DNA from: Cyclobacterium plantarum
Lineage (GTDB): Bacteria; Bacteroidota; Bacteroidia; Cytophagales; Cyclobacteriaceae
Reading direction: 5' to 3'
DNA: 64,000 nucleotides
NCBI RefSeq assembly: GCF_011290685.1
Contig: NZ_JAANYN010000003.1
Span: 124,001 to 188,000 of the forward strand
This document shows positions 1 to 64,000 of this stretch, in pieces; position 1 is the first letter of the stretch, and the number at the start of each line of letters is the position of its first letter. The notes under the pieces were generated by a model. It worked only from the letters and a program-made list of their open reading frames with translations, was not told the DNA's origin and did not search any database. The translations under genes were made by a program, and so were the position numbers.

Positions 1-42
1 GGGGCAAATAGGCCAGCACTAATTTTAGCTTATGGGAATTTC

Positions 43-86
43 AACCCCTTTTTGTTTCAGGTTAAGAACTTAAACAAAAAGGGGTT
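43..86. repeat. Perfect 15-bp inverted repeat
   Basis: Arms 43-57 and 72-86 are exact reverse complements around a 14-nt spacer. The right arm is followed by a short T run (85-89), so it could act as a terminator for something upstream of the window. It lies at the 5' edge of a truncated lipoprotein gene and may mark a rearrangement junction. Confidence 0.6.
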
Positions 87-426
87 TTTAAAAGATAAAG
101 TTGATAACCGAGTCCTGATTTCTTTTGGTAGCGAGTTGTTTATCAACCCACCTACTCTTCGACGGCACTACTATGTTACTGGTGCCATCAGGCTTGAGGG
201 AGAAAAGATCGCTTTTGAGGCTGAACAGGTTCTTTTTATCGGATACGAAGCGGCCTGGGGAATCATGGAAGAGTTTACTGAAATGAAAATTAATTCCGAG
301 GCCCAGCCCTTGCGCTCAACGGTTGATTACAGGGAGGAGGGGTCAAAATTGGCCCTTATTACGGCATGCAATGATGTAATATTATCTATGTGTGCACCCC
401 ATCCGGTATATTCATCAATAAGCTGA
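52..426 (+). pseudogene. Truncated paralogue of the lipoprotein at 7888-8391
   Basis: The C-terminal ~80 codons match the C-terminal half of the lipoprotein at 7888-8391 in protein and in DNA, including an identical run across EEGSKLALITACNDV and the ending SMCAP.PVYS. There is no signal peptide or lipobox. The reading frame is open upstream only through a TTG at 52 and the N-terminal ~45 codons do not match the paralogue. I read this as a copy that has lost its 5' half, with unrelated sequence now in front. Together with the intact copy it forms a direct repeat around the minus-strand operon at 453-7312. An alternative is a short diverged gene with its own start, which I think less likely. 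Confidence 0.6.
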
Positions 427-452
427 AATGTAATAACTGACCTTTTCAATGG

Positions 453-1112
453 TCATTTAATCAATTTCAATCCTTCCAGGGCTGATTTATCGTCAGGATT
501 GTTCATCAGTACCTTTTGAAAAAGTACTGACGCCTCTCTTGTCTTCTGAAGATTTAATTTGTTCCAGGCCAGAAGAATCAAACCATCGTAATCAAAGGGG
601 TATAGATTGACTACTTTTTCTAAGTATGGATCGGCTTTGTCATAGATACCCTGATTGTAATAAATCAGCCCCAACCTGTAGTTAACCAGGGAATTTTGAG
701 GATCCGATTGCAGGATTTTCTAATATATCCCTATGATCTGATTCCAGTCTCCCTGCATGGATAAGGGTAAAACCAAACCCAATTTTGGTTCAATGGCATA
801 AGGCTTCAAGTTGACTGCTTTTTGGTAATAATTCACGGATTCTTCGAGCTGCCCTGCCTGGAATTGGAGCCAACCCAGTCTCAAATTGATCTCATAGCCG
901 TCTGATTGGTAGATAGCTTGTAACGCTTCTGCCGCTGCCTTGTAATTCCCAGTTTTTTCAAGCGCATAACTTTGCTTGAAAGCATTGATGACATTATCCT
1001 GCGCATGCACTTGTAAAGATAGCAAAAGCATAAAAGCCAGTAAGTAGCTTTTGATTAAGGGCCTTGAAGCTGCCAGGACGCCTTTCTTGCGGGGGAACGT
1101 TAGAATCTCCAT
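453..1112 (-). pseudogene. TPR protein split by an in-frame amber codon
   Basis: The frame starts at an ATG at 1110-1112 with a signal peptide (hydrophobic stretch ending in VHAQ), then runs through TPR helices to a TAG at 720-722. The same frame continues without interruption to 453 and keeps perfect TPR character: NQIIGIY, stop, KILQSDPQNS, then two more TPR units. Restoring one residue (Q or E for TAG) gives a continuous TPR protein of about 219 residues, so this looks like a single nonsense substitution rather than two genes. It overlaps the preceding beta-barrel gene by about 13 bases and is the last gene of the operon. A sequencing error or readthrough of UAG are alternatives. The predicted location is periplasmic. 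Confidence 0.75.
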
Positions 1113-2455
1113 GATGTAATTGCAGTAAGGGAATGTAATTGATAATTTTTTTGATTGAAAGTTTCTCCTGTAAAGGGGGTCTGAATAAACTGGCTTTGGT
1201 TCTTCAAGTAGGTATAATCCACGGTAAAGGACCATTTAGGTGTGGCTTGAAAGATAAAGCGTCCACCAAACCTTTGCTTGACCAAATCCATGCGGTTAAA
1301 GATGACCAACCCGTCTTTCATAAAGTAGTTCTCGATTTCCCCAAAGGTGCCATAGGCTTCCAACCAAAGCCATTCAGTCGCCTTCAATCCCAATTGTTGA
1401 TCAATGACCAGCCTGTTATTATTGCTTCCGTCTATGAAGTCCTGGTTTTGATAAGAGGCTGTTGTAATGGTGTATAAATGGAGGTTGCCCAGGGGATAGG
1501 TGATCAGTTTAAAGTAAGTTTGATTTTGAATGAAATCGGAAATGTTTCCTCTATAATAGCTAGCTCCGAGGCTGATGTATTCAAATCGCTTGTAAACCGA
1601 GACAAAACCAACCCAATTATTAGTGTTGACGGTAGTAGCAACTGTGCGAATGGAAGGCCGGCCTGGAGATCCGGTCAATATCTCAGTCAATGTCTGGTAA
1701 TTTGAATTGACATAATGTAAGCCTCCGGAAAGGGTAAGTCCTTTCGTAACCAGAAAGCTCATATGGCCGTAATATTGATGCAATTCCGATTGGAAATCAT
1801 TCTCCAACTGCGACTCATTGGAAGCCTGGGTGTACCGGAGTTGATTCACTTGAAGGTTGGAATATCCGTGGTAGAAAGACCAACGTGGATCTATTTGATG
1901 CTGAAGGCCCAGGAAAAAATAATGATGCTGTTTTGGAATGAATTGAGTACCGTCTTTATCCAAGGGGATATTGGTAGTAAAATTGTCCAAAACACCCGTC
2001 TCAGTGATTCCCGTGTAGTTGTAAGCCAGATCCAAACCAGAAATGAAGTTTCGTTTTTCCGTTTTTGTTTTTGTCTTGAGTTCAAGCGAAAAATCCGCAG
2101 CCACCAAACTGGCTTCAGCCTGTCTGCCCGCCATCAAATACGAATAATACAGGTATTCGTTGACGTAAGCTTCGGAATCATTCATTTTTAAGGCTTTTTC
2201 AAAATGCCTGGCCGCCAGATGGAAATTTTGTTTTTCGTAATGAGCCAAGCCCAATCTGACCCTCAGGTAATAATAGTCTATACCAGATTTCAAGGCCTTT
2301 CGTCCTTCAGAAATCAATTCATCCCAGTTTTTTTGTTGGAATAAAACATAGGTGAGCCTGTCAGTTTCAGGCAGACTTTTTTGTTCCTGGGCATTTACAA
2401 AATTGGACCCGAATAGCACCAAAATAATGCTTATGCTGATAGTGATTCTATCCAT
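1100..2455 (-). CDS. Outer-membrane beta-barrel protein with N-terminal TPR
   Basis: 451 residues. A signal peptide ends near VNAQ (residue 23). Residues ~25-125 form TPR-like helical pairs. From ~135 to the end the sequence alternates aromatic and polar residues in strands, as expected of an outer-membrane barrel, and it ends in the barrel-like SWRF. The reaction is unknown; such proteins often accompany surface or envelope biosynthesis systems. It is the fifth gene of the minus-strand operon, begins within or next to the frameshifted 3' end of the urea transporter/M23 gene, and overlaps the downstream TPR gene. Confidence 0.75.
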   Translation of the reverse strand: MDRITISISIILVLFGSNFVNAQEQKSLPETDRLTYVLFQQKNWDELISEGRKALKSGIDYYYLRVRLGLAHYEKQNFHLAARHFEKALKMNDSEAYVNEYLYYSYLMAGRQAEASLVAADFSLELKTKTKTEKRNFISGLDLAYNYTGITETGVLDNFTTNIPLDKDGTQFIPKQHHYFFLGLQHQIDPRWSFYHGYSNLQVNQLRYTQASNESQLENDFQSELHQYYGHMSFLVTKGLTLSGGLHYVNSNYQTLTEILTGSPGRPSIRTVATTVNTNNWVGFVSVYKRFEYISLGASYYRGNISDFIQNQTYFKLITYPLGNLHLYTITTASYQNQDFIDGSNNNRLVIDQQLGLKATEWLWLEAYGTFGEIENYFMKDGLVIFNRMDLVKQRFGGRFIFQATPKWSFTVDYTYLKNQSQFIQTPFTGETFNQKNYQLHSLTAITSWRF

Positions 2456-2721
2456 GTCGTTTCTAGGATTGAATTTCCGGATTGAAAATGAAAACTTCTG
2501 ATTCCGGTATTGTCGATAAGGAATTCAAAGGAATACGTGTCCAGTTTTCTGCCGAAAGAACTTTTGATGATTTCTCCTTTTAATTCAATAGGCTTGAGGG
2601 AAAGTCCGTTTCCTTTTTCAGGATAGCGAAGTCTGTATTCCCCCTCAGATATCTGAGAAAGGGAGCGATAAAATCTTGCAAGAAGATTTTCTTGGGATGG
2701 AAGACCATATTTATCGGAAAA
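2431..2721 (-). other. Probable frameshifted 3' end of the UT/M23 gene
   Basis: A second minus-strand frame is open from a stop at 2722-2724 to a TAA at 2431-2433. It reads like protein (RYPEKGNGLSLKPIEL, then SFGRKLDTYSFEFLID) and fills the otherwise empty 2456-2579 gap. The annotated frame of the neighbouring gene ends early at 2580 with a less convincing tail. A single indel between about 2620 and 2720 would join the two frames and add ~50 residues to the M23-domain protein. I cannot place the indel exactly. Confidence 0.5.
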
Positions 2722-4616
2722 CTATCCCTCAACTCTAAGCCATTGGTAAAACCGAAACTGATTTTGTATGCAGCCAAATAAAATCGGTATAGGGTCGATC
2801 TTCGGTCTCCTTCAAAATGAGTAAAATGCAGCATGGCCTCATCCAGTTTGAAATAGGCCTTGGACCCACTCGGCTCGCACTCCAGATACCGGTTTAGTGA
2901 ATAATCTTTTTTTACAGTCCAGGTGATTTGCTGTTCTTCCTTATTTTTAAACTTCAATTGCTCACCGATAACAAATGAAAATGCGTTTTTCAGTGCTGAA
3001 TGCGGATTCAATGAGGACACCATCGCTCCCACAGGTGGAGTGGCTACCGACAACAAGGAGTCTTTATTCTGATAACGCATCCAAACATCCGAAATCGGGT
3101 AATCTATTGTTTTGGAACCGATATGGGGAGTAGACTGTAGCTGAAAATGCAAGTGTGGAAAGGGAGAGTTTCCAGAATTGCCCAATCGGGCAATGATGTC
3201 CCCCTTTTTGACTTTATCTCCTATTTGCGGGACAATACTTCCTTTTCGTAAATGACTTAATTGGCTGAATAAAAAATCCGAATGTCTTATGACAATGGTA
3301 TTGCCCCAGTTTTTTTCCAGGTTTCTTTTCCCGATAGGGTTGTCGTCCACATCGTTCACCACGTTTTCTATCGTTCCGTAGGCAGGTGCAAGAAGGTTTT
3401 TGTCAAAGCAGTAATAATCAGCAGGATAGTCTCCTTCATCTTTAAAGGTTTTTCCTTCTTCGTCTTTGATTTCAAAATCCCAGGCATGCTTCCACTCATC
3501 TTTGTGGGTGTAGGATCCCTTATGGCCTTGGGTAATTGCCCATTCCCCGAAAAAGGGGAGGTAGATAGGAATAGGACTGTCCTTACCAAACCTGTCCATA
3601 AAGTTGCGATAGTTGTATAGATTTTTCTCTGGGGAATTCTGTTGCCAGAAAATGGTGCTTAGGCCTATGCGGTTGTCCATCCGAAACTTTAACCCATACA
3701 GGAAAGTCAGTACGGCCAGATTGAAAGGGAAGGAATGTACAGGTAGGTAAAAAAGGTTGAAGATTTCCTGTAGGGAAATACTCAGGACAGCAACTATCGG
3801 AATAATGATCAATAGACTGGCAAAAGAGCTTTTGTTGGGAATAATGAAAAATCCCCCCAGAGCGATTGCGGTAAGGAAATAATTGAAGCCTATAAAGCTA
3901 TAGGAGATTCCCGTAAAAGGAACCCCTAACACCAAATAAAAGGCATAGGCTATGTAAAATCCCAATAGGGAAAGCGTGAAACCTATTCTGGAATATATCA
4001 GCAGGCCGATTGCCGCAAATACTCCGGCAAATATATTTTGCTGAAAGAATATGGCTCCTAAAGAGAGGAAATAGGTTTTTAGGGAAGAAGGAAAAGGAAA
4101 TTGGTTCCACCATTCATACAGACTCACCAATTGATTGCCTCCCAGAAGATAAAGTTCATTCAGCACATAAATGCCTCTTTCATTCAGTCCGAGGGCTTCA
4201 AACTGTCTGGAAGCCAGGCGGAGCAGCCAAAACACCAGTATGAAAGGCAAACTAAGAAATGGAAGACCGTATTTTCCTAAGATGCCCTCAAAGGCCAGTG
4301 AAACAAAAAGCGTTAATACCCCTGAAATCAATATTAGAAACAAAAGCAGAGGACCTGGCTGGAAATAAATCGCCAGACCGACTCCTACCAGTAGGCTATT
4401 GAATCCATAGTACCCTTGACGGATAGGGTACTCACTTAGCCCGATGATATATCCGGTAAGCAGGGCTGCGGAAACGGAAAGCAAGCCATAAATTCCCACA
4501 TAAAAGTCCACGAAAGTGAGCAGCAACAAGATGATTCCAAACCATTTGTTGTTCGAAAAAAACACCTGAGCATAACTGTTGACCAGGGCTTGTGGAAACC
4601 ATTCCAGCTTCTTCAT
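2580..4616 (-). CDS. Urea transporter fused to M23 metallopeptidase
   Basis: 678 residues. Residues ~1-315 are highly hydrophobic with about ten membrane segments and resemble the urea transporter (UT) family. Residues ~340-520 are a LytM/M23 peptidase domain: a KHAWDF segment in the position of the first zinc ligands, and the HLHFQLQ signature typical of the catalytic end. M23 enzymes cut peptidoglycan cross-bridges or act as scaffolds; the UT part would carry urea or a small amide. The C-terminal ~150 residues are unassigned and probably frameshifted (see 2431-2721). It is the fourth gene of the operon, 13 bases after the PLP decarboxylase gene. The substrate in this context is unknown. Confidence 0.8.
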   Translation of the reverse strand: MKKLEWFPQALVNSYAQVFFSNNKWFGIILLLLTFVDFYVGIYGLLSVSAALLTGYIIGLSEYPIRQGYYGFNSLLVGVGLAIYFQPGPLLLFLILISGVLTLFVSLAFEGILGKYGLPFLSLPFILVFWLLRLASRQFEALGLNERGIYVLNELYLLGGNQLVSLYEWWNQFPFPSSLKTYFLSLGAIFFQQNIFAGVFAAIGLLIYSRIGFTLSLLGFYIAYAFYLVLGVPFTGISYSFIGFNYFLTAIALGGFFIIPNKSSFASLLIIIPIVAVLSISLQEIFNLFYLPVHSFPFNLAVLTFLYGLKFRMDNRIGLSTIFWQQNSPEKNLYNYRNFMDRFGKDSPIPIYLPFFGEWAITQGHKGSYTHKDEWKHAWDFEIKDEEGKTFKDEGDYPADYYCFDKNLLAPAYGTIENVVNDVDDNPIGKRNLEKNWGNTIVIRHSDFLFSQLSHLRKGSIVPQIGDKVKKGDIIARLGNSGNSPFPHLHFQLQSTPHIGSKTIDYPISDVWMRYQNKDSLLSVATPPVGAMVSSLNPHSALKNAFSFVIGEQLKFKNKEEQQITWTVKKDYSLNRYLECEPSGSKAYFKLDEAMLHFTHFEGDRRSTLYRFYLAAYKISFGFTNGLELRDSFPINMVFHPKKIFLQDFIAPFLRYLRGNTDFAILKKETDFPSSLLN

Positions 4617-4629
4617 GGATCCGGGCCTT

Positions 4630-5988
4630 TTAGAGGTTAAAATTCTGGAGATGTTCCGGTGTTATTTCCTGTGAGTTAATAGTATCCAGGGTTTCGCCTT
4701 TTCTAACCAGATGAGCTTTGCCTTTCATATCCAGCATCACAATTTGGGGACGAAGGTTGATGAACTGCATCCACTGGGTGGTATTGTAGGCGCCTACACG
4801 CCTTACCACATAGTGATCGCCTTTTTTGAGCAAGGGAAACATGACGTTTCCCCGGATGACATCGATATTCATACAAAGAGGCCCATAAATGGTCGTATCC
4901 TCCATTTGGTCTGAAATGGGTTCGATGGGGCGGATATCGTGTTCGTACCAGAATGCCGTAAAGAGCAGGTTAACCCCTGTATCAATGATGGTTGCTCTTC
5001 GTCCGTCGGATAGTCTTTTGTTAGCCAATACAGTGCCTGCCAGGTAACCGGCATCGTCTATCAACGCCCGACCAGTTTCCAGTATGAGCATGGGTAGGTG
5101 ATCTGGTTTGATTTCAGAACTCATCAAAGCAGAAGTGATGGCCTCTGCAAAATCATCAAAAGAAGGCGTAGTATCCGTACCAGGATAATAGGCTCCACGG
5201 ACTGTATTTTTAGAAGCAAAACCCCCTCCTATATCTATATACTGGATGACATGACCGTGTTTTTTTTCCAGGCTAACAGCCAGTTGGGCAAGTTTTGACG
5301 CTGCAATTTTATAGGCTTCAGTCGTCATCATATAGGTACCGATATGGGTATGCAGCCCGATCAGGTCCAGATTTTTGCTGGCCTTGATCCTGTTCAGCGC
5401 ATCCCAGGCCTCTCCATTTTCAAAATTGAAACCAAATCGGTCCCACTTTGGATAAACACCTACGTCCATGTTGATTCGGATGGCAACTTTTGGCCTCTCG
5501 TCCATTTCCCTGGATAGGTGGATGATCTCATAGAGTTCGTCAAAGTGATCGATATGAATCAGGGAACTGTTTTGAATGGCCTTTCTCAGGTCTTCTTTAC
5601 TTTTATTGGGGCCATTAAAAATAATCGATTCGCCGGGAACGCCGTTGGCCGCCGCCTTGTCATATTCGAAACCAGAAACCACCTCTGCCCAGACGCCTTC
5701 CTGATGGAACGCCTTGCAAACAGCATTCAAGTAATTGGTCTTGTACGACCAGGCAAATTGCACATTGGGATACCGGGAACTAAAGGCCCTGTAGGCTTCC
5801 TTGTAGGTTTTTCTGATGCTGGATTCTGATAAAATGAATAAGGGTGAGCCATATTCATTGATCAGGGATTTGATGGAAAGCCCATCTATATGGGATAGCG
5901 GTTCCAGTTTTCTTGAAATACCGTGTTTGCTGGGAATACCAGCGCTGATTTTTTGAATTGTGGGTCTTTCAAATGGTAGCTTTTCCAT
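4630..5988 (-). CDS. PLP-dependent decarboxylase, diaminopimelate decarboxylase family
   Basis: 452 residues, fold-type III PLP enzyme. The Schiff-base lysine is K83 in WSYKTN; the phosphate-binding region shows GGGFAS and ETGRAL; YGPLCMNID near the C-terminus supplies the Cys/Asp of the dimer-interface active site, as in LysA and related ornithine, arginine or carboxynorspermidine decarboxylases. The ~45-residue N-terminal extension is longer than in typical LysA. It sits between an ATP-grasp ligase (21 bases upstream) and a transporter fusion (13 bases downstream) rather than with lysine genes, so a role in a specialised peptide or amino-acid pathway is more likely than bulk lysine synthesis. 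That role is inference. Confidence 0.85.
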   Translation of the reverse strand: MEKLPFERPTIQKISAGIPSKHGISRKLEPLSHIDGLSIKSLINEYGSPLFILSESSIRKTYKEAYRAFSSRYPNVQFAWSYKTNYLNAVCKAFHQEGVWAEVVSGFEYDKAAANGVPGESIIFNGPNKSKEDLRKAIQNSSLIHIDHFDELYEIIHLSREMDERPKVAIRINMDVGVYPKWDRFGFNFENGEAWDALNRIKASKNLDLIGLHTHIGTYMMTTEAYKIAASKLAQLAVSLEKKHGHVIQYIDIGGGFASKNTVRGAYYPGTDTTPSFDDFAEAITSALMSSEIKPDHLPMLILETGRALIDDAGYLAGTVLANKRLSDGRRATIIDTGVNLLFTAFWYEHDIRPIEPISDQMEDTTIYGPLCMNIDVIRGNVMFPLLKKGDHYVVRRVGAYNTTQWMQFINLRPQIVMLDMKGKAHLVRKGETLDTINSQEITPEHLQNFNL

Positions 5989-6009
5989 GACGGTTTGGTT
6001 TTTTAGGGG

Positions 6010-7050
6010 TTACAGTTCACCTTTGGTGGACAGTTTTTCAAATTCGTCTAAGTCTGTAATCATGTCAAAGGAATACCGGATAAACATTTTTCCGGAAGCA
6101 TACCCCTGAAAAGGTTTTACCTCTTCTCCCAACGCCAGCCGAACCAAAGCTTCGGGTAGATTTTGCCCGGCTGCAACAGCCAGGTAAACCCATGCAGGTA
6201 ATCTGGGGTTGATTTCGATCAGGTATAATCCATTTTTGGCCGTGCGAATCAGTTCCAATTCCATGCCTCCCCTCCAATGGGTCTGGGAGATAATTTTATC
6301 TGTCAGGTCCAGCATGGTAGGGTCCTCCAAGGTAATTCCTCCCCATGCTTTCCCCTTGTCCGTGATATACGTTTTACGCATGGGTACGGCCCCAATGGTG
6401 TTTCCCTTGCCATCTCCCAACGCCACGACGTTGACTTCAGTGCCTTTGACAAATTCCTGAATAACGATAGGAAGTCCCCATTTGGAGGCGATTTTGTTGA
6501 AATACATTCCGAGCTGATCCAGATCATACGCCATGTATGCATCGTAGAACTTTCCTTTTACGACCACAGGAAATTCGAATTTTTCCTTATGCTGCAAAAA
6601 ATCCTGCACACTGCTGATGGGTTCACTGTACGGTACGTTGACCCCGTACTTTTTCCCATACTCCGGAAGGTTGGATTTATGCCTTTCTTCAAATTGGTTG
6701 AGCGTGGGTAGAAAGGTAGTGATTCCGATTTCCCGAAGTGTTTTTTCAGACTTCATAAAGGTGAAAAGTTCCGAATCAAAATTGGGGATCAATACGTCTA
6801 TTTGTTCTTTCTCTTGGATGTACTTCAAACGCTCTAGCAAAGGTTCTACTCCGTCGGAAGGATAAGGGACTTTGTAGGTTTTATCCACTAAATCATGCAT
6901 GTAAGCACCAGGTTCCAGATTTTCATAGGCCAGTCCAATTATCCTTGGATTTAGTATTTTGGAATCTCGGATTCCACGGATGACAGGAATACCCGGTCCG
7001 GGGCTATCGATATTGTTGAGCCCGGATAGTGCAATTGTGAGCTTAGGCAT
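6010..7050 (-). CDS. ATP-grasp domain protein
   Basis: 346 residues of the carbamoyl-phosphate-synthase-like ATP-grasp type. The N-terminal ~110 residues resemble a pre-ATP-grasp Rossmann region. FPVVVKGKF carries the nucleotide-binding lysine, QEFVKGTEVNV is the following strand/loop, and ELELI..YLIEINPRLPAWVYLA holds the metal-binding E and N. The family joins a carboxylate to an amine or thiol through an acyl-phosphate. It overlaps the upstream PqqD-like gene by 8 bases, implying translational coupling. The pairing suggests that the ligase acts on a peptide or carrier-bound substrate; this is inference. Confidence 0.85.
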   Translation of the reverse strand: MPKLTIALSGLNNIDSPGPGIPVIRGIRDSKILNPRIIGLAYENLEPGAYMHDLVDKTYKVPYPSDGVEPLLERLKYIQEKEQIDVLIPNFDSELFTFMKSEKTLREIGITTFLPTLNQFEERHKSNLPEYGKKYGVNVPYSEPISSVQDFLQHKEKFEFPVVVKGKFYDAYMAYDLDQLGMYFNKIASKWGLPIVIQEFVKGTEVNVVALGDGKGNTIGAVPMRKTYITDKGKAWGGITLEDPTMLDLTDKIISQTHWRGGMELELIRTAKNGLYLIEINPRLPAWVYLAVAAGQNLPEALVRLALGEEVKPFQGYASGKMFIRYSFDMITDLDEFEKLSTKGEL

Positions 7051-7312
7051 CTGTTTCCACTTCTATTAGGTTAAATTGCTTGAGTGCAGCTACAAAATCA
7101 TAGAAATACCTGTCGAACGTTTCCTGGTCCACCTCATATTTCGCTAGCAGTGCCTCCGACAAATCTTCGTAGGTTTGCCCATTTTTGATCAAATGAATGA
7201 TTTCTAGTCCAAGGGGGTTTAAGGAGTAGGACTCTCCCGAAAGCGGATCAAAGACGAATCCCGATTCACTTATGGCGATATTTTTTCTGATTTTTGGCAT
7301 GGTATTCGGCAT
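7043..7312 (-). CDS. PqqD-like peptide-binding protein
   Basis: About 89 residues from the ATG at 7310-7312; an ATG at 7298-7300 is an alternative and a longer TTG start is less likely. The pattern F.FDP.SGESYSLNPLGLEIIHLI followed by a helical part ending DFVAALKQFNLIEVE matches the PqqD / RiPP-recognition winged-helix fold. In PQQ synthesis PqqD binds the precursor peptide and presents it to the radical SAM enzyme. Here it heads an operon with an ATP-grasp ligase and a PLP decarboxylase and has no radical SAM partner. I found no obvious short precursor gene next to it. It probably works as a substrate chaperone for the ligase. Confidence 0.75.
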   Translation of the reverse strand: MPNTMPKIRKNIAISESGFVFDPLSGESYSLNPLGLEIIHLIKNGQTYEDLSEALLAKYEVDQETFDRYFYDFVAALKQFNLIEVETDA

Positions 7313-7392
7313 AAAAGGAACCAAGGTGTTGCCGAAAAGTACATAATGTTTTGGGTAATTTTTATGACATTAGTCACACGTCCGAAAAGAAT

Positions 7393-7712
7393 ACCAACCG
7401 AACCTGGCGTTATCTTGTATCCGACCAGTATTGCGAGGTGATAACATGTATGCGGCTATATACCGTAGCACCTCGCAAACCTTTCCTAATTTGGGATACA
7501 TTACCGTTTTGTATAATCAGGACTGGGTGGTTTCTACTCCGGGAGGTACCGCCCCTGAATATGTAACCGGTAACCTTCAGGAACAACGGAAAGGTATTAA
7601 CATCCAGGTCTTTATGCATCCACATGGTGTCTGTGTAGACTGGGATGCAAACATCTACTTACCCCAGTGGGCTTCCCAAAAAACCTATCCGGTGAAGCTG
7701 GAGCGGGTTTAA
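7393..7712 (+). pseudogene. C-terminal remnant of an NHL/beta-propeller protein
   Basis: From ~7437 the frame reads GDNMYAAIYRST, then NLGYITVL, VVSTPGGTAPEYV and HGVCVDWDANIYLPQWAS, a typical last blade of NHL-repeat six-bladed propellers, ending KLERV. Just upstream, a different frame reads ILYPTSIAR, which would normally continue directly into this sequence, so an indel near 7433-7437 is likely. No signal peptide or earlier blades are present. I call it a 5'-deleted, frameshifted gene remnant. Confidence 0.7.
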
Positions 7713-7740
7713 ATTTTTGTAAGAAGTTTCTTAGAGATTG

Positions 7741-7778
7741 AAAAAGGTCTGACGGTTCTAAACCGTCTGACCCTTTTT
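7741..7778. terminator. Hairpin terminator after the propeller remnant
   Basis: Arms 7746-7757 and 7761-7772 pair with one mismatch around a 3-nt loop, flanked by A5 at 7741-7745 and T5 at 7774-7778, so it could work in both directions. It is in the right place for the plus-strand remnant. Confidence 0.7.
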
Positions 7779-7887
7779 CATCTTTTAAGGGATTGGTATG
7801 ACAGAGCAGCATTCAATCCCTTTTTTTATATCGGTAGGACGTAATGGTTATTGCTTTCGTATAGGCTAAAACTAAATTTTAAAAATT

Positions 7888-8391
7888 ATGACCAAACACC
7901 ATTTACATTTTTCCCTTTTTATGACGGTGCTATTGATCGCTGTCCAGGGCTGCACCGACTCCGGAGATGACTTTGACCATGCAGGACTTTACGGTTCCTG
8001 GGAAATGGTTGATTTTCACGAGGACCACCAATTGAACCAGGTCAATTCCCTGGTGCTAAACCGGGATGGGAGCTACCAAAAATCTATAACTTATCGTGAT
8101 CCCGAGACGGATGCAATCGTTGGCTATTACCATTTTCAGGAGGGAAGTTTTACCCTTGAGGCCAAAACGATCGTTTTTGAGGCCGAACAAGATCTTTTTA
8201 TCGGAAACGAAGCGACATGGGGAACCATGGATGACCTTATTGAAATGGAAATCAATGCCGATGCCCAACCTGTAATTTCTACTTTGGAATATAGGGAAGA
8301 GGGGTCAAAATTGGCCCTTATTACAGCATGCAATGATGTGTTACTTTCTATGTGTGCTCCGAATCCGGTGTATTCAAGGGTAACCACTTAG
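7888..8391 (+). CDS. Small lipoprotein, lipocalin-like
   Basis: 167 residues. The SPII signal ends in the lipobox VQGC (Cys22). After it come GLYGSWEMVDF and SLVLNRDGSYQKSITY, the pattern of small secreted proteins with a lipocalin-like start, then a region with two cysteines (TACNDV, SMCAP). The function is unknown and it is probably anchored in the periplasmic leaflet of the outer membrane. Its C-terminal half is duplicated in the truncated copy at 52-426. It lies 65 bases upstream of another lipoprotein gene, possibly co-transcribed. Confidence 0.75.
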   Translation: MTKHHLHFSLFMTVLLIAVQGCTDSGDDFDHAGLYGSWEMVDFHEDHQLNQVNSLVLNRDGSYQKSITYRDPETDAIVGYYHFQEGSFTLEAKTIVFEAEQDLFIGNEATWGTMDDLIEMEINADAQPVISTLEYREEGSKLALITACNDVLLSMCAPNPVYSRVTT

Positions 8392-8455
8392 ACCTGAATT
8401 AATGGAAGTGGGACAAATTATGAATTAGCCATCATTTTTAAAAACCTGTTAATCA

Positions 8456-8980
8456 ATGAAAAATTTATTTTACTTTATGGCTTTGTTGCCAATCGGGAGC
8501 TTGTTCTTCTCCTGTGTATCCAATGTTCTGGAACACCAAAATGACTTCGAAATAAGTGAAAATGCGTGGATGGACTTTAAAAAATCGTCGGACAATTCCT
8601 ATACCTATACAGTCGTTTTTGGAAGTTGGGTAGGTTTTTCCTGGGAAACCACCCTTACTGTAATCGATGGGTCCATTAGCAAAAGACATTTTAAGTATAC
8701 AACATTACCAGAAGACCTGTCAGAGGCGATTCCAGAAGAAGAATTGGAATGGACTGAAAACGAAACCGAACTGGGCAGCCACCAAAACGGAGCCGAACCA
8801 ATGACCCTGGACGAAGTATATACAAAAGCCCAACTAGAGTGGCTTGTGGAAAGAGAAAACGCTATAACCTATTTTGAGAGGGAGAATAACGGGATGATCT
8901 CTACCTGTGGTTATGTGGAAAATAATTGTGTCGATGATTGTTTTACCGGCATCAAAATAGCGCGAATTGAAGCCCTTTAA
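8456..8980 (+). CDS. Hypothetical lipoprotein
   Basis: 174 residues with an SPII signal and lipobox LFFSC (Cys20). The mature part is acidic and strand-rich, with two C-terminal cysteines in CGYVENNCVDDC and no family I recognise. It follows the lipoprotein at 7888-8391 on the same strand with a 64-base gap and is followed by a terminator, so the two may form a small operon of surface lipoproteins. Nothing in the sequence gives a reaction or partner. Confidence 0.7.
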   Translation: MKNLFYFMALLPIGSLFFSCVSNVLEHQNDFEISENAWMDFKKSSDNSYTYTVVFGSWVGFSWETTLTVIDGSISKRHFKYTTLPEDLSEAIPEEELEWTENETELGSHQNGAEPMTLDEVYTKAQLEWLVERENAITYFERENNGMISTCGYVENNCVDDCFTGIKIARIEAL

Positions 8981-9044
8981 AGACTGGTATTTGCCAAAAA
9001 GAAAAAGTAGTTGCAAGCACAGTTAATCTCATTCCAAAAGCCAG

Positions 9045-9072
9045 GGGCCTGCTTCAATGCTGAAACAGGCCC
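9045..9072 (+). terminator. Hairpin terminator
   Basis: GGGCCTG at 9045-9051 pairs with CAGGCCC at 9066-9072, and an inner TTCA/TGAA extends the stem. A T-containing tail follows, with several Ts but no long run. It ends the 8456-8980 transcription unit. Confidence 0.6.
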
Positions 9073-9203
9073 TTGTATTTAAATTTTGCCCCGTTGATTG
9101 AATTTACTTTGGGTTTATGCGGGAAAATTCCTAGTTTTTGAGCATCTTATAGCTGCAATCCAAGCGGTTTCGGATTTTGCAGTTTTCTATAAACCCAGAT
9201 ACC

Positions 9204-10862
9204 ATGAAATACCAGATATTTACCCTTTTTGTCTGCTTACTTTTGATCCTTCCAAAAGCCATAGCCCAGGAACTTGCTCCCCACGAGCGTGTTTTGATAA
9301 CCAACAATACGGAAGCGACCGGGATAAGCACCAATGGAAAAGGGGAATTGGTGGTCAATGTGAACCCCGGGGACATGCGGGACTTTATGACGCAGGCCTA
9401 TGTCCGCTACAGTGATTTTGGGGCGAAGGGTGACGGCAAAACCGACGACATTGATGCCATTGCTGCCAGCCATGCTGTAGCCAATCAACAAGGCCTGCAA
9501 GTGAAGGCAGATGATGGTTATACCTACTATATTAGCGGGAAATTGCGCACGGCGGTGATACAGACTGACACAGATTTCGGAACGGCCGAATTTATCATAG
9601 ACGATACCGAAGTAGTGGACCGGACCAAACACGTGTTTTTGGTCAGTTCCACTCTTAAGCCTTTTAACCTGCAGGGAGTTACTTCACTGAAAAGGGACCA
9701 GGACAAAATAAAGGCAGATTTGCCCGGTCCCTGCCTGGTGACAGTGACCGATGCCAATGTCCGGCGCTATATACGGTACGGGCCGAACCAAAATGACGGT
9801 TCCCCGCAGACAGATATTTTTATTGTAGACAAGGATGGGAATGTGGATGCAGATGCACCCATTATATGGGACTTTGATCAGATTACCGAAATTACGGCCC
9901 TCCCCATGGACGAGGACCAACTCACCATCAGGGGAGGCAGGTTTACTACCATAGCCAACCAGGACGAATCCAGATACACGTATTACAGTCGTGGCATTGC
10001 CATCAGAAGATCCAATGTCCTGCTGGATGGCCTGGAGCACCGGGTTACCGGGGAGGGAGAGCAGGGTGCTCCCTATGGAGGTTTTCTTAATTTTCGGGAT
10101 TGTGCCTATGTTACCGTAAAAAACACCGTATTGACCGGTCACAAAACCTATCGTACCATTGGCTCTGCGGGTGTGCCCGTCTCCATGGGAACCTATGACA
10201 TATCCTTGAGCCGTTCCCTGAATGTCTCCTTCGAACATTGCAGCCAGACCAATGACATCAACGACCGCACCTACTGGGGCATTATGGGTTCTAATTTTTG
10301 CAAAAACCTGATTCTGGACCATTGTACCTTTTCCCGGTTTGACGCCCATATGGGAGTGGCCAATGCCACGGTCCGTAATTCCACTTTAGGCCACATGGGG
10401 ATAAACGCCATCGGTACCGGCACCTTTTTGGTGGAAAATTCCACTTTGAACGGCAGGACCCTCATCAATTTGCGTTCTGATTATGGCAGCACCTGGGAGG
10501 GAGAATTTATTATCCGGGATTGCGTATTTATTCCGGCGGGCGGAGCTTCTGCCAGTGCCAGCCTTATAGGCGGCTCCAACTCCGGTCAACACGATTTCGG
10601 ATATACGACCTATATGCCGGAGCGCATCGTAATTGAAAACCTGCACATAGACGATTCCAACCATCCTGAGGACTACCAGGGGCCAGCCATTTTTGGTAAT
10701 TTCAACCCGGAAATGACGAGCGATTCTTATGTGGAAAAGTATCCCCATGTACGTACCAAAGAAGTGATTCTCGAAAATGTAACTATGGAAAGTGGCAAGG
10801 ATCTTCGCGTTAGCGATAATCCGTATTTGTTTAAAGATGTGGAGATCCGGCGCATCGACTAG
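9204..10862 (+). CDS. Secreted parallel beta-helix (pectate-lyase-superfamily-like) protein
   Basis: 552 residues from the ATG at 9204; the open frame extends to a TTG at 9177, but the ATG gives a clean signal peptide ending KAIAQE. Residues ~65-90 contain YVRYSDFGAKGDGKTDDIDAI, the conserved N-terminal block of pectate-lyase-3/rhamnogalacturonase-like beta-helix proteins. The rest shows short irregular beta-helix repeats (RRSNVLLDGL, YVTVKNTVL, NLILDHCTFSRF, TVRNSTLG). It probably binds or cuts a polysaccharide outside the cytoplasm; no catalytic residues can be assigned. No obvious operon partner. Confidence 0.8.
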   Translation: MKYQIFTLFVCLLLILPKAIAQELAPHERVLITNNTEATGISTNGKGELVVNVNPGDMRDFMTQAYVRYSDFGAKGDGKTDDIDAIAASHAVANQQGLQVKADDGYTYYISGKLRTAVIQTDTDFGTAEFIIDDTEVVDRTKHVFLVSSTLKPFNLQGVTSLKRDQDKIKADLPGPCLVTVTDANVRRYIRYGPNQNDGSPQTDIFIVDKDGNVDADAPIIWDFDQITEITALPMDEDQLTIRGGRFTTIANQDESRYTYYSRGIAIRRSNVLLDGLEHRVTGEGEQGAPYGGFLNFRDCAYVTVKNTVLTGHKTYRTIGSAGVPVSMGTYDISLSRSLNVSFEHCSQTNDINDRTYWGIMGSNFCKNLILDHCTFSRFDAHMGVANATVRNSTLGHMGINAIGTGTFLVENSTLNGRTLINLRSDYGSTWEGEFIIRDCVFIPAGGASASASLIGGSNSGQHDFGYTTYMPERIVIENLHIDDSNHPEDYQGPAIFGNFNPEMTSDSYVEKYPHVRTKEVILENVTMESGKDLRVSDNPYLFKDVEIRRID

Positions 10863-11167
10863 CCTGTTCGACTTTGTCAAGGGACAGAGAGACCTTTATG
10901 GTTCATCAGGAATAGCCATATTAGCCTTTGCCATCTGATCCTCCTTTATATGCGAAAATACCTATTGAAAACCCCAATTTATAAAGCGGTTGGCAATTGC
11001 CGATTCGGAAGAATAGAATCTAAGTGCCTCATTAATAGAATTCTTATTGTTCTCCCTTCGGCGAAGTAATCTGAACCGGATCATACATCTTATTGGGGAT
11101 GCCTTGAGCTAAAGGTACAAGCCTACCTGTAGCCAGAAAGAGGAAACGGATCCTATTTTTCGAGTCG
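10863..11167. other. Intergenic, convergent genes
   Basis: About 305 bases between two convergent genes. I see no open frame of note, no recognisable gene remnant and no strong terminator hairpin. Confidence 0.5.
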
Positions 11168-14100
11168 CTAATCGATTACGGTTATCAATCCCTTTTCCGT
11201 AACCAGCAGGTCTTCCCCCCTGGATTTATAGTGAATTACTACTGAGTAATTTCCATTCGGAACCTTTTGGTTATTGACAAAGCCATCCCATAGGCAGATA
11301 GAAGGCTGATTTGCCTGGAGGTTTTTGTCCTCACAATAGTAGATCAATTCTCCCCAGCGGTTTTGAATAAACACCGTTATTTCTGCGGTCAGGTTGTTGG
11401 GATAAACTACAAAGGGTCGTTGCGGATCTCCGGGGCGAATGGCGGTCGGATACCTTATAAGCGGATCGCAGGCATCTTCCACTTCAAAATCTACCATAAA
11501 CTCACATCCCTGAGTATCCCGGACCCACAGGCTGTATGTTCCAGGTTGTTGGGGAGAAAACAGGGTGCTTGTGCTGAGTATTTGTCCATCCATAAGCCAT
11601 TCTGCTTCCGTAAAGGACTCCCCGGCATCTATGGTTACCGCCATGTTTTTGGTAGCACAAAGGGAGTAAAGTGCCTGCAGCACTGGTGCTACGGAGACAG
11701 ATTGCGTTACTTCCACCTGCTCTTTACCTACCATGCATCCTTTTCGGCTGGTTAACCTCACTTCGTACAAACCTTCCTGCTGGATGGTAAGTGTGGGGTT
11801 TTCGTCGTAATCTGAAAGGTGAACTGGTCCCTGGGATGAAATCAAAAACCATTGGATGCTCAAATCGGGGGCGTCCTCCTGCAAGCTGAGTGTCGTAAAC
11901 ACATCATCCCGGCAAAAGGGAGCCAGTACCAAATCAATGGATTCCGGCAGAGCGATGCTGGCAATAAATGATTTCTCCAGGGGGCATAGGATCCCGGAGG
12001 GATCGCTGGCGATCATACGGTAAGCGCCCGATTCGGTGAGACCAAATCCCCCTTCGTTGTTTTGAGTTACCCGGTCCCCACTCGGGTCGATGAGTTCGTA
12101 CCTCAGGGCCGCAGGGGCCTCTGGAAAAAATGAATAGGGGTAGCATGCCTCAATAGTTTCAGGTACAGAAAAGTCTACAAAAGCTTTTTGGGCAACAGTA
12201 TAGCGCCGGGTATTGTTCAGTGTATTGCCTTCCAGGTCAGTTAGTTCCAGGCTATATTCACCGTGTGGCACAGCTATTTTTACACGCGTTAGGTTTTCAA
12301 ATGACCCTGAAAATTCCTGACCATCCACTTGCCGTATTAGTAGGTAGGTACCTGTCTGAGGGTAGAAGTCGGGAAATTGTATTTCTATCATTCCCGAGTT
12401 TTCCTCTTCCGATGAACAGCTTTCCGGATAGGAGGCGATTTCGTAATCAAGGAAACCATCGGGAAATATTACCGCTGGTACATCGACCTGAGCGCCGTCT
12501 GTGACATATTCTCCCTCTACCGTATATCCCCATGCATAGGCCTGATTTCGTACAAATCTTCGTTCGATGTCCTCCGGTTTGATGTGGTAGGTCGTCTTGA
12601 ATGTCAGGGAGTCGCCGGCATTCAGGAAAGGGATTGACCAGGAATCCTGGGTCAGCTCATCTCGGACCCGGACGTTTACCAGGTCTAGTTTCCGGGGGTT
12701 GGTTACGACCAGGGTATACTGTATGGTATCATTCATCTTGGTGTACTTATCCACGCTCGCAGATTTTTCGATCTCAATAGTCGGTATAAAGCTACAATCA
12801 ATCACCGTGATATAAACCGGCACACGTTCGCTTTCACATTCCACTTCACTGAATTGGCTGACGTAGACCCTATATAAACCTTCCCGAACAGGATCCACCT
12901 GGGGAATGCCGTCTAATGGCATGCTTTCCGGGTCATCATCCAGGTAATAATTTCGAGTATAGGCCTCGTTTTCACGAACAGGAAAAAATACTGGTTTTGA
13001 GAACTGACACACTTCCAGATCAAAAACCGAAGGCTGATGCGCCTTCGAGATGACGTTGACCCACAGAGGAACCCGGGCTCCGGTACAGGATCCGGTTAGC
13101 CCCTCTGCTACCCATAGCTGCGTCATGCCGCGGGTATAGGTGTCCACTTGAAATGCAGGAAGGGGGGAACCTCCTTCTTCCTGAGTAAAAAAATAAACCG
13201 ACAATCCCTCCCGGATCGGTGAAATTAAGGTACTCAGATCAACAGGCGGATCACCCTCACAAAAATCGGGAAGTTGGGTGGGCCCTAACGTTGACCCACT
13301 TTCCTGACCGCTGCACTGGCTAGCCACAAATTCAGCCTGGCCCACTACCGGAATCTCTATGGGTCCAAACCTGGCTGCCGCTTCGCAGGCTTCCCCCATA
13401 AAGCCGGAGGCAAAGGGTACATTGGAATAGGCACTTTGTGAAATGCTTCCCGTACCTGAAAGCTGGCCATCGACCGAAAAGGTGGATTCACAATTGAAAT
13501 TCGCCCATATAAAACAATCCGTAGTAACCATCAGGGTGAATTCCAGCAGCGCCAACACTTCCTCCGGATCTTCTGGCAGGGGAATCTCTCCGATTTCCCA
13601 GACAATGGATCCTGCTACACCCAATTCCGGGTCGAACCTGACAATACCATGGTCCGCCGGGAAGGTCTTCGCCTCCTTGAAGGTGGCAGTAAGGGGCAGT
13701 GGAATAGTAATGCGGTTGTTACCGGTAGCTTCCGTTCCGAAGTTCTTTAGGCTTAAGGTATAGGTAATTTCCTCTCCGGGTTGCAGGGAGGGAGTTTCCC
13801 CTGGAGGGACACCATTGACCTGTTTAATCTGATTAAACACCTGGATTTCAGGCACAAATGCTTCCACGGAGAAAGCAAATGCATAAATCGTGTATTGGTC
13901 CTGATTGGTGCCATAGCGAAACCTAAAAGTCGATTGATTATTGGCAATGATGGAATTATTGGGATTGGGGACCTCCCATTGAGCGATATCGGCGCCAGTA
14001 TTGTGCAATAGCATCGGATTCCTCGGCGTTTCTTCCAGTTCAGCTTCCTGGTTTAGTACCGGTGTATAAATAGAAGAGTTGAAAAAGTTGGTCGTCGTGG

Positions 14101-15457
14101 TCAATGGATGACGCAGGTTGTGCCATTGATTGTCTTGATTCATGATTTGTAGGAAATCTCCCTTGATCTGTCGGTCGCCCTCCCCGGTCATTACTCCCAG
14201 CTTTAGCTTGACAGGTCCCTGGTCGATGGTTTCAAACCCCTTGATTTCAATTTCGCCGAATTGTTCCTCACCATCCATGGATCTAACATAGGAATAGCCA
14301 TCAAAAATGCTGATATCCCGCCAATTCATTTTGGAATTTTGATAAACCACCGCCAGGCCCCAGTTGCCGAAAAAGCCGGTATCATTTCCCTTTTCATCTA
14401 TGGTCGCCAGATCCGCCAGGGTGTACTCCCCCGGGCCAAAACCCTTAACCAGATCTGTTACATCTGCATAGCCGACGTAAATGTCCTCCATAGCATAATG
14501 AGGATACAAAATCCCATTACCCTGAGCAAAGATATCCAGGTACTCTGCCGCTCCCGGGCCCTTAAGCTTTACCTTTCGCTTATCAAAGCTTACCGTATGA
14601 TCGTATTCCTCATAGTAGCTTCCTGAAGCAGTTAGTTTCACCCCCATATCCTCGTGCGCGTACTCCTCTGCCGGCTTCCCTATTGTTCGGCTTAGTGAAT
14701 GGATCGAAAATGAAAAGCCCAGATCCGCTACAGTAATGGAATCGAAGCTGGCCGTAGCGGTATGCTCCGATCGGGAAATACTCAGGTTTTCTACCTCCTT
14801 CCAGTCGGTATCGCCAATCCGGTACTGCACGGTGGCTGCTGGGTCATTTGTAAACTGCAGTGTAAGTTGTGGGCCACTTTCGTTTAACAAGTAATACCTG
14901 GGAAAGATTTCCCCTGCCACATCCTCCCTCAGCTCGTAGCTCAGGTGGTAGGAACTGTAACGGATATCGTCCCCATAATAGGCGATTTGCTCTTCATTGT
15001 TGACTTCCGTGGGGACCTTAGCCGTTATCCGTTTCGTCCGGTCAAAGGTAAACCCCTGTCCGACTATCGATTTACCCGTCCAGTACAGACCGGCATATAC
15101 GATTTCTGAGCAGGCAGGGTCCGCTCCGTTTTCCCGGGAAAACTGTAGCGTGGCAGTAGAGGAGTTGAAGGTTTCCGGATCGTCATCGACGTCAACAAAT
15201 ACCATCCTGTTCAATGAATTGTCTGAGGAAGAGGTGCTATAATTCTCTAAGGTTAGGTTTGTATTTCCGATCATGGTAAAATCCCCTTTTAGGCGGAAGA
15301 CCTTTCCCTCCGGCGGATTGACCCCTACCCGATGCCTGAAGGGTACACGGTTATCGTTTTGGGCAAATGATAAAAAAGGAGCTACTGTCAACAGGCACAG
15401 CACACCGCAGCAGAAAAAGCGGACTTTCTCAAAAAATATCCGTTTAAGGCTTTTCAT
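11168..15457 (-). CDS. Giant surface protein with DUF11-type domains and type B T9SS sorting domain
   Basis: 1429 residues. A signal peptide ends near SFAQN. Long beta-sandwich regions include DUF11-like repeats (QPGEEITYTLSLKNFG..., MNDTIQYTLVVTNPRKLDLVNVRVRDE). The C-terminus (~1335-1429; PTAIRPGDPQRPFVVYP, NRWGELIYYCED, WDGFVNNQKVPNGNYSVVIHY) is the gliding-motility-associated type B C-terminal domain that directs secretion by the type IX system. Probably an adhesin or surface-layer filament exported across the outer membrane. A lone gene, with no partner visible beside it. Confidence 0.9.
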   Translation of the reverse strand: MKSLKRIFFEKVRFFCCGVLCLLTVAPFLSFAQNDNRVPFRHRVGVNPPEGKVFRLKGDFTMIGNTNLTLENYSTSSSDNSLNRMVFVDVDDDPETFNSSTATLQFSRENGADPACSEIVYAGLYWTGKSIVGQGFTFDRTKRITAKVPTEVNNEEQIAYYGDDIRYSSYHLSYELREDVAGEIFPRYYLLNESGPQLTLQFTNDPAATVQYRIGDTDWKEVENLSISRSEHTATASFDSITVADLGFSFSIHSLSRTIGKPAEEYAHEDMGVKLTASGSYYEEYDHTVSFDKRKVKLKGPGAAEYLDIFAQGNGILYPHYAMEDIYVGYADVTDLVKGFGPGEYTLADLATIDEKGNDTGFFGNWGLAVVYQNSKMNWRDISIFDGYSYVRSMDGEEQFGEIEIKGFETIDQGPVKLKLGVMTGEGDRQIKGDFLQIMNQDNQWHNLRHPLTTTTNFFNSSIYTPVLNQEAELEETPRNPMLLHNTGADIAQWEVPNPNNSIIANNQSTFRFRYGTNQDQYTIYAFAFSVEAFVPEIQVFNQIKQVNGVPPGETPSLQPGEEITYTLSLKNFGTEATGNNRITIPLPLTATFKEAKTFPADHGIVRFDPELGVAGSIVWEIGEIPLPEDPEEVLALLEFTLMVTTDCFIWANFNCESTFSVDGQLSGTGSISQSAYSNVPFASGFMGEACEAAARFGPIEIPVVGQAEFVASQCSGQESGSTLGPTQLPDFCEGDPPVDLSTLISPIREGLSVYFFTQEEGGSPLPAFQVDTYTRGMTQLWVAEGLTGSCTGARVPLWVNVISKAHQPSVFDLEVCQFSKPVFFPVRENEAYTRNYYLDDDPESMPLDGIPQVDPVREGLYRVYVSQFSEVECESERVPVYITVIDCSFIPTIEIEKSASVDKYTKMNDTIQYTLVVTNPRKLDLVNVRVRDELTQDSWSIPFLNAGDSLTFKTTYHIKPEDIERRFVRNQAYAWGYTVEGEYVTDGAQVDVPAVIFPDGFLDYEIASYPESCSSEEENSGMIEIQFPDFYPQTGTYLLIRQVDGQEFSGSFENLTRVKIAVPHGEYSLELTDLEGNTLNNTRRYTVAQKAFVDFSVPETIEACYPYSFFPEAPAALRYELIDPSGDRVTQNNEGGFGLTESGAYRMIASDPSGILCPLEKSFIASIALPESIDLVLAPFCRDDVFTTLSLQEDAPDLSIQWFLISSQGPVHLSDYDENPTLTIQQEGLYEVRLTSRKGCMVGKEQVEVTQSVSVAPVLQALYSLCATKNMAVTIDAGESFTEAEWLMDGQILSTSTLFSPQQPGTYSLWVRDTQGCEFMVDFEVEDACDPLIRYPTAIRPGDPQRPFVVYPNNLTAEITVFIQNRWGELIYYCEDKNLQANQPSICLWDGFVNNQKVPNGNYSVVIHYKSRGEDLLVTEKGLITVID

Positions 15458-15712
15458 TGAAATCAGAAATAAAAATTTATGCCAAATAAAAAGTGTTAGA
15501 AAAGCACCAATTGCTCCTCAGACTAAAAACGCCGTCAATATATAAATAAATTTATTGGTATCTATCAGGGACGCCCACTTTTTTATTCGTTAGGAAGGTT
15601 TCCATGAGGACCTCAACGGAGGTGTTGAACCATTAGAAATGCGCTGCCTGCCCCCCCGGTCTGGCCCCTTCCCTACGCACCCCAGCCTTTCCAGCTCCAT
15701 CAAATCGTCTGG
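15458..15712. other. Intergenic between two minus-strand genes
   Basis: The half next to 15457 is AT-rich and should hold the promoter of the large surface protein, but I cannot fix a TAnnTTTG box. The other half contains a C-rich stretch (15640-15700) with no recognisable feature. Confidence 0.4.
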
Positions 15713-15850
15713 TTATTTGTGTCCCGTATAATAAACGCCAAAAAATCCGGCCGCCCAGAATTTGCTATCACCTTCCTCAAATGAAATCAGGATATCCACT
15801 CTGGGTTTATCTGTTTGGGTAATTTTGCTTCCGAACACTTCTTTTGTCAT
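15713..15850 (-). CDS. Possible 45-residue small protein
   Basis: ATG at 15848-15850, inside the last codons of the MFS gene, to TAA at 15713-15715. The product (MTKEVFGSKITQTDKP..., ending FFGVYYTGHK) has protein-like composition and overlaps the MFS gene by 44 bases, suggesting coupling. It could also be a frameshifted MFS tail or a chance frame. No family recognised. Confidence 0.35.
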   Translation of the reverse strand: MTKEVFGSKITQTDKPRVDILISFEEGDSKFWAAGFFGVYYTGHK

Positions 15851-17075
15851 TCCCAAATGGTGGAGAAATTTTCCGGGGCATACGGAACTGGATGACCAGG
15901 GAAGAAAGAATGGTCAATCCACCAATAAGTAAAAGGGCATATTCGATGCCGAATACATCTGCCGTTATTCCTGAAATTACGGCACCAAAGGCATAACCCA
16001 GGTCCCGCCAAAGCCTGAAAGTGCCGATGCTCTCCGCGCGCTGTTTCGGGCTGGTAACCTGAGCAATAGTGGAAAGGAATGTGGGATAAACCAGGGCTGT
16101 TCCCAGACCCAGAACAGCGGAAAGGGATGCAAGCATATAGAATTCATGGCTAACGGGAATCAGTAAAATGGCCAACCCCTGCAACAGCATGCCCCAAAAG
16201 AGCATGGCCTTTTTGGAATAATGGTCGGACATTTTACCGGTAAAAAGTTGCCCTATACCCCAAACGGTAGGGTAAATGGCTGTAATGATGCCTATGTTTT
16301 CATTGTTGTAATTGAGTGAGACCAGAATGATCGGCAGCAAGCCCCAGATCATGCCATCGTTCAGGTTGTTGATCAAACCTGCCTGGGCCACGGAACTCAA
16401 GGTTTTGTTTTTGAAGCTGGTTTCTATAAATACATTTTCCAACTGTGGGCTGGTATCAGTTGCGGTCTCCTTGTGCACAAATGCCCGGGTGTCCTTTACC
16501 CACAAGGCCGTCAGGATAAAACCTGCCAGGGAAATAAAGATACCCAGGTAAAAGGGATAGGGGGTAATGCCATATTGGTTGGCTACATAGCCTGTTAGGA
16601 AAGCCACAACCCCTACTGCAAAGTAGCCGGCAAATTCATTCAAGCCCATGGCCAGGCCCCGGTTTTTTTCTCTCACCAGGTCAATTTTCATGACCACCGT
16701 GCTGCTCCAGGTGAGTCCCTGACTTAGCCCCAAAAGTACATTGGCAAAAATCACCCAGTTCCAGCTGCCTGCATAGATCAGAATAAACGGTATGGGCATG
16801 GCCAGGACCCATCCAAACAAGAGCAGCTTTTTTCTCCCAAAGCGGTTGGCAAGCCGGCCTGTATAGTAATTGGCGATAGCCTTGGTAATGCCAAAAGCTG
16901 TGATAAAGGATAGGATGGCAGTTTTGGAAGCGATACCAAATTCAATCTCCGCAAACTGGGGAATGATGGTTCGTTCCATACCGATCATCCCACCTACAAA
17001 GGCGTTTACAATGACCAGAATAGTAAATTGTTTCCAGTTTTCTTTTAATCCGAGTTGGACGCTAGCGTTATTCAT
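15807..17075 (-). CDS. MFS transporter
   Basis: 422 residues with about twelve membrane segments. The loop between segments 2 and 3 reads YYTGRLANRFGRKKLL, the classic MFS GxLxDRxGRRxxL signature; a related GQLFTGKMSDHYSKKAML follows segment 8. It resembles sugar-phosphate or drug-efflux type MFS proteins, but the substrate cannot be read from the sequence. A Crp/Fnr regulator gene lies 67 bases upstream on the same strand, so expression may be under its control. Confidence 0.85.
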   Translation of the reverse strand: MNNASVQLGLKENWKQFTILVIVNAFVGGMIGMERTIIPQFAEIEFGIASKTAILSFITAFGITKAIANYYTGRLANRFGRKKLLLFGWVLAMPIPFILIYAGSWNWVIFANVLLGLSQGLTWSSTVVMKIDLVREKNRGLAMGLNEFAGYFAVGVVAFLTGYVANQYGITPYPFYLGIFISLAGFILTALWVKDTRAFVHKETATDTSPQLENVFIETSFKNKTLSSVAQAGLINNLNDGMIWGLLPIILVSLNYNNENIGIITAIYPTVWGIGQLFTGKMSDHYSKKAMLFWGMLLQGLAILLIPVSHEFYMLASLSAVLGLGTALVYPTFLSTIAQVTSPKQRAESIGTFRLWRDLGYAFGAVISGITADVFGIEYALLLIGGLTILSSLVIQFRMPRKISPPFGNDKRSVRKQNYPNR

Positions 17076-17142
17076 TTCCGGTATTTAAGTCCTGCAAAGT
17101 TCCCCAGGCTGCAAGACAAAAAAATTAACAAATGATAAAAAA

Positions 17143-17706
17143 TCAATCTATTCCTGCCCGGATGCGGCTGAGGGAAACGGGTGTGATTCCCAGGTAGGAG
17201 GCGATGTACTTCAGGGGGATTTTTTGAACAAAATCGGTGGTGTCCAGCAGTTCAAGGTACCGTTCCTTTGCGGATTTAAATTGCAAGCTTTCGAGCCGCT
17301 TGACGGTATTCACGTATTCCCGTTCAAAAATGAGCCGAAACAACCTTTCCAAATCATGGTGTTGGTCGTATAAGTGAAAGAGCTTCTCTGAATCAATGGC
17401 CAGCATCCTGGTTGCATCAATGGCCTGGATGCCTTTTGAGGTAGGGTTGCCGGTAAACAGGCTTTCTGCCCTAACGATAAGGTCATTATCAAAGGCAAAA
17501 TGTTCGGTAATGTCGGTGCCGTCTTTGTAGTAAAAGATACGTGCCCCTCCGGATTTTACAAAGTAAATTGTCCGGCATCTGCTGCCTATTGCCTGAATGA
17601 TTTCGTTTTTGGAATAGGTTTTTTCCCTGATTATTTCCTGCAATGCCTGTTTTGCCTGGTCATTGACCCTGAAAATGGTATCAAAAAAATCGAATATACT
17701 CCACAT
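17143..17706 (-). CDS. Crp/Fnr family transcription regulator
   Basis: 187 residues. Residues ~15-115 form a cyclic-nucleotide-binding-like beta roll (YFVKSGGARIFYYKDGTDITEHFAFD) and ~120-187 a short winged helix ending KYIASYLGITPVSLSRIRAGI, which holds the recognition helix. It lacks the Fe-S cysteines of FNR and the exact cAMP-binding residues of Crp, so the effector is unknown. Such short Crp-like regulators in Bacteroidota often sit beside transporters; here it precedes the MFS gene on the same strand. Confidence 0.85.
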   Translation of the reverse strand: MWSIFDFFDTIFRVNDQAKQALQEIIREKTYSKNEIIQAIGSRCRTIYFVKSGGARIFYYKDGTDITEHFAFDNDLIVRAESLFTGNPTSKGIQAIDATRMLAIDSEKLFHLYDQHHDLERLFRLIFEREYVNTVKRLESLQFKSAKERYLELLDTTDFVQKIPLKYIASYLGITPVSLSRIRAGID

Positions 17707-17864
17707 TCCAGAATAATTTAAGTGTAAAATAAGATTTAAAATTTCCGGATCTCAAATTTTTGCTTAAAATTTTTCATGATAAAATGTTTTAGTTTTATAA
17801 TAAATCGGATTTTAAGCAAAATGTCATCAAATAAAACCTGACAATTTCCAAACAAAAAAGATTT

Positions 17865-17915
17865 CGGAATTTGCAATTCCGTGGGTCAGATAAAGTGGAT
17901 TTGCAATTCGGGATG
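17865..17915. repeat. Palindromic repeat, left of the propeller lipoprotein gene
   Basis: A 17-nt palindrome with centre TGC at 17865-17881, then GGGTCAGATAAA and a second partial ATTTGCAAT unit. The same order (ATTxxGCAATTC, GGGaCAGATAAAA, GATTTGAAATC) recurs at 19446-19493 on the other side of the gene at 18061-19371. The rest of the 17707-18060 gap is AT-rich with no gene. Confidence 0.65.
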
Positions 17916-18060
17916 GCTGGTCCCGACCTTCGGCAGCACCTCGCAAGGATAATATCCCATTTGTGTGTCGCCTGCCTCATGCTCGATTTTATCATTTTTT
18001 CTGATGACATTTTGTTCTCCTTTCGATGACTAAGTAAAGTTGTTCAAATTCGCATTAATT

Positions 18061-19371
18061 ATGATAAAATTATTAACTGGTTTAAACGGGAAGTGGATGG
18101 GCTTATTTCTGGCCAGTCTTATAATGGTAAGTTGTGACTCTGAAGACATCGGACCCGAACCTCAGGGGGAGGTAACGGTCTCATCTCCTACCGTGGAACC
18201 GGACGGTAGCCTCTCTCTCAACGCTACAGCAACATTTGAGGCTGAGATTTCCGGACTCGATGGCAGTCCTACGCTGGTTTACGAATGGTCTCTGGGAGCA
18301 GGTAGAGGGACTTTGATGGTGGAGCAAGAAGAAAAAGGCCATCAAACCCGGACTTCTGCATCCACCATCACGGTAAGGGCCGACGATATTGGAAATGAGT
18401 CCCTTAGGGTAAAAGTATTGAATGAGGAAAACGATCAATTTTTGGGGGAGAATCATATTTCCTTCGAAATTACCGAGGCAGCCAGTTGTTTTTATGAACT
18501 AACCATTTTTTATAGAAATAATAACTGGGAAAATCCGGGAATGGCAGGCATCGGAATGGAATCGGGCAGTTTTAAAACCCTTGAGCTCTCCCCTCAGAAT
18601 TGGCTGATGGACATTTCGCCGAATGGGCAGTGGTTTCTCCGGCAGGATTTCTCCGACCTGAGAAATTATACGATTTGGTTGGAAGCTTGTGATGGATCTG
18701 GTAGTAGACTTTTGGCAGAAGGTCCTCAGCTGGAAGGCGCCACCTTTGGTCCGACTGGAAAATACCTGTATTATTCCAAGCGGATAAGCTATCCGGAGCA
18801 AACTGAAGATCCCCGTGCAAGAGAATTGGTTAGGGTGGATATTGAAACAGTGGAAAAGGTTTTTATTTCCCAGTTTAGGGTCTTTTCCAGTGGACCCATG
18901 GTCTCGCCTGATGGCAAATGGATTGCCTTTAAACATTCCAGGTCAACATTTAATCCGAATGGAACCTATGCGGGGAGCATTACCCATTTTGCTGTCATGC
19001 CTGCAGAGGGTGGATCCCCTCGCTTTCTTGTCCCTGTTGAATCGAATGACCTGGCCGGCTACGCCTGGTCCCCGGATTCCGAACACCTGATTTTCAACTG
19101 GCACAAACAAAGTGGGAGTTCGGACACGCATACCAATGGGATTTACAGGATTGATCGCCAGGGTGGAAACCCTACCCTCATTTTCGCAGAGCCTGAAGGG
19201 AATGGGGCACCCATCTATTATGCCAATGGAACCCGGATTGCTTTCCATGGCCATCCTGCCGGTGAAAGCACCCAATTTGGTATATGGAGCATCGATGCCA
19301 ACGGTGGCGGCCTGCAGCGCCTGAGCAATAATCAGTATAACGGATTTTTGCAGTTTATCTGGGAACCCTAA
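18061..19371 (+). CDS. Lipoprotein with TolB/PD40-like beta-propeller
   Basis: 436 residues from the ATG at 18061; the frame is open to a TTG at 18040. The SPII signal ends LIMVSC. Residues ~30-150 form an Ig/PKD-like domain (PTLVYEWSLGAG). The C-terminal ~270 residues contain WD40-like PD40 repeats: DISPNGQWFL, SPDGKWIAFKHSR, WSPDSEHLIFNW, GIWSIDANGGGLQRLS. This is the architecture of cell-surface or periplasmic binding proteins; the ligand is unknown. The gene is flanked on both sides by related palindromic repeats, which may mean it was inserted with them. Confidence 0.8.
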   Translation: MIKLLTGLNGKWMGLFLASLIMVSCDSEDIGPEPQGEVTVSSPTVEPDGSLSLNATATFEAEISGLDGSPTLVYEWSLGAGRGTLMVEQEEKGHQTRTSASTITVRADDIGNESLRVKVLNEENDQFLGENHISFEITEAASCFYELTIFYRNNNWENPGMAGIGMESGSFKTLELSPQNWLMDISPNGQWFLRQDFSDLRNYTIWLEACDGSGSRLLAEGPQLEGATFGPTGKYLYYSKRISYPEQTEDPRARELVRVDIETVEKVFISQFRVFSSGPMVSPDGKWIAFKHSRSTFNPNGTYAGSITHFAVMPAEGGSPRFLVPVESNDLAGYAWSPDSEHLIFNWHKQSGSSDTHTNGIYRIDRQGGNPTLIFAEPEGNGAPIYYANGTRIAFHGHPAGESTQFGIWSIDANGGGLQRLSNNQYNGFLQFIWEP

Positions 19372-19445
19372 ACAGGGGAGTAGACATATATATATACCAT
19401 TGGAGAATATCCTCCGCATTACAAATTTCGAACAACAGAGCTCTG

Positions 19446-19624
19446 CGGAATGTGCAATTCTCTGGGACAGATAAAAGGGGATTTGAAATCCCCGGAAGTG
19501 AACGAAAGCAGGATTACAAATCCTGTTCATCTGTCGTCCGAGATAACAAATCTCGGACAGTGCATTACACCTCAGCAGGATTGCAAATCCTGATTATCCG
19601 GGTTCGGGATTGCAAATACCGAAC
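19446..19624. repeat. Array of imperfect palindromes with a constant core
   Basis: At least five dyads in 180 bases: 19477-19493, 19509-19525, 19537-19557, 19576-19592 and 19602-19624. The core (GATTxCAAATC or a close variant) is nearly constant, while the flanking arms differ from unit to unit and still pair within each unit. No gene lies in 19372-19764. The left-most part matches the single repeat at 17865-17915. Function unknown; options are REP-like elements, protein-binding dyads or remnants of a mobile element. Confidence 0.7.
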
Positions 19625-19764
19625 AGCGGGAACTATAGTTTCGAAAGGTTCAGGTACCACAGGGATCGGAATTTGGAAATAATAGTATAATAAGTACGTG
19701 AACCTCATTCTATTTCTATTTTAAATTAAAATTCCGGTAATTCGTACCTATTAAACGATTTTCC

Positions 19765-20754
19765 ATGACTAAGAAAAAAATCGCCCTGATCATGGGCGGC
19801 TATACGGGGGAGGCGGTGGTCTCCGAAAAAAGTGCCGCTATAGTGGCACAACACCTGGACAGGGACCGCTATGAGGTGCACAAAGTGCATATCTATCCGG
19901 GCAACTGGTACCTGGAAGATGAGAAGGGGGAAAAGTATCCGGTAGACCTGAACGGGTTTACAGTCATGAAAAATGGGCAAGAGCTTGCCTTCGATGGTAT
20001 TTTTAACATCATACACGGCACTCCGGGAGAAGATGGTAAACTGGCCGGGTATTTTGATATGCTGGACATCCCCTATACTACCTGTGATGCGCTGACCTCC
20101 TCCATTACCATGAACAAGGGTTATACCAAGGCCATTCTATCGGGTATTGATGACCTGTACATGGCCAGGTCCATGCAGCTTTTTTCCAATCTTCCGGATA
20201 ATGTCCCGATGGTCCTGGATCAACTCAGACTTCCCTATTTCGTCAAACCCAATAATGGCGGCAGCAGCATCGGCATGAGCAAGGTAAAAAAGGAGGAGGA
20301 ACTGGAAGAAGCCTTGAAAAGAGCTTTCAAAGAAGACAAACAGGTGCTGGTGGAAGAATTTGTCACAGGCAGGGAGTTTTCTATCGGGATATACAAAACA
20401 TCGGGGCAGGTTACCGTATTGCCGGCTACCGAAATAATCAGTTCCCGGGAGTTTTTTGATTTTGAAGCGAAATATATCCCCGGAGTATCGGAAGAGATCA
20501 CCCCGGGAAGGATGGATGAAAGGGAAGTGGAAAGGGTAAAGCAGATTGCGGAAAAAGTGTACCTCAAACTCAATTGCAAGGGATCGGTAAGGATGGATTA
20601 TTTTTTGGAAAAAGATACCGGAAAGTTTTATTTTATCGAGATCAATACCGTGCCAGGACAAACCGAAACCAGTTTGATATCCCAGCAAGTCAGGGCTATG
20701 GGGATGAGCCTGAAAGATTTTTATACCGACCTGATCGAAGAAATGTGGAGATGA
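19765..20754 (+). CDS. ddl: D-alanine--D-alanine ligase
   Basis: 329 residues, full length for Ddl. An N-terminal IALIMGGYTGEAVVSEKSA replaces the usual GG.S.E..VS segment; FNIIHGTPGEDGKLAGYFDMLDIPYT, PYFVKPNNGGSSIGMSKV, QVLVEEFVTGREFSIGI and YFIEINTVPGQTETSLI follow, covering substrate, ATP and metal sites. It makes D-Ala-D-Ala for peptidoglycan in the cytoplasm. The pseudouridine synthase gene follows 20 bases later on the same strand, so the two are probably co-transcribed. Confidence 0.95.
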   Translation: MTKKKIALIMGGYTGEAVVSEKSAAIVAQHLDRDRYEVHKVHIYPGNWYLEDEKGEKYPVDLNGFTVMKNGQELAFDGIFNIIHGTPGEDGKLAGYFDMLDIPYTTCDALTSSITMNKGYTKAILSGIDDLYMARSMQLFSNLPDNVPMVLDQLRLPYFVKPNNGGSSIGMSKVKKEEELEEALKRAFKEDKQVLVEEFVTGREFSIGIYKTSGQVTVLPATEIISSREFFDFEAKYIPGVSEEITPGRMDEREVERVKQIAEKVYLKLNCKGSVRMDYFLEKDTGKFYFIEINTVPGQTETSLISQQVRAMGMSLKDFYTDLIEEMWR

Positions 20755-20774
20755 AAAATTGAATCTAGTAACTG

Positions 20775-21497
20775 ATGGACAAGGTCAGAATCAACAAGTA
20801 TTTGAGTGAAGTAGGCTATTGTTCCCGCCGGGCCGCGGACAAGCTGATTGAGGCCGGTAGGGTGACCATCAATGGGCAGGTGCCGGAAATGGGCACTAAA
20901 ATCAGTCCGGGGGATGAGGTCAGGGTAGATGGAGCATTGATTTCAACACCGAAAGAAGCGCATGTGTACATTGCTTTTAACAAACCGGTGGGCATCGTGT
21001 GCACCACAGATACGGAAGGAGAAAAGGACAATATCATTGATTATATCAATCATCCGAAAAGGATTTTTCACATAGGGAGACTGGACAAACCCAGTGAGGG
21101 ACTCATCCTGCTCACCAGTGATGGAGATATCGTGAATAAGATTCTCAGGTCCAAAAACAACCATGAAAAAGAGTACCAGGTAAAAGTACGACAGCCCATT
21201 ACGGTGGATTTTATCCGGCAAATGCGGGAGGGGGTTCCTATTTTGGATACGGTAACTAAGAAATGCAAAGTGGCGCAAACCGGGAAATTCACCTTCAGAA
21301 TCATCCTTACCCAGGGCCTGAACCGGCAGATCCGAAGGATGTGTGATTTTCTGGGCTATGAGGTGGTTGCCCTGAAAAGGACAAGGATCATGCATATCCA
21401 TCTTGACGTTCCTGTAGGCCAATGGAGAGATCTAAGCCCTAAAGAACTGGAGGAATTAAATGCCCTGGTGGCGGATTCTTCCAAAACCTTCGATTGA
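20775..21497 (+). CDS. RsuA/RluB-family pseudouridine synthase
   Basis: 240 residues. The N-terminal S4 domain ([31 protein letters not shown]) binds RNA. The catalytic aspartate lies in [18 protein letters not shown], and [17 protein letters not shown] is the conserved C-terminal motif. The N-terminus and GRLDK motif suit the RluF/RluB/RsuA group that modifies ribosomal RNA; I cannot choose the exact target. Second gene after ddl. No terminator is obvious, though a short hairpin lies at ~21555-21578. Confidence 0.9.
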
Positions 21498-21896
21498 AAG
21501 GTAATTAGTTTATCATTGAGCTAGAAGGTTTATGCTATGGAAAACCGTAGGTTGCCTATCGGAAAATCCGAAGGCATATTAAGTTATTCCCACCTAGTAG
21601 TTGGTTTTTATCTTTAAGCAGAACCAATTTTGCATAAATTGGACTTAATGCAGATTTTTAACCCTAAATTCCCTTTCTTTTTGATTTATCTAAAAATAGC
21701 AGACGTTTTTTTTCTTCTGTTATCCTTATCCATTTAAACAGTCTTTCACCTGTTTTAACCACTGAAAATATGACAAAAACAAAGTTATTTTTAGAACCAA
21801 ATTTAAGGAATTCACATTAATAGTTAATAAAAATTAATTATTATGTATTTTTTAAATCTTTTTGTTGAATTAATTTTAATTTTAGACCCTTTTATT
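21498..21896. other. Intergenic, AT-rich before ncRNA copy 1
   Basis: No open frame of note. From ~21780 it is strongly AT-rich and leads into the TAACTTTG box at 21897-21904. No other structure seen. Confidence 0.5.
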
Positions 21897-21910
21897 TAAC
21901 TTTGAAATAT

Positions 21911-22257
21911 CAATCAAAGACAAACGGTCTTGACCTGGTAAAGAAGCTTGCTTCTGGCAACCGGGATAGTTGACACGATACTGTAGGATGATGAAACCTG
22001 CCTTCGGCAGGCAAGTAAAAAGTAATATTGCTTTTTCATTTTCATCTCCATACAAATTAAGATCACACACTGTAGGGTGATGAAACTGGCAGACATGCCC
22101 TCATGTCTCGGGGGTGGAGGTCACAGAAAAAAGCAAATAGCGAGCTCGTATTTTGCCTAACTGCTCCGTGGAGGTTCGACTCCTTCTCCTACAGCAGGTT
22201 ATTTTGGGTTTATTGTTAATTGACTAAAGCTATGGAACAGTGTTTCATGGCTTTTTT
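21911..22257 (+). ncRNA. Repeated tRNA-like non-coding RNA, copy 1
   Basis: The predicted transcript is ~347 nt. A TAnnTTTG-type -7 box lies at 21897-21904, so the start should be near 21911. Hairpin 1 pairs 21934-21939 with 21960-21965 around an inner AGAAGC/GCTTCT stem. Hairpin 2 pairs 21982-21996 with 22040-22054, with one bulged base on each side, and encloses CCTGC/GCAGG and AAAAAG/CTTTTT stems. A tRNA-like cloverleaf follows at 22071-22193. The 12-bp terminator hairpin (22227-22238 with 22242-22253) contains two pairs that work only as G-U in the plus-strand RNA and is followed by T4. Substitutions among the three copies fall in loops or keep pairing. The minus-strand reading frames change phase between copies, so this is not coding. 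No described family recognised. Confidence 0.8.
22071..22196 (+). other. Class II tRNA-like cloverleaf in ncRNA copy 1
   Basis: The acceptor TGTAGGG pairs with TCCTACA (22187-22193). After T8-G9, ATG/CAT form the D stem around AAACTGGCAGA, which keeps the GG and A typical of tRNA-Leu. The anticodon stem CCCTC/GGGGG encloses ATGTCTC, placing GTC in the anticodon position. The variable region is ~55 nt with GGAG/CTCC and GCAAATA/TATTTTGC stems. The T arm GGAGG-TTCGACT-CCTTC is canonical. The next bases are GCA and CCA is not encoded. A leucine-type body with an Asp-type triplet makes ordinary decoding doubtful. Confidence 0.7.
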
Positions 22258-22420
22258 CTTGCCCAATAAAACCAAAAGATTAGTCATATAGAACACCAAG
22301 AATGCGCAAATTGCTCAATGAATTTGGTGCTTCTCTAAATTTTTTTCAACCGGGTCCCTATTGTGCCTGGGGTGCCTGAGCCTGTCGAAGGCAGCTTGTC
22401 GGACTGAAAAAAATCAGCCT
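22258..22420 (+). repeat. Tail repeat shared by copies 1 and 3
   Basis: This 163-base segment after the terminator is nearly identical to 28128-28290 after copy 3 and is absent after copy 2. It contains a CACCAA (22294-22299) / TTGGTG (22324-22329) hairpin followed by a T7 run, which could be a second terminator. Its end holds one of the GAGCYTGTCGAAGG motifs. Confidence 0.75.
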
Positions 22421-22472
22421 GTCGAAGCCAATCTCTTTCAAACCAGACCTTATGTGGCTGAGCTTGTCGAAG
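22377..22472. repeat. Cluster of short GAGCYTGTCGAAGG repeats
   Basis: Three to four copies of a CTGAGCYTGTCGAAGG-like motif occur near 22377, 22400, 22418 and 22458; similar ones occur at ~28248 and ~28300. This is a common dispersed short repeat in many bacterial genomes. The remaining sequence to 22704 has no recognisable gene. Confidence 0.6.
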
Positions 22473-22704
22473 GTCAATTTCTTTCCATCTATATATTCTT
22501 AAGTCCCCTTTACGCCCAGTCTCTTATCAGAAAAAGTCTTTTTTCTAACAGCCTGTATATACCCTTTTCTATGTGATTACATTTTTTCGTAAAAGCGTTA
22601 AGGCTTTCTTTTTTGCATTCCAGAGCAAAAATTTTAAAAAGATTCGTAACTTAAAACCACCAATAATTGGTACAGGGCTTTGGGTAACTTGATTTTTGAA
22701 TTCC

Positions 22705-23547
22705 ATGCGATTAATTGTCATAATGCTCTTATTTATTCCAGCAATGACTCAGGGGCAGACGGTCTGCACTTTAGAGAGCAGGGATATTCTTGAAGCTTCC
22801 TTCAGTGAGCTTTCACAAACAGCCTATTCAAAAATGTCTATGAATGATTTGATTCTCCACATAGGCAGGCGATTTATGCATACACCCTACGTGGAGAAAA
22901 CCCTGGAATTGCCAGGTGAAGAAAAATTAGTGATTGATTTGCTGGGCCTGGACTGCACCACGTTTTTGGAGACTGTTGTTACCCTGGCCAGGCTTGCCAA
23001 ACAAGAGCGTCTGTCATTTGAGAATTATGAGCAGGAACTTGAATTTGTGAGGTACCGGGACGGTATCAGGAAGGACTATACTTCCCGATTGCATTATTTC
23101 TCAGACTGGATATATGAAAATCAGCTTAAGGGGATTTCAAAGGATATTACTGAGGATATAGGAGGCCGGTTTTATGAAAATACACCCTCCTTTATGTCAG
23201 CCAACCCCCGGTTTTATGCACAGTTGAGCAATCCTGAATTTTTGGTTCAGATAAAAGCTACCGAAGAAGAGATCAAATTGAGAAAATATTTTTTTGTTCC
23301 CAAGGAGGAATTGAGCAGACATGTGGATAAAATCAAGCCCGGAGATCTGATTGCCATCACCACAAGTATGAAAAACCTGGATATCGTGCATGTCGGTTTT
23401 GCCATTGAACAAAATGGGCACATTCATTTATTACATGCAGGAACCCGATCCGGGAAAGTAGAGATTTCTGATATACCTTTGACTGATTATTTGAATGGCA
23501 ATAAATCTCAGTCGGGGATTATGGTGGGTAGGTTAGTCTCACCCTGA
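22705..23547 (+). CDS. Secreted N-acetylmuramoyl-L-alanine amidase-like protein (DUF1460)
   Basis: 280 residues from the ATG at 22705; the open frame reaches a TTG at 22696. The signal peptide ends near MTQGQ. DLLGLDCTTFLETVVTLARL carries the putative catalytic cysteine, and LDIVHVGFAIEQNGHIHLLHAGTRSG carries the histidines of a papain-like (NlpC/P60-related) fold, matching DUF1460. Such proteins are thought to cleave peptidoglycan stem peptides in the periplasm. It stands alone between ncRNA copies 1 and 2. Confidence 0.8.
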   Translation: MRLIVIMLLFIPAMTQGQTVCTLESRDILEASFSELSQTAYSKMSMNDLILHIGRRFMHTPYVEKTLELPGEEKLVIDLLGLDCTTFLETVVTLARLAKQERLSFENYEQELEFVRYRDGIRKDYTSRLHYFSDWIYENQLKGISKDITEDIGGRFYENTPSFMSANPRFYAQLSNPEFLVQIKATEEEIKLRKYFFVPKEELSRHVDKIKPGDLIAITTSMKNLDIVHVGFAIEQNGHIHLLHAGTRSGKVEISDIPLTDYLNGNKSQSGIMVGRLVSP

Positions 23548-24026
23548 GTCCAGCCCTATTTGCGTATTATTATAGGTCTTCTTTTTTAAATTTCTTCAGG
23601 AGTTATACTTAACAAAAAAACAGTTCCAATTAGGTCATCGTCGGGGTGTAAACCTGGTATTTGGCCGAATGGACCAAAGTCGCCCGGCACTCACGGCAGT
23701 CCGCAGGAACAGGTAAAGGTCATTTCGATCTTGCTGTCATTTTTCGAAGAGCTTTTGCCCACGCTCCGGATCGGATGGCTTACCTGGCATACCGATGACG
23801 ATTTTTTCACAAAAATACTTCGAGCTCAGGTTCGGAAACAAATAATACCACCAAACCCAAAAGGGAAATATTACCTGGTTCCGACTGTCAGTTTTAATAT
23901 TTGCATCAGAATAATTCTTCCATAAATCTATATTACATATTATTTAATAAAAGACCGATATAATTAAAAATAACATAAAAATAAATAATTTTTATAATTT
24001 TATTTTTAATAGGTCAATCTTTTTAT
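23548..24026. other. Intergenic before ncRNA copy 2
   Basis: 23636-23870 has mixed composition that could be old gene debris, but I cannot assign it to a family in any frame. From ~23920 the sequence is AT-rich and runs into the TACCTTTG box at 24027-24034. Confidence 0.4.
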
Positions 24027-24040
24027 TACCTTTGACATAT

Positions 24041-24386
24041 CAAACAAAGACAAACGGTCTTGATCTGGTAAAGAAGCTAGCTTCTGGTACCGGGATATTT
24101 GACACGATACTGTAGGATGATGAAACCTGCCTTCGGCAGGCAAGTAAAAAGTGATACAGCTTTTTCATTTTCATCTCTATACAAATTAAGATCACACAAT
24201 GTAGGATGATGAAACTGGCAGACATGCCCTCCTGTCTCGGGGGTGGAGATCACAGGAAAAAGCAAATAGCGAGCTCGTATTTTGCCTAACTGCTCCGTGG
24301 AGGTTCGACTCCTTCTCCTACAGCAGGTTATTTTGGGTTTATTGTTAATTGACTAAAGCTATGGAACAGTGTTTCATGGCTTTTTT
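24041..24386 (+). ncRNA. Repeated tRNA-like non-coding RNA, copy 2
   Basis: The predicted transcript is ~346 nt with the -7 box TACCTTTG at 24027-24034. Hairpin 1 pairs 24064-24069 with 24089-24094; the closing pair is U-G here, C-G in copy 1 and U-A in copy 3. One base is deleted in the internal loop of this hairpin. In hairpin 2 a C-to-T change replaces G-C by G-U. The cloverleaf is at 24200-24322 and its seventh acceptor pair is A-U instead of G-U. The terminator is 24356-24367 with 24371-24382, then Ts. Similarity to the other copies stops just after the terminator, which sets the 3' border of the unit. Confidence 0.8.
24200..24325 (+). other. Class II tRNA-like cloverleaf in ncRNA copy 2
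   Basis: Same fold as in copy 1. The acceptor TGTAGGA pairs fully with TCCTACA (24316-24322). The anticodon loop is CTGTCTC, again with GTC in the anticodon position. The base before the acceptor is A rather than C, so the extra pair possible in copies 1 and 3 is absent. Confidence 0.7.
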
Positions 24387-24391
24387 CTTGC

Positions 24392-24413
24392 ACCAAAAAA
24401 CTAATTTTTTGGT
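24392..24413. repeat. 9-bp inverted repeat after copy 2
   Basis: Arms 24392-24400 and 24405-24413 are perfect reverse complements with a 4-nt loop, directly after the copy 2 terminator. The following bases (24411-24442) are of the GGTCACAGAG..CACAAAG simple-repeat type seen widely in this phylum. No gene is visible to 24580. Confidence 0.55.
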
Positions 24414-24580
24414 CACAGAGATCACGCAGAGGTCACAAAGAATTTTTATAAAGGGGTACGCATGGTCGCTTGCCCAGCTTGTCAATGGTTAAGGGTCAAT
24501 CACCCTGTCCACTACTCAGCGAAAATGGATGTTACAAAAAACCAGAAATAGCTGTTGCTTCATGGCGTTGAAAAATAAAA

Positions 24581-24608
24581 ATACCGGAAACGGAGGTTCC
24601 CGGTATTC
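24581..24608 (-). terminator. Hairpin terminator for the HAD phosphatase gene
   Basis: ATACCGG (24581-24587) pairs with CCGGTAT just upstream of 24607, and A/T-rich sequence follows on the minus strand. It lies about 60 bases beyond the stop of the minus-strand gene. Confidence 0.6.
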
Positions 24609-24665
24609 AAAAATTCATTTTAATATGCCTTGAATAAGGCAAAAATCAATAAAAAATAAACAACT

Positions 24666-25484
24666 TTATCCATGGCTTAAAACCATCTCCCGATCAATGA
24701 TGCTGTCAAAAATTTCAGGGTTTATCAAATCATTGATGCTTTGAATGATATGGTCAGGTCTGTAGGCAAACGCTTTAAGGTCTTCTTTTTTGGTGGAACC
24801 TGTCAGGGTCAATACGGTTTTAAATCCCATCTGCACTCCGCCCAAAATATCTGTTTCCATGGTATCCCCGATCATGATGGTATTGGCCGACCTGGTTTCC
24901 AGTTCGGCCTTGGCAATCCGCATCATCACAGGGCTTGGCTTGCCTGCGCTAAAGGCTTTTTTGCCGGTAGCCAGTTCGATCATCGATACAAATGCGCCAC
25001 AACCAGAGCGAATGGAATCATTTGAACTTGGACAATAGGGGTCCAGGTTGGTAGCTATTAATTTGGAACCTCTCATGACCATGTTGATGGCTTTATCCAC
25101 CGATTCCAGCATAATGGTTCTACCTTCCCCGATCACCACGTAATCGGGCTCATCATCCACAATGGAATAGCCGTTTTGGTGTAGGGCAGTAAGCAGTCCT
25201 CCCTCGCCGATCACATAGGCCGTTCCGTTAGGTTTTTGGGAGGCCAGGTATCTGGCCGTGGCGATGGCACAGGTGAATATATGTTTTTCCCCTACCTCAA
25301 TACCCATCCGGCTTAATTTCGCTACCACATCCCTGCAGTTTCTTTGGCTGTTATTGGTAAGGAACAGGAATGGAAAATCCTCCCTGAGAAGTTTCGTTAT
25401 AAATTCCTTTGCTCCGGGGATCAATTCACCTCCACGATAAATCACCCCATCCATATCGATCAAAAATCCTATATCTTTTTTCAT
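24666..25484 (-). CDS. HAD-IIA family phosphatase (NagD-like)
   Basis: 272 residues from the ATG at 25482-25484; the frame extends to a TTG at 25511. FLIDMDGVIYRGGELIPGA is HAD motif I (DxDGV), FLTNNSQRN is motif II, KPSPVMM contains the motif III lysine and TIMIGDTMETDILGG is motif IV. The C2 cap between motifs places it with NagD/PGP-like phosphatases acting on nucleotide or sugar phosphates in the cytoplasm. A lone gene between ncRNA copy 2 and a pectate lyase gene. Confidence 0.9.
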   Translation of the reverse strand: MKKDIGFLIDMDGVIYRGGELIPGAKEFITKLLREDFPFLFLTNNSQRNCRDVVAKLSRMGIEVGEKHIFTCAIATARYLASQKPNGTAYVIGEGGLLTALHQNGYSIVDDEPDYVVIGEGRTIMLESVDKAINMVMRGSKLIATNLDPYCPSSNDSIRSGCGAFVSMIELATGKKAFSAGKPSPVMMRIAKAELETRSANTIMIGDTMETDILGGVQMGFKTVLTLTGSTKKEDLKAFAYRPDHIIQSINDLINPEIFDSIIDREMVLSHG

Positions 25485-26197
25485 TTCAAGTTCATTTTTA
25501 GTGAAACTCAAAATTACAATATAGGTAATTTTAATGCAAATTTATTATTTTATTTTTAACAAAAATAACATAAAATTAACATTTAATTATCAAAAACACC
25601 TTTATATTGAGAAAACTATTTTTGTTGGTGTCCTCGATTTTGGATTACCACCAAACAACAAAGTTCATACGTTCCTCTCCCGCTCAATCTTTTTCAATCC
25701 TTTTTAATCCTACGCCATCCTACCGCACTGCCCGGTTTTGTGCCGATCCCGCCAATTTTCGTAAAGAATGGAGAGCTTCGATTATTTTAGTTTTATATTG
25801 AGAAAGTCTAACTGCTCAAATCAGAAGTAAATTTTTCTCCATTTTTTTTGATCTTACCCCAATTTTTTTCCACAAATCCCACTACGCCCTTCGTTCCTCA
25901 TCCGTCGCTGTGACTGAAACTCTTATGTCCCCATGTCAGATATTCGTCCTCGAATCCCCCACTCCCCAAATCTCACCATTCTTCTGTCTTTTAGTCTCCA
26001 ACTCAAAAACCTTCGTGCCCTCCGTGGCTCTTTGCGTCCTTTGTGACTCAAAAGTCTTACCACCTCAGACCAAAAATCGTCCCCAATACTCCCCCTCTCT
26101 CCGTCACTTCGTCTCCACCGAAACAATCGTCCTCAAATCCTCCTCTACCTCAGTATCCCCGTCCCTTAGTCTATTATTCTCCAAGTCCCTCCGTCCC
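25485..26197. other. Intergenic with a pyrimidine-rich block
   Basis: The sequence is AT-rich to ~25620. From ~25860 to 26225 the plus strand is strikingly rich in C and T and poor in G. It includes the CTTCGTGCCCTCCGTGGC type simple repeat that many Cytophagales carry. Open frames here have no protein-like pattern and I do not accept them as genes. Confidence 0.5.
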
Positions 26198-27304
26198 TCA
26201 ATCCCCCATCCTTCTTTTCCACTCCGGATAGTCACTTTCCAGCAGCTCTTTTGCATAGGGCCCGAGATAGCTATAGCCCACCCGCCTTTCGTGTTCTATC
26301 TCGTGTAAGGCATACCGTACCACGCTGTCTCTGCCCACAAACATGGGGCGGTTGGTGCCAATTTCGTAAAACCTGGCCCACAAGGGTCCTGCAGTTTCGT
26401 CTTTCACCACGATTCTATCATATCCCCGGGGTAAAGTTTCATCTTCTTTCTGTACCAACTTTATTCCTTCCAGTTTCACTACTTCAAACCAGGCTATCGC
26501 ACTTTCTATGGCTTGGACCACTTTCGGCTCAGGATTTTCTATGGCCATCAGGTACCTGACAATTCCCACACTTTCTGAGCCACTGATGGAGGGCAATTCA
26601 TAGGCCCTGGCCTTCGCCGGGCTGAGGTCATCCTTATCATACTGGGCACACCAGGCAGTAAGGGTTCCATCTACTTTGATTTGGGTTCTCAAAATAATTT
26701 CCAGCCCTTTTTCAATGGCTTTTTGGGCCCGTTGTTTTCGATCCGCATCTACGAAATCATAGGTTTTCTTACCATCAGCCACATTCCTGAGCAGTTGCAT
26801 GACTTGAATCATGGCCCCGTCATTAAAAGTAATGTGTTCATAATATCCCTCTCTGATGGGATAGTATTGAGGCCAGCCTCCATTTTCATACTGGGCATCC
26901 ATCATGTAATCTAGGGCTTTAAAAACTGCCTGACTAAACCTGGGATCCTTGGTCTCACGGTAAGTTTTTGATAAAAATGCTATTTGAATAAAGCCAGCAT
27001 CATTGTCAAGCGTTGCACCCATATTGGATGATTTATCCTTCCTGAGTCGACTTTTTTCTTCCTCACTGAGCTGCACGGACATGTCAATGTTTTTGTACCA
27101 TCCACCAATGTCCTTTTGGTGCAGGAGCATGTTTTCAGCGATTCTTATCGCTTCTTCACTCTCATACCAGGTATCAGGTTGTTCATTGATTCTTTTCCAG
27201 GGCACTTTTTCTATGTTTTGGGCAAAAGTGCTCATGGCCTGGACCATAAAAAGCAACAATAAACTGATTTTTATGTAAAGATTATTTTTGGGTAAAGAAT
27301 TCAT
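26198..27304 (-). CDS. pelA: Pectate lyase, PL10 type
   Basis: 368 residues from the ATG at 27302-27304. The signal peptide ends STFAQ. The sequence has the PL10 hallmarks: GGWYKNIDM, GATLDNDAGFIQI, DYMMDAQYENGGWPQYYP, ITFNDGAMIQVMQLL, and TAWCAQYDKDDLSPAKARAYELPSISGSES, which includes the calcium and substrate residues. It would cleave polygalacturonate by beta-elimination outside the cytoplasm. No SusC/D pair or other polysaccharide genes are adjacent, so it is not in a recognisable utilisation locus here. Confidence 0.9.
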   Translation of the reverse strand: MNSLPKNNLYIKISLLLLFMVQAMSTFAQNIEKVPWKRINEQPDTWYESEEAIRIAENMLLHQKDIGGWYKNIDMSVQLSEEEKSRLRKDKSSNMGATLDNDAGFIQIAFLSKTYRETKDPRFSQAVFKALDYMMDAQYENGGWPQYYPIREGYYEHITFNDGAMIQVMQLLRNVADGKKTYDFVDADRKQRAQKAIEKGLEIILRTQIKVDGTLTAWCAQYDKDDLSPAKARAYELPSISGSESVGIVRYLMAIENPEPKVVQAIESAIAWFEVVKLEGIKLVQKEDETLPRGYDRIVVKDETAGPLWARFYEIGTNRPMFVGRDSVVRYALHEIEHERRVGYSYLGPYAKELLESDYPEWKRRMGD

Positions 27305-27421
27305 GGAAATTTTGGTTTTCAATGGGGAAAGTTCCAGGTTCCGTCATACAACTACATCAGTAAAATAGCAGAAATAAAACGAGAAAACACAAATTATTAA
27401 AAGTAACTTTATCCAAGGTTA

Positions 27422-27601
27422 TTGTGGTCCAATGCCATTGAGGAAAATAGTATTACGATATACAATGCTGCAGCTTCCACCAAGACCCTAAAAATAATGA
27501 TGGGTTTCGTAGCTGTTGGAGGTCCGCTGTTGCTATTGTACAGTTATTTTGTCTACAGGACATTTTGGGGTAAGGTGGATTCGAATGCTGAAGGAAATTA
27601 G
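27422..27601 (+). pseudogene. cydB: C-terminal remnant of cytochrome bd oxidase subunit II
   Basis: The frame from 27422 to TAG at 27599-27601 gives about 59 residues including SITIYNAAASTKTLKIMM, then GPLLLLYSYFVYRTFWGKV. This is the last transmembrane segment and tail of CydB. There is no upstream cydB sequence and no cydA, so it is a truncated relic next to ncRNA copy 3. Confidence 0.75.
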
Positions 27602-27780
27602 ACCCTTGGGATCACCCATTGATTACTCCATTAAAAAGTTTACAATCAGGAGCATTTTTTATAGCCTATTAATTACATTTTATTCAATAAAATAAGTTGT
27701 ATAATATAAATAATATATAAATTAATCATTTTTATTATTTTATTTTTATTAAACCAACTTCTTTATTACCTTTGGAATAT

Positions 27781-28127
27781 CAAATAAAGATAAAAGGTCT
27801 TGATCTGGTAAAGAAGCTTGCTTCTGGCAACCGGAATATTTGACACGATACTGTAGGATGATGAAACCTGCCTTCGGCAGGCAAGTAAAAAGTAATATTG
27901 CTTTTTCATTTTCATCTCCATACAAATTAAGATCACACACTGTAGGGTGATGAAACTGGCAGACATGCCCTCCTGTCTCGGGGGTGGAGATCACAGGAAA
28001 AAGCAAATAGCGAGCTCGTATTTTGCCCAACTGCTCCGTGGAGGTTCGACTCCTTCTCCTACAGCAGGTTATTTTGGGTTTATTGTTAATTGACTAAAGC
28101 TATGGAACAGTGTTTCATGGCTTTTTT
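27781..28127 (+). ncRNA. Repeated tRNA-like non-coding RNA, copy 3
   Basis: The predicted transcript is ~347 nt with the -7 box TACCTTTG at 27767-27774. Hairpin 1 pairs 27804-27809 with 27830-27835 and is closed by U-A, the compensated form of copy 1's C-G. The cloverleaf is at 27941-28063. The terminator is 28097-28108 with 28112-28123, then Ts. It is closest to copy 1 downstream, where both share the 163-base tail, but in the variable arm and promoter it resembles copy 2. That mosaic pattern fits gene conversion among the copies. Confidence 0.8.
27941..28066 (+). other. Class II tRNA-like cloverleaf in ncRNA copy 3
   Basis: The acceptor TGTAGGG pairs with TCCTACA (28057-28063), the anticodon loop is CTGTCTC, and the T arm is identical to the other copies. 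One T-to-C change in the variable region (TTTTGCCC) lies in an unpaired part. Confidence 0.7.
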
Positions 28128-28290
28128 CTTGCCTAATAAAACCAAAAGATTAGTCATATAAAACACCAAGAATGCGCAAATTGCTCAATGAATTTGGTGC
28201 TTCTCTAAATTTTTTTCAACCGGGTCCCTATTGTGCCTGGGGTGCCTGAGCCTGTCGAAGGCAGCTTGTCGGACTGAAAAAAATCAGCCT
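28128..28290 (+). repeat. Tail repeat after copy 3
   Basis: Same 163-base segment as 22258-22420 with only a few differences. After 28290 the similarity ends and the sequence to ~28600 has no recognisable gene. Confidence 0.75.
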
Positions 28291-28615
28291 AAAACGGCAG
28301 CTCGTCGAAGGCCAATCTCTTTTTCCTCCCCTCAAAATTCCCAGATCTCCCCGCCCATTCGTTCCGTAGTCTCTTCTTTATCAGTCCCGTAACCCATTTC
28401 CACAATTCACTATACAACACTTTTTCACCATAAAACTGGTATAGCAGGAGAAAAGAGAGTAACTTCTGAAGGGAATCAGTGATACACCGGTTGAGGAAAT
28501 TTGAACAATGCTTTGGTAAATATAAAGTGAAAGGACATGATCAGTTAGGCTTCATTGACCATTCGAATTCAAGTATTGGTTGGTATTGTTTTACTCCTAA
28601 CTGTTAAACAAGCAG

Positions 28616-28768
28616 CAGCCCAAAGGATTTATTCTGCTGATGCATATCGGTGCCGGTTCGGGCAGAATGGATAAATTCTATTTCCAAATCTCGTCATTTC
28701 TGACCTTGATACGGGAAATGGGTTATGACTGGGTGTCTCTGGAAGAACTTCTGAAACCTATTCCATGA
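28616..28768 (+). pseudogene. C-terminal remnant of a polysaccharide deacetylase
   Basis: The frame 28616-28768 encodes KGFILLMHIGAGSGRMDKFY, then LTLIREMGYDWVSLEELL, and a stop. This matches the end of NodB-type polysaccharide deacetylases (LHIG..., RTDKFY, GYEFV...EL). No catalytic N-terminal part is present, so it is a relic. Confidence 0.6.
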
Positions 28769-28869
28769 TATTTCTCATGTTTATTGCTGAGAAGTCTTTG
28801 TATATTCTTTTTATAAAGGCTTTACATTTAAGTCAATAAACCAAAGGGAAAAAGTTTAATAAAACATTC

Positions 28870-29640
28870 ATGGTCATGGAGATAAAAGACAAGATTGCAT
28901 TGATTACCGGAGGAGCTGGCGGAATAGGCCTGGCGACTGCCAGGTTGTTTTTGGAAGAAGGAGCCAAAGGAGTAGCCATAATAGATTACAGTAAGGATAA
29001 TTTAAAGGAGGCAGAGAAGGTTCTCGGTACTGACAAACTGATGTACATACAGGCAGATGTCAGTCAGGCTGAGGAAGTAAAGAATTATACCAATAAGGTA
29101 AAAACAGAATGGGGAAGAATTGACATCTTGTTTCTGAATGCCGGCACGGAGGGAGTGGTAAAAACCATGGAGCATTATCCGGAAGAGACATTTGATCAGG
29201 TTATTGGGGTAAATGTAAAAGGGGTCTGGCTGGGTATGAAATATGCCTTTCCCATTATGAAAACAGACGGGGGAGGTTCCGTCATCATCACTTCCTCGGT
29301 TGCCGGATTGAGGGGTACGGCTCAGGTAAGTGCCTATGTGGCCAGCAAGCATGCCACTGTAGGTTTGATGCGTGTAGGTGCATTGGAAGGGGCCCCTGAT
29401 AAGATCCGGGTAAATACCATACATCCCTCTCCTGTTGACAACCGCATGATGCGGTCTCTTGAAGAGGGCTTTGCGCCAGGAATGGGAGATACGGTAAAGG
29501 AAAATTTCACCAAAATGATTCCTCTGGGCAGGTATGCCTCCAATGAAGATATCGCAGATCTGGCATTGTTTCTGGCTTCTGACAAAAGTAAGTTTATAAC
29601 CGGCGCTACCTATGTCATCGATGGCGGTTTTACGATCTGA
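28870..29640 (+). CDS. SDR family oxidoreductase
   Basis: 256 residues. The TGGAGGIGLATARL motif binds NAD(P) and DYSK after the second strand suggests an NAD(H) preference. NAGTEG, SSVAGLRG and the YVASKH triad give the catalytic Ser-Tyr-Lys. The ending FLASDKSKFITGATYVIDGGFTI is classical. The substrate is not evident; it belongs to the broad 3-oxoacyl reductase/sugar dehydrogenase-like group. Single gene, convergent with the ion channel gene and sharing a terminator hairpin. Confidence 0.9.
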   Translation: MVMEIKDKIALITGGAGGIGLATARLFLEEGAKGVAIIDYSKDNLKEAEKVLGTDKLMYIQADVSQAEEVKNYTNKVKTEWGRIDILFLNAGTEGVVKTMEHYPEETFDQVIGVNVKGVWLGMKYAFPIMKTDGGGSVIITSSVAGLRGTAQVSAYVASKHATVGLMRVGALEGAPDKIRVNTIHPSPVDNRMMRSLEEGFAPGMGDTVKENFTKMIPLGRYASNEDIADLALFLASDKSKFITGATYVIDGGFTI

Positions 29641-29646
29641 CTAACC

Positions 29647-29678
29647 GGAGTTCCCGGTATTGCTATTCCGGGGACTCC
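29647..29678. terminator. Bidirectional terminator between convergent genes
   Basis: Arms 29647-29657 and 29668-29678 pair over 11 positions with one G-U. The hairpin overlaps the last codons of the minus-strand channel gene and ends the SDR gene on the plus strand. Confidence 0.6.
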
Positions 29679-30496
29679 AGCTTGGTACCACATTTCCGGC
29701 AGTAGATGGCATCCGGGCTGTGCTTTTGCAGGGAACAGCCATGACAAATTTTAAATTGATGGCGATCTGACTTTTCACTTTTGTTTTTGGCATGGGTCAA
29801 CTCTGAAGTGACTATTCCGGTGGGCACCGCAATAATGGCATAACCAAGCAGCATGATAATGGATGCCATAAACTGACCCAAATCGGTGTTGGGAGAAATA
29901 TCTCCATAACCAACGGTGGTTAGTGTAACAATGGCCCAGTACATGGCCCTGGGAATAGAAGTATAGCCGTTTTCCGGACCTTCAATGATATACATGACTG
30001 AGCCCATAACCAACACGATAGTCAAAACCGATCCCACAAATATCTGGATTTTGGCCCGGCTGCTTTTCAGGGCGCTTATCAGAAGGGAAGCTTCTCTAAG
30101 GTATTCTGGTAATTTCAGAATCCTTAGAATTCTCAAAAACCGCAATGCCCTAACCACCATTAAGTACTGGCTTTGAACCAAAATTAAACTCAAGAAGGCA
30201 GGTAAAATAGCCAACAAGTCCACAATACCATAAAAACCAAAGATATACCCCGGCTTATCATTGCTCAGCCATATCCTCAATAAATACTCTACACTAAATA
30301 CGATGGTAAAAAACCACTCCAGCCAATACAAAAATGTGCCATAGTTTTGATGGATATCCTGAACAGAATCCAGGATAACGACCAACACGCTTAAAAGAAT
30401 TAAAGCCAAAAGAATTAAATCGAAATTTTTAGATGCGCTGTCGTCAGATTCATAAACAATATGCGCCAATCGTTTTTTTGAGGGGAGGAATGTCAT
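29663..30496 (-). CDS. Voltage-gated K+ channel-like ion transporter with zinc ribbon
   Basis: 277 residues from the ATG at 30494-30496. Six membrane segments; S4 reads RALRFLRILRILKL with regularly spaced arginines; the pore has TLTTVGYGD, the K+ selectivity filter. After S6 the cytoplasmic tail contains CHGC and CRKC pairs, a likely zinc ribbon. It would conduct K+ across the inner membrane and sense voltage; the zinc ribbon may mediate assembly. No operon partner. Confidence 0.9.
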   Translation of the reverse strand: MTFLPSKKRLAHIVYESDDSASKNFDLILLALILLSVLVVILDSVQDIHQNYGTFLYWLEWFFTIVFSVEYLLRIWLSNDKPGYIFGFYGIVDLLAILPAFLSLILVQSQYLMVVRALRFLRILRILKLPEYLREASLLISALKSSRAKIQIFVGSVLTIVLVMGSVMYIIEGPENGYTSIPRAMYWAIVTLTTVGYGDISPNTDLGQFMASIIMLLGYAIIAVPTGIVTSELTHAKNKSEKSDRHQFKICHGCSLQKHSPDAIYCRKCGTKLESPE

Positions 30497-30652
30497 CTGC
30501 AATCGAGATTTATTTCATTTTTTTACTGCTGATTATAAATTAAGCACACTTTTTGATTTATTGGAATGTAATAGCAGATTTAATTTTTTTTGCAAAACAT
30601 CAAAATTAAATATACTTTACTATAGGACTAGTCAAATTCATTTTAAATTCAA

Positions 30653-30660
30653 TATATTTG
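30653..30660 (+). promoter_or_regulatory. Candidate -7 box of the NRPS gene
   Basis: TATATTTG fits the Bacteroidota TAnnTTTG consensus, in an AT-rich stretch 125 bases before the NRPS start. I do not see a good -33 TTTG at the expected spacing. Confidence 0.3.
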
Positions 30661-30784
30661 TATTTCGTAACCAAAAAAATGAATTATGAATATTTCACTG
30701 GGTAGCGAAATTTATTAAACCTATAAAACTTTACAAGGTTTTCTCTCCCCAATCCAGGGAAAAAAGCCTGAAAATAAAATTGCA

Positions 30785-33700
30785 TTGAATTTGTCTGATG
30801 TACTGAAAACAGAATTTCATCTATCCTTTTCCAAAGGTAATCCAATTACCGTGATCGATTTGTTTCAGCAGCAGGTGAAATCAAATCCACGAAAAACGGC
30901 CATTGCCGATGGAAAGCGATTGATTTCTTACGAAGAGTTGGATGTTATATCCAACCGGATAGCTGTATTTTTGCAAAAGTCAATCGCAAGCGATCAGTGC
31001 ATTGTACCGGTTTGTATGCAGCCTACCTTTGAATTGGTGGCTACCCTGCTTGGTGTATTGAAATCCGGACTGGCTTTTGTACCCCTTCACCCGGATTGGC
31101 CGGAAAACCGAAAGCGTGATATTGTGAAGCAGGTAGCTGCCAAATGGGTTCTTTCCGGTGAACCGGAAAACGATTTTGGTCAAACAAAACATAGGCAGTT
31201 TTCGGTATTATCCTGGAAACAATTTTCATCAGGGCAGATAGAAGTCAACGAATTTCCGGAGCCATTCCTTGCAGGAAACCTGGCCTATGTCATGTATACT
31301 TCAGGCAGTACCGGTGCTCCAAAAGGGGTAATGGTTGGTCATTCCCAACTTTATCATGCTACCCAAAAAAGAATCAATCACTATGGTTGCAGTCCGGAAT
31401 TATTACTGATACCTGCTCCCAGTTTTGATGCGGCTCAGGCTGCCATATTCTGGTCATTGTGTACAGGTGGAAAGCTTACCATGGCCAAAAAGGCATCCCT
31501 TCAAGATGTCGAAATTATTCCTGCTCTGCTACGGGGTACAGACACCTTGCTATGTGTACCCTCTTATTACAGGTTCTTGCTGGAAGAAGGCTTAATGGCT
31601 GACCTGAATATGGAAAGGGTAATATTGGGAGGAGAAAGTTTGCCAAAGGAACTTGCCGATTCCCATTTTCACCATCAGCCCAAAGCGCAGCTTTTCAATG
31701 AATATGGACCAACGGAAACCACCATTTGGGCTACAGTGGCATCCATAAAGCCTGATGATAAAGTGATTTCGATTGGTAAGCCAATCCCCGGTGTAAGCTG
31801 TCATGTCCTTGGAGAGGATGGAAGAGAAGTTCCATCGGGAGGTATCGGTGAGCTCTTTATTGGTGGAGACCAGGTGGCAAACGGCTATTGGATAGATAAA
31901 AGCCTTACTTCTCAAAAATTTATTCCAGACCCCTATACTGATAAAAAAGGTGCAACATTGTATGCCACTGGGGATCTGGTCTGCCAGCTTCCGGATGGAT
32001 GTTATTTGTTTGAGGGAAGAAAAGACAGACAGTTTAAATGGCAGGGTAACCGGATAGATCCTTCAGAAATAGAGCAGGCCTTTCTGGAAACAGGTGAAAT
32101 CAAGGAAGTATTGGTGAGCCCCTTTACCCAGAATGATGGCATACCTGATCAAATTGCAGCTTTCGTAATTCCAAATGGTTTGTCTGACCTATCATTGTTG
32201 AGGGAAAAATTAAAAACAAAACTGCCTGCCTACCTGCTTCCTTCTAAAATCGAAACAGTAGCTGCTTTTCCCCTTACAGAAAATGGAAAAGTGGATCTGC
32301 CTGCATTGTTATCGGCACTCCGGCAGTCAGGCTCTTCATCAAATTTGCCGGTTTTTACTGATGTGCTGCAGGAAAGGCTGTACCAATCCTTTAGCCAGAC
32401 TTTGGGACAAACTAATTTTGGCTTGTCTGAGAACTTTTTTGAAATGGGAGGCAACTCTCTGGCTGCCATGCGTCTGCTGTCAATTTTAAAAAACAAGCTG
32501 GATTTGACGGTTGACATAAAAGACATTTTTGATTTTCCCACTGTTTCGGGACTGTATCATCATATCAAGCATCAAGTGGGGAAAGAAAAGGTCAATTCCC
32601 TATCTGAGCTTAAAGCCGATTTACCCATGGTGTCTCCTGCCCAACAGTCACTTTGGCTAATTGATCACATGGAAGGATCAAAGGCTTATCATTTACCTGT
32701 TGCATACCAACTATCGGGAGACATCAATCCAGGGCTTTTGGAAAATGCCATCCGGGAGATTATCCGGAAACATCAGGTATTGAGAACCACCTTTCAGGGA
32801 ATCGACCAGGTTTCATTTAAATCTGAACAGGAGTGGAATTTGACCCTGATCAATAAAACAGAAGAAATTTATTCCCGGGAACAATTTTTCAAAGCCTTTA
32901 TCCCTTTTTCCAGACGGACCTTTGACCTTGCAGCCGATTTTATGATCAGAGCTCAATTGGTCAGCTTTCAAGATCAGGTACATGTGCTGGGGCTGGTTTT
33001 CCATCACATTGCTTTTGATGATTGGTCCATGAGAATCTTTCTCAGAGAGCTGTCTGAAAATTATAAATTTCTTGAAAAGGGTATTTTTCCTGATGCTTCT
33101 TCTGCTGTATTTACAGGCCATGCACAGTACCAGCAGGGTATCATGGAAAGCAGCCGAAGTAATGAGGGCTTGGATTATTGGCGGCAAAAATTGTCAGGCC
33201 TGGAAAAACTAAGACTACCACGGGATTTTCCTTTCAGGGAAAAAAATGGTCATGAGGCAGGAGTATTTCGTTTTACCTGGGATAAGGAACTCCTCAGACC
33301 TTTGGCCGGATTTGGAAAAAGCCATGATGCTACACCCTTCATGACCTTACTGGCAGTATTTAAGGTATTGCTTTACCGCTACAGTAATCAGACAGATATT
33401 TGTGTAGGCACCACAGTGGTGGATAGAAGTTTGCCCGGAACCGAAGGGACAATAGGATATTTTATCAATACTTTACCCCTTAGAGCTGCTTTGGACCCGA
33501 ATTCCTCCTTTGAACAATTTTTGACGTCCATTAGGAATGAGGTGCTGTTTGCCTTAAAGTATGCCCATGTACCCTTTATTAAGCTTGTATCAAGCATTCC
33601 AGTATCTCAACAAAAGGACCATAAACCCTTTTTCGACCTGATGTTTGTCATGCATGAAGGGTCTGAGGACCCCAAAATGCCGGAATTTCCAGGGATCGTC

Positions 33701-36700
33701 TCCCAGCGGCTGAATGTTGATCCGGAAAGCTCAAAATTTGCCATTACCATTACCCTTGTTGAAGAAAATGGGGGGATAAAGGGACATGTTGAATTTGACA
33801 AGGCCATGTTTTTGCCTGAGACGATTCAAAGAATGGTGGCCCATTTTCAGGAGTTGGTCCTGCAGCTGCCAAAAGCCCCGGACAAGCCGGTTAAAAATTG
33901 CAATTTACTTTCAGCCAATGAATTGAACCAGCTTTCAGGAAGGGATACCTATCAGGAAGCCGCTTTCCATACGGCTTTTTTTGAGCGTTTTGAAAAGCAG
34001 GTTAATCTTCGTCCCAATGCTACAGCCATTAAAATTGAAGGGGAGGAAATCTCCTTTCAGAACCTTAATACTCGGGCATTGCAGGTTGCAGACCTGTTAA
34101 TGGAAAGAGGAGTCAGGCAGGGTGAGTTAGTGGCCCTGTTGGTTCAGAGGGGATTGGATATGGTGGCTGGGATGCTGGGTATTTGGAAGGTGGGCGCAGC
34201 ATATGTTCCGGTGGATCCAAATTACCCACAGGAAAGGATTAATTATATTTTAGCGGATAGTGCTGCCAGTTTTTTATTGACTGATACCCTTTCAGAAGGC
34301 AAGTCTAAGGATTCAGGAAAACAATTGATTGTCAACCTGGATAAGGAAAAGGTTTCGGAAGATTTTTCTGCCAGGTCTTATCCGGTAACCACTTTAGATA
34401 GGCTGGCCTATGTGATTTATACCTCAGGAAGTACCGGTAAGCCAAAGGGAGTGAGCTTGACACAGGCCAATCTGGCCGCATTCCTGGACTGGTGTGGCAG
34501 GGAGTTTTCCCTGGATGATTTTGAGGTAATATATGCGGTAACGTCCATGTGTTTTGACTTATCGGTTTTCGAATTGTTTTTCCCTTTGGCCTTTGGGAAG
34601 CCTGTCAGGATACTTCCCGATGCGCTGCATATTCCTGCATTCCTGGAAAGCGACAATAAGATTTTGATCAATACCGTTCCCAGTGTGGTGCAAAAACTGG
34701 TAGAGGCCAGGATGGACTTCAACCGGGTTGGCTTACTGAACATGGCAGGGGAGCCAGTACCAGCCAAACTTTTGGAAAAGCTTGATTGGAGAGGACTGGT
34801 AGTAAGAAACCTTTATGGTCCTACGGAGGATACTACCTATTCTACCTGTCAAATCCTTGCGCCAGGTGAACCGGTTTCAATAGGCAGACCCATTGCGGGT
34901 AGTTTTGCCTATATTTTAAATCAGGATTTGATGCCTTGCCCTATCGGTGTACCCGGGGAAATCTACCTTGGTGGGCATGGTGTAGCTGCAGGATACCTTA
35001 ACCAACCAGGTTTTACGTCTGAGAAATTTATTCCTGATCCTTTTGGTTTGGAAGACAGCCCTCCCATTTATAAAACAGGAGATCTGGGTGCCTGGACAAA
35101 GGAGGGGAAAATTGATTTTCTTGGCAGACTGGATAATCAGGTCAAACTGAATGGTCACCGTATCGAGCTGGATGAAGTTTCTTTAGTGCTTCAATCCCTG
35201 AAAGGGGTAAAAAATGCTGTGGCTGTGTTACAAACCGGAAATACCGAAGAAAAACAGCTTGTAGGTTTTGTGGAGTCTCATGAAGAGTTGATTGAGAAGG
35301 ATTTGTTGGTAGCCCTATCCGATCGTCTGCCCAGATACATGGTACCTTCCAGGGTACAAATTTTGGAAAAATTACCCCTGACCCCCAACGGGAAAATAGA
35401 CCGGAAGGTGCTGGAGACTGTGAAAGTGAATCCAGGCTCCTTGGATCAAAGCAGACCTTTTGAAGCACCTTCAAGTGTTTTGGAGAATGATTTACTGGAA
35501 ATATGGAAAAAAGTGCTCCAATTCGATGGTCTTGGAGTGAAGGATGATTTCTTTGACTATGGCGGAAATTCCTTATTGGCCGTCAGGCTTATTGGCCGAA
35601 TCAAGGAATCTTTGGGTCTTGACATCAGCATCAGTGAGCTGTTCGGTCATCCTTCCGTAAGACAAATAAGTACTTTGATTGAGCGAAAGGGACTTAAGGA
35701 AGGGGAATCGGAACGCATTCCATCGCAAAAACCCAGGCCTGAATTTATTCCCTTGTCTTTTGGACAAGAAAGTCTGTGGCTGACGGATAAACTGGAAGGA
35801 TCCGTACAGTACCATATTCCCATTCTGCTGAAAATCAAAGGAGCTGTATCTTCTGGTTTGCTAATGGACAGCATCCGAAGCATCATGGAACGTCACGAGA
35901 TTCTCAGGACGGTAATTAAAGAAATGGATGAAGACACCTGGCAGGAGGTTATGCCTGTTTTGGGATGGGAGATGACCGTTGATCACCAGGCAGGAAACAG
36001 TGGAAATCTGGATTTGCAAATGGCAGAATTTCTGGATCGACCCTTTGACCTTGGAAACGATTTTATGCTTCGGGCCAGGCAATTTATTACTGGAGAAAAT
36101 GAATGTCTGTTGATGGTGGTGGTGCACCACGTTGCCTTCGACGGCTGGTCCATTCCTTTATTTATCAAAGAACTTTTTGCCCTTTTAAAAGCAGATCTTT
36201 CTGGAGAGAGCCTGCTTTTACCCCACCTGAAAATACAATATGCAGACTATGCCCTGTGGCAAAGAAATAAGTTTACCAGAACGACATTAGAAAAAAAACT
36301 GGATTACTGGAAAGAGCATTTAAGGGGCGTCAAACCGATTAAACTTCAGGAGCCATTTAGTAAACCTGGAAGAAGAAACAATGTAGGAGAAACATTTGAC
36401 TTCCGGATTGGGCTTGCCCAAAAGCGTGAAATGCTTGAATTGGGAAAAAAATTAGGGCTTTCCCCATTTATGATTTTACTGGCTGTCTTTAAATCCCTGC
36501 TGGAGAGACTGAGCGGTCAACAGGATATCTGTGTGGGCACAGCTTTGGGGGGTAGAAGAAAGGCTGAAATCGAGGCCCTTTTGGGCTATTTCGTAAATCC
36601 GCTTCCTATTCGTACCTGTTTGAATCCCGATAGTACGTTTACAGAAATACTTTTGCAGGTGAAGCAAAAAGCACTGGAAGCCCATGAACATCAAGATGTT

Positions 36701-39691
36701 CCATTTGAGAAAATAGTTGCCGCCACTGTACAATCACGGGAATTGGGTGTAAACCCATTGTTTCAGGTCATGTTTGTCATGGAGTACGGAAATGAGAATC
36801 AAAATTTTTCTGAAGGGTTATCCATGGAGGTCGTTCCTTTTCAACAGAATACTTCCAAGTTTGACCTGACCTTTTTGGTAAATGAAGACAAGAATGGCAT
36901 CAATATAAGGATAGAGTATGCAAGGGCCTTGTTTGCAAAAAAATTTATAGAAAAACTTTCTCTTGATTATGCATGCATCCTTGATGCCCTTTTGGAGAAC
37001 CCAGACCAAAAGCTAAAACATGTATTGACAGATCAGACCGCAAAAACTATTGGGGAGATAAATTATGGGAAGGATGGAATTGAAGGCCATTTCACCCCTG
37101 TGCATCGTTTGATTGAAAATACGGTAAGAAATCATGGAGCTAAGACGGCAGTGATTTTTGGTAACCAGCAGCTGAGCTTTGCTGAATTGAATAGTCAGGC
37201 CAATCAACTGGCTTTTTATTTATTGGAAAGGGGGCTGAAAAAGGGAGATATCGTAGGGTTGCTTTTGGAGAGGTCTCCTAAATTTTTCATAGGTATTTTG
37301 GCTGTTTTAAAAGCCGGAGGAGCTTATATGCCGCTGGATACTGATGAACCTGACTACAGAATCAACTACAAGCTAGAGGATTCATGCAGGTTTTATCTTT
37401 CTCAGGAGGGAGTGCACACTGCCTTGGAGACTTCGGTGGAAAAAATCCTTTGGCATGATTTCCTTGCCGTCAGGACTTCCTATTCCGGGGATAATCCGGA
37501 AATACAAATATTTCCTGACGACGCTGCTTATATCATTTATACATCGGGCACTACGGGAAAACCCAAAGGAGTGCGATTGGACCACTTAAATGTATACCAT
37601 TTTATATCGGTAGTGAATGAGCAACCTGGCCTTTCTTCTTCCGATAGGGTGTTGGCTGTCAGTTCGGTATCTTTTGATATTGCAATATTGGAAACACTGC
37701 TTACCCTGGTGTATGGAGCGCAAACCTTTATGCTAGGCCAAATGGAGCGCAAAGAACCCGACCTTATCCTCGATAAGTTGGGCAAAGATCAAATTACTAT
37801 CATGTTTGCTACCCCATCTCACTGGAAAATGCTGCTTGTGAATGGTTGGGATAAAAAATTTGAAGGACTTAAGATTATCAGTGGAGGGGAACCCCTTGAA
37901 AAAGCACTGGCAGATCGGTTATTGCCGCTTTGCAAGGAAGTATGGAATGTTTATGGCCCCACTGAAACCACAGTTTATTCCACGATTAAGCAGGTAAAGG
38001 ATACCGACGAACAGGTTACTGTTGGGAAACCGGTATCAAATACCAAAATTCATATTTTGGATACCGAAAGAAATCCTGTCAGAAAGGGGTTAAGGGGAGA
38101 AATATACATTGAAGGCTATGGGGTAGGCAGGGGATATATCAATAGCCCTGAACTTACCAAAGAAAAGTTTATAGAAATCAATGGGGAGAAAGGCCAACGG
38201 CTCAGGTTATATAAAACCGGTGATTTGGGTACCATTAATCCTGCGGACGAACTGGAAATTTCTGGTAGAGTGGATCATCAGGTGAAAATACGGGGCTACA
38301 GGTTGGAGTTGGGTGAAGTAGAAAGTGCCGTTCGTGGGCTGGAAGGTATAGGAGATGCCATTGTTCATGTTAAAAGGGATTTAAATGAAGTGGCGTTTTT
38401 AGTTGCCTACATTATTCCGACTGCTGGTCCAGGCAAAAGGGAATTCGAATCAAAGCAGCTCAATCAAAGCCAGGTCAGGCAATGGAAAAATCAACTTAGC
38501 CTTAGGCTGGCTGATTATATGGTCCCAACGGATTTTGTTTTGATGGAAAGGTTTCCCCTTATGCAAAACGGGAAAGTCAACCGGAATGCTTTGCCCTATC
38601 CTGACAGGGTAGCTCACCCTTTTGTCTCTGTTCGGGAAGAAATGAGTCCGGAAGAACGGTTGGTTGCAGATATTTGGAAAAATGCCCTGGGACTAAACGT
38701 CATCAATAAGGGAGATAATTTTTTTGAAATTGGAGGTCATTCGCTTACTGCAGTTAGGGTAATGGTACAATTAGAAAAGGCATATGGGATCAAATTGCCA
38801 TTATCCGTTCTTTTCAGATATCCTACAGTGCAGAAATTGTCTCAGGCTTTGAGGAGTGGTGTTTTAGGTGATAGTGAATGGAAAAGTCTGGTGGCTATCA
38901 AAACAACAGGTACTAAACCCCCCTTGTATATCATTCATGGAGGAGGATTGAATATTTTACCTTTTTATGCAGTAGCAAAAAAAATGGATCGGGATCAGCC
39001 GGTTTTTGGAATCCAGGCCAAAGGATTGGATGGAATAGAACAGCCGCTAAATACAGTTGAGGAGATCGCAACCCAATATTTGTCAGAAGTTTTGAAACAA
39101 AACCCTGATGGTCCATACTTTTTGGCAGGATATTCGTTAGGAGGAATTATAGCTTTTGAAATGGCAACCCAATTGATTAAAATGGGTAAGCATGTAGAAA
39201 AACTGGTCCTGTTTGATACCTATGCATTTCAAAGCGATCATAAAAAACCTGTCTGGAAGCGTACCATCAATAAAATCAGGCATTTTATTGGAAAAAGAAT
39301 ATTCGATATTGAATTACTGGTTCATCAACCATCCATATTTAAAAGGAAAAAGAAGGCATCATTTGAAAAGAAAATAAATAAAATTAATAAATGGTTTAAC
39401 CCTGTGGATGAAGATCCTGAATCTTCTTTATTGAAAACTTATAAAAGAGTAGAATACGTTTATAAGGAAGCTTGTAAGGAATATGAAATCAAAAAATACC
39501 CCGGATCGGTCGAATTAATAAAGGCCAAAATAGCCGCTGGTTATCTGCCCGATAAAACCTGTTTTGGCTGGAAACCATTTGTTGGCAAGCTGAGGGTTTG
39601 GGAAGCAGAAGGTGAGCACATTACCATGCTGTCCACACCCAATGATGCCTCCTTTGCGAGGTTATTGCAACAGGTCATTGATACAGAATAA
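30785..39691 (+). CDS. Three-module non-ribosomal peptide synthetase, A-PCP-C-A-PCP-C-A-PCP-TE
   Basis: 2968 residues. A1 (~25-515, YTSGSTGAPKG), PCP1 (GGNSL, Ser558), C1 (HHIAFDDWS, His741), A2 (~1055-1545), PCP2 (Ser1596), C2 (HHVAFDGWS, His1782), A3 (~2095-2600), PCP3 (Ser2653) and a type I thioesterase (GYSLGG, Ser2784; His2945). There is no first C domain and no epimerase, so it should start from a free amino acid and release a tripeptide. By alignment to GrsA from memory, the A2 pocket reads D-L-F-N-N-A-L-T-Y-K, which I recall for alanine; A1 (D,A,A,L,I,G,E,I,W,K) and A3 (D,I,L,F,I,G,V,V,Y,K) I cannot assign. No ATG is available at the 5' end; TTG at 30785 is the likely start. No MbtH, tailoring enzyme or PPTase is nearby. 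Confidence 0.93.
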   Translation: MNLSDVLKTEFHLSFSKGNPITVIDLFQQQVKSNPRKTAIADGKRLISYEELDVISNRIAVFLQKSIASDQCIVPVCMQPTFELVATLLGVLKSGLAFVPLHPDWPENRKRDIVKQVAAKWVLSGEPENDFGQTKHRQFSVLSWKQFSSGQIEVNEFPEPFLAGNLAYVMYTSGSTGAPKGVMVGHSQLYHATQKRINHYGCSPELLLIPAPSFDAAQAAIFWSLCTGGKLTMAKKASLQDVEIIPALLRGTDTLLCVPSYYRFLLEEGLMADLNMERVILGGESLPKELADSHFHHQPKAQLFNEYGPTETTIWATVASIKPDDKVISIGKPIPGVSCHVLGEDGREVPSGGIGELFIGGDQVANGYWIDKSLTSQKFIPDPYTDKKGATLYATGDLVCQLPDGCYLFEGRKDRQFKWQGNRIDPSEIEQAFLETGEIKEVLVSPFTQNDGIPDQIAAFVIPNGLSDLSLLREKLKTKLPAYLLPSKIETVAAFPLTENGKVDLPALLSALRQSGSSSNLPVFTDVLQERLYQSFSQTLGQTNFGLSENFFEMGGNSLAAMRLLSILKNKLDLTVDIKDIFDFPTVSGLYHHIKHQVGKEKVNSLSELKADLPMVSPAQQSLWLIDHMEGSKAYHLPVAYQLSGDINPGLLENAIREIIRKHQVLRTTFQGIDQVSFKSEQEWNLTLINKTEEIYSREQFFKAFIPFSRRTFDLAADFMIRAQLVSFQDQVHVLGLVFHHIAFDDWSMRIFLRELSENYKFLEKGIFPDASSAVFTGHAQYQQGIMESSRSNEGLDYWRQKLSGLEKLRLPRDFPFREKNGHEAGVFRFTWDKELLRPLAGFGKSHDATPFMTLLAVFKVLLYRYSNQTDICVGTTVVDRSLPGTEGTIGYFINTLPLRAALDPNSSFEQFLTSIRNEVLFALKYAHVPFIKLVSSIPVSQQKDHKPFFDLMFVMHEGSEDPKMPEFPGIVSQRLNVDPESSKFAITITLVEENGGIKGHVEFDKAMFLPETIQRMVAHFQELVLQLPKAPDKPVKNCNLLSANELNQLSGRDTYQEAAFHTAFFERFEKQVNLRPNATAIKIEGEEISFQNLNTRALQVADLLMERGVRQGELVALLVQRGLDMVAGMLGIWKVGAAYVPVDPNYPQERINYILADSAASFLLTDTLSEGKSKDSGKQLIVNLDKEKVSEDFSARSYPVTTLDRLAYVIYTSGSTGKPKGVSLTQANLAAFLDWCGREFSLDDFEVIYAVTSMCFDLSVFELFFPLAFGKPVRILPDALHIPAFLESDNKILINTVPSVVQKLVEARMDFNRVGLLNMAGEPVPAKLLEKLDWRGLVVRNLYGPTEDTTYSTCQILAPGEPVSIGRPIAGSFAYILNQDLMPCPIGVPGEIYLGGHGVAAGYLNQPGFTSEKFIPDPFGLEDSPPIYKTGDLGAWTKEGKIDFLGRLDNQVKLNGHRIELDEVSLVLQSLKGVKNAVAVLQTGNTEEKQLVGFVESHEELIEKDLLVALSDRLPRYMVPSRVQILEKLPLTPNGKIDRKVLETVKVNPGSLDQSRPFEAPSSVLENDLLEIWKKVLQFDGLGVKDDFFDYGGNSLLAVRLIGRIKESLGLDISISELFGHPSVRQISTLIERKGLKEGESERIPSQKPRPEFIPLSFGQESLWLTDKLEGSVQYHIPILLKIKGAVSSGLLMDSIRSIMERHEILRTVIKEMDEDTWQEVMPVLGWEMTVDHQAGNSGNLDLQMAEFLDRPFDLGNDFMLRARQFITGENECLLMVVVHHVAFDGWSIPLFIKELFALLKADLSGESLLLPHLKIQYADYALWQRNKFTRTTLEKKLDYWKEHLRGVKPIKLQEPFSKPGRRNNVGETFDFRIGLAQKREMLELGKKLGLSPFMILLAVFKSLLERLSGQQDICVGTALGGRRKAEIEALLGYFVNPLPIRTCLNPDSTFTEILLQVKQKALEAHEHQDVPFEKIVAATVQSRELGVNPLFQVMFVMEYGNENQNFSEGLSMEVVPFQQNTSKFDLTFLVNEDKNGINIRIEYARALFAKKFIEKLSLDYACILDALLENPDQKLKHVLTDQTAKTIGEINYGKDGIEGHFTPVHRLIENTVRNHGAKTAVIFGNQQLSFAELNSQANQLAFYLLERGLKKGDIVGLLLERSPKFFIGILAVLKAGGAYMPLDTDEPDYRINYKLEDSCRFYLSQEGVHTALETSVEKILWHDFLAVRTSYSGDNPEIQIFPDDAAYIIYTSGTTGKPKGVRLDHLNVYHFISVVNEQPGLSSSDRVLAVSSVSFDIAILETLLTLVYGAQTFMLGQMERKEPDLILDKLGKDQITIMFATPSHWKMLLVNGWDKKFEGLKIISGGEPLEKALADRLLPLCKEVWNVYGPTETTVYSTIKQVKDTDEQVTVGKPVSNTKIHILDTERNPVRKGLRGEIYIEGYGVGRGYINSPELTKEKFIEINGEKGQRLRLYKTGDLGTINPADELEISGRVDHQVKIRGYRLELGEVESAVRGLEGIGDAIVHVKRDLNEVAFLVAYIIPTAGPGKREFESKQLNQSQVRQWKNQLSLRLADYMVPTDFVLMERFPLMQNGKVNRNALPYPDRVAHPFVSVREEMSPEERLVADIWKNALGLNVINKGDNFFEIGGHSLTAVRVMVQLEKAYGIKLPLSVLFRYPTVQKLSQALRSGVLGDSEWKSLVAIKTTGTKPPLYIIHGGGLNILPFYAVAKKMDRDQPVFGIQAKGLDGIEQPLNTVEEIATQYLSEVLKQNPDGPYFLAGYSLGGIIAFEMATQLIKMGKHVEKLVLFDTYAFQSDHKKPVWKRTINKIRHFIGKRIFDIELLVHQPSIFKRKKKASFEKKINKINKWFNPVDEDPESSLLKTYKRVEYVYKEACKEYEIKKYPGSVELIKAKIAAGYLPDKTCFGWKPFVGKLRVWEAEGEHITMLSTPNDASFARLLQQVIDTE

Positions 39692-39734
39692 AAAATAAAA
39701 CATAAAAACATTTCTATCTATTAATTAATTAAAA

Positions 39735-40736
39735 ATGAAAAAACTAGCTATTTACCCCTTGTTCCTGCTCTTGCTGTTTGCAGCTTGTACCGTAGAAGAA
39801 CCCACTCCTCCGCAAGAGCCGGAAGAACCGGAAAATCCCAGAGATCCGGATGTTGAAGTACCATTTATTGAAGGAACCAATATTATTTTTACCCCCCTGG
39901 ATGAAGCGGAAGAAAGGCTTGGTACTTCGGATAGCTATACCCAGGTATTGAGTAAATTTGATCTGGCATCCAGGACACAAAATAAAGAAAGTACCGAAGA
40001 GGAGGATTACCTGACCTTCGCATCTCAGCAAGCGCAGGCATGGACTGAGGAAGAAAAGACAGTATTGGAAGAGCGAATTCTGGGAATCAAGGATAAAATT
40101 GAGGACATGGGACTTCAGTTGGAATTTCCTGAGGAAATCCTTCTAATTAAATCCAGCATGCTGGAAGAAGGCGGGGCGGTAAGTTATACCCGGGAAAATT
40201 ACATTGTCGTCCGAGGGTTGGTCAATGAGAGTTTTCTGATTCACGAGCTGTTTCATATATTAACCCGGTTTAAGCCGGAGAAAAGGAACGCCCTATTCGA
40301 AACCATCAATTTTACCGAAAGTAACAGGATCACTTACCCGGAAGGGATCCGGGATTTTATCATCACCAATCCGGACGCACCGTTTCTGGAGCATACCATT
40401 ACCTTGCAAATCGACGGGGAAAGCGAAGAGGTGGTGTTTATCCTGATCTCGGAAGAGGAATGGGACGGGGGCTCCTTCTTTACTTACCTGAAACAAAGAT
40501 TGATGTTTGTTGAGGGTGCAGCCGATGATAAAAAAGCATCCCTGGTAGACAATATGCCTGTGCTTAAAAACTTTGCTGCGGCAACGGATCTGAAACAGAA
40601 AATCGGAGACAATACCGACTATAACCTTCATCCCGAGGAAATACTGGCAGAACATTTTGTAATGCTGTTACAAGAGCAGGAAGTCCCTGAACCTTCTTAT
40701 CTGGAAGCCATGAAGATGGTATTGCAACAAGAATAG
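39735..40736 (+). CDS. Lipoprotein with HExxH metallopeptidase motif
   Basis: 333 residues. The SPII signal has lipobox LFAAC (Cys18), followed by a proline/glutamate-rich linker. HELFH at 170-174 is a zinc-peptidase motif, and HPEEILAEHF (Glu302 or Glu306) may give the third ligand, as in gluzincins. No family name is certain. It starts 43 bases after the NRPS stop and a strong terminator follows, so the two genes very likely share a transcript. The protein would sit on the envelope; whether it processes, tolerates or is inhibited by the NRPS peptide is open. Confidence 0.75.
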   Translation: MKKLAIYPLFLLLLFAACTVEEPTPPQEPEEPENPRDPDVEVPFIEGTNIIFTPLDEAEERLGTSDSYTQVLSKFDLASRTQNKESTEEEDYLTFASQQAQAWTEEEKTVLEERILGIKDKIEDMGLQLEFPEEILLIKSSMLEEGGAVSYTRENYIVVRGLVNESFLIHELFHILTRFKPEKRNALFETINFTESNRITYPEGIRDFIITNPDAPFLEHTITLQIDGESEEVVFILISEEEWDGGSFFTYLKQRLMFVEGAADDKKASLVDNMPVLKNFAAATDLKQKIGDNTDYNLHPEEILAEHFVMLLQEQEVPEPSYLEAMKMVLQQE

Positions 40737-40762
40737 TAAATCAAACTAAAATTAATTAAAAA

Positions 40763-40803
40763 ACACCCCTGAGTAGTGATCTGCTCAGGGGTGTCTTTTT
40801 TTT
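40763..40803. terminator. Strong bidirectional terminator
   Basis: The 14-bp arms 40763-40776 and 40781-40794 pair with one G-U around a 4-nt loop and are followed by a T run. It closes the NRPS/lipoprotein unit and, in reverse, the DUF2207 gene. Confidence 0.85.
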
Positions 40804-42727
40804 ACCAGCCGCCTCCGCCGCCTCCGCCGCCGCCACCACCGGAGCTGCCGCCACCTCCACTACCGGATTTAGAACCCGGTGGGCTGGCTGAATTACTCAA
40901 CGCAGAACCAAAGGTTTTTCCAAGATCGGAAGAAAATCCGGCCAGAGAACCTGCAGCAAAGGCGGTTCCGGTATACCAGGAAGGACGGTATCGACTTCGC
41001 ATTTGCTTGTCATCGGAGGACAGGGAATCTATTTTGTTTTCAAAGGCTTTTCCCCAGGCTTCCCCCACATCCAATGCGATGGCAAAAGGAAGAAACTTTT
41101 CAAAAATTTCAGGTGTCAATCCAGGTGGATTAAAGGACTCCAATAACGGCTTTTCAGCGGCATTCAGGTACATTCTGAAACCTTCAATCTCATCCATTAC
41201 TTTTCTACCTTTTTCCGTGGGAGCTTTCATCAGAAATGCAAAAATTACATTGACAAGTCCCAACATCAGCGCAACGAATAAAAAGCCAAACGAAAACCGG
41301 GCATCAAAGAAATAAATGGCAATAAAAGGGAAGGCCAGGATGAAAAGAAAGCTGAAGCCTTCACTGATAATGGTACTTATTTTCACATGACCGTAATCCA
41401 GGTAATGCATCACTGTCAGAAACACCTTTCTCAAGAACATGAGGAAAAAGAAACAAAAAAACAGACCCATAATCAGGAAAACATTCTCCGATTCCAGCGA
41501 ATTATCCATGGTATATTTTACGCCTAATACCAAACTAATAATAGATATCAATATTCCTGGAACCAACCAGGCGTAGTTGTTTTTAAAATGAGTGCTATGG
41601 AACCGTTCGTACAAATCCTTTTGCAGTCCTTTCATCGCTGCTCCAATCTTTTTGTGTTCTTTCTGGTCCAGGCTGATCGTCTGGTTTCCCCCCGGGAATA
41701 AATTGGACATAATGCGCTGATATCCACTGTTTGTCGTCTCGGGGAAATCAATTTTCTCCAACACATACTTTTTTTTCTTTTCCTCTAAAATCTTTAACCA
41801 GCCATTGGTTGCCAGTGCCACTATGGCAGAAACATAGGCTTTTGTATCAAATCCCATTTTATAAAGGTACCTAACCCCTGCTGCGTCTAGCCCTTCAGGG
41901 ACTTCAAAAATCGGGTAAATACCTCCTTTATGGGGGTCTTTGCCTACTCTGGTCCAGGCGTAAAAGTAATAGGCAAAAGCCAGCAACAATCCGATTAGCA
42001 AAGCAAAAATTCCTGCGTTTTCGCGCAAAAAATTTCTCGTTTTTTCAGCAGTACCTGGTGGCTCAATCAAACCTTTTTGCCAGGAAACGGCCAGGGTTAA
42101 TGGCTCCCTGGAATTTAATGGTTCCGTTACCTCCACAAACAATTCCCTTTCGGATTCCTTTTTGATGTTGCAGGGACAATTTGTACTTCCGGAGGGGCCT
42201 GCATAGGCGGCATATTGGCCGATTACACCACCTGGAGGAAGAATGACTCTTGCAGTTGCCTCCAGAATCCTAAATTCCCAGTTGTCCCCAATGGCATTCC
42301 AGTAAAGTTCATCGAAGGTATCGAAAAACCCAATCTGCCGGTTGGTGGTGTATATAATGGTGTAATCATATATTCCAGGTTCAAGCAAAGTGTTCTCTTC
42401 TCCGATTCTTACCACTTCATAGTCACCCTGACGGATAATTTGGTAGGGTTCCCTTGTGCCATCCTTCCTGACTTCCAGCACATCGAAACCTACCCTTACC
42501 TGATTGTTGAAACGGTCCCTGTATCTTACAGGAAAACTTCGAAAAATCCCCCGCTGTATGGCATTTCCCGTACTTCTAACCTGGATTTCCTCTGTTACCT
42601 TTAAAGATCCATCCGGTTGGATTTCTATTTCACTGTGATATTTTAGTATTTCTTCCCGGTCCTGAGCGATTAACGGGGAAGTGCCAACCAAAATAACTGT
42701 GAAAATACAAAGTATAATGTGGCGCAT
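40802..42727 (-). CDS. DUF2207 membrane protein with glycine-rich tail
   Basis: 641 residues. A signal peptide (ends PLIAQ) and an extracytoplasmic N-terminal DUF2207 domain (EIQPDGSLKVTEEIQVRSTGNAIQRGIFRSFPVRY) precede membrane segments near 240-260 and two to four segments around 390-500. The C-terminus has GSGGGGSSGGGG followed by a longer Gly run and a final Trp, as is common in this family. LemA is encoded immediately upstream, with a single base between the genes. The pair is widespread but its function is not established. Confidence 0.9.
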   Translation of the reverse strand: MRHIILCIFTVILVGTSPLIAQDREEILKYHSEIEIQPDGSLKVTEEIQVRSTGNAIQRGIFRSFPVRYRDRFNNQVRVGFDVLEVRKDGTREPYQIIRQGDYEVVRIGEENTLLEPGIYDYTIIYTTNRQIGFFDTFDELYWNAIGDNWEFRILEATARVILPPGGVIGQYAAYAGPSGSTNCPCNIKKESERELFVEVTEPLNSREPLTLAVSWQKGLIEPPGTAEKTRNFLRENAGIFALLIGLLLAFAYYFYAWTRVGKDPHKGGIYPIFEVPEGLDAAGVRYLYKMGFDTKAYVSAIVALATNGWLKILEEKKKKYVLEKIDFPETTNSGYQRIMSNLFPGGNQTISLDQKEHKKIGAAMKGLQKDLYERFHSTHFKNNYAWLVPGILISIISLVLGVKYTMDNSLESENVFLIMGLFFCFFFLMFLRKVFLTVMHYLDYGHVKISTIISEGFSFLFILAFPFIAIYFFDARFSFGFLFVALMLGLVNVIFAFLMKAPTEKGRKVMDEIEGFRMYLNAAEKPLLESFNPPGLTPEIFEKFLPFAIALDVGEAWGKAFENKIDSLSSDDKQMRSRYRPSWYTGTAFAAGSLAGFSSDLGKTFGSALSNSASPPGSKSGSGGGGSSGGGGGGGGGGGW

Positions 42728-42728
42728 A

Positions 42729-43277
42729 TTAGTTTAAATTGATTTCTGGTACCATTCTGTCTGATTCATCCGTAAGTGCAAAGAAATCAAACTTCGCAAA
42801 ACCAAAAAGTCTGGCAATCAGATTGGAAGGAAAAGATTCTATTTTGATGTTAAGTTCTCTGACTGTTCCATTATAATATCTTCTGGATTTTTGCAGGTAG
42901 TTTTCTATTTCCGAAAGTTGCTCCTGAAGCTTTAAAAAATTTTTATCTGCTTTTAAATCAGGATAAGCTTCGGCAATTACCATCAGCCGCTTTAGGGACC
43001 TGCCCAATTCGGAGGCAGTTTTGGCCTGATCGGGAACTGTCTGCCCGGCAATGCTTTGGTTACGGAGGGTGGTAATTTCCTCCAGAAGCTGCTTTTCATG
43101 GGTAGCATATCCTTTTACGGTAGTGACCAGATTGGGCACCAGGTCCGCCCTTCTCTTCAATTGAACATCAATTCCGCTCCACCCCTCGCGGGCGTTATTT
43201 CTCAGGCGAATGAGGCGGTTGTAAATAAAAATGACCTGGAAGATAAGAAGGCCAATGACCAAAAGGGTAACAATCAT
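42729..43277 (-). CDS. lemA: LemA family protein
   Basis: 182 residues. One N-terminal membrane segment, then the conserved LemA helical bundle: RLRNNAREGWSGIDVQLKRRADLVPNLV, VKGYATHEKQLLE, AEAYPDLKADKNFLKLQEQLSEIEN and SRRYYNGTVRELNIKIESFPSNLIARLFGF. It is probably membrane anchored with the bundle outside. It forms a two-gene operon with DUF2207. Confidence 0.95.
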   Translation of the reverse strand: MIVTLLVIGLLIFQVIFIYNRLIRLRNNAREGWSGIDVQLKRRADLVPNLVTTVKGYATHEKQLLEEITTLRNQSIAGQTVPDQAKTASELGRSLKRLMVIAEAYPDLKADKNFLKLQEQLSEIENYLQKSRRYYNGTVRELNIKIESFPSNLIARLFGFAKFDFFALTDESDRMVPEINLN

Positions 43278-43594
43278 GACATCAAATGAAATTAATTGTA
43301 AATATAAAGAACCAAAATAACCATTTTATTCTGAAAGAAATCGCATCCTGTTTATGTCTTTTTATTTGTACAATTAATTTACAAATAAGGACCATTTAAA
43401 CGGCTAATTTTTTTGTGGAAAAGCCAGGAGCCCAAAATTGGATTGCATATGGGCATATATTTGCCTTACGTTTCACGATTGAAATTACTATTTTTCAAGA
43501 ACAAACTGGTGAATTATTTTTTAATAATGGATCAATTATACACAATAATGGTTAATTTTGACTTATACAGTATCACCTAAAAATATAAATCATA
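43278..43594. other. Divergent promoter region
   Basis: 317 AT-rich bases between lemA and the 43595 operon, reading in opposite directions. Promoters for both must lie here; I see no box I can place with confidence. Confidence 0.4.
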
Positions 43595-43942
43595 ATGGAT
43601 TTTAAAAAATTTGAAAGCCTTAAGCTGAATTACAAAAAGTTTATCACCGAAGCTGAAGAGGCCATCAATAAAGAAACAGCAAAGGATCAGACCAGGTCCG
43701 TTTGGTTTGACAGGGAAACCATAGAAAAATTATTGGCACAGACTGATCCAAAATCAGGGGGGATTAAAATTTTTCTGGGCATGTATGATAAGGATACCTT
43801 GTCAGAAAGAGAAGACCAGGATCGTGCCGAAGCGTATATTGGTAAATTAACCCTGGTGCTTACGGCATCAGACGATAATCAGGATCCCGATCAGGAAACC
43901 CTGATCATAAATGGGGGCAAGGTTTGCCCTCCGGATTGTTGA
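43595..43942 (+). CDS. Hypothetical protein ending in CPPDC
   Basis: 115 residues, soluble, no signal peptide. The N-terminal half is helical and charged (FESLKLNYKKFITEAEEAI), and the C-terminal half looks strand-rich (KIFLGMYDKD, IGKLTLVLTASDD) before the terminal GGKVCPPDC. The two-cysteine tail is the notable feature and might bind metal or be modified. It lies 31 bases upstream of a membrane protein, histidine kinase and response regulator operon and may belong to that sensory unit. Family not recognised. Confidence 0.7.
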   Translation: MDFKKFESLKLNYKKFITEAEEAINKETAKDQTRSVWFDRETIEKLLAQTDPKSGGIKIFLGMYDKDTLSEREDQDRAEAYIGKLTLVLTASDDNQDPDQETLIINGGKVCPPDC

Positions 43943-43973
43943 TATTGCTTCCTGATATATTCCACCCATTCCC

Positions 43974-44654
43974 ATGACACCGCTCTTATACTATTCCTTT
44001 ATTGGTTTAGGACTGTCTTTTTCATTGGTTTTTTTCTATTTTAACCATAGATATGGTTTGGAAGAGAAAAAAACGCATCTACTTATTTTTTTTATTATTC
44101 TATACGTCATGGCCTTTGAGTTGTACGCCTTTTACCTTTTTAAACAGGAGCAAAGGAATGTATTGGTTTACAACCTTTTTTTCGTGATCGGGGAGACCTT
44201 ATTGATTTTGGCTTACCTGAATTCCCTGATAGATCAGGTAAAGGTAAAACGGCTATTGTTGATTTTTATCTTCTTTTTTTTGACCTGCGCTACTATCAAT
44301 TCTTTTTTTTTCCAAAACCCCACCTTGATGTTTCAGCATTACACACATCTTTTGGGAAGCATTGGTATTATTGTAGTTTGTTGTTACCTGTTGTACCGGG
44401 TCTTTTTGGTGGAAGGCTATTGGGATCAACCGCTGTTGAGTGTTCCCCATTTTTGGAATATTGCGGCCATCCTTCTTTTTTATTGCCCTAATTTCATTTA
44501 TTTCGGTTCCATTAATATTTTATGGGATATTGATAAATGGTACCTTACGATACTTGCTTCCATGAACAGGATTTTTGCTGCCCTGCTTTATTTAATTTTT
44601 GGATTGTCCTTTTACTCTACTTTGATCTATAGGATGAGCAGGAATGGAAGATAG
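43974..44654 (+). CDS. Seven-segment membrane protein of a sensory operon
   Basis: 226 residues with about seven hydrophobic segments, short loops and no soluble domain; FFYFNHRYGLEEKK is the first cytoplasmic loop candidate. Its stop overlaps the histidine kinase start by 11 bases (ATGGAAGATAG), so the two are translationally coupled. The likely role is the membrane sensor half of a split 7TM-type histidine kinase. That is inference from topology and context. Confidence 0.75.
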   Translation: MTPLLYYSFIGLGLSFSLVFFYFNHRYGLEEKKTHLLIFFIILYVMAFELYAFYLFKQEQRNVLVYNLFFVIGETLLILAYLNSLIDQVKVKRLLLIFIFFFLTCATINSFFFQNPTLMFQHYTHLLGSIGIIVVCCYLLYRVFLVEGYWDQPLLSVPHFWNIAAILLFYCPNFIYFGSINILWDIDKWYLTILASMNRIFAALLYLIFGLSFYSTLIYRMSRNGR

Positions 44655-45423
44655 TGCGTTAAATACTTTCCTTGCCATTCTTACCGGAGTAGTATTAATG
44701 GTCATCATGGCAGTATTTATTATTACCATCGTGGTTATTCACCGACAGCGACAAGTTAAAAACCGGCACAAAATACAAATTCTGAAGGCAGACTATGAAA
44801 ACACTATATTGAACGCGGAAAAAGAGATCCGTGAGCAAACCTTGTATCATGTGAGTCAGGAATTGCACGACAACATCGGACAGTTGTTGTCTCTCACGAA
44901 ATTGGTTTTGAATAACCCGGATGGTTCAGGCCTTAGTGAAGGGAAGAAATTGATCAATCAAATCATAAGGGAGGTAAGGAGCTTGTCCAAATCCATCAAC
45001 AGGGATTATATCAGGGATGTTGAATTTGAGCGTTTTCTCATGGAGGAGTTGGATAGGATCGAGAAAAGCGGTTATTGCGCTACGGCTTTCGAAAAATCCG
45101 GAAGTCCGGTCAACGTGATTGATGGAGACAAAAAGTTGGTATTGATACGAATGGTTCAGGAGTGTCTGAACAATGCCATAAAACATGCCTCTCCTACCTT
45201 GATTAGCATCAAACTTTCTATGGATGAAGAAAAGTTTTTATTGACCATAGAAGACGATGGGGTAGGTTTTGATGCCTCAAAGCCTTCCAATGGCTTAGGT
45301 ATAAAGAACCTCAAATCCAGAATTCAGGCTATTGAAGGCCAGGTAGAAGTGAGGTCTGCCCCGCAAAAGGGAACACATATATGCATATCATTAGAAAAAA
45401 ATATTTTGAGTAAACATGGTTAA
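44644..45423 (+). CDS. Histidine kinase, HisKA_3 type
   Basis: 259 residues. One N-terminal membrane helix, then a coiled segment and the HisKA_3 phospho-acceptor SQELHDNIGQLLSLTKL with His75. The ATPase domain shows VQECLNNAIKHA (N box), EDDGVGFD (G1) and NGLGIKNLKSRI (G2). There is no periplasmic sensor domain; the preceding 7-segment protein probably supplies sensing. It overlaps the response regulator gene by 8 bases. Confidence 0.95.
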   Translation: MEDSALNTFLAILTGVVLMVIMAVFIITIVVIHRQRQVKNRHKIQILKADYENTILNAEKEIREQTLYHVSQELHDNIGQLLSLTKLVLNNPDGSGLSEGKKLINQIIREVRSLSKSINRDYIRDVEFERFLMEELDRIEKSGYCATAFEKSGSPVNVIDGDKKLVLIRMVQECLNNAIKHASPTLISIKLSMDEEKFLLTIEDDGVGFDASKPSNGLGIKNLKSRIQAIEGQVEVRSAPQKGTHICISLEKNILSKHG

Positions 45424-46060
45424 TAAAACCAGAATATTATTGGCAGATGATCACAAGCTTTTTGCGGCAGGTATTCAAAACCTGCTTTCCAGGGAGGCAG
45501 ATTTTGAGATAGTAGGGGTATTCCACAACGGTAAAGAGGCACTGGAGGCCCTGGAAAATTCAAAGGTAGACCTCGTGATCACAGATATGAACATGCCTGG
45601 CACAAATGGCCTGGCGATTCTTCAGCACATCAAAAAGAAAAGGTGGAAAATCAAAACAATCGTACTCTCCATGTACGATGAAGAAGAAATTTTCCGGAAA
45701 TGTATCAAACAGGGTGTGAATGCCTATATGCTGAAAAATGCAGATACTGACGAACTGATCTTTACTATCAGAGAGGTGATGGAAGACCGGTACCTGGCCA
45801 ATTTTGACCACGTATTGAAGCAAGCTGAAGACGATGACTTTGAGCAATACGATCACTTCAAAATGGCCTTTAAACTTTCCAAAAGAGAAATTGAGATATT
45901 AAAGTGGATTGCAAAAGGTAAAACCAGTAAGGAGATTGCCGATGCACTTCACCTGAGCGTGTTTACAGTGGAGACACACCGGAAACACCTGCATCAAAAG
46001 CTCGAAGTATCTTCTATGGCAGAATTGGTCAAAAAGGCATTGGAGATGGGCCTGGGGTAG
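45416..46060 (+). CDS. LuxR/NarL-type response regulator
   Basis: 214 residues. Receiver domain with phospho-acceptor Asp57 in DLVITDMNMPG, Ser/Thr and Lys switch residues in VLSMYDEEE and MLKNADTDEL. The HTH (SKREIEILKWIAKGKTSKEIADALHL, TVETHRKHLHQKLEV) is of the LuxR type. It is the output of the adjacent kinase. The gene ends 1 base from the convergent psd gene, leaving no room for a separate terminator. Confidence 0.95.
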   Translation: MVNKTRILLADDHKLFAAGIQNLLSREADFEIVGVFHNGKEALEALENSKVDLVITDMNMPGTNGLAILQHIKKKRWKIKTIVLSMYDEEEIFRKCIKQGVNAYMLKNADTDELIFTIREVMEDRYLANFDHVLKQAEDDDFEQYDHFKMAFKLSKREIEILKWIAKGKTSKEIADALHLSVFTVETHRKHLHQKLEVSSMAELVKKALEMGLG

Positions 46061-46061
46061 C

Positions 46062-46724
46062 TTAGGCCTTGAACCTGGCCAGGGGGGTAATCCCTGCTCT
46101 GGTACTTTGATTGACATCCACCAAAATTTCAGCATCAGTGGGTATAAAAACATCCACCCTGGACCCGAATTTGATGAACCCAAATTCATGCCCCTGTACC
46201 AAAGGGTCTCCTTCTGATACATACCATTTGATCCTCCTGGCCACAGCACCCGCAATTTGGCGCACCATTAGCTGAACGCCACTGGGGTGCTCAATTACCA
46301 GAGAAGTTCTCTCGTTGTCTGAACTTGATTTTGGGTGCCAGGCCACCAGAAATTTGCCGGGGTGGTACTTAAAATACTTAAGGATGCCCGTAATGGGAGA
46401 CCTGTTGACATGTACATTGATCGGAGACATGAAAATGGATACCTGCAACCTTTCTTCATTAAGGAATTCATCCTCAAGGGTTTTTTCTATGGTAACGACT
46501 TTTCCATCAGCGGGAGCATAGATCAGCTGTGGATCATCAGGAAGGGGTATGGCAGGGTTTCGGAAGAATTGCAACACAGCAAGGTACAATATGATGCTGC
46601 CCAATAAAAACAGATTCAGAAACAAATCCATTTCAGGTATCAATTGATGCAGTCCTATATTGATGCCGGCAAGGACAATAAGCGTCCAGAACAAAAGTGA
46701 TTTTCCTTCTTTATGAATGGTCAT
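46062..46724 (-). CDS. psd: Phosphatidylserine decarboxylase
   Basis: 220 residues, the short (archaeal/Bacteroidota) PSD-A class. Two N-terminal membrane segments, then YAPADGKVV, SIFMSPINVHVNRSP and, near the C-terminus, IKFGSRVDVFIP, whose Gly-Ser is the self-cleavage site that yields the pyruvoyl group. It makes phosphatidylethanolamine at the inner membrane. It is the last gene of the unit CPBP - DUF2007 - cdsA - psd, which fits with the CDP-diacylglycerol synthase just upstream. Confidence 0.93.
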   Translation of the reverse strand: MTIHKEGKSLLFWTLIVLAGINIGLHQLIPEMDLFLNLFLLGSIILYLAVLQFFRNPAIPLPDDPQLIYAPADGKVVTIEKTLEDEFLNEERLQVSIFMSPINVHVNRSPITGILKYFKYHPGKFLVAWHPKSSSDNERTSLVIEHPSGVQLMVRQIAGAVARRIKWYVSEGDPLVQGHEFGFIKFGSRVDVFIPTDAEILVDVNQSTRAGITPLARFKA

Positions 46725-46832
46725 GGTAATAAAACGTTAATTCAAAAACAGGCTCCCTGGCTTCCCTTTAAAGCGGGAAACCGATAAGGTGGGCACATCT
46801 CCTTACAATATTAAAATTTTTTTAAGGAAATA

Positions 46833-47672
46833 TTAAAATATTTTCAAGAATGCTACGATAAATGGGGTGGATAACAATAATCCATCAAAACGATCCATAA
46901 ACCCTCCATGCCCGGGAAGGCCTTTTCCGGAATCCTTGATGGCAATGCTTCTTTTAAAGAGTGACTCTATCAGGTCGCCATAGGTGCCCGCAATGATAAT
47001 GATGGTCATGATGCAAAACCATTGCCATTCCGGAAGAATAGTAAAATTTTTGGAAATAAAATACGTGACCACTATTGCAGTAAAAGCCCCACCTAGGCTA
47101 CCTTCCCATGATTTTTTAGGAGAAACCCTCTCAAATAGTTTGGTTTTTCCGAATTTGGTGCCGGCAAAAAAAGCCCCGGAATCACTTGCCCAGAGGATAA
47201 AAAGCGAGCCAATTACAATTTCGTAATGAAATGTCTTGTCTACGGAAAATGCAGCAACGGTTAATAGGGAAAAGGGGATGGCCACATAGAATATACCCAA
47301 AATGGTATAGGCAATGCCGGTGAAGGGTTTTTTGTCAGATTTCCTGTAAAGTTTGATGAAAAAAATCATCGAAACCAGCGGAAATACAAGAAAGTAATAG
47401 GCAATGGGGATGATTTTCATTTCTTCCAGAAAAGTAAAGGTAAAAATCAAAAGCCCCACAAAGGTGCCAAAGCTTTTGAGTGGCAGCATTCCGTCCAATC
47501 CCGAAAGCTTATAAAATTCCATTTGGGTAAAACCAAGAATGATGGCAAATATGACAAAGTAAGACCATTCGCTGTAAAGGGCACTACTGATGATGGCAAT
47601 GGCCCCAATCAGTGCGGTGATCACGCGTTGGGCGAGATTGCTGTAATTGCTGATACTAAAACGAGATCTCAT
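46833..47672 (-). CDS. cdsA: Phosphatidate cytidylyltransferase
   Basis: 279 residues from the ATG at 47670-47672. Eight or so membrane segments and the signature SPKKSWEGSLGGAFTAI ... GDLIESLFKRSIAIKDSGKGLPGHGGFMDRFDGLL, which is the CdsA family motif with the metal-binding aspartates. It turns phosphatidic acid and CTP into CDP-diacylglycerol, the precursor used on the way to phosphatidylserine and hence by Psd downstream. It overlaps the DUF2007 gene by about 17 bases. Confidence 0.95.
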   Translation of the reverse strand: MRSRFSISNYSNLAQRVITALIGAIAIISSALYSEWSYFVIFAIILGFTQMEFYKLSGLDGMLPLKSFGTFVGLLIFTFTFLEEMKIIPIAYYFLVFPLVSMIFFIKLYRKSDKKPFTGIAYTILGIFYVAIPFSLLTVAAFSVDKTFHYEIVIGSLFILWASDSGAFFAGTKFGKTKLFERVSPKKSWEGSLGGAFTAIVVTYFISKNFTILPEWQWFCIMTIIIIAGTYGDLIESLFKRSIAIKDSGKGLPGHGGFMDRFDGLLLSTPFIVAFLKIF

Positions 47673-47862
47673 GATCAATAATATTTATTGCCTTAACGGC
47701 ATCTTCCGTGAATACCATCACTTCGATGTTACCATGAATCCTGTAAACCGGGTCTTTTTTATTTAAAATAACTGCTGCTATGCCTTTTTCTTCCAAAACT
47801 CCTTTCACGATCTCAGCTCTGATCGGAGAATCCGTTTCGAATACTTTATGCCACTTCCCCAT
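47656..47862 (-). CDS. DUF2007 domain protein
   Basis: 68 residues. WHKVFETDSPIRAEIVKGVLEEKGIAAVILNKKD, then a strand and VFTEDAVKAINII, match the small DUF2007 (putative signal-transducing, ferredoxin-like) family. Overlaps on both sides, with the CPBP stop and the cdsA start, point to one transcript. Its role in the phospholipid operon is unknown, though this neighbourhood is common in Bacteroidota. Confidence 0.85.
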   Translation of the reverse strand: MGKWHKVFETDSPIRAEIVKGVLEEKGIAAVILNKKDPVYRIHGNIEVMVFTEDAVKAINIIDHEISF

Positions 47863-48793
47863 AGGTTTCGGATTTCTGGAAGGTTAAAAACTTTTTCCAG
47901 CTGATTAGAAAAACAATCAATCCCAGGACTACATATTCCCAATAGAGGTTCGATGCATCTTCCATGTCGAACTCGATAAGGCTTAGTTTATTCAAATAGA
48001 CCAGGATTAATGTAAATGTATTGTTTAGAATATGTGCCAGCATCGGGTAAATCAAAGTACCTGAATAAAGGTAAAGGTAACCAAATAATGCTCCTAACAT
48101 GAGTCTGGGTAAAAATCCATAAAACTGAAAATGAATGGCTGAAAAAATGAATGCTGTGATCCAAACACCCAAATGAGCATTTCCGGTGTAATTATGTAAT
48201 TTGGGCTGTATAATTCCTCTGAAAAGGTATTCCTCGCCCACACCTGCCAGTATGCCTATAACCAATATTCCCATTAATAATTCAGCGGTGGAATCAAAAT
48301 CCGTCAGGAACTTGGTCAATTCCATGAGCTGGTCTTCCTTCTCCCTGAACATGGCTTCCAGTTCGCTCAAAGCCTCGGGAAATTCCACGTTCATGTTCAG
48401 ATAGACCAAAAGTGAATTGAAGAGCACAAAGCCAAAAAGTAAGGGGAGTATTATCCATAATTTACCGGGCGCTGTCCTGGCAAATTGTTTTTTGATTTTT
48501 AGCGTCTTTTTATCCACCAACCGGATAAATAACCAGCCACCTAGCAGAAAAGCCAATCCCCCGCCCAGGCCCTGAATAAACAAAAATGCCATTCTGCTGT
48601 TGGGATGATCGAGTGTTGTAGCGAGCAGGCCGGGAAGTTCATCAAACGAAATGCCGAAGAATACCGGGATCAAACCTATGGCAATGGTCTGTAAAATTGC
48701 CAGCGTGCCAAAAACGATCAATACCAGTACGGTGATGGAAAGTAACCAATGTTGGTTTACGCTGTGGCCTGCTCGATGTTCATATATTTCCAT
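47846..48793 (-). CDS. CPBP family intramembrane metalloprotease
   Basis: 315 residues from the ATG at 48791-48793; the frame is open to 48829 but MEIYEH is the better start. Eight membrane segments. GVGEEYLFRGIIQPKL carries the EExxxR motif, FSAIHFQFYGFLPR has the FxxxH motif and HILNNTFTL gives HxxxN/H, as in CAAX prenyl protease/bacteriocin-processing (CPBP) proteins. It heads the lipid operon. The substrate is unknown. Confidence 0.9.
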   Translation of the reverse strand: MEIYEHRAGHSVNQHWLLSITVLVLIVFGTLAILQTIAIGLIPVFFGISFDELPGLLATTLDHPNSRMAFLFIQGLGGGLAFLLGGWLFIRLVDKKTLKIKKQFARTAPGKLWIILPLLFGFVLFNSLLVYLNMNVEFPEALSELEAMFREKEDQLMELTKFLTDFDSTAELLMGILVIGILAGVGEEYLFRGIIQPKLHNYTGNAHLGVWITAFIFSAIHFQFYGFLPRLMLGALFGYLYLYSGTLIYPMLAHILNNTFTLILVYLNKLSLIEFDMEDASNLYWEYVVLGLIVFLISWKKFLTFQKSETYGEVA

Positions 48794-48941
48794 ATTCTCA
48801 GTAAATTTACATGAATTAGCGGGCACCACAAGGTACTTGCCCTATTAGCATTTAAATAAATTCAAGCCATATCGCCCAGAATATTGGCAATCTTATTGAT
48901 ATTCAAGGAAAAACAATCATTTTTGCAAAAAAATCCCAGGC

Positions 48942-49931
48942 GTGATAAAAATCGGAGATTTAAATCTGGGGGAATTTCCCCTTTTACTGGCCCCTATGGA
49001 AGATGTCAGTGATCCACCATTCAGGGCTGTATGCAAAAGCAACGGTGCGGACCTGATGTATACGGAGTTCATTAGTTCGGAGGGCTTGATACGTGATGCA
49101 GCAAAATCGGTACAAAAACTCGACGTTTACGATTACGAAAGACCCATAGGTATTCAGATCTTTGGCAATGAAATAAGCTCCATGAGGGAAGCGGCAAGTA
49201 TTGTCGAAGCAGCGGGCCCTGACATCCTTGACATCAATTATGGTTGTCCCGTCAATAAAGTAGCCTGTAAAGGAGCTGGGGCAGGAATTCTGCTGGATAT
49301 TGATAAGATGGTTTCCATGACCGCCGAAATCGTAAAGGCGGTCAATATTCCCGTCACCGTGAAGACAAGACTGGGTTGGGACGAAAACTCTATAAGGATA
49401 GAAGAGGTCACGGAAAGGCTACAGGATATTGGGATTCAGGCCATCAGCATACATGCCCGCACGCGCAAGCAAATGTACAAAGGGGAGGCGAATTGGAAAT
49501 ACCTGGCGGATGTCAAGAATAACCCCAGGATAAAAATTCCGGTTTTTGGAAACGGGGATATTGATAGCCCCGAAAAAGCCAGGATCTACAGGGATAAATA
49601 CGGGGTGGATGGCATCATGATCGGCAGGGCGGCCATTGGCTATCCCTGGATATTTAACGAGATCAAACATTATTTTTCAACAGGAAATTTATTGGCTGGT
49701 CCGGACCTTGAAGAAAGGGTAGCTGTGGCCAAAAGACACCTGGATTTTTCTGTGGAATGGAAAGGAGAGAAACTGGGACTGCTTGAAATGAGAAGGCATT
49801 ATACCAATTATTTCAGAGGGCTTCCTCACTTTAAACCTTACCGTACGGCACTGGTTACCACTGAAGATTACCCTGGCGTAGTTCAGATCCTTGATGAAGT
49901 GTCAAAGGTATTTGCGGGAGCCGAATTCTAA
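48942..49931 (+). CDS. dusB: tRNA-dihydrouridine synthase
   Basis: 329 residues with a GTG start at 48942. The flavin barrel shows LAPMEDVSDPPFR, YTEFISSEGLI, DINYGCPVNKVACKGAGAGIL (catalytic Cys), VTVKTRLGWD, HARTRKQMYKGEANW and GNGDI ... GIMIGRAAIGYPWIF. This is the Dus family, nearest to DusB/NifR3. It reduces uridines in the tRNA D loop using FMN and NADPH. Divergent from the lipid operon. Confidence 0.93.
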   Translation: MIKIGDLNLGEFPLLLAPMEDVSDPPFRAVCKSNGADLMYTEFISSEGLIRDAAKSVQKLDVYDYERPIGIQIFGNEISSMREAASIVEAAGPDILDINYGCPVNKVACKGAGAGILLDIDKMVSMTAEIVKAVNIPVTVKTRLGWDENSIRIEEVTERLQDIGIQAISIHARTRKQMYKGEANWKYLADVKNNPRIKIPVFGNGDIDSPEKARIYRDKYGVDGIMIGRAAIGYPWIFNEIKHYFSTGNLLAGPDLEERVAVAKRHLDFSVEWKGEKLGLLEMRRHYTNYFRGLPHFKPYRTALVTTEDYPGVVQILDEVSKVFAGAEF

Positions 49932-49986
49932 ATCTGTTCATTTCTGATTTTACATTTTGTTTATTAAATGAAAATTTCTCCTGCCA

Positions 49987-50898
49987 ATGTCTGAAGCCGA
50001 CAAGTTTCAACAGCTCAAAAACTGGGGGATGTTGATTGTCCTGGCTTTGATTTGGGGGAGTTCCTTCATTTTGATCAAAAAAGCCCTTCTGGTTTTTTCA
50101 GCTGGTGAGGTGGGCGCTTTAAGGATCGTTACAGCAGGTACGGTTTTGCTTCCTTTGGCCATGCCGGTTTTAAAGCATCTGAACGGGCGGCAGATGGGGT
50201 ACCTTCTGGTGATCGGTTTTGTGGGAAGTTTTATCCCTTCTTTTTTATTTGCTACTGCCCAGACCAACCTATCTTCTTCTCTGGCAGGGGTAATCAACGC
50301 ACTCACCCCTCTGATGGTGGTGCTGGTGGGAGCCTTGTTTTTTCACGCCACCATTACCTGGAGGATCTCCCTGGGCTTGATCATTGCATTCCTGGGAGTA
50401 GGGGTATTGGTATTGGCCGGTTCCAACAGTGGATTTTCGTTTTTTTCAGACTTTAACTTTTACGGACTTTTCGTAGTTTGCGCTACGGTATGTTATGGGC
50501 TGAATGTAAATATCATCAAGTACCGCGTACCGGAGATCAAACCAAAAACGATTACAGCCATTTCTTTGATGATGGTTTTACCTCTGGCAGCTATTTATTT
50601 ATTGGCTTATACCCGATTTTCATTTAAGCTCCTTCATGTGGATGGTGCCTGGACGGCAGCAGGCTATGTTACGGTCTTGGGGATTATCGGTACTGCCGCC
50701 GCATTGGTGCTTTTCAATACCATGGTCAAAATGGTGACGCCTGTTTTTGCCAGCTCGGTGACTTACCTGGTACCATTGGTGGCCATTTTCTGGGGTGTCT
50801 GGGATGGAGAAAAATTATTTCCATTGCATTATCTCGGGATCTTTGCCGTGATCATTGGAGTCTGGATTGGCAACCGTAAATCAAGGCTTTCAAAATAA
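49987..50898 (+). CDS. EamA/DMT family transporter
   Basis: 303 residues, ten membrane segments in two EamA repeats (LIWGSSFILIKKAL opening the first; FYGLFVVCATVCYGLNVNIIKYRVPE opening the second). YLVPLVAIFWGVWDGEKLFPLHYLGIFAVIIGVWIGNR is the typical last hairpin. A drug/metabolite-type exporter of unknown substrate in the inner membrane. It lies 55 bases after dusB and 71 before the MscS gene. Confidence 0.9.
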   Translation: MSEADKFQQLKNWGMLIVLALIWGSSFILIKKALLVFSAGEVGALRIVTAGTVLLPLAMPVLKHLNGRQMGYLLVIGFVGSFIPSFLFATAQTNLSSSLAGVINALTPLMVVLVGALFFHATITWRISLGLIIAFLGVGVLVLAGSNSGFSFFSDFNFYGLFVVCATVCYGLNVNIIKYRVPEIKPKTITAISLMMVLPLAAIYLLAYTRFSFKLLHVDGAWTAAGYVTVLGIIGTAAALVLFNTMVKMVTPVFASSVTYLVPLVAIFWGVWDGEKLFPLHYLGIFAVIIGVWIGNRKSRLSK

Positions 50899-50969
50899 TT
50901 GTTCTTCTACGTTGAATTATTGCTATTTATTTGCCTAGTTTAAAGCTTGATTTTGATTACGCCATTAAC

Positions 50970-51887
50970 ATGTTTGACAACCTCTTAGATTTTGACATTG
51001 ATGTAGCCCTGAGGAACAGGATCCTCCAGACCCTCCTGATCATTTTTATCATGTGGTTGATCAACAAAATTTCCGTGAGGCTGATCTACAGAGGGGATGC
51101 AGTGGAACTCAAACGGCAGTACCATTGGCGAAAGGTCATAGAATACACTTCTTTTATTGTTGGAATATTGATCATTGGCAATCTTTGGATCAATAATTTT
51201 CAATCCGTCACCACCTTCTTTGGCTTGCTATCAGCAGGAATAGCCATTGCCCTGAAGGATATTTTTGTCAATATTGCCGGATGGGCCTTTATCTACCTGA
51301 GAAAGCCATTTGATGTGGGCGACCGGATTCAAATCGGGAAAGTTCAGGGAGACGTGATAGACCTCAGGCTGTTTCAATTTTCCTTGCTGGAAATTGGCAA
51401 TTGGGTGGATGCCGACCAAAGTACAGGGAGGGTTATCCATGTACCCAACGGCAAGGTTTTTATGGATGCACAGGCCAATTACTCCATCGGCTTCAATTAT
51501 ATCTGGAACGAACAAAATATCTACATCACCCTCAGGAGTGATTTCAAAAAGGCAAAGGCGATTTTATTGGAAATCCTAAATGAACACCTGAAAGAAGATT
51601 TGAAGCTGGCAGAGCGGGTGTTTAAAAAAGCCAAGCAGGATCACTTAATCGTTTACAAGCAGTTTACGCCAATGATTTTTACGAAGATTACCGAACGGGG
51701 CATTCAGCTTTCCATGCGCTATTTGTGCGATCCAAAAAAAAGAAGGATGTTTGAGCATGCCATTACGGAAAGCGTACTGGAACGACTGGATCCCGAAGAC
51801 AATATCCGCATTGCCTACCCTACCTCCACCATCCTGCTCCATCAGGACAAGGTTCATCCGGAAACAAACCCTAGCAAGGGAAAATAA
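50970..51887 (+). CDS. MscS family mechanosensitive channel
   Basis: 305 residues from the ATG at 50970; a TTG at 50931 would add 13. Three membrane segments, then the pore-lining TM3 (FFGLLSAGIAIALKDIFVNIAGWAFIYLRKPFDVGDRIQIGKVQGDVIDL) and the cytoplasmic beta domain (GRVIHVPNGKVF) typical of MscS. It releases small solutes under osmotic downshock. The C-terminal ~90 residues are charged and not diagnostic. Confidence 0.9.
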   Translation: MFDNLLDFDIDVALRNRILQTLLIIFIMWLINKISVRLIYRGDAVELKRQYHWRKVIEYTSFIVGILIIGNLWINNFQSVTTFFGLLSAGIAIALKDIFVNIAGWAFIYLRKPFDVGDRIQIGKVQGDVIDLRLFQFSLLEIGNWVDADQSTGRVIHVPNGKVFMDAQANYSIGFNYIWNEQNIYITLRSDFKKAKAILLEILNEHLKEDLKLAERVFKKAKQDHLIVYKQFTPMIFTKITERGIQLSMRYLCDPKKRRMFEHAITESVLERLDPEDNIRIAYPTSTILLHQDKVHPETNPSKGK

Positions 51888-52237
51888 TTTCGGCGAATAT
51901 TTGGGACTGGAAAAGCATCCTTGAAATTAACAACCAAATCTCGAGTTGGATAAAAAAATTCAGTTAGTAGGTTAGGGGGTTTGTGAAAGAAGAGAAAACC
52001 GTTTCTACTGGTTCCTGCCATTTAGTTCTCCCACTTATGCTTTGGATCGAAAAAATTTTTTATAAATTTTTTATTTATTTTTTTTGTTTAAATCATTCTT
52101 TTTATATAATTTAATACTGTTGTTAACAATTTCGTATACTATTAAAGGTTTAAATCATCGTTTTTTGTATCGGTTCCGATTTAATCGGATTAACAGGTTT
52201 TTTGAAGTTTTGATGTTTTATTTAATTGTTGTTTACA
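51888..52237. other. AT-rich intergenic before the glycine-zipper lipoprotein
   Basis: From ~52040 the sequence is extremely AT-rich. CCGATTTAATCGG is a 13-bp palindrome near 52176-52188 and could bind a regulator. I see no gene; the AT richness continues through the next two genes and contrasts with the flanking housekeeping genes. Confidence 0.45.
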
Positions 52238-53104
52238 ATGAAAAATTCACGGATTTATTATATATCTATAATTATTTTGTCTCTTATATCATGTAATGAT
52301 ATAGGATCTGATCCTTCCCTGGAAAATCAATTCCAGGGAACATATACTCAGGAAATTGAACAAATGAAAGCCTTTTATAATACAGGGTTAGATTTGGCAA
52401 TTGAACAGTTGGAAATAAGCGTTCCTGTAAAGCTTCAAAGTAATCATGATTTGGAGGAAAGATTACTCATGGGAATCCTGGATGGATTAAACAATGAAAT
52501 TTTTTCTTTACCTAGCGATGGTTTTAACACTTATTCCTTCAGAATGAATGAATTGTTGAACCTAACAAATAGGCCAAATAATAGGCTTAAAAATATATTG
52601 TTAAGTGATGCAAACATTTTTAATGAAAGCCAGATAAAAATGACTGAACCTTTTTTTCAGAAATTACTTACAACAGAAAACCCCACTGACGCAAAAAGCG
52701 TCGCTAATTTATTTGAAAGGGAAATCATAGAATCTTCATTAAACTATGGCGAAAAGGTCTCATTGCTTTCACTTTCATCTGGAGCTATAGTTGTTTCGGA
52801 TTTTATTCTTAATGACGGAATTGAAAAGATCAGGGATAAAATAAAGGACAGTATTGATAATGAAAACCAGGTTGCAGGTTGTTCAGTTAATATGAGAAAT
52901 GTTTGGGGTGATGCAGTTGTTGGTTTTGCCGCAGGAGCGACCGCTGGTTGTTATGCAGGTGCAACCGCCGGGACTGTCGCATTTCCAGTTGTAGGTACTG
53001 TTACTGGATGCGTCAGCGCTGGGATGGTAAGTGGGGCAGGTGGTTTTATTTCTGGTGCTTCCTACAGCATTATTTCCGGTTTACTTTTATCTTGTTTTAG
53101 ATAA
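52238..53104 (+). CDS. Lipoprotein with C-terminal glycine-zipper segment
   Basis: 288 residues from the ATG at 52238. The SPII signal ends LISC. Residues ~20-210 are a helical, asparagine-rich domain with no family I know. From ~225 it becomes WGDAVVGFAAGATAGCYAG, then GTVAFPVVGTVTGCVSAGM and GAGGFISGASYSIISG, repeated GxxxG/AxxxG spacing of the kind found in bacteriocins and membrane-inserting toxins. Low-GC codon use unlike its neighbours suggests transfer. A small two-segment membrane protein is encoded 27 bases downstream and might be its immunity partner; that is inference. Confidence 0.7.
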   Translation: MKNSRIYYISIIILSLISCNDIGSDPSLENQFQGTYTQEIEQMKAFYNTGLDLAIEQLEISVPVKLQSNHDLEERLLMGILDGLNNEIFSLPSDGFNTYSFRMNELLNLTNRPNNRLKNILLSDANIFNESQIKMTEPFFQKLLTTENPTDAKSVANLFEREIIESSLNYGEKVSLLSLSSGAIVVSDFILNDGIEKIRDKIKDSIDNENQVAGCSVNMRNVWGDAVVGFAAGATAGCYAGATAGTVAFPVVGTVTGCVSAGMVSGAGGFISGASYSIISGLLLSCFR

Positions 53105-53131
53105 AAATAAACATGGGTAAAAAAAAATTAA

Positions 53132-53350
53132 ATGAAAAATCTAATTATGAATATTAACCAACCTAAAAAGACTAAAAAACGATTTATTATTGGCAGCATT
53201 GGAATGGCAATAATATTTATGGCCTTTGGTTCATATGGATCATTTAGCCCTCTTGAAGTCGGTTTTTATACTTCAATAGGAGCTGCAGTTCTTTGGTATT
53301 ACCTGAGCTATTATGTTTTTAAATGGCTGCTTGATAAAGGTAAGGTCTAA
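53132..53350 (+). CDS. Small two-segment membrane protein
   Basis: 72 residues from the ATG at 53132; ATG at 53147 is an alternative. A basic N-terminus (QPKKTKKR) is followed by two hydrophobic segments (FIIGSIGMAIIFMAF and FYTSIGAAVLWYYLSYYVF) and a Lys-rich end. It shares strand and composition with the glycine-zipper lipoprotein just upstream, suggesting one unit. No family recognised; immunity or assembly partner is a guess. Confidence 0.6.
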   Translation: MKNLIMNINQPKKTKKRFIIGSIGMAIIFMAFGSYGSFSPLEVGFYTSIGAAVLWYYLSYYVFKWLLDKGKV

Positions 53351-53572
53351 ATTATTATCGTATTTATTAAAAAAACGAATTTAGCAGTTTGATCGAAAAG
53401 GCAGGTTCAAAATTTGGACTTGCTTTTTGTTGCTATGTCCTTTCCTTCTATTTGTGTTTACTTTATTCCACCAGTAATTGTTAAATGCTTCAGGAAGGCA
53501 AGCTGAAAGCCAGCTTTTAACCCCATATTGAACCCGACCGGATTATGGAAAAAGGCCCGGTCAGCCTTGCCA

Positions 53573-53932
53573 TCATTCATTCAGCTTTTTATAAATTTTC
53601 TTCATCATCAATTGCTTTACCAGGTCGCCAAAGATTTTATCTTCCAGGATTTTTTCAAAGATTTCCTGATTTTGATCCATGCGTCCAATGAGCTTGTCAA
53701 TGAACTTATCGTTAAAAGCAAATTTGAACGTGTCCATTTTTTTTACTCTTGCCTGGGTCTGTAAGGTTTCATCTTCCATCAATTCCGATTCTATCTGGTC
53801 AAAAAATAGCTTGTCAGCTTCTTCAAAATTGGTCCCGAAGCGGTCATTGAGTACATTGATGATTTCGGAAAGCAAAGCTTCTTGCTCTTTGGTCCTTTTC
53901 AACCCTGCTTCTGTAGTGCCACTTAGGGCTCC
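53573..53932 (-). pseudogene. hsdR: C-terminal remnant of type I restriction subunit HsdR
   Basis: From ~53932 the frame reads GALSGTTEAGLKRTKEQEALL, then VLNDRFGTNFEEADKLFFDQI, FNDKFIDKLIGRMDQNQEIFEKIL and ends KKIYKKLNE. This is the helical C-terminus of HsdR. The ATPase and nuclease parts, hsdM and hsdS are absent. There is no plausible ATG; the annotated start is a TTG. It is a relic of a type I restriction system, at the edge of the AT-rich block. Confidence 0.8.
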
Positions 53933-53935
53933 TTC

Positions 53936-54241
53936 TTCCCCTTTTCCAATTCTATAGCACCTGGGAAGTACAAAAAAAGATAGCTTACCACCTGTACAAC
54001 ATTTTGCGTTACCTATAAAAAATCAGACACCTATATTCATTTTCTTGTGTTCGAACCAAGGGGACTCTGATTTACAGGTAGCTTTATTGTCAAATTTGAT
54101 AATTAACGAAAATTTAAATGATAAGTGGGTGGTGTTTACTAATGAACCTGGATTGACGGTGGTCAATAGCCTTTCCTGAATTCTCTCAGATGCAATGCTG
54201 GGGACAGGGTTTTTTGTCTTGATATTTGATACCCAAAACCC
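53936..54241. other. Intergenic with an unexplained open frame
   Basis: A plus-strand frame without ATG is open from 53958 to TGA at 54177-54179 and looks somewhat protein-like (NQGDSDLQVALLSNLIINE, then DKWVVFTNEPG). I cannot assign it. It may be debris from the same event that left the hsdR end. Confidence 0.3.
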
Positions 54242-55231
54242 TTATTTTTCCACTTTTGAAGGTATGGCTTTCTTTTTTACAATGTCATCAATGATGGCCC
54301 GGGCATGTACAATGGTATTTTCAATAAAAAATTCCCGGGTATTCAATCCCCCGCAAACAACCCCTGCCAAATACAAACCTGGCACATTGGACTCCTGGCT
54401 GCTGTCGTCATAGCAGGGCTGCCTTTTTTCATCCAGGCTCAATTCCACCCCCAATTGATCCAATAAGGCAAAGTTAGGCTTGTATCCGGTCATGGCAAGC
54501 ACATAATCATTTTCGATGGTTATTTCACCTTCCGGTGTGTTCAGCACCACTTCCTTTTCCCTGATTTCCCTGATGGTGGTATTGTAATAGCCCTTGATCG
54601 ATCCTTCCTTGATCCGGTTTTCTATGTCCGGTAAAACCCAGTATTTCACGGTTTGGTCAATTTGGGGTTTCATGACCACCATGGTCACCTCCGCACCTTT
54701 TCGCCAGGTTTCCAGAGCCACATCTACAGCCGAATTGCCACCACCGACCACTACTATTTTCTGCCCGATATAAGGCCAGGGTTCTTTATAATAATGGGTT
54801 ACTTTTGGTAGTTCCTCCCCAGGAACATTCATGGTATTGGGCAAATCATAAAATCCTGTGGCCATGACCAGTTTTTCTGCCTGGTATTCACCTTTGGATG
54901 TTTTGACGGAAAAGCCAGTTCCTTTTTTCTCCAATAGAAGAACTTCCTCATATAGGCTGATTTTCAACTGGTAATGTTTGACTATCCTTCTGTAATACTC
55001 CAGTGCTTCAGGCCGGGTAGGTTTATTGGAGATGGACATGAAGGGTATATCTCCCATCTCCAACTTCTCGGAGGTGGAAAAAAAAGTCATATTGACAGGA
55101 TAGTTAAAAATTGAATTGGTAAGTACCCCTTTTTCTACTATCAGGTAGTCCAGATTTTTCTTCTGGGCTTCTATGCCGCAGGCCAATCCTATAGGCCCGG
55201 CCCCAATAATCAACAATTCCAACTTTTTCAT
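54242..55231 (-). CDS. ypdA: YpdA-type FAD-dependent thiol reductase (putative bacillithiol disulfide reductase)
   Basis: 329 residues. LLIIGAGPIGLACGIEA binds FAD, KIVVVGGGNSAVDVALE binds NAD(P)H, and LYLAGVVCGGLNTREFFIEN near the C-terminus is characteristic of YpdA. It lacks the CxxC of thioredoxin reductases, as YpdA does. In Firmicutes it reduces bacillithiol disulfide; Bacteroidota also make bacillithiol, so the same role is likely. Followed on the same strand, 43 bases upstream in genome order, by the NRDE gene. Confidence 0.9.
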   Translation of the reverse strand: MKKLELLIIGAGPIGLACGIEAQKKNLDYLIVEKGVLTNSIFNYPVNMTFFSTSEKLEMGDIPFMSISNKPTRPEALEYYRRIVKHYQLKISLYEEVLLLEKKGTGFSVKTSKGEYQAEKLVMATGFYDLPNTMNVPGEELPKVTHYYKEPWPYIGQKIVVVGGGNSAVDVALETWRKGAEVTMVVMKPQIDQTVKYWVLPDIENRIKEGSIKGYYNTTIREIREKEVVLNTPEGEITIENDYVLAMTGYKPNFALLDQLGVELSLDEKRQPCYDDSSQESNVPGLYLAGVVCGGLNTREFFIENTIVHARAIIDDIVKKKAIPSKVEK

Positions 55232-55274
55232 ATGATTATTAACATGATTTTTGGATCATAGTTCCTGATTGTAG

Positions 55275-56027
55275 CTATTTTACCTGAATCGCAAATTCGT
55301 TAATTTCCCTTTGAGGTACGGTACGGATTTCTTTTATCTCTGCAGTTCCGTCCTGGTGCCAGAGTACAGCCGTGGTATTTACCGTTCCATAGTAGTCGTC
55401 TACCCGGATAAACTGGGCGGATACGGCCTTTTCCAATTCTTTGGATAACCCTGTTTCAGGAAGGTCTTTTTCAGAAGCAGGCATTTTGGATTGAAGCAAA
55501 TCCAACAACGAATCAAGGCCGGGTTTTTTGTGGTCAAGCATGGTTTTCAACTGCTCTTTTGCCCGAATTACTTTTGGCCAGGGAGTATCCAGAAAGGCAT
55601 TGGATATGGCATGTACCCCAGGTGCTATCCGTTGAATGCCTCCGCCGTAGTTTGAATAAACATACAATGCATCTCCTTCCCCCAGCAGCAGGTTAAATCC
55701 ATTATAGTTTTCTCTGGCTTTTTCTACCTGCTTCAAATAGGACAATGGCGAAAGTTTGCCATCTAAAAAACCAGATACCAATTCCCCCCTGGATCTTTCC
55801 CGCGGCCTTTCCCTGGACATGTCCCGGAAATTGGTCAATGCGGCAAAACGCCCCTTCGGGTGGAAACCCAGCCAGGTACCCCCTTCTTTCAAATCCTTGC
55901 CCGCATAGATCCCATTTTCCCACTGGTGAAGGGATTGGGTAGGCCTTTGAAAGTATTCATCCCTGTTGGCCACCAATATCAGTTTGTAATCCGGATGCTG
56001 CAGCCAACTAAAAGTAATCAAACACAT
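55275..56027 (-). CDS. NRDE/TANGO2 family protein
   Basis: 250 residues from the ATG at 56025-56027, which yields the expected MCLITF start; Cys2 would be the N-terminal residue after Met removal, as in Ntn-like members. LVANRDEYFQRPT is the NRDE motif. Also GGTWLGFHPKGRFAALTNFRD, RGELVSGFL, GFNLLLG and HAISNAFLDTPWPKV. Eukaryotic TANGO2 is linked to haem or lipid handling; the bacterial role is not settled. Divergent from blaI. Confidence 0.9.
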   Translation of the reverse strand: MCLITFSWLQHPDYKLILVANRDEYFQRPTQSLHQWENGIYAGKDLKEGGTWLGFHPKGRFAALTNFRDMSRERPRERSRGELVSGFLDGKLSPLSYLKQVEKARENYNGFNLLLGEGDALYVYSNYGGGIQRIAPGVHAISNAFLDTPWPKVIRAKEQLKTMLDHKKPGLDSLLDLLQSKMPASEKDLPETGLSKELEKAVSAQFIRVDDYYGTVNTTAVLWHQDGTAEIKEIRTVPQREINEFAIQVK

Positions 56028-56091
56028 GTACAAATTAAACGAGAAGCATGCTACAGAAAAAACCAATAGTGAAAATTTTTAACAAATTTTA

Positions 56092-56145
56092 ATACGACAA
56101 AAATCGTATAAAATTTTGACTTACGATTTTTGTCGTATATATTTG
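56092..56145 (+). promoter_or_regulatory. blaI promoter with duplicated BlaI-type operator
   Basis: Two 17-bp arms, 56092-56108 and 56122-56138, are exact inverted copies. Each arm is itself a near-dyad of TACGA...TCGTA, like a BlaI/MecI box (TACA/TGTA type). TTTG at 56115-56118 and TATATTTG at 56138-56145 are 19 bases apart, an excellent -33/-7 pair for Bacteroidota. The second operator fills the spacer, so bound repressor should block RNA polymerase, giving autoregulation of blaI-blaR1. Confidence 0.85.
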
Positions 56146-56169
56146 GTACGAAATCAATCGTATTGTAAG

Positions 56170-56547
56170 ATGAAGGAAAAACCTACAGCGGCAGAATTGG
56201 AAGTATTGGCCATTATCTGGGATATGGGCGAAGCCAGTGTTCGGGAGGTGCACGAGAAATTGGCCCGGGATAAGGAAACCGGTTATACGACCACCTTGAA
56301 AATCATGCAAAACATGCATGGAAAAGGTTTACTCAGCCGGGATGATCAAAAAAGAAAACATGTTTACCGTGCTGTGGTGAGTCAGAAGGATACCCAGCAA
56401 TCACTTGTGAAAAGTTTTATCAGCAAGACTTTTGGGGGATCAGCAAAAAAGCTGGTCATGCAGGCCCTTGGACAAAGTGATCCATCGAGGGAGGAAATCG
56501 AGGAGATCCGTGCGTTTTTGGATAAAATAGAAAACAAAGGCTCATGA
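56170..56547 (+). CDS. blaI: BlaI/MecI family repressor
   Basis: 125 residues from the ATG at 56170. Winged helix: AAELEVLAIIWDMGEASVREVHEKLARDKETGYTTTLKIMQNMHGKGLLSRD, the standard BlaI DNA-binding region, then a dimerisation/cleavage helix pair (VSQKDTQQSLVKSFISKTFGGSAKKLV). It represses its own operon until the metallopeptidase encoded next to it inactivates it. Its stop overlaps the blaR1 start by 4 bases (ATGA). Confidence 0.93.
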   Translation: MKEKPTAAELEVLAIIWDMGEASVREVHEKLARDKETGYTTTLKIMQNMHGKGLLSRDDQKRKHVYRAVVSQKDTQQSLVKSFISKTFGGSAKKLVMQALGQSDPSREEIEEIRAFLDKIENKGS

Positions 56548-58316
56548 AACTGGACTGGTTTTTTTCGAACTTACCGGAAGTACTAGGCTGGGCTTTGCTT
56601 CATTCCTTGTGGCAATTTCTTTTGCTGGCCGGTTTATACGCCCTGATATTGCGTATTCCGATATTCAGTATACCCCGATACCGCTACCTGGCAGGTTTTT
56701 CCGGCCTGATCCTGATGTTATTGTGTTTTCTGTCCACCGTCTGGTATGAATACCTGCAACTGGTGGCCGTATCTGCCATGCCTTCGGCTGTACCGACATA
56801 CCTGGCCCTGCCTTCCGGATCGGCCGGGAAACAGCCCGAGTTGACAACTTTGGCTGTCGATTTTTTCCAAAAGGCGATTCCCTACCTGGTCAATGTCTGG
56901 TTTATTGGCGTGGTTTTTTATATGCTGCGCCTGTTGGGTAATTTTGTCAACTTGCAGCAAATCAAAAGGAGGTCTTCTGCAGATTTACCGGAATGGATTT
57001 CAGATAGTACCAGAACCTGTCTGGAAAAGATGGGAATTAAGCTTCCGGTCTCCGTAAGGAAGAGCGATGAAATAGAAGTTCCCCTGGTTTTCGGTATACT
57101 TAAACCCATGATACTGATCCCAGCCAGCTTGCTTGTCAGTATGCCATCTGGTCAACTGGAGGCCATATTGGCGCATGAGCTGGCCCATGTGCGCCGCCAT
57201 GATTTTGCGCTCAACCTATTTCAGTCCTTTCTTGAAATGATCTTTTTCTACCACCCGGGCTTTTGGTGGATAAATGAGACAGTGAGGGAGTCCAGAGAGC
57301 AAGCTACTGATGATTTAGCGATAGCCTGTGGAGCAAAAGGCCCCGATCTGGCACATGCCCTGGCCCACCTCGTTAACAGGACCAGCATACAGGCCCCCCA
57401 ACTGGCCATGGCCGCAAAAAAATCGGGTTTCCCCACCCTTCGCAGGATACAGAGAATGATGGGAATGAAACCGTCCTCAATAACCAACACACCATTGATT
57501 ACTAAAACCATGATGATTACTAGTCTGCTAAGCTTTGTGCTATTGCTGGGAACGGCCCAACAGGACGATCTTCCCAGGGAAAATTGGCTGGAAACCCGGC
57601 TCAGTTACACCACAATTTATAAGGTTGATCAGGACATGCCCTTAACATTCCGCCTGGATATTGATTCTACAGACAGCCTGCCAGGCTCAGCGGCAAGGAA
57701 CATTCAACTGGATGTGGATGTAGAGATTGACTCAATTGGTAATGTAGTAGACAAATTTGTATATACAGATAGCCTTCCAGATATGCCATCCCTGTCGATT
57801 CCCCCACCTCCGGTATTCCCATCCTTTCCCGCAGCACCTTTATTTCCTGATGCCGATCCCTTTATTTCCGACACCTTTATGGATGGGTTTGGAGACAGTA
57901 TCCGTACTTATGCCTTAAAAATTGTTCAGTTCCATAGAGATTCTACTCCCGATGGCCTGGCTCAAAAGGAAAAATTTGAGCAAAAAATGCAGATATTTCA
58001 AGAGAAAATGGCTGAATCTCAAAAGGTTTTTCAGGAAAAGATGAAGGCTTGGGAAGCCGAATTTAGACCAAAGATGGAAGAGTTTGAAGCAAAAATGGAT
58101 GCCTGGAGAAAGGAAAACGAGCCCAGAATGGAGGAATTTGAGGCCAAAATGGAGGCCTGGAGAAAAGCAAATGAACCCCGGATCGAAGCTTTTGAAGCCA
58201 GAATGAAGGAGTGGAGTAAAGAACAGGAAGCGAAGATGGAAATCATTGAAGAGAAAATAAGGGAACGAGAAAAAACGATAGAAAAGCGTCGGGAGCAATC
58301 TGAGCAAAACAGGTGA
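56544..58316 (+). CDS. BlaR1-type M56 metallopeptidase with repetitive coiled tail
   Basis: 590 residues. Four membrane segments, M56 zinc site LAHELAHVRRHDF (H211, E212, H215) and EQATDDLAI for the third ligand. After the last membrane segment (~335) comes a Pro/Asp-rich linker and then, from ~470, a highly charged helical tail with near-identical 18-residue units (EEFEAKMDAWRKENEPRM, EEFEAKMEAWRKANEPRI, EAFEARMKEW...). There is no penicillin-binding sensor domain, so the signal is something other than a beta-lactam bound by a transpeptidase-like domain. Coupled to blaI. Confidence 0.9.
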   Translation: MKLDWFFSNLPEVLGWALLHSLWQFLLLAGLYALILRIPIFSIPRYRYLAGFSGLILMLLCFLSTVWYEYLQLVAVSAMPSAVPTYLALPSGSAGKQPELTTLAVDFFQKAIPYLVNVWFIGVVFYMLRLLGNFVNLQQIKRRSSADLPEWISDSTRTCLEKMGIKLPVSVRKSDEIEVPLVFGILKPMILIPASLLVSMPSGQLEAILAHELAHVRRHDFALNLFQSFLEMIFFYHPGFWWINETVRESREQATDDLAIACGAKGPDLAHALAHLVNRTSIQAPQLAMAAKKSGFPTLRRIQRMMGMKPSSITNTPLITKTMMITSLLSFVLLLGTAQQDDLPRENWLETRLSYTTIYKVDQDMPLTFRLDIDSTDSLPGSAARNIQLDVDVEIDSIGNVVDKFVYTDSLPDMPSLSIPPPPVFPSFPAAPLFPDADPFISDTFMDGFGDSIRTYALKIVQFHRDSTPDGLAQKEKFEQKMQIFQEKMAESQKVFQEKMKAWEAEFRPKMEEFEAKMDAWRKENEPRMEEFEAKMEAWRKANEPRIEAFEARMKEWSKEQEAKMEIIEEKIREREKTIEKRREQSEQNR

Positions 58317-58332
58317 GGGCAATGAAAAACAA

Positions 58333-58370
58333 AAAACCACCCCGAACACATAGTGGTAAAGGGTGGTTTT
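58333..58370 (+). terminator. Terminator after the BlaR1 gene
   Basis: AAAACCACCC (58333-58342) pairs with GGGTGGTTTT (58361-58370). It can serve both strands, ending blaR1 and the convergent ThuA-domain gene. Confidence 0.75.
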
Positions 58371-58424
58371 AGCTGTAGGTGGCAAGTATATATTTCTGCC
58401 TTAACGCATTACCTATTCTGTCTA

Positions 58425-61400
58425 TTATTCCGGTATCATTTCCATTGACATGATTGCCATATTGACGGATTCTTCCTCGTTTAAAGCAGCCGTCACAATG
58501 TAAAGATCCTGATATCCCAGATTGCCAGCATCTTTAAAAGACAGCTCAAAAGGATACTGTGCCATGCCTTCGGCCGGCTTTTTTCTGATGATTTCCTGTC
58601 CGATCAATTTGCCCTCGGGACCGCCGACCCGGGCTTCAACCGTGTAACCGAAATCAAAAGGATTTTGGGAACCTGCCAGGAAGGAAATACCTGAAATGCC
58701 ATCCAAATCAATTTGTTTTAATGCAAAATGGCCTTTTGAGGTAGGTGCCAATAAAATTTGTTGTCCATTTACATCATAGGTATTGAATCCTTCAATTTCG
58801 TCCACATTCCCTAAATTGATTTTACTGTTTCTCAGGAATACCGAGGTAGAAGAACTCAGGGGTTTAATATTTTCAGCCCCGCGATCTGTATAACTGGCAT
58901 TCAGTATCATTACGCCATTGGGGGCCATTTCTTTACCCAGTGCCGGCTCTATTACACCGCTAGCGGGAAGCGAAGCCGCCAGGCTCTCCAGATCTCCCAG
59001 TGATAACACCCAGGCAACGATTTTTCTCGCATCTCCTTCCTTGAGATCCGGGTTGGCAGGCATCATGGTCTCCCCCCAAACCCCAGAGCCACCTTTGAGG
59101 ATCTTATTGACCAAATGATCCACAGCACCGGCATCTCCCTCATATTTTTTGGATACCGCTGTATAGGCCGGCCCTATGGAAGCGGCATCTACCTTGTGGC
59201 AGGTTTTACAGGTAAGTGATTCCATGATACTTTTGCCGGCCATGGCTTCTGACATGACCTGGTGACCCATGGAGGCTTCTGCCATATCAAAGCCGTCGAT
59301 GTAATCTGCCGAAACATACAGGGAGGATAAGTCTTCCCCTGCTTTGGGATCGTCAGGATCGTTGACACTGACTTCATAGGCTACTATCTTACCTGGAAAA
59401 TAGAAACTGCCGTTGCTGGTAAATTCAATACTGATTTCCGGAGCCACATTCCCTGCATATACATTAATCGTATTGCTATTGGCCGTTTCATTGTCCGGGT
59501 CGCTCACCTGAAGGGAAATGTCATAATCCCCAATGGCATTGTAGGTGTACGTCAACTCCGGTACTTCCGTAGTAATGGATTCTCCATTTCCCAAATCCCA
59601 GTTATAGGTCAGTGGGTCATTTTCCGGATCCATAACATCGGCTTTGAGACTTACCTCCAGGGGCAGGCTTCCGGAGGTCTTGTCGGAGGATAATCCTGCA
59701 ATGACCGGAGCCCTGTTGCCAGGATTATAGTTGATTACTGACAGCGCAGCATCCGGATTGGCACTGAACCAGCCATTTCCATATTCCAGCAGGTACAACT
59801 TACCATCCGGACCAAGTTCAAGGTCGATCAGGGCATTGTGCCTGACACCCTCCATGAAGGGTTCCATTTTCAAATAATCCCCGTTTTCATCCATGGTAAC
59901 CACTTTTATCCAGCCCCTGATCCATTCGTAGATGAATAGCTTTCCATCGTAATAATCCGGAAGACCCCCACCGTTTGGATAAAGATCGGAATAATAAACG
60001 GGACCTGCCATGGCATTTCTTCCGCCGGTCCCTACCTGCGGAAATGCTTCTGATTGGTCATAAGGATAATAGATAAAGGCCGGTTGGGCTGGAGGAAGCT
60101 CCCGCAAACCGGTATTGTTTTTGGATAGGTTTACCGGGGAAAGAGGGTCAAATTGTATACCTGGTTCACCAGTATTAAAATCATAGGCATTGTAGGGGTA
60201 GTTGTCTCCTACAAAGAATGGCCAACCAAAAAAGCCGGCTTTCTTGGCCTGATTGACCTCGTCATATCCCCTGGGGCCCCTTACTCCCAAGCTGTCTGCC
60301 CTTGCATCAGGCCCTACTTCACCCCAATACAGATAACCTGTTTTTTTGTCTACAGAGATTCGGTATGGGTTTCGGTTACCTTGAACATAAATTTCCGGTT
60401 TGGTTCCTTCCATCCCCTCGGGATAAAGATTTCCTTCAGGGATACTGTAGCTTCCATCTTCATTGACTTTGATCCGGATTATTTTTCCTCTCAGGTCATT
60501 GGTATTTCCGGAAGACCTGGCGGCATCGTACTGCTCAAATCCGGGCCTGTCGTCCAGGGGAGCATATCCCCTTAAGGTATGCTCCTGGTTTGGTTGATTA
60601 AATGGCGTTGAATTGTCGCCTGCCGATACGTAGAGCAAACCTTCACTGTCGAAGGCAATGGACCCGCCAGTATGGCAGCAAATATCCCGCTGGGAATAAA
60701 ACTCCAGAATGACCTGTTCGGAATCCATTTTCCATTCGTCCTCTTCAAATTTAAACCTGGCTAGCCGGTTGACGGATTTGCCCGTGGGACTGTAGAAAAC
60801 ATATACCCAATGGTTATTTTCGAAGTCAGGATCTACCTGAATACCCATCAGGCCTTCCTCTGCATTTACCCTGGGCACATCTGTTTTCCAATAAACATCC
60901 AGGCTTGTCAATTGAGTGGTGGTGGAATCACCTGCTTTATAATGCAGGATTTCCCCTCTTCTTTGTGCAATCAAAATATCCAGATTGGGGAGAATGGCCA
61001 TCTCAGTGGGTTCGGTAAATTCGCCCTTTACCATGGACACTTTTTCAAACCGATTGGCTTCGGGAACCCTCTTGCTAATGGCTTTTGAATAGTCAAGCTT
61101 CTTATTTGCTCCAATGGCGTACTTGATACCTTCAAGCAGGTGTTGCAGGTACAGTTCCTCTTCAAAGGAGGCCGATGTATGTCCTCCTCCGGTGTAAAAA
61201 GCCCTTCCACCATCATACTCATGGTACCAGGCAATGGGATGCTCGCCCATGTCTTCTCCTCCCTGATAACTGTCCTCATCCAGGGTCATCAATACCTGTA
61301 CACTTTCATTGAAATCCTTGTAACTGTACCATTCATCGGTTCTGGTCCATTGGTCCGGTAAGAAAGAAGTACTGCTGTGGGACTTATCTACTACATCAAT

Positions 61401-61859
61401 TAGCCCTTCCTGTACATTGGGATGTGGGTCATTGATGCCCGGATGATCAGAAAAATACCCTCCAGCCATTTTTCCATACCAGGCCCAATCATACTCAGTA
61501 TCCGCTGCAGCATGGATGCCTACATAACCACCTCCAGCTTGTATGTACCTTTCAAAATCCGCTTCCTGGTAATGGTTAAGTACATCTCCAGTGGTACTAA
61601 GAAATATAACCGCACTGTATTGTTCCAGAATTTCTTCAGTAAACAATGCTGCATTGGTGGTGGTGTCTACCTGAAAACCATTTTCCACTCCTAATTTTAA
61701 AATTGCCTGAATACCATCCGGGATGGATTCATGGTAATAACCCGATGTTTTGGAGAAAACCAATACTTTTGGGTCTCCGGATCTGGTTGAACAGGCCCCT
61801 ATAAAAAGCCCGGCAAACAAAAGGGCCATAAAGCCCTTTATCACGCGTTTGATATACAT
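58425..61859 (-). CDS. ThuA - PQQ-type glucose/sorbosone dehydrogenase - PKD - cytochrome c fusion lipoprotein
   Basis: 1144 residues. SPII lipobox FIGAC (Cys23). Residues ~30-250: ThuA-like glutamine-amidotransferase fold (VLVFSKTSGYYHESIPDGI, GGGYVGIHAAADTEYDW). ~275-730: GSDH-type six-bladed propeller (EEGLMGIQVDPDFENNHWVYVFYS, CCHTGGSIAFDSEGLLYVSAGDN, LRGKIIRIKVNEDG, QGNRNPYRISVD). ~735-820: PKD domain. ~905-985: cytochrome c with CKTCH and MMPANPDL. The rest is a carbohydrate-binding-like beta sandwich. It would oxidise a sugar at the cell surface and pass electrons to its own haem. This multi-domain plan is common in Bacteroidota and Planctomycetota. Confidence 0.9.
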   Translation of the reverse strand: MYIKRVIKGFMALLFAGLFIGACSTRSGDPKVLVFSKTSGYYHESIPDGIQAILKLGVENGFQVDTTTNAALFTEEILEQYSAVIFLSTTGDVLNHYQEADFERYIQAGGGYVGIHAAADTEYDWAWYGKMAGGYFSDHPGINDPHPNVQEGLIDVVDKSHSSTSFLPDQWTRTDEWYSYKDFNESVQVLMTLDEDSYQGGEDMGEHPIAWYHEYDGGRAFYTGGGHTSASFEEELYLQHLLEGIKYAIGANKKLDYSKAISKRVPEANRFEKVSMVKGEFTEPTEMAILPNLDILIAQRRGEILHYKAGDSTTTQLTSLDVYWKTDVPRVNAEEGLMGIQVDPDFENNHWVYVFYSPTGKSVNRLARFKFEEDEWKMDSEQVILEFYSQRDICCHTGGSIAFDSEGLLYVSAGDNSTPFNQPNQEHTLRGYAPLDDRPGFEQYDAARSSGNTNDLRGKIIRIKVNEDGSYSIPEGNLYPEGMEGTKPEIYVQGNRNPYRISVDKKTGYLYWGEVGPDARADSLGVRGPRGYDEVNQAKKAGFFGWPFFVGDNYPYNAYDFNTGEPGIQFDPLSPVNLSKNNTGLRELPPAQPAFIYYPYDQSEAFPQVGTGGRNAMAGPVYYSDLYPNGGGLPDYYDGKLFIYEWIRGWIKVVTMDENGDYLKMEPFMEGVRHNALIDLELGPDGKLYLLEYGNGWFSANPDAALSVINYNPGNRAPVIAGLSSDKTSGSLPLEVSLKADVMDPENDPLTYNWDLGNGESITTEVPELTYTYNAIGDYDISLQVSDPDNETANSNTINVYAGNVAPEISIEFTSNGSFYFPGKIVAYEVSVNDPDDPKAGEDLSSLYVSADYIDGFDMAEASMGHQVMSEAMAGKSIMESLTCKTCHKVDAASIGPAYTAVSKKYEGDAGAVDHLVNKILKGGSGVWGETMMPANPDLKEGDARKIVAWVLSLGDLESLAASLPASGVIEPALGKEMAPNGVMILNASYTDRGAENIKPLSSSTSVFLRNSKINLGNVDEIEGFNTYDVNGQQILLAPTSKGHFALKQIDLDGISGISFLAGSQNPFDFGYTVEARVGGPEGKLIGQEIIRKKPAEGMAQYPFELSFKDAGNLGYQDLYIVTAALNEEESVNMAIMSMEMIPE

Positions 61860-62128
61860 ACTTTGTTTGATTTTTGCAGCAATATAAAGAATATCTTTTT
61901 TATGTAGCTTCCGTTTATCAATATTTTAGTTTAAATGCCCCTAAACCCCATTTTGATTACAAAAGCGTTCGAATTTCGGATGCTAATTCTTTGCCAGGAA
62001 AATGGGTAATTCTCTGATATGCCAAACCATTTAAACATCCACTCCAATTAGATTTTCAGCAAATACCCCTGGAACCTGAGTGGAAAGTTTTGCCTGTTTC
62101 AGGTACAACAAAGTCAAAAAAGAAACGA

Positions 62129-62998
62129 TTAGCCATGCATTGCCAAATAAATGAAAAACAAATTCAGGGCTGTAGCGGATATTTTGTTCATCCACATGGC
62201 CATCTGGTGGCTGACATATTTTTGCGGATTTTTTTGGACCAGTAAAAACCAAAGCGAAAAATAGCCCACCACCGGCAACATGGCGAATAAAAAAGCCCAA
62301 ATGGCTGAAGATAAATTCATACTCATAAAATACTGCACAAAGGCCAGGCCTCCCAGCAGGAACCAGATGGCTGCAAAACCAAAAGTACCTGTTATCCCAA
62401 GTTTGATGCTTAGGGTGATATCCCCTCTTTTAAGATCTTCCTCATGCTGGTATATCTGTGTTAGCGGATAGGATCCCAATAGAAGCACACTCGTAAGCAT
62501 GGCCGGTATCCAGACCTCTTTTTGTGCCAACTCAGCTAAACCAGACCCTGAAAACCCCTCATAACACATCCCGAAAGTAAATGCCCCCTGAAAAAAGCCC
62601 GCAGTAAGCCAGCTGATGAAAGGGTATTTTTTTAGCCGGATAGCCGGATGACTGTAGGCCATGGACACCAAACCGTAAACCAATACCATGAATAAAAAAA
62701 CAGGACCCAAAAGTGTGGACAACAAAAGGGCGAGGAAAAAGAATGTTTGGGAGAGATAATAAAGCCCTTTGGTTACCTTTTTGGGGTTTTTCAGCCCGCC
62801 AATGCTCTTTTCGTCCTTGTCAAAATAACTGTTGTAGCCATTGCTGGAGGGATATAGCAATAAATGAAGGATGACCCATACCCAAATGGCCCGGAAAGTA
62901 TCCACTTCGGGAACAGTGGCCAATGCAAACAAAAATACGGGCATCAGGTAAAAAGAAAAGGGGATTCTTAAGTGTTCCCAACTGGATTTTTTAAACAT
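62129..62998 (-). CDS. UbiA family prenyltransferase
   Basis: 289 residues with eight to nine membrane segments. NGYNSYFDKDEKSIGG corresponds to the first Asp-rich motif (NDxxDxxxD), though the leading ND is NG here, and YQHEEDLKRGDITLSIKLG to the second. It would move a prenyl group onto an aromatic or related acceptor in the inner membrane. The gene is divergent from a type III PKS gene, so the acceptor may be a type III polyketide; this is inference. The 61860-62128 gap has no gene I accept. Confidence 0.85.
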   Translation of the reverse strand: MFKKSSWEHLRIPFSFYLMPVFLFALATVPEVDTFRAIWVWVILHLLLYPSSNGYNSYFDKDEKSIGGLKNPKKVTKGLYYLSQTFFFLALLLSTLLGPVFLFMVLVYGLVSMAYSHPAIRLKKYPFISWLTAGFFQGAFTFGMCYEGFSGSGLAELAQKEVWIPAMLTSVLLLGSYPLTQIYQHEEDLKRGDITLSIKLGITGTFGFAAIWFLLGGLAFVQYFMSMNLSSAIWAFLFAMLPVVGYFSLWFLLVQKNPQKYVSHQMAMWMNKISATALNLFFIYLAMHG

Positions 62999-63085
62999 AA
63001 CTGGAAAGCTTGATAACTTTTCGCCAAGGCAACTGTTTTTTACTTATCTTGAAAATTACAATAAAATTCAGCTAAATTGAAATCC

Positions 63086-64000
63086 ATGCAAAGCCATATC
63101 GTCAGTATTGGGCTGGCCAACCCGGGAAATCCCATTCCACAGGAAAACATCAGTCGTTTTATGCAAATGGCTCATGGACTGAATAGCAGTGAAAGCAGGA
63201 AACTAAGTTTTGTCTACCGCAAATCCGGAATCCGGCAACGTTACAGTGCTTTAAAGGATTTTAATCATGAAGATCCGGATAAGTTTAATTTTTTTCCCAA
63301 CAACAATACCCTGGAGCCTTTTCCGGGGACAGCCAGCAGGATGAATGTTTTCCGGAAGGAGGCACCCCTTTTGGCAAACCTTGCCATTCAGCGCTGCCTG
63401 CTGAAAGCGGATGAATTGCCTGGAAATGTTACCCATCTGGTATTGGTTTCCTGCACCGGAATGTATGCCCCGGGTGTGGAAATGGACATTATTCAGGCAA
63501 TGGGATTCAGCAATACCATAGAGAGGTATGCGATTCATTTTATGGGCTGCTATGCGGCGTTCAATGCGATTAAGTTGGCCGACAGGATATGCCGAAGCGA
63601 ACCGGAAGCAAAGGTATTGCTGGTAGGTGTGGAACTTTGCACCATTCATTTTCAAAAAGACTACAATGAGGACAATGTAATTGCCAATGCTTTGTTTGGT
63701 GATGGGGCTGCAGCGGTGCTCATAAAAACTTCTGCCGGGGGCCTTGGCATCAAGCAATACCAAAGCAATATTTTGATAGAGGGGGAGTCAGAAATGGCCT
63801 GGTCCATTGGGGATTTTGGATTTGAAATGAAGCTCAGTAAGTACATACCAGAATTATTGAGCAATGGTATACAGGAGTTTAAGATCAATTTGGAGAAAAA
63901 GTTTGGCATTTCCCGGATCAGTCAGTTTGCCATTCATCCCGGCGGGAAACAAATTTTAAGAAAAATAGAAGCTGCCTTTGGTATTGGAGAAAAACAGAAC
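63086..64000 (+). CDS. Type III polyketide synthase (cut by window end)
   Basis: The frame runs from the ATG at 63086 past the end of the window, 305 codons seen of an expected ~350-380. HFMGCYAAFNAIKLADRI holds the catalytic Cys155, VIANALFGDGAAAVLI is the conserved loop, and FAIHPGGKQIL carries His284; the catalytic Asn lies beyond the end. It is a chalcone/alkylresorcinol-synthase-like enzyme that condenses malonyl-CoA on an acyl starter. It is 87 bases from the divergent UbiA gene; tailoring genes may follow outside the window. Confidence 0.93.
   Translation, partial: MQSHIVSIGLANPGNPIPQENISRFMQMAHGLNSSESRKLSFVYRKSGIRQRYSALKDFNHEDPDKFNFFPNNNTLEPFPGTASRMNVFRKEAPLLANLAIQRCLLKADELPGNVTHLVLVSCTGMYAPGVEMDIIQAMGFSNTIERYAIHFMGCYAAFNAIKLADRICRSEPEAKVLLVGVELCTIHFQKDYNEDNVIANALFGDGAAAVLIKTSAGGLGIKQYQSNILIEGESEMAWSIGDFGFEMKLSKYIPELLSNGIQEFKINLEKKFGISRISQFAIHPGGKQILRKIEAAFGIGEKQN

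Follow-up and report, generated by a model that had tools for sequence, protein, structure and literature searches.

A widespread tRNA-like RNA family of Bacteroidota with aspartate-type anticodon-loop features

Introduction

The window analysed here, a stretch of 64,000 nt from Cyclobacterium plantarum (contig NZ_JAANYN010000003.1), carries three copies of a sequence of about 346 nt, and the question it raises is what these copies encode. An earlier note, made from the sequence alone, had proposed a gene for a structured RNA that had not been described before and that includes a tRNA-like domain. That proposal is supported by covariation in homologues and by the outcome of a search against Rfam 15, in which no known RNA family matched the window at the gathering score. 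The RNA may be a tRNA retained for some purpose outside translation.

Results

Three copies, each laid out as an RNA gene

As the earlier note had described, the three copies are nearly identical, at 96–97% (with copy 3 as the reference, the other two are 97% and 96% identical over about 358 nt). A TAnnTTTG box, the Bacteroidota promoter motif, had been claimed at the 5' end of each and a rho-independent terminator at the 3' end; all six sites were located, one set per copy (Table 1), and the terminator hairpin with its T-run is identical in all three. Alignment of the copies also bears out that the similarity of copy 2 ends right past the terminator, while copies 1 and 3 share a further 163 nt of downstream flank with 2 mismatches. 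The layout of each copy is that of a free-standing RNA gene, in which a promoter box and a terminator of its own flank a tRNA-like molecule.

The folding energy of copy 3 is better than that of 100/100 shuffles (z = −3.17). The pair series C-G, U-G and U-A reported for hairpin 1 of copies 1, 2 and 3 is real. In the acceptor, pairing is kept as had been claimed, but the change is one-sided only, from G-U to A-U. Pair changes among the three copies are weak as covariation evidence; it is the homologues across the family, beyond the window, that covary convincingly.

ARAGORN found 0 tRNAs and no tmRNA in the window, and the Rfam tRNA model, which matches 37 tRNAs elsewhere in this genome, has no match in the window at gathering. 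Like this RNA, tmRNA is an independent stable RNA with a tRNA-like end; tmRNA, however, combines a tag-coding region with a tRNA-like domain that lacks an anticodon arm, and this RNA differs from it in having a full anticodon arm. At relaxed E-values, Rfam gave only sub-gathering matches in copy 1 and, at nine other loci, three sub-gathering matches, all outside the tRNA-like units. With default settings ARAGORN called no tRNA-like unit at 33 other loci; with long inserts allowed, one unit among them (L055) was called as tRNA-Arg with an insert.

Table 1. Positions of the RNA genes and their parts in the window
Feature	Position	Strand	Basis or remark
TAnnTTTG promoter box, copy 1	21897..21904	+	motif
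RNA gene copy 1	21911..22257	+	copy alignment
tRNA-like unit copy 1, U1 to G73	22071..22194	+	model match, 143.7 bits
Intrinsic terminator, copy 1	22226..22257	+	hairpin and T-run
TAnnTTTG promoter box, copy 2	24027..24034	+	motif
RNA gene copy 2	24041..24386	+	copy alignment
tRNA-like unit copy 2, U1 to G73	24200..24323	+	model match, 148 bits
Intrinsic terminator, copy 2	24355..24386	+	hairpin and T-run
TAnnTTTG promoter box, copy 3	27767..27774	+	motif
RNA gene copy 3	27781..28127	+	copy alignment, folding
Leader domain copy 3	27852..27924	+	near-copy of tRNA-like 5' strand at start; can self-close; seen only in Cyclobacterium copies
tRNA-like unit copy 3, U1 (27941) to G73 (28064)	27941..28064	+	model match, 145.3 bits
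D arm copy 3, tRNA-Leu-like, loop AAACTGGCAGA	27950..27966	+	
Anticodon arm copy 3	27968..27984	+	
Anticodon loop CUGUCUC copy 3, positions 32-38	27973..27979	+	GUC at 27975-27977
Giant structured variable arm copy 3	27986..28037	+	covariation
T arm copy 3, TTCGA loop	28040..28056	+	covariation
Intrinsic terminator, copy 3	28096..28127	+	hairpin and T-run

A conserved tRNA-like core

What the family conserves is a core of 123 nt that resembles a tRNA. Its structure is a 7/5 cloverleaf on a tRNA-Leu-like body, with GUC in the anticodon loop and a giant, structured variable arm. The unit that the earlier note had proposed, the 346-nt whole, is narrowed accordingly, as the 5' domains were seen only in Cyclobacterium copies. 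The window carries a locally tripled version of the RNA with an extra leader domain.

In the family alignment the acceptor and T helices are 100% paired, and G18G19, A14 and TTCGA are present in 132/132 units (134 rows minus a truncated unit in L169 and a tRNA-Leu in L167). The structure is strongly supported by covariation. Two-sided changes with pairing kept amount to 582 cells versus 149.8 ± 15.5 after shuffling, with slid controls reaching no more than 102, counted in an alignment fitted by a covariance model over 134 distinct rows that include one ordinary tRNA-Leu and one truncated row. Further support came from a MAFFT alignment of 26 units, which gave 61 two-sided changes versus 22.4 ± 3.5 in shuffles and at most 21 in slid controls.

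The nearest ordinary tRNA is tRNA-Leu (GAG) of Bacteroidota. All of the lower-scoring model matches checked (8/8) are tRNA-Leu genes, six of them with GAG; nine stretches had been fetched, one of which (L272) did not lie at a match place. The two molecules share the D-arm motif (AAACTGGTAGACA versus AAACTGGCAGACA), the class II layout and the T loop. Unlike tRNA-Leu, the RNA has GUC rather than GAG, G73 rather than A73, U1-A72 and a far longer structured variable arm, and U33 is not kept. A relative without the long arm (L309, in genome G048; 69.7 bits) is called tRNA-Asp by ARAGORN.

The leader and the arm tips

The first 16 nt of the leader block are those of the tRNA-like part, except that copies 1 and 3 differ at one position (A/G). 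In the minimum-energy fold of copy 3, the tRNA-like 5' strand pairs with the leader and not with its own 3' strand. RNAalifold of seven copies places both strands of the acceptor in pairing with the leader. Compared with a forced-acceptor fold, the leader-on-tRNA fold was better by 0.7–3.5 kcal/mol in 4/6 full-length window-type copies and worse by 0.4–1.1 kcal/mol in the other 2/6, and the cloverleaf is therefore not clearly favoured by fold predictions for the full-length window-type RNAs. The leader–tRNA helix shows no two-sided change among seven copies, three of its pairs are broken in one row, and the most diverged copy (L115), judged by eye, has instead changed in a way that fits its own stem. 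A switch in some Cyclobacterium copies, in which the leader 3' strand would pair to the tRNA-like 5' strand rather than to its own partner, was considered but not used as a mechanism.

Dimerisation through palindromic arm tips (GAGCUC, UGAUCA) was also considered and set aside, the excess being at best mild among related sequences. Watson-Crick palindromes of at least 6 nt occur in 50/84 units versus 44.0 ± 4.2 in mononucleotide shuffles, and those of at least 8 nt in 26/84 versus 14.5 ± 3.7.

Distribution and copy number

The earlier note had suggested Cytophagales as the search range. Homologues are found there, with the RNA in 49/60 genomes of the window's family (Cyclobacteriaceae), but it extends far beyond that order. 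A phylum survey gave a match of at least 80 bits in 31/296 genomes (the survey table's own tally of 275 includes ordinary tRNAs). The RNA is also present in at least one Ignavibacteriales genome, at least 120 stretches having been fetched by pattern, and on five viral contigs. Throughout much of Bacteroidota, and in the Ignavibacteriales genome as well, it is conserved as a gene of its own, in some cases repeated in tandem. This is a large and widespread RNA family of environmental bacteria, apparently undescribed: a literature search, with most subscription journals outside its coverage, returned no description of the tRNA-like RNA among the matches listed.

Local triplication, near-identical copies and a copy number that varies within the genus would suit a mobile or selfish repeat of tRNA origin, whether MITE-like or SINE-like. 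As to an IS or MITE end, no inverted pair of at least 40 nt was found in positions 20000–30000, around the copies. A selfish element is also at odds with the many genera, the covariation and the recurrent promoter, terminator and Lrp arrangement, and blastn with the window RNA gave no match among 50,697 phage records, where a diverged unit could be missed, and none among 72,556 plasmid records. This explanation is extremely improbable.

A second alternative is that the RNA serves hosts and phages as bait for nucleases that cut the anticodon loop, or for other toxins directed at tRNAs. It would account for the RNA on viral contigs, on two of which it lies among ordinary tRNA genes, and for the variation of 3–9 units per Cyclobacterium genome. 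Exactly one longer-armed copy in each of 12 Cyclobacterium genomes looks more housekeeping-like, however, and bait leaves the Lrp linkage, G73 and C38 unexplained; this reading is very unlikely. One viral copy (L320) adjoins a class II synthetase-like gene (PF00152). An aspartyl link through this gene was considered and rejected; its relatives are also found in cyanophages, and phage records gave no blastn match to the window RNA, so the neighbourhood may be chance.

Promoters, arrays and a divergent Lrp-type gene

Transcription signals recur across the family. TAnnTTTG lies within 150 nt upstream in 126/163 distinct arrays versus 23.6 ± 4.4 in shuffles, and terminator-like sites lie within 150 nt downstream in 137/162 arrays versus 36–46. 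Two to five units are held by 35/163 distinct arrays, and these tandem arrays suggest processing into separate tRNA-like pieces.

An Lrp/AsnC-type gene lies head-to-head with the RNA in 64/142 distinct arrays, divergent in 64/64 and with a gap of 120–251 nt. Duplicate loci and arrays with less than 900 nt upstream had been dropped from this set, and both array counts (163 and 142) include pattern-fetched loci, themselves from at least 120 stretches. In one genome scored as RNA-less at first (G055), the RNA was found at 101.8 bits, 146 nt from the Lrp gene. Against Lrp control, no Lrp gene lies within 900 nt upstream in 78/142 arrays, the window's genome included. Two genomes (G021 and G060) keep a close Lrp homologue and no RNA was found in them, which also counts against an Lrp-linked reading; the motifs GGTTCRA, GGCAGMC and GTCTCG are absent within 700 nt upstream of the closest Lrp homologue in these two and in the window's genome. 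Non-Lrp neighbours differ among loci and include the SUF operon, pyrE, ribAB, aspartokinase and others, as named from their sequences.

Aspartate identity features

Loop conservation was taken from 84 units, because pattern-fetched loci have GTCTC fixed by design; the 84 are distinct and were fetched without the motif, yet were found by BLAST and a model. U35, C36, C38 and G73 are each present in 84/84 units and G34 in 83/84, and the G2-C71 pair and C74 are likewise invariant. Base 34 drifts to C in L096 and to A in L308 and L309, the latter two outside the 84-unit set. The ordinary tRNA-Asp of the window's genome has the loop CUGUCAC and G73. U33 and a purine at 37 are normal in decoding tRNAs; here U33 is found in 65/84 units and a purine at 37 in only 2/84.

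According to the review PMC9976931, G73, G34, U35, C36 and C38 are the strong Asp determinants; for E. coli, G2:C71 and G10 are described in addition (PMC6523644). The RNA thus resembles tRNA-Asp (GUC) in its anticodon bases, C38, G73 and G2-C71. It is unlike tRNA-Asp in its large variable arm, which could clash with AspRS because this class II enzyme approaches the tRNA from the variable-arm side, and in its pyrimidine at 37. Also against an aspartate reading, G occupies position 10 in only 12/84 units and pair 1-72 is U-A in 84/84, where bacterial tRNA-Asp is said to carry G1-C72 (PMC9976931).

Since SerRS features include G73 and a long variable arm, the RNA could be a class II tRNA that accepts serine, as allo-tRNAs do; SerRS would then read these features and ignore the anticodon. 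Among allo-tRNAs, GUC anticodons are on record, as are polycistrons of allo-tRNA-like genes (PMC7609411), and the class II shape and non-cognate anticodon are shared. The same source gives allo-tRNAs 8/4 or 9/3 acceptor/T-stems and reports them from Clostridia, Proteobacteria and Acidobacteria, whereas this RNA is 7/5 and belongs to Bacteroidota and Ignavibacteriales. Its body is Leu-like, and SerRS would explain no invariance of U35, C36 and C38 beside a varying U33. Serine charging is quite unlikely.

The GUC-U-C core of the loop hardly varies, unlike position 33, and might instead be the working part of a trans-acting regulatory RNA, in which the tRNA fold is a stable scaffold, the exposed GUCUC loop or the variable-arm tips pair with target mRNAs or bind a protein, and the molecule stays uncharged. 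The divergent Lrp-type gene would suit this, and there is precedent in tRNAOther of B. cereus, a pseudo-tRNA within a larger regulatory transcript that alters gene expression and is not for translation (PMC3399842). It is reported beside a genomic island of one strain, unlike this conserved multi-genus, Lrp-linked family. A regulatory scaffold gives no reason to expect G73, C74 and G2-C71 to be invariant or the D- and T-loop motifs to be intact, and the tandem arrays point to cutting into tRNA-like pieces; it is unlikely.

Discussion

The preferred reading, with a probability of roughly 0.42, is that the RNA is a tRNA which accepts aspartate, takes no part in decoding and is controlled by an Lrp-type protein. 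The transcript would be trimmed by the normal tRNA-processing enzymes and receive CCA, after which the cell's AspRS would charge it with aspartate. Loss of U33 and of the purine at 37, together with the bulky arm, would keep the RNA out of decoding. The family and its structure are established here; for charging and role we infer a dedicated, non-ribosomal aspartyl-tRNA, which may serve as an aspartate donor to a putative transferase or as a read-out of aspartate or AspRS status. The divergent Lrp-type protein, as an amino-acid-responsive regulator, would set the level of the RNA.

A broader proposal is more doubtful. Here, a phylum-wide system would have given aspartate identity to a dedicated tRNA with a leucine body, withdrawn it from decoding for non-ribosomal use of aspartate or for reporting charging, and placed it under its own Lrp/AsnC-type regulator, with phages carrying it too.

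A stand-alone RNA family of such spread that has no Rfam entry is notable by itself. If the RNA is charged yet non-decoding, it would be a broad bacterial addition to the few known tRNAs that work outside translation. The aspartate reading, if true, would point to an Asp-tRNA-dependent enzyme or sensor and give a conserved Lrp-type regulator a testable function. Cultured environmental species, Chitinophaga pinensis or Cyclobacterium for instance, allow it to be tested directly.

Structure and covariation of the RNA family

The three RNA copies that the earlier note described are confirmed in the window. They are 96–97% identical; a TAnnTTTG box stands immediately 5' of each, and their terminators are identical. 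With copy 3 as the BLAST query, 47 of 59 relatives were matched at E <= 0.001, part of these matches being partial. Across the BLAST relatives, the constant part of the RNA is its last domain, a tRNA-like unit that is 123 nt long in the window. Twenty-six diverse units were aligned, and a structure comprising a cloverleaf and a variable arm was set by hand and then tested. Here, 94.9% of cells were paired and both-side changes numbered 61, whereas shuffles gave 22.4 ± 3.5 and slid versions no more than 21. For 134 distinct rows, the count was 582 against 149.8 ± 15.5. A GGGUUGACCAC motif is common to the variable arms of many units (loci L084, L088, L098, L103, L106, L318 and L320–L322); the Cyclobacterium units read have GAGCUC at the arm tip in its place.

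A phylum search with a covariance model gave matches at 82–148 bits, as against others at no more than 63 bits. All eight lower-scoring matches that were fetched are tRNA-Leu. The single match in between (69.7 bits; genome G048, locus L309) keeps the U1-A72 acceptor and G73, has the loop CUAUCUC and lacks the long variable arm.

In the window-type copies there are additional 5' domains, seen only in Cyclobacterium among the copies compared. One of these starts with a stretch nearly identical to the 5' strand of the tRNA-like unit, and the leader may be the remnant of a degenerate upstream unit. The compensatory change claimed for hairpin 1 is genuine, but three copies cannot prove a structure. 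The RNAalifold consensus of seven window-type copies is mostly invariant, with both-side changes in 4 of 98 pairs, and has the acceptor strands paired with the leader. The predicted energies of the leader-on-tRNA fold and the cloverleaf differ by at most 3.5 kcal/mol.

Several further features were recorded (Table). At two other loci in the window's genome, the resemblance to the RNA is confined to its 3' trailer and terminator, which suggests further related or degenerate RNAs; at L006 the match also takes in the T-arm half. By eye, the repeated elements flanking copies 1 and 3 look like a genomic interspersed repeat. The long downstream ORF looks like a non-ribosomal peptide synthetase.

Table. 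Locations of features related to or neighbouring the RNA (L, fetched locus)
Feature	Location	Remark
RNA relative without long variable arm	L309 1504-1580	ARAGORN: tRNA-Asp(ATC)
3' trailer and terminator match	L006 1501-1589	G000:C6:65744
3' trailer and terminator match	L007 1501-1562	G000:C11:515969
Repeated GCCTGTCGAAGG-type elements	window 22340-22480	3' flank of copy 1
Repeated GCCTGTCGAAGG-type elements	window 28220-28310	3' flank of copy 3
Single ORF downstream of the three copies	window 30785-39691	2968 residues
Genes near the RNA	L320 4942-9377	two Mom-family DNA-modification genes; class II synthetase-like catalytic domain; glutamine synthetase gene
tRNA-like, very long variable arm	L319 4584-4708	not reported by ARAGORN
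tRNA-like, very long variable arm	L319 9976-10114	not reported by ARAGORN
tRNA-like, very long variable arm	L322 3168-3302	not reported by ARAGORN

Distribution and viral contigs

Units occur in all 12 Cyclobacterium genomes (3–9 per genome), each of which has exactly one of the longer-armed type. The RNA is present in 49 of 60 genomes of the window's family (one per genus). Across the phylum, 31 of 296 genomes have it at 80 bits or more; of these, G330 and G338 do not belong to the class of the window. Named carriers among the matches listed include Chitinophaga, Saprospiraceae, Lewinella, Fulvivirga, Flammeovirga, Thermonema, Reichenbachiella and one Ignavibacteriales genome.

Using blastn, the RNA sequence from the window had no match among 50,697 phage or 72,556 plasmid records. 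Five IMG/VR contigs bear a unit (105–121 bits), and some of these look phage-like in gene content: L320 has Mom-family and PD-(D/E)XK genes, and L319 has an endolysin gene. On L321 and L322, the unit lies amid ordinary tRNA genes. L321 may be host DNA, because it bears what looks like a TonB receptor gene. The other tRNA-like sequences of L319 and L322 scored 37–43 bits with the model.

An independent gene, often divergent from an Lrp/AsnC-type gene

Most of the 163 distinct arrays (128) consist of a single unit; there are 21 with two units, 11 with three, one with four and two with five. A TAnnTTTG box is present in the 150 nt preceding 126 of the 163 (shuffled, 23.6 ± 4.4), and 93 of 135 boxes are 15–60 nt 5' of the unit. 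Terminator-like sites follow 137 of 162 arrays, compared to 36–46 when shuffled. boxA is a mark of stable-RNA operons; a boxA-like GTTCTTT precedes 19 of 227 units by no more than 80 nt (1.8 ± 1.2 after mononucleotide shuffling), directly 5' of those in L098, L099, L101, L102 and L107–L109.

In 20 fetched neighbourhoods, clustering gave an Lrp/AsnC-type gene as the commonest neighbour (14), followed by SUF-like genes (8) and an acyl-CoA-ligase-like gene (7), names assigned by reading the sequences. Among the 142 distinct arrays for which 900 nt or more of upstream sequence was available, 64 have the Lrp gene. It is divergent in all 64, with gaps of 120–251 nt, and none was found in another orientation within 900 nt. 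The RNA-adjacent proteins are about 50–72% identical to one query. As the closest Lrp homologue in the window's genome (60%) is located elsewhere and the RNA's motifs were not found upstream of it, the RNA seems to have changed its place and multiplied within Cyclobacterium.

Identity bases and proposed function

The body and D arm of the RNA match tRNA-Leu(GAG) of the window's genome, whereas the anticodon loop does not. Identity bases were counted in 84 units that had been retrieved without the use of a motif. There is no variation at U35, C36, C38, G73, C74, U1-A72 and G2-C71, and 83 of the units have G34; with relatives outside this set included, position 34 is C or A in three. Position 33 is U in 65, G in 10, A in six and C in three, and position 37 is a pyrimidine in 82. 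The ribosome requires U33 and a purine at 37. A canonical decoding tRNA was ruled out by these two positions and by the Rfam tRNA model, tmRNA by ARAGORN in the window, and allo-tRNA by definition, as the RNA is 7/5.

Strong aspartate determinants are G73, G34, U35, C36 and C38, according to PMC9976931, and PMC6523644 adds G2:C71 and G10 for E. coli. The RNA shares all of these with tRNA-Asp except G10, which, like the G1-C72 of tRNA-Asp, is absent from the family's conserved bases. Thus, bases read by AspRS are kept and bases needed by the ribosome are not. There is precedent for RNAs that resemble tRNA but work outside translation (PMC3399842). The earlier note knew of no described family with this order of elements, and Rfam has no matching one; as far as these searches show, the RNA family and its coupling to Lrp are undescribed. 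When the kept AspRS bases and the loss of U33 and purine 37 are weighed against the missing G1-C72 and G10 and the three relatives with C or A at position 34, the favoured mechanism, at somewhat less than even odds, would be the aspartate charging of a non-decoding tRNA.
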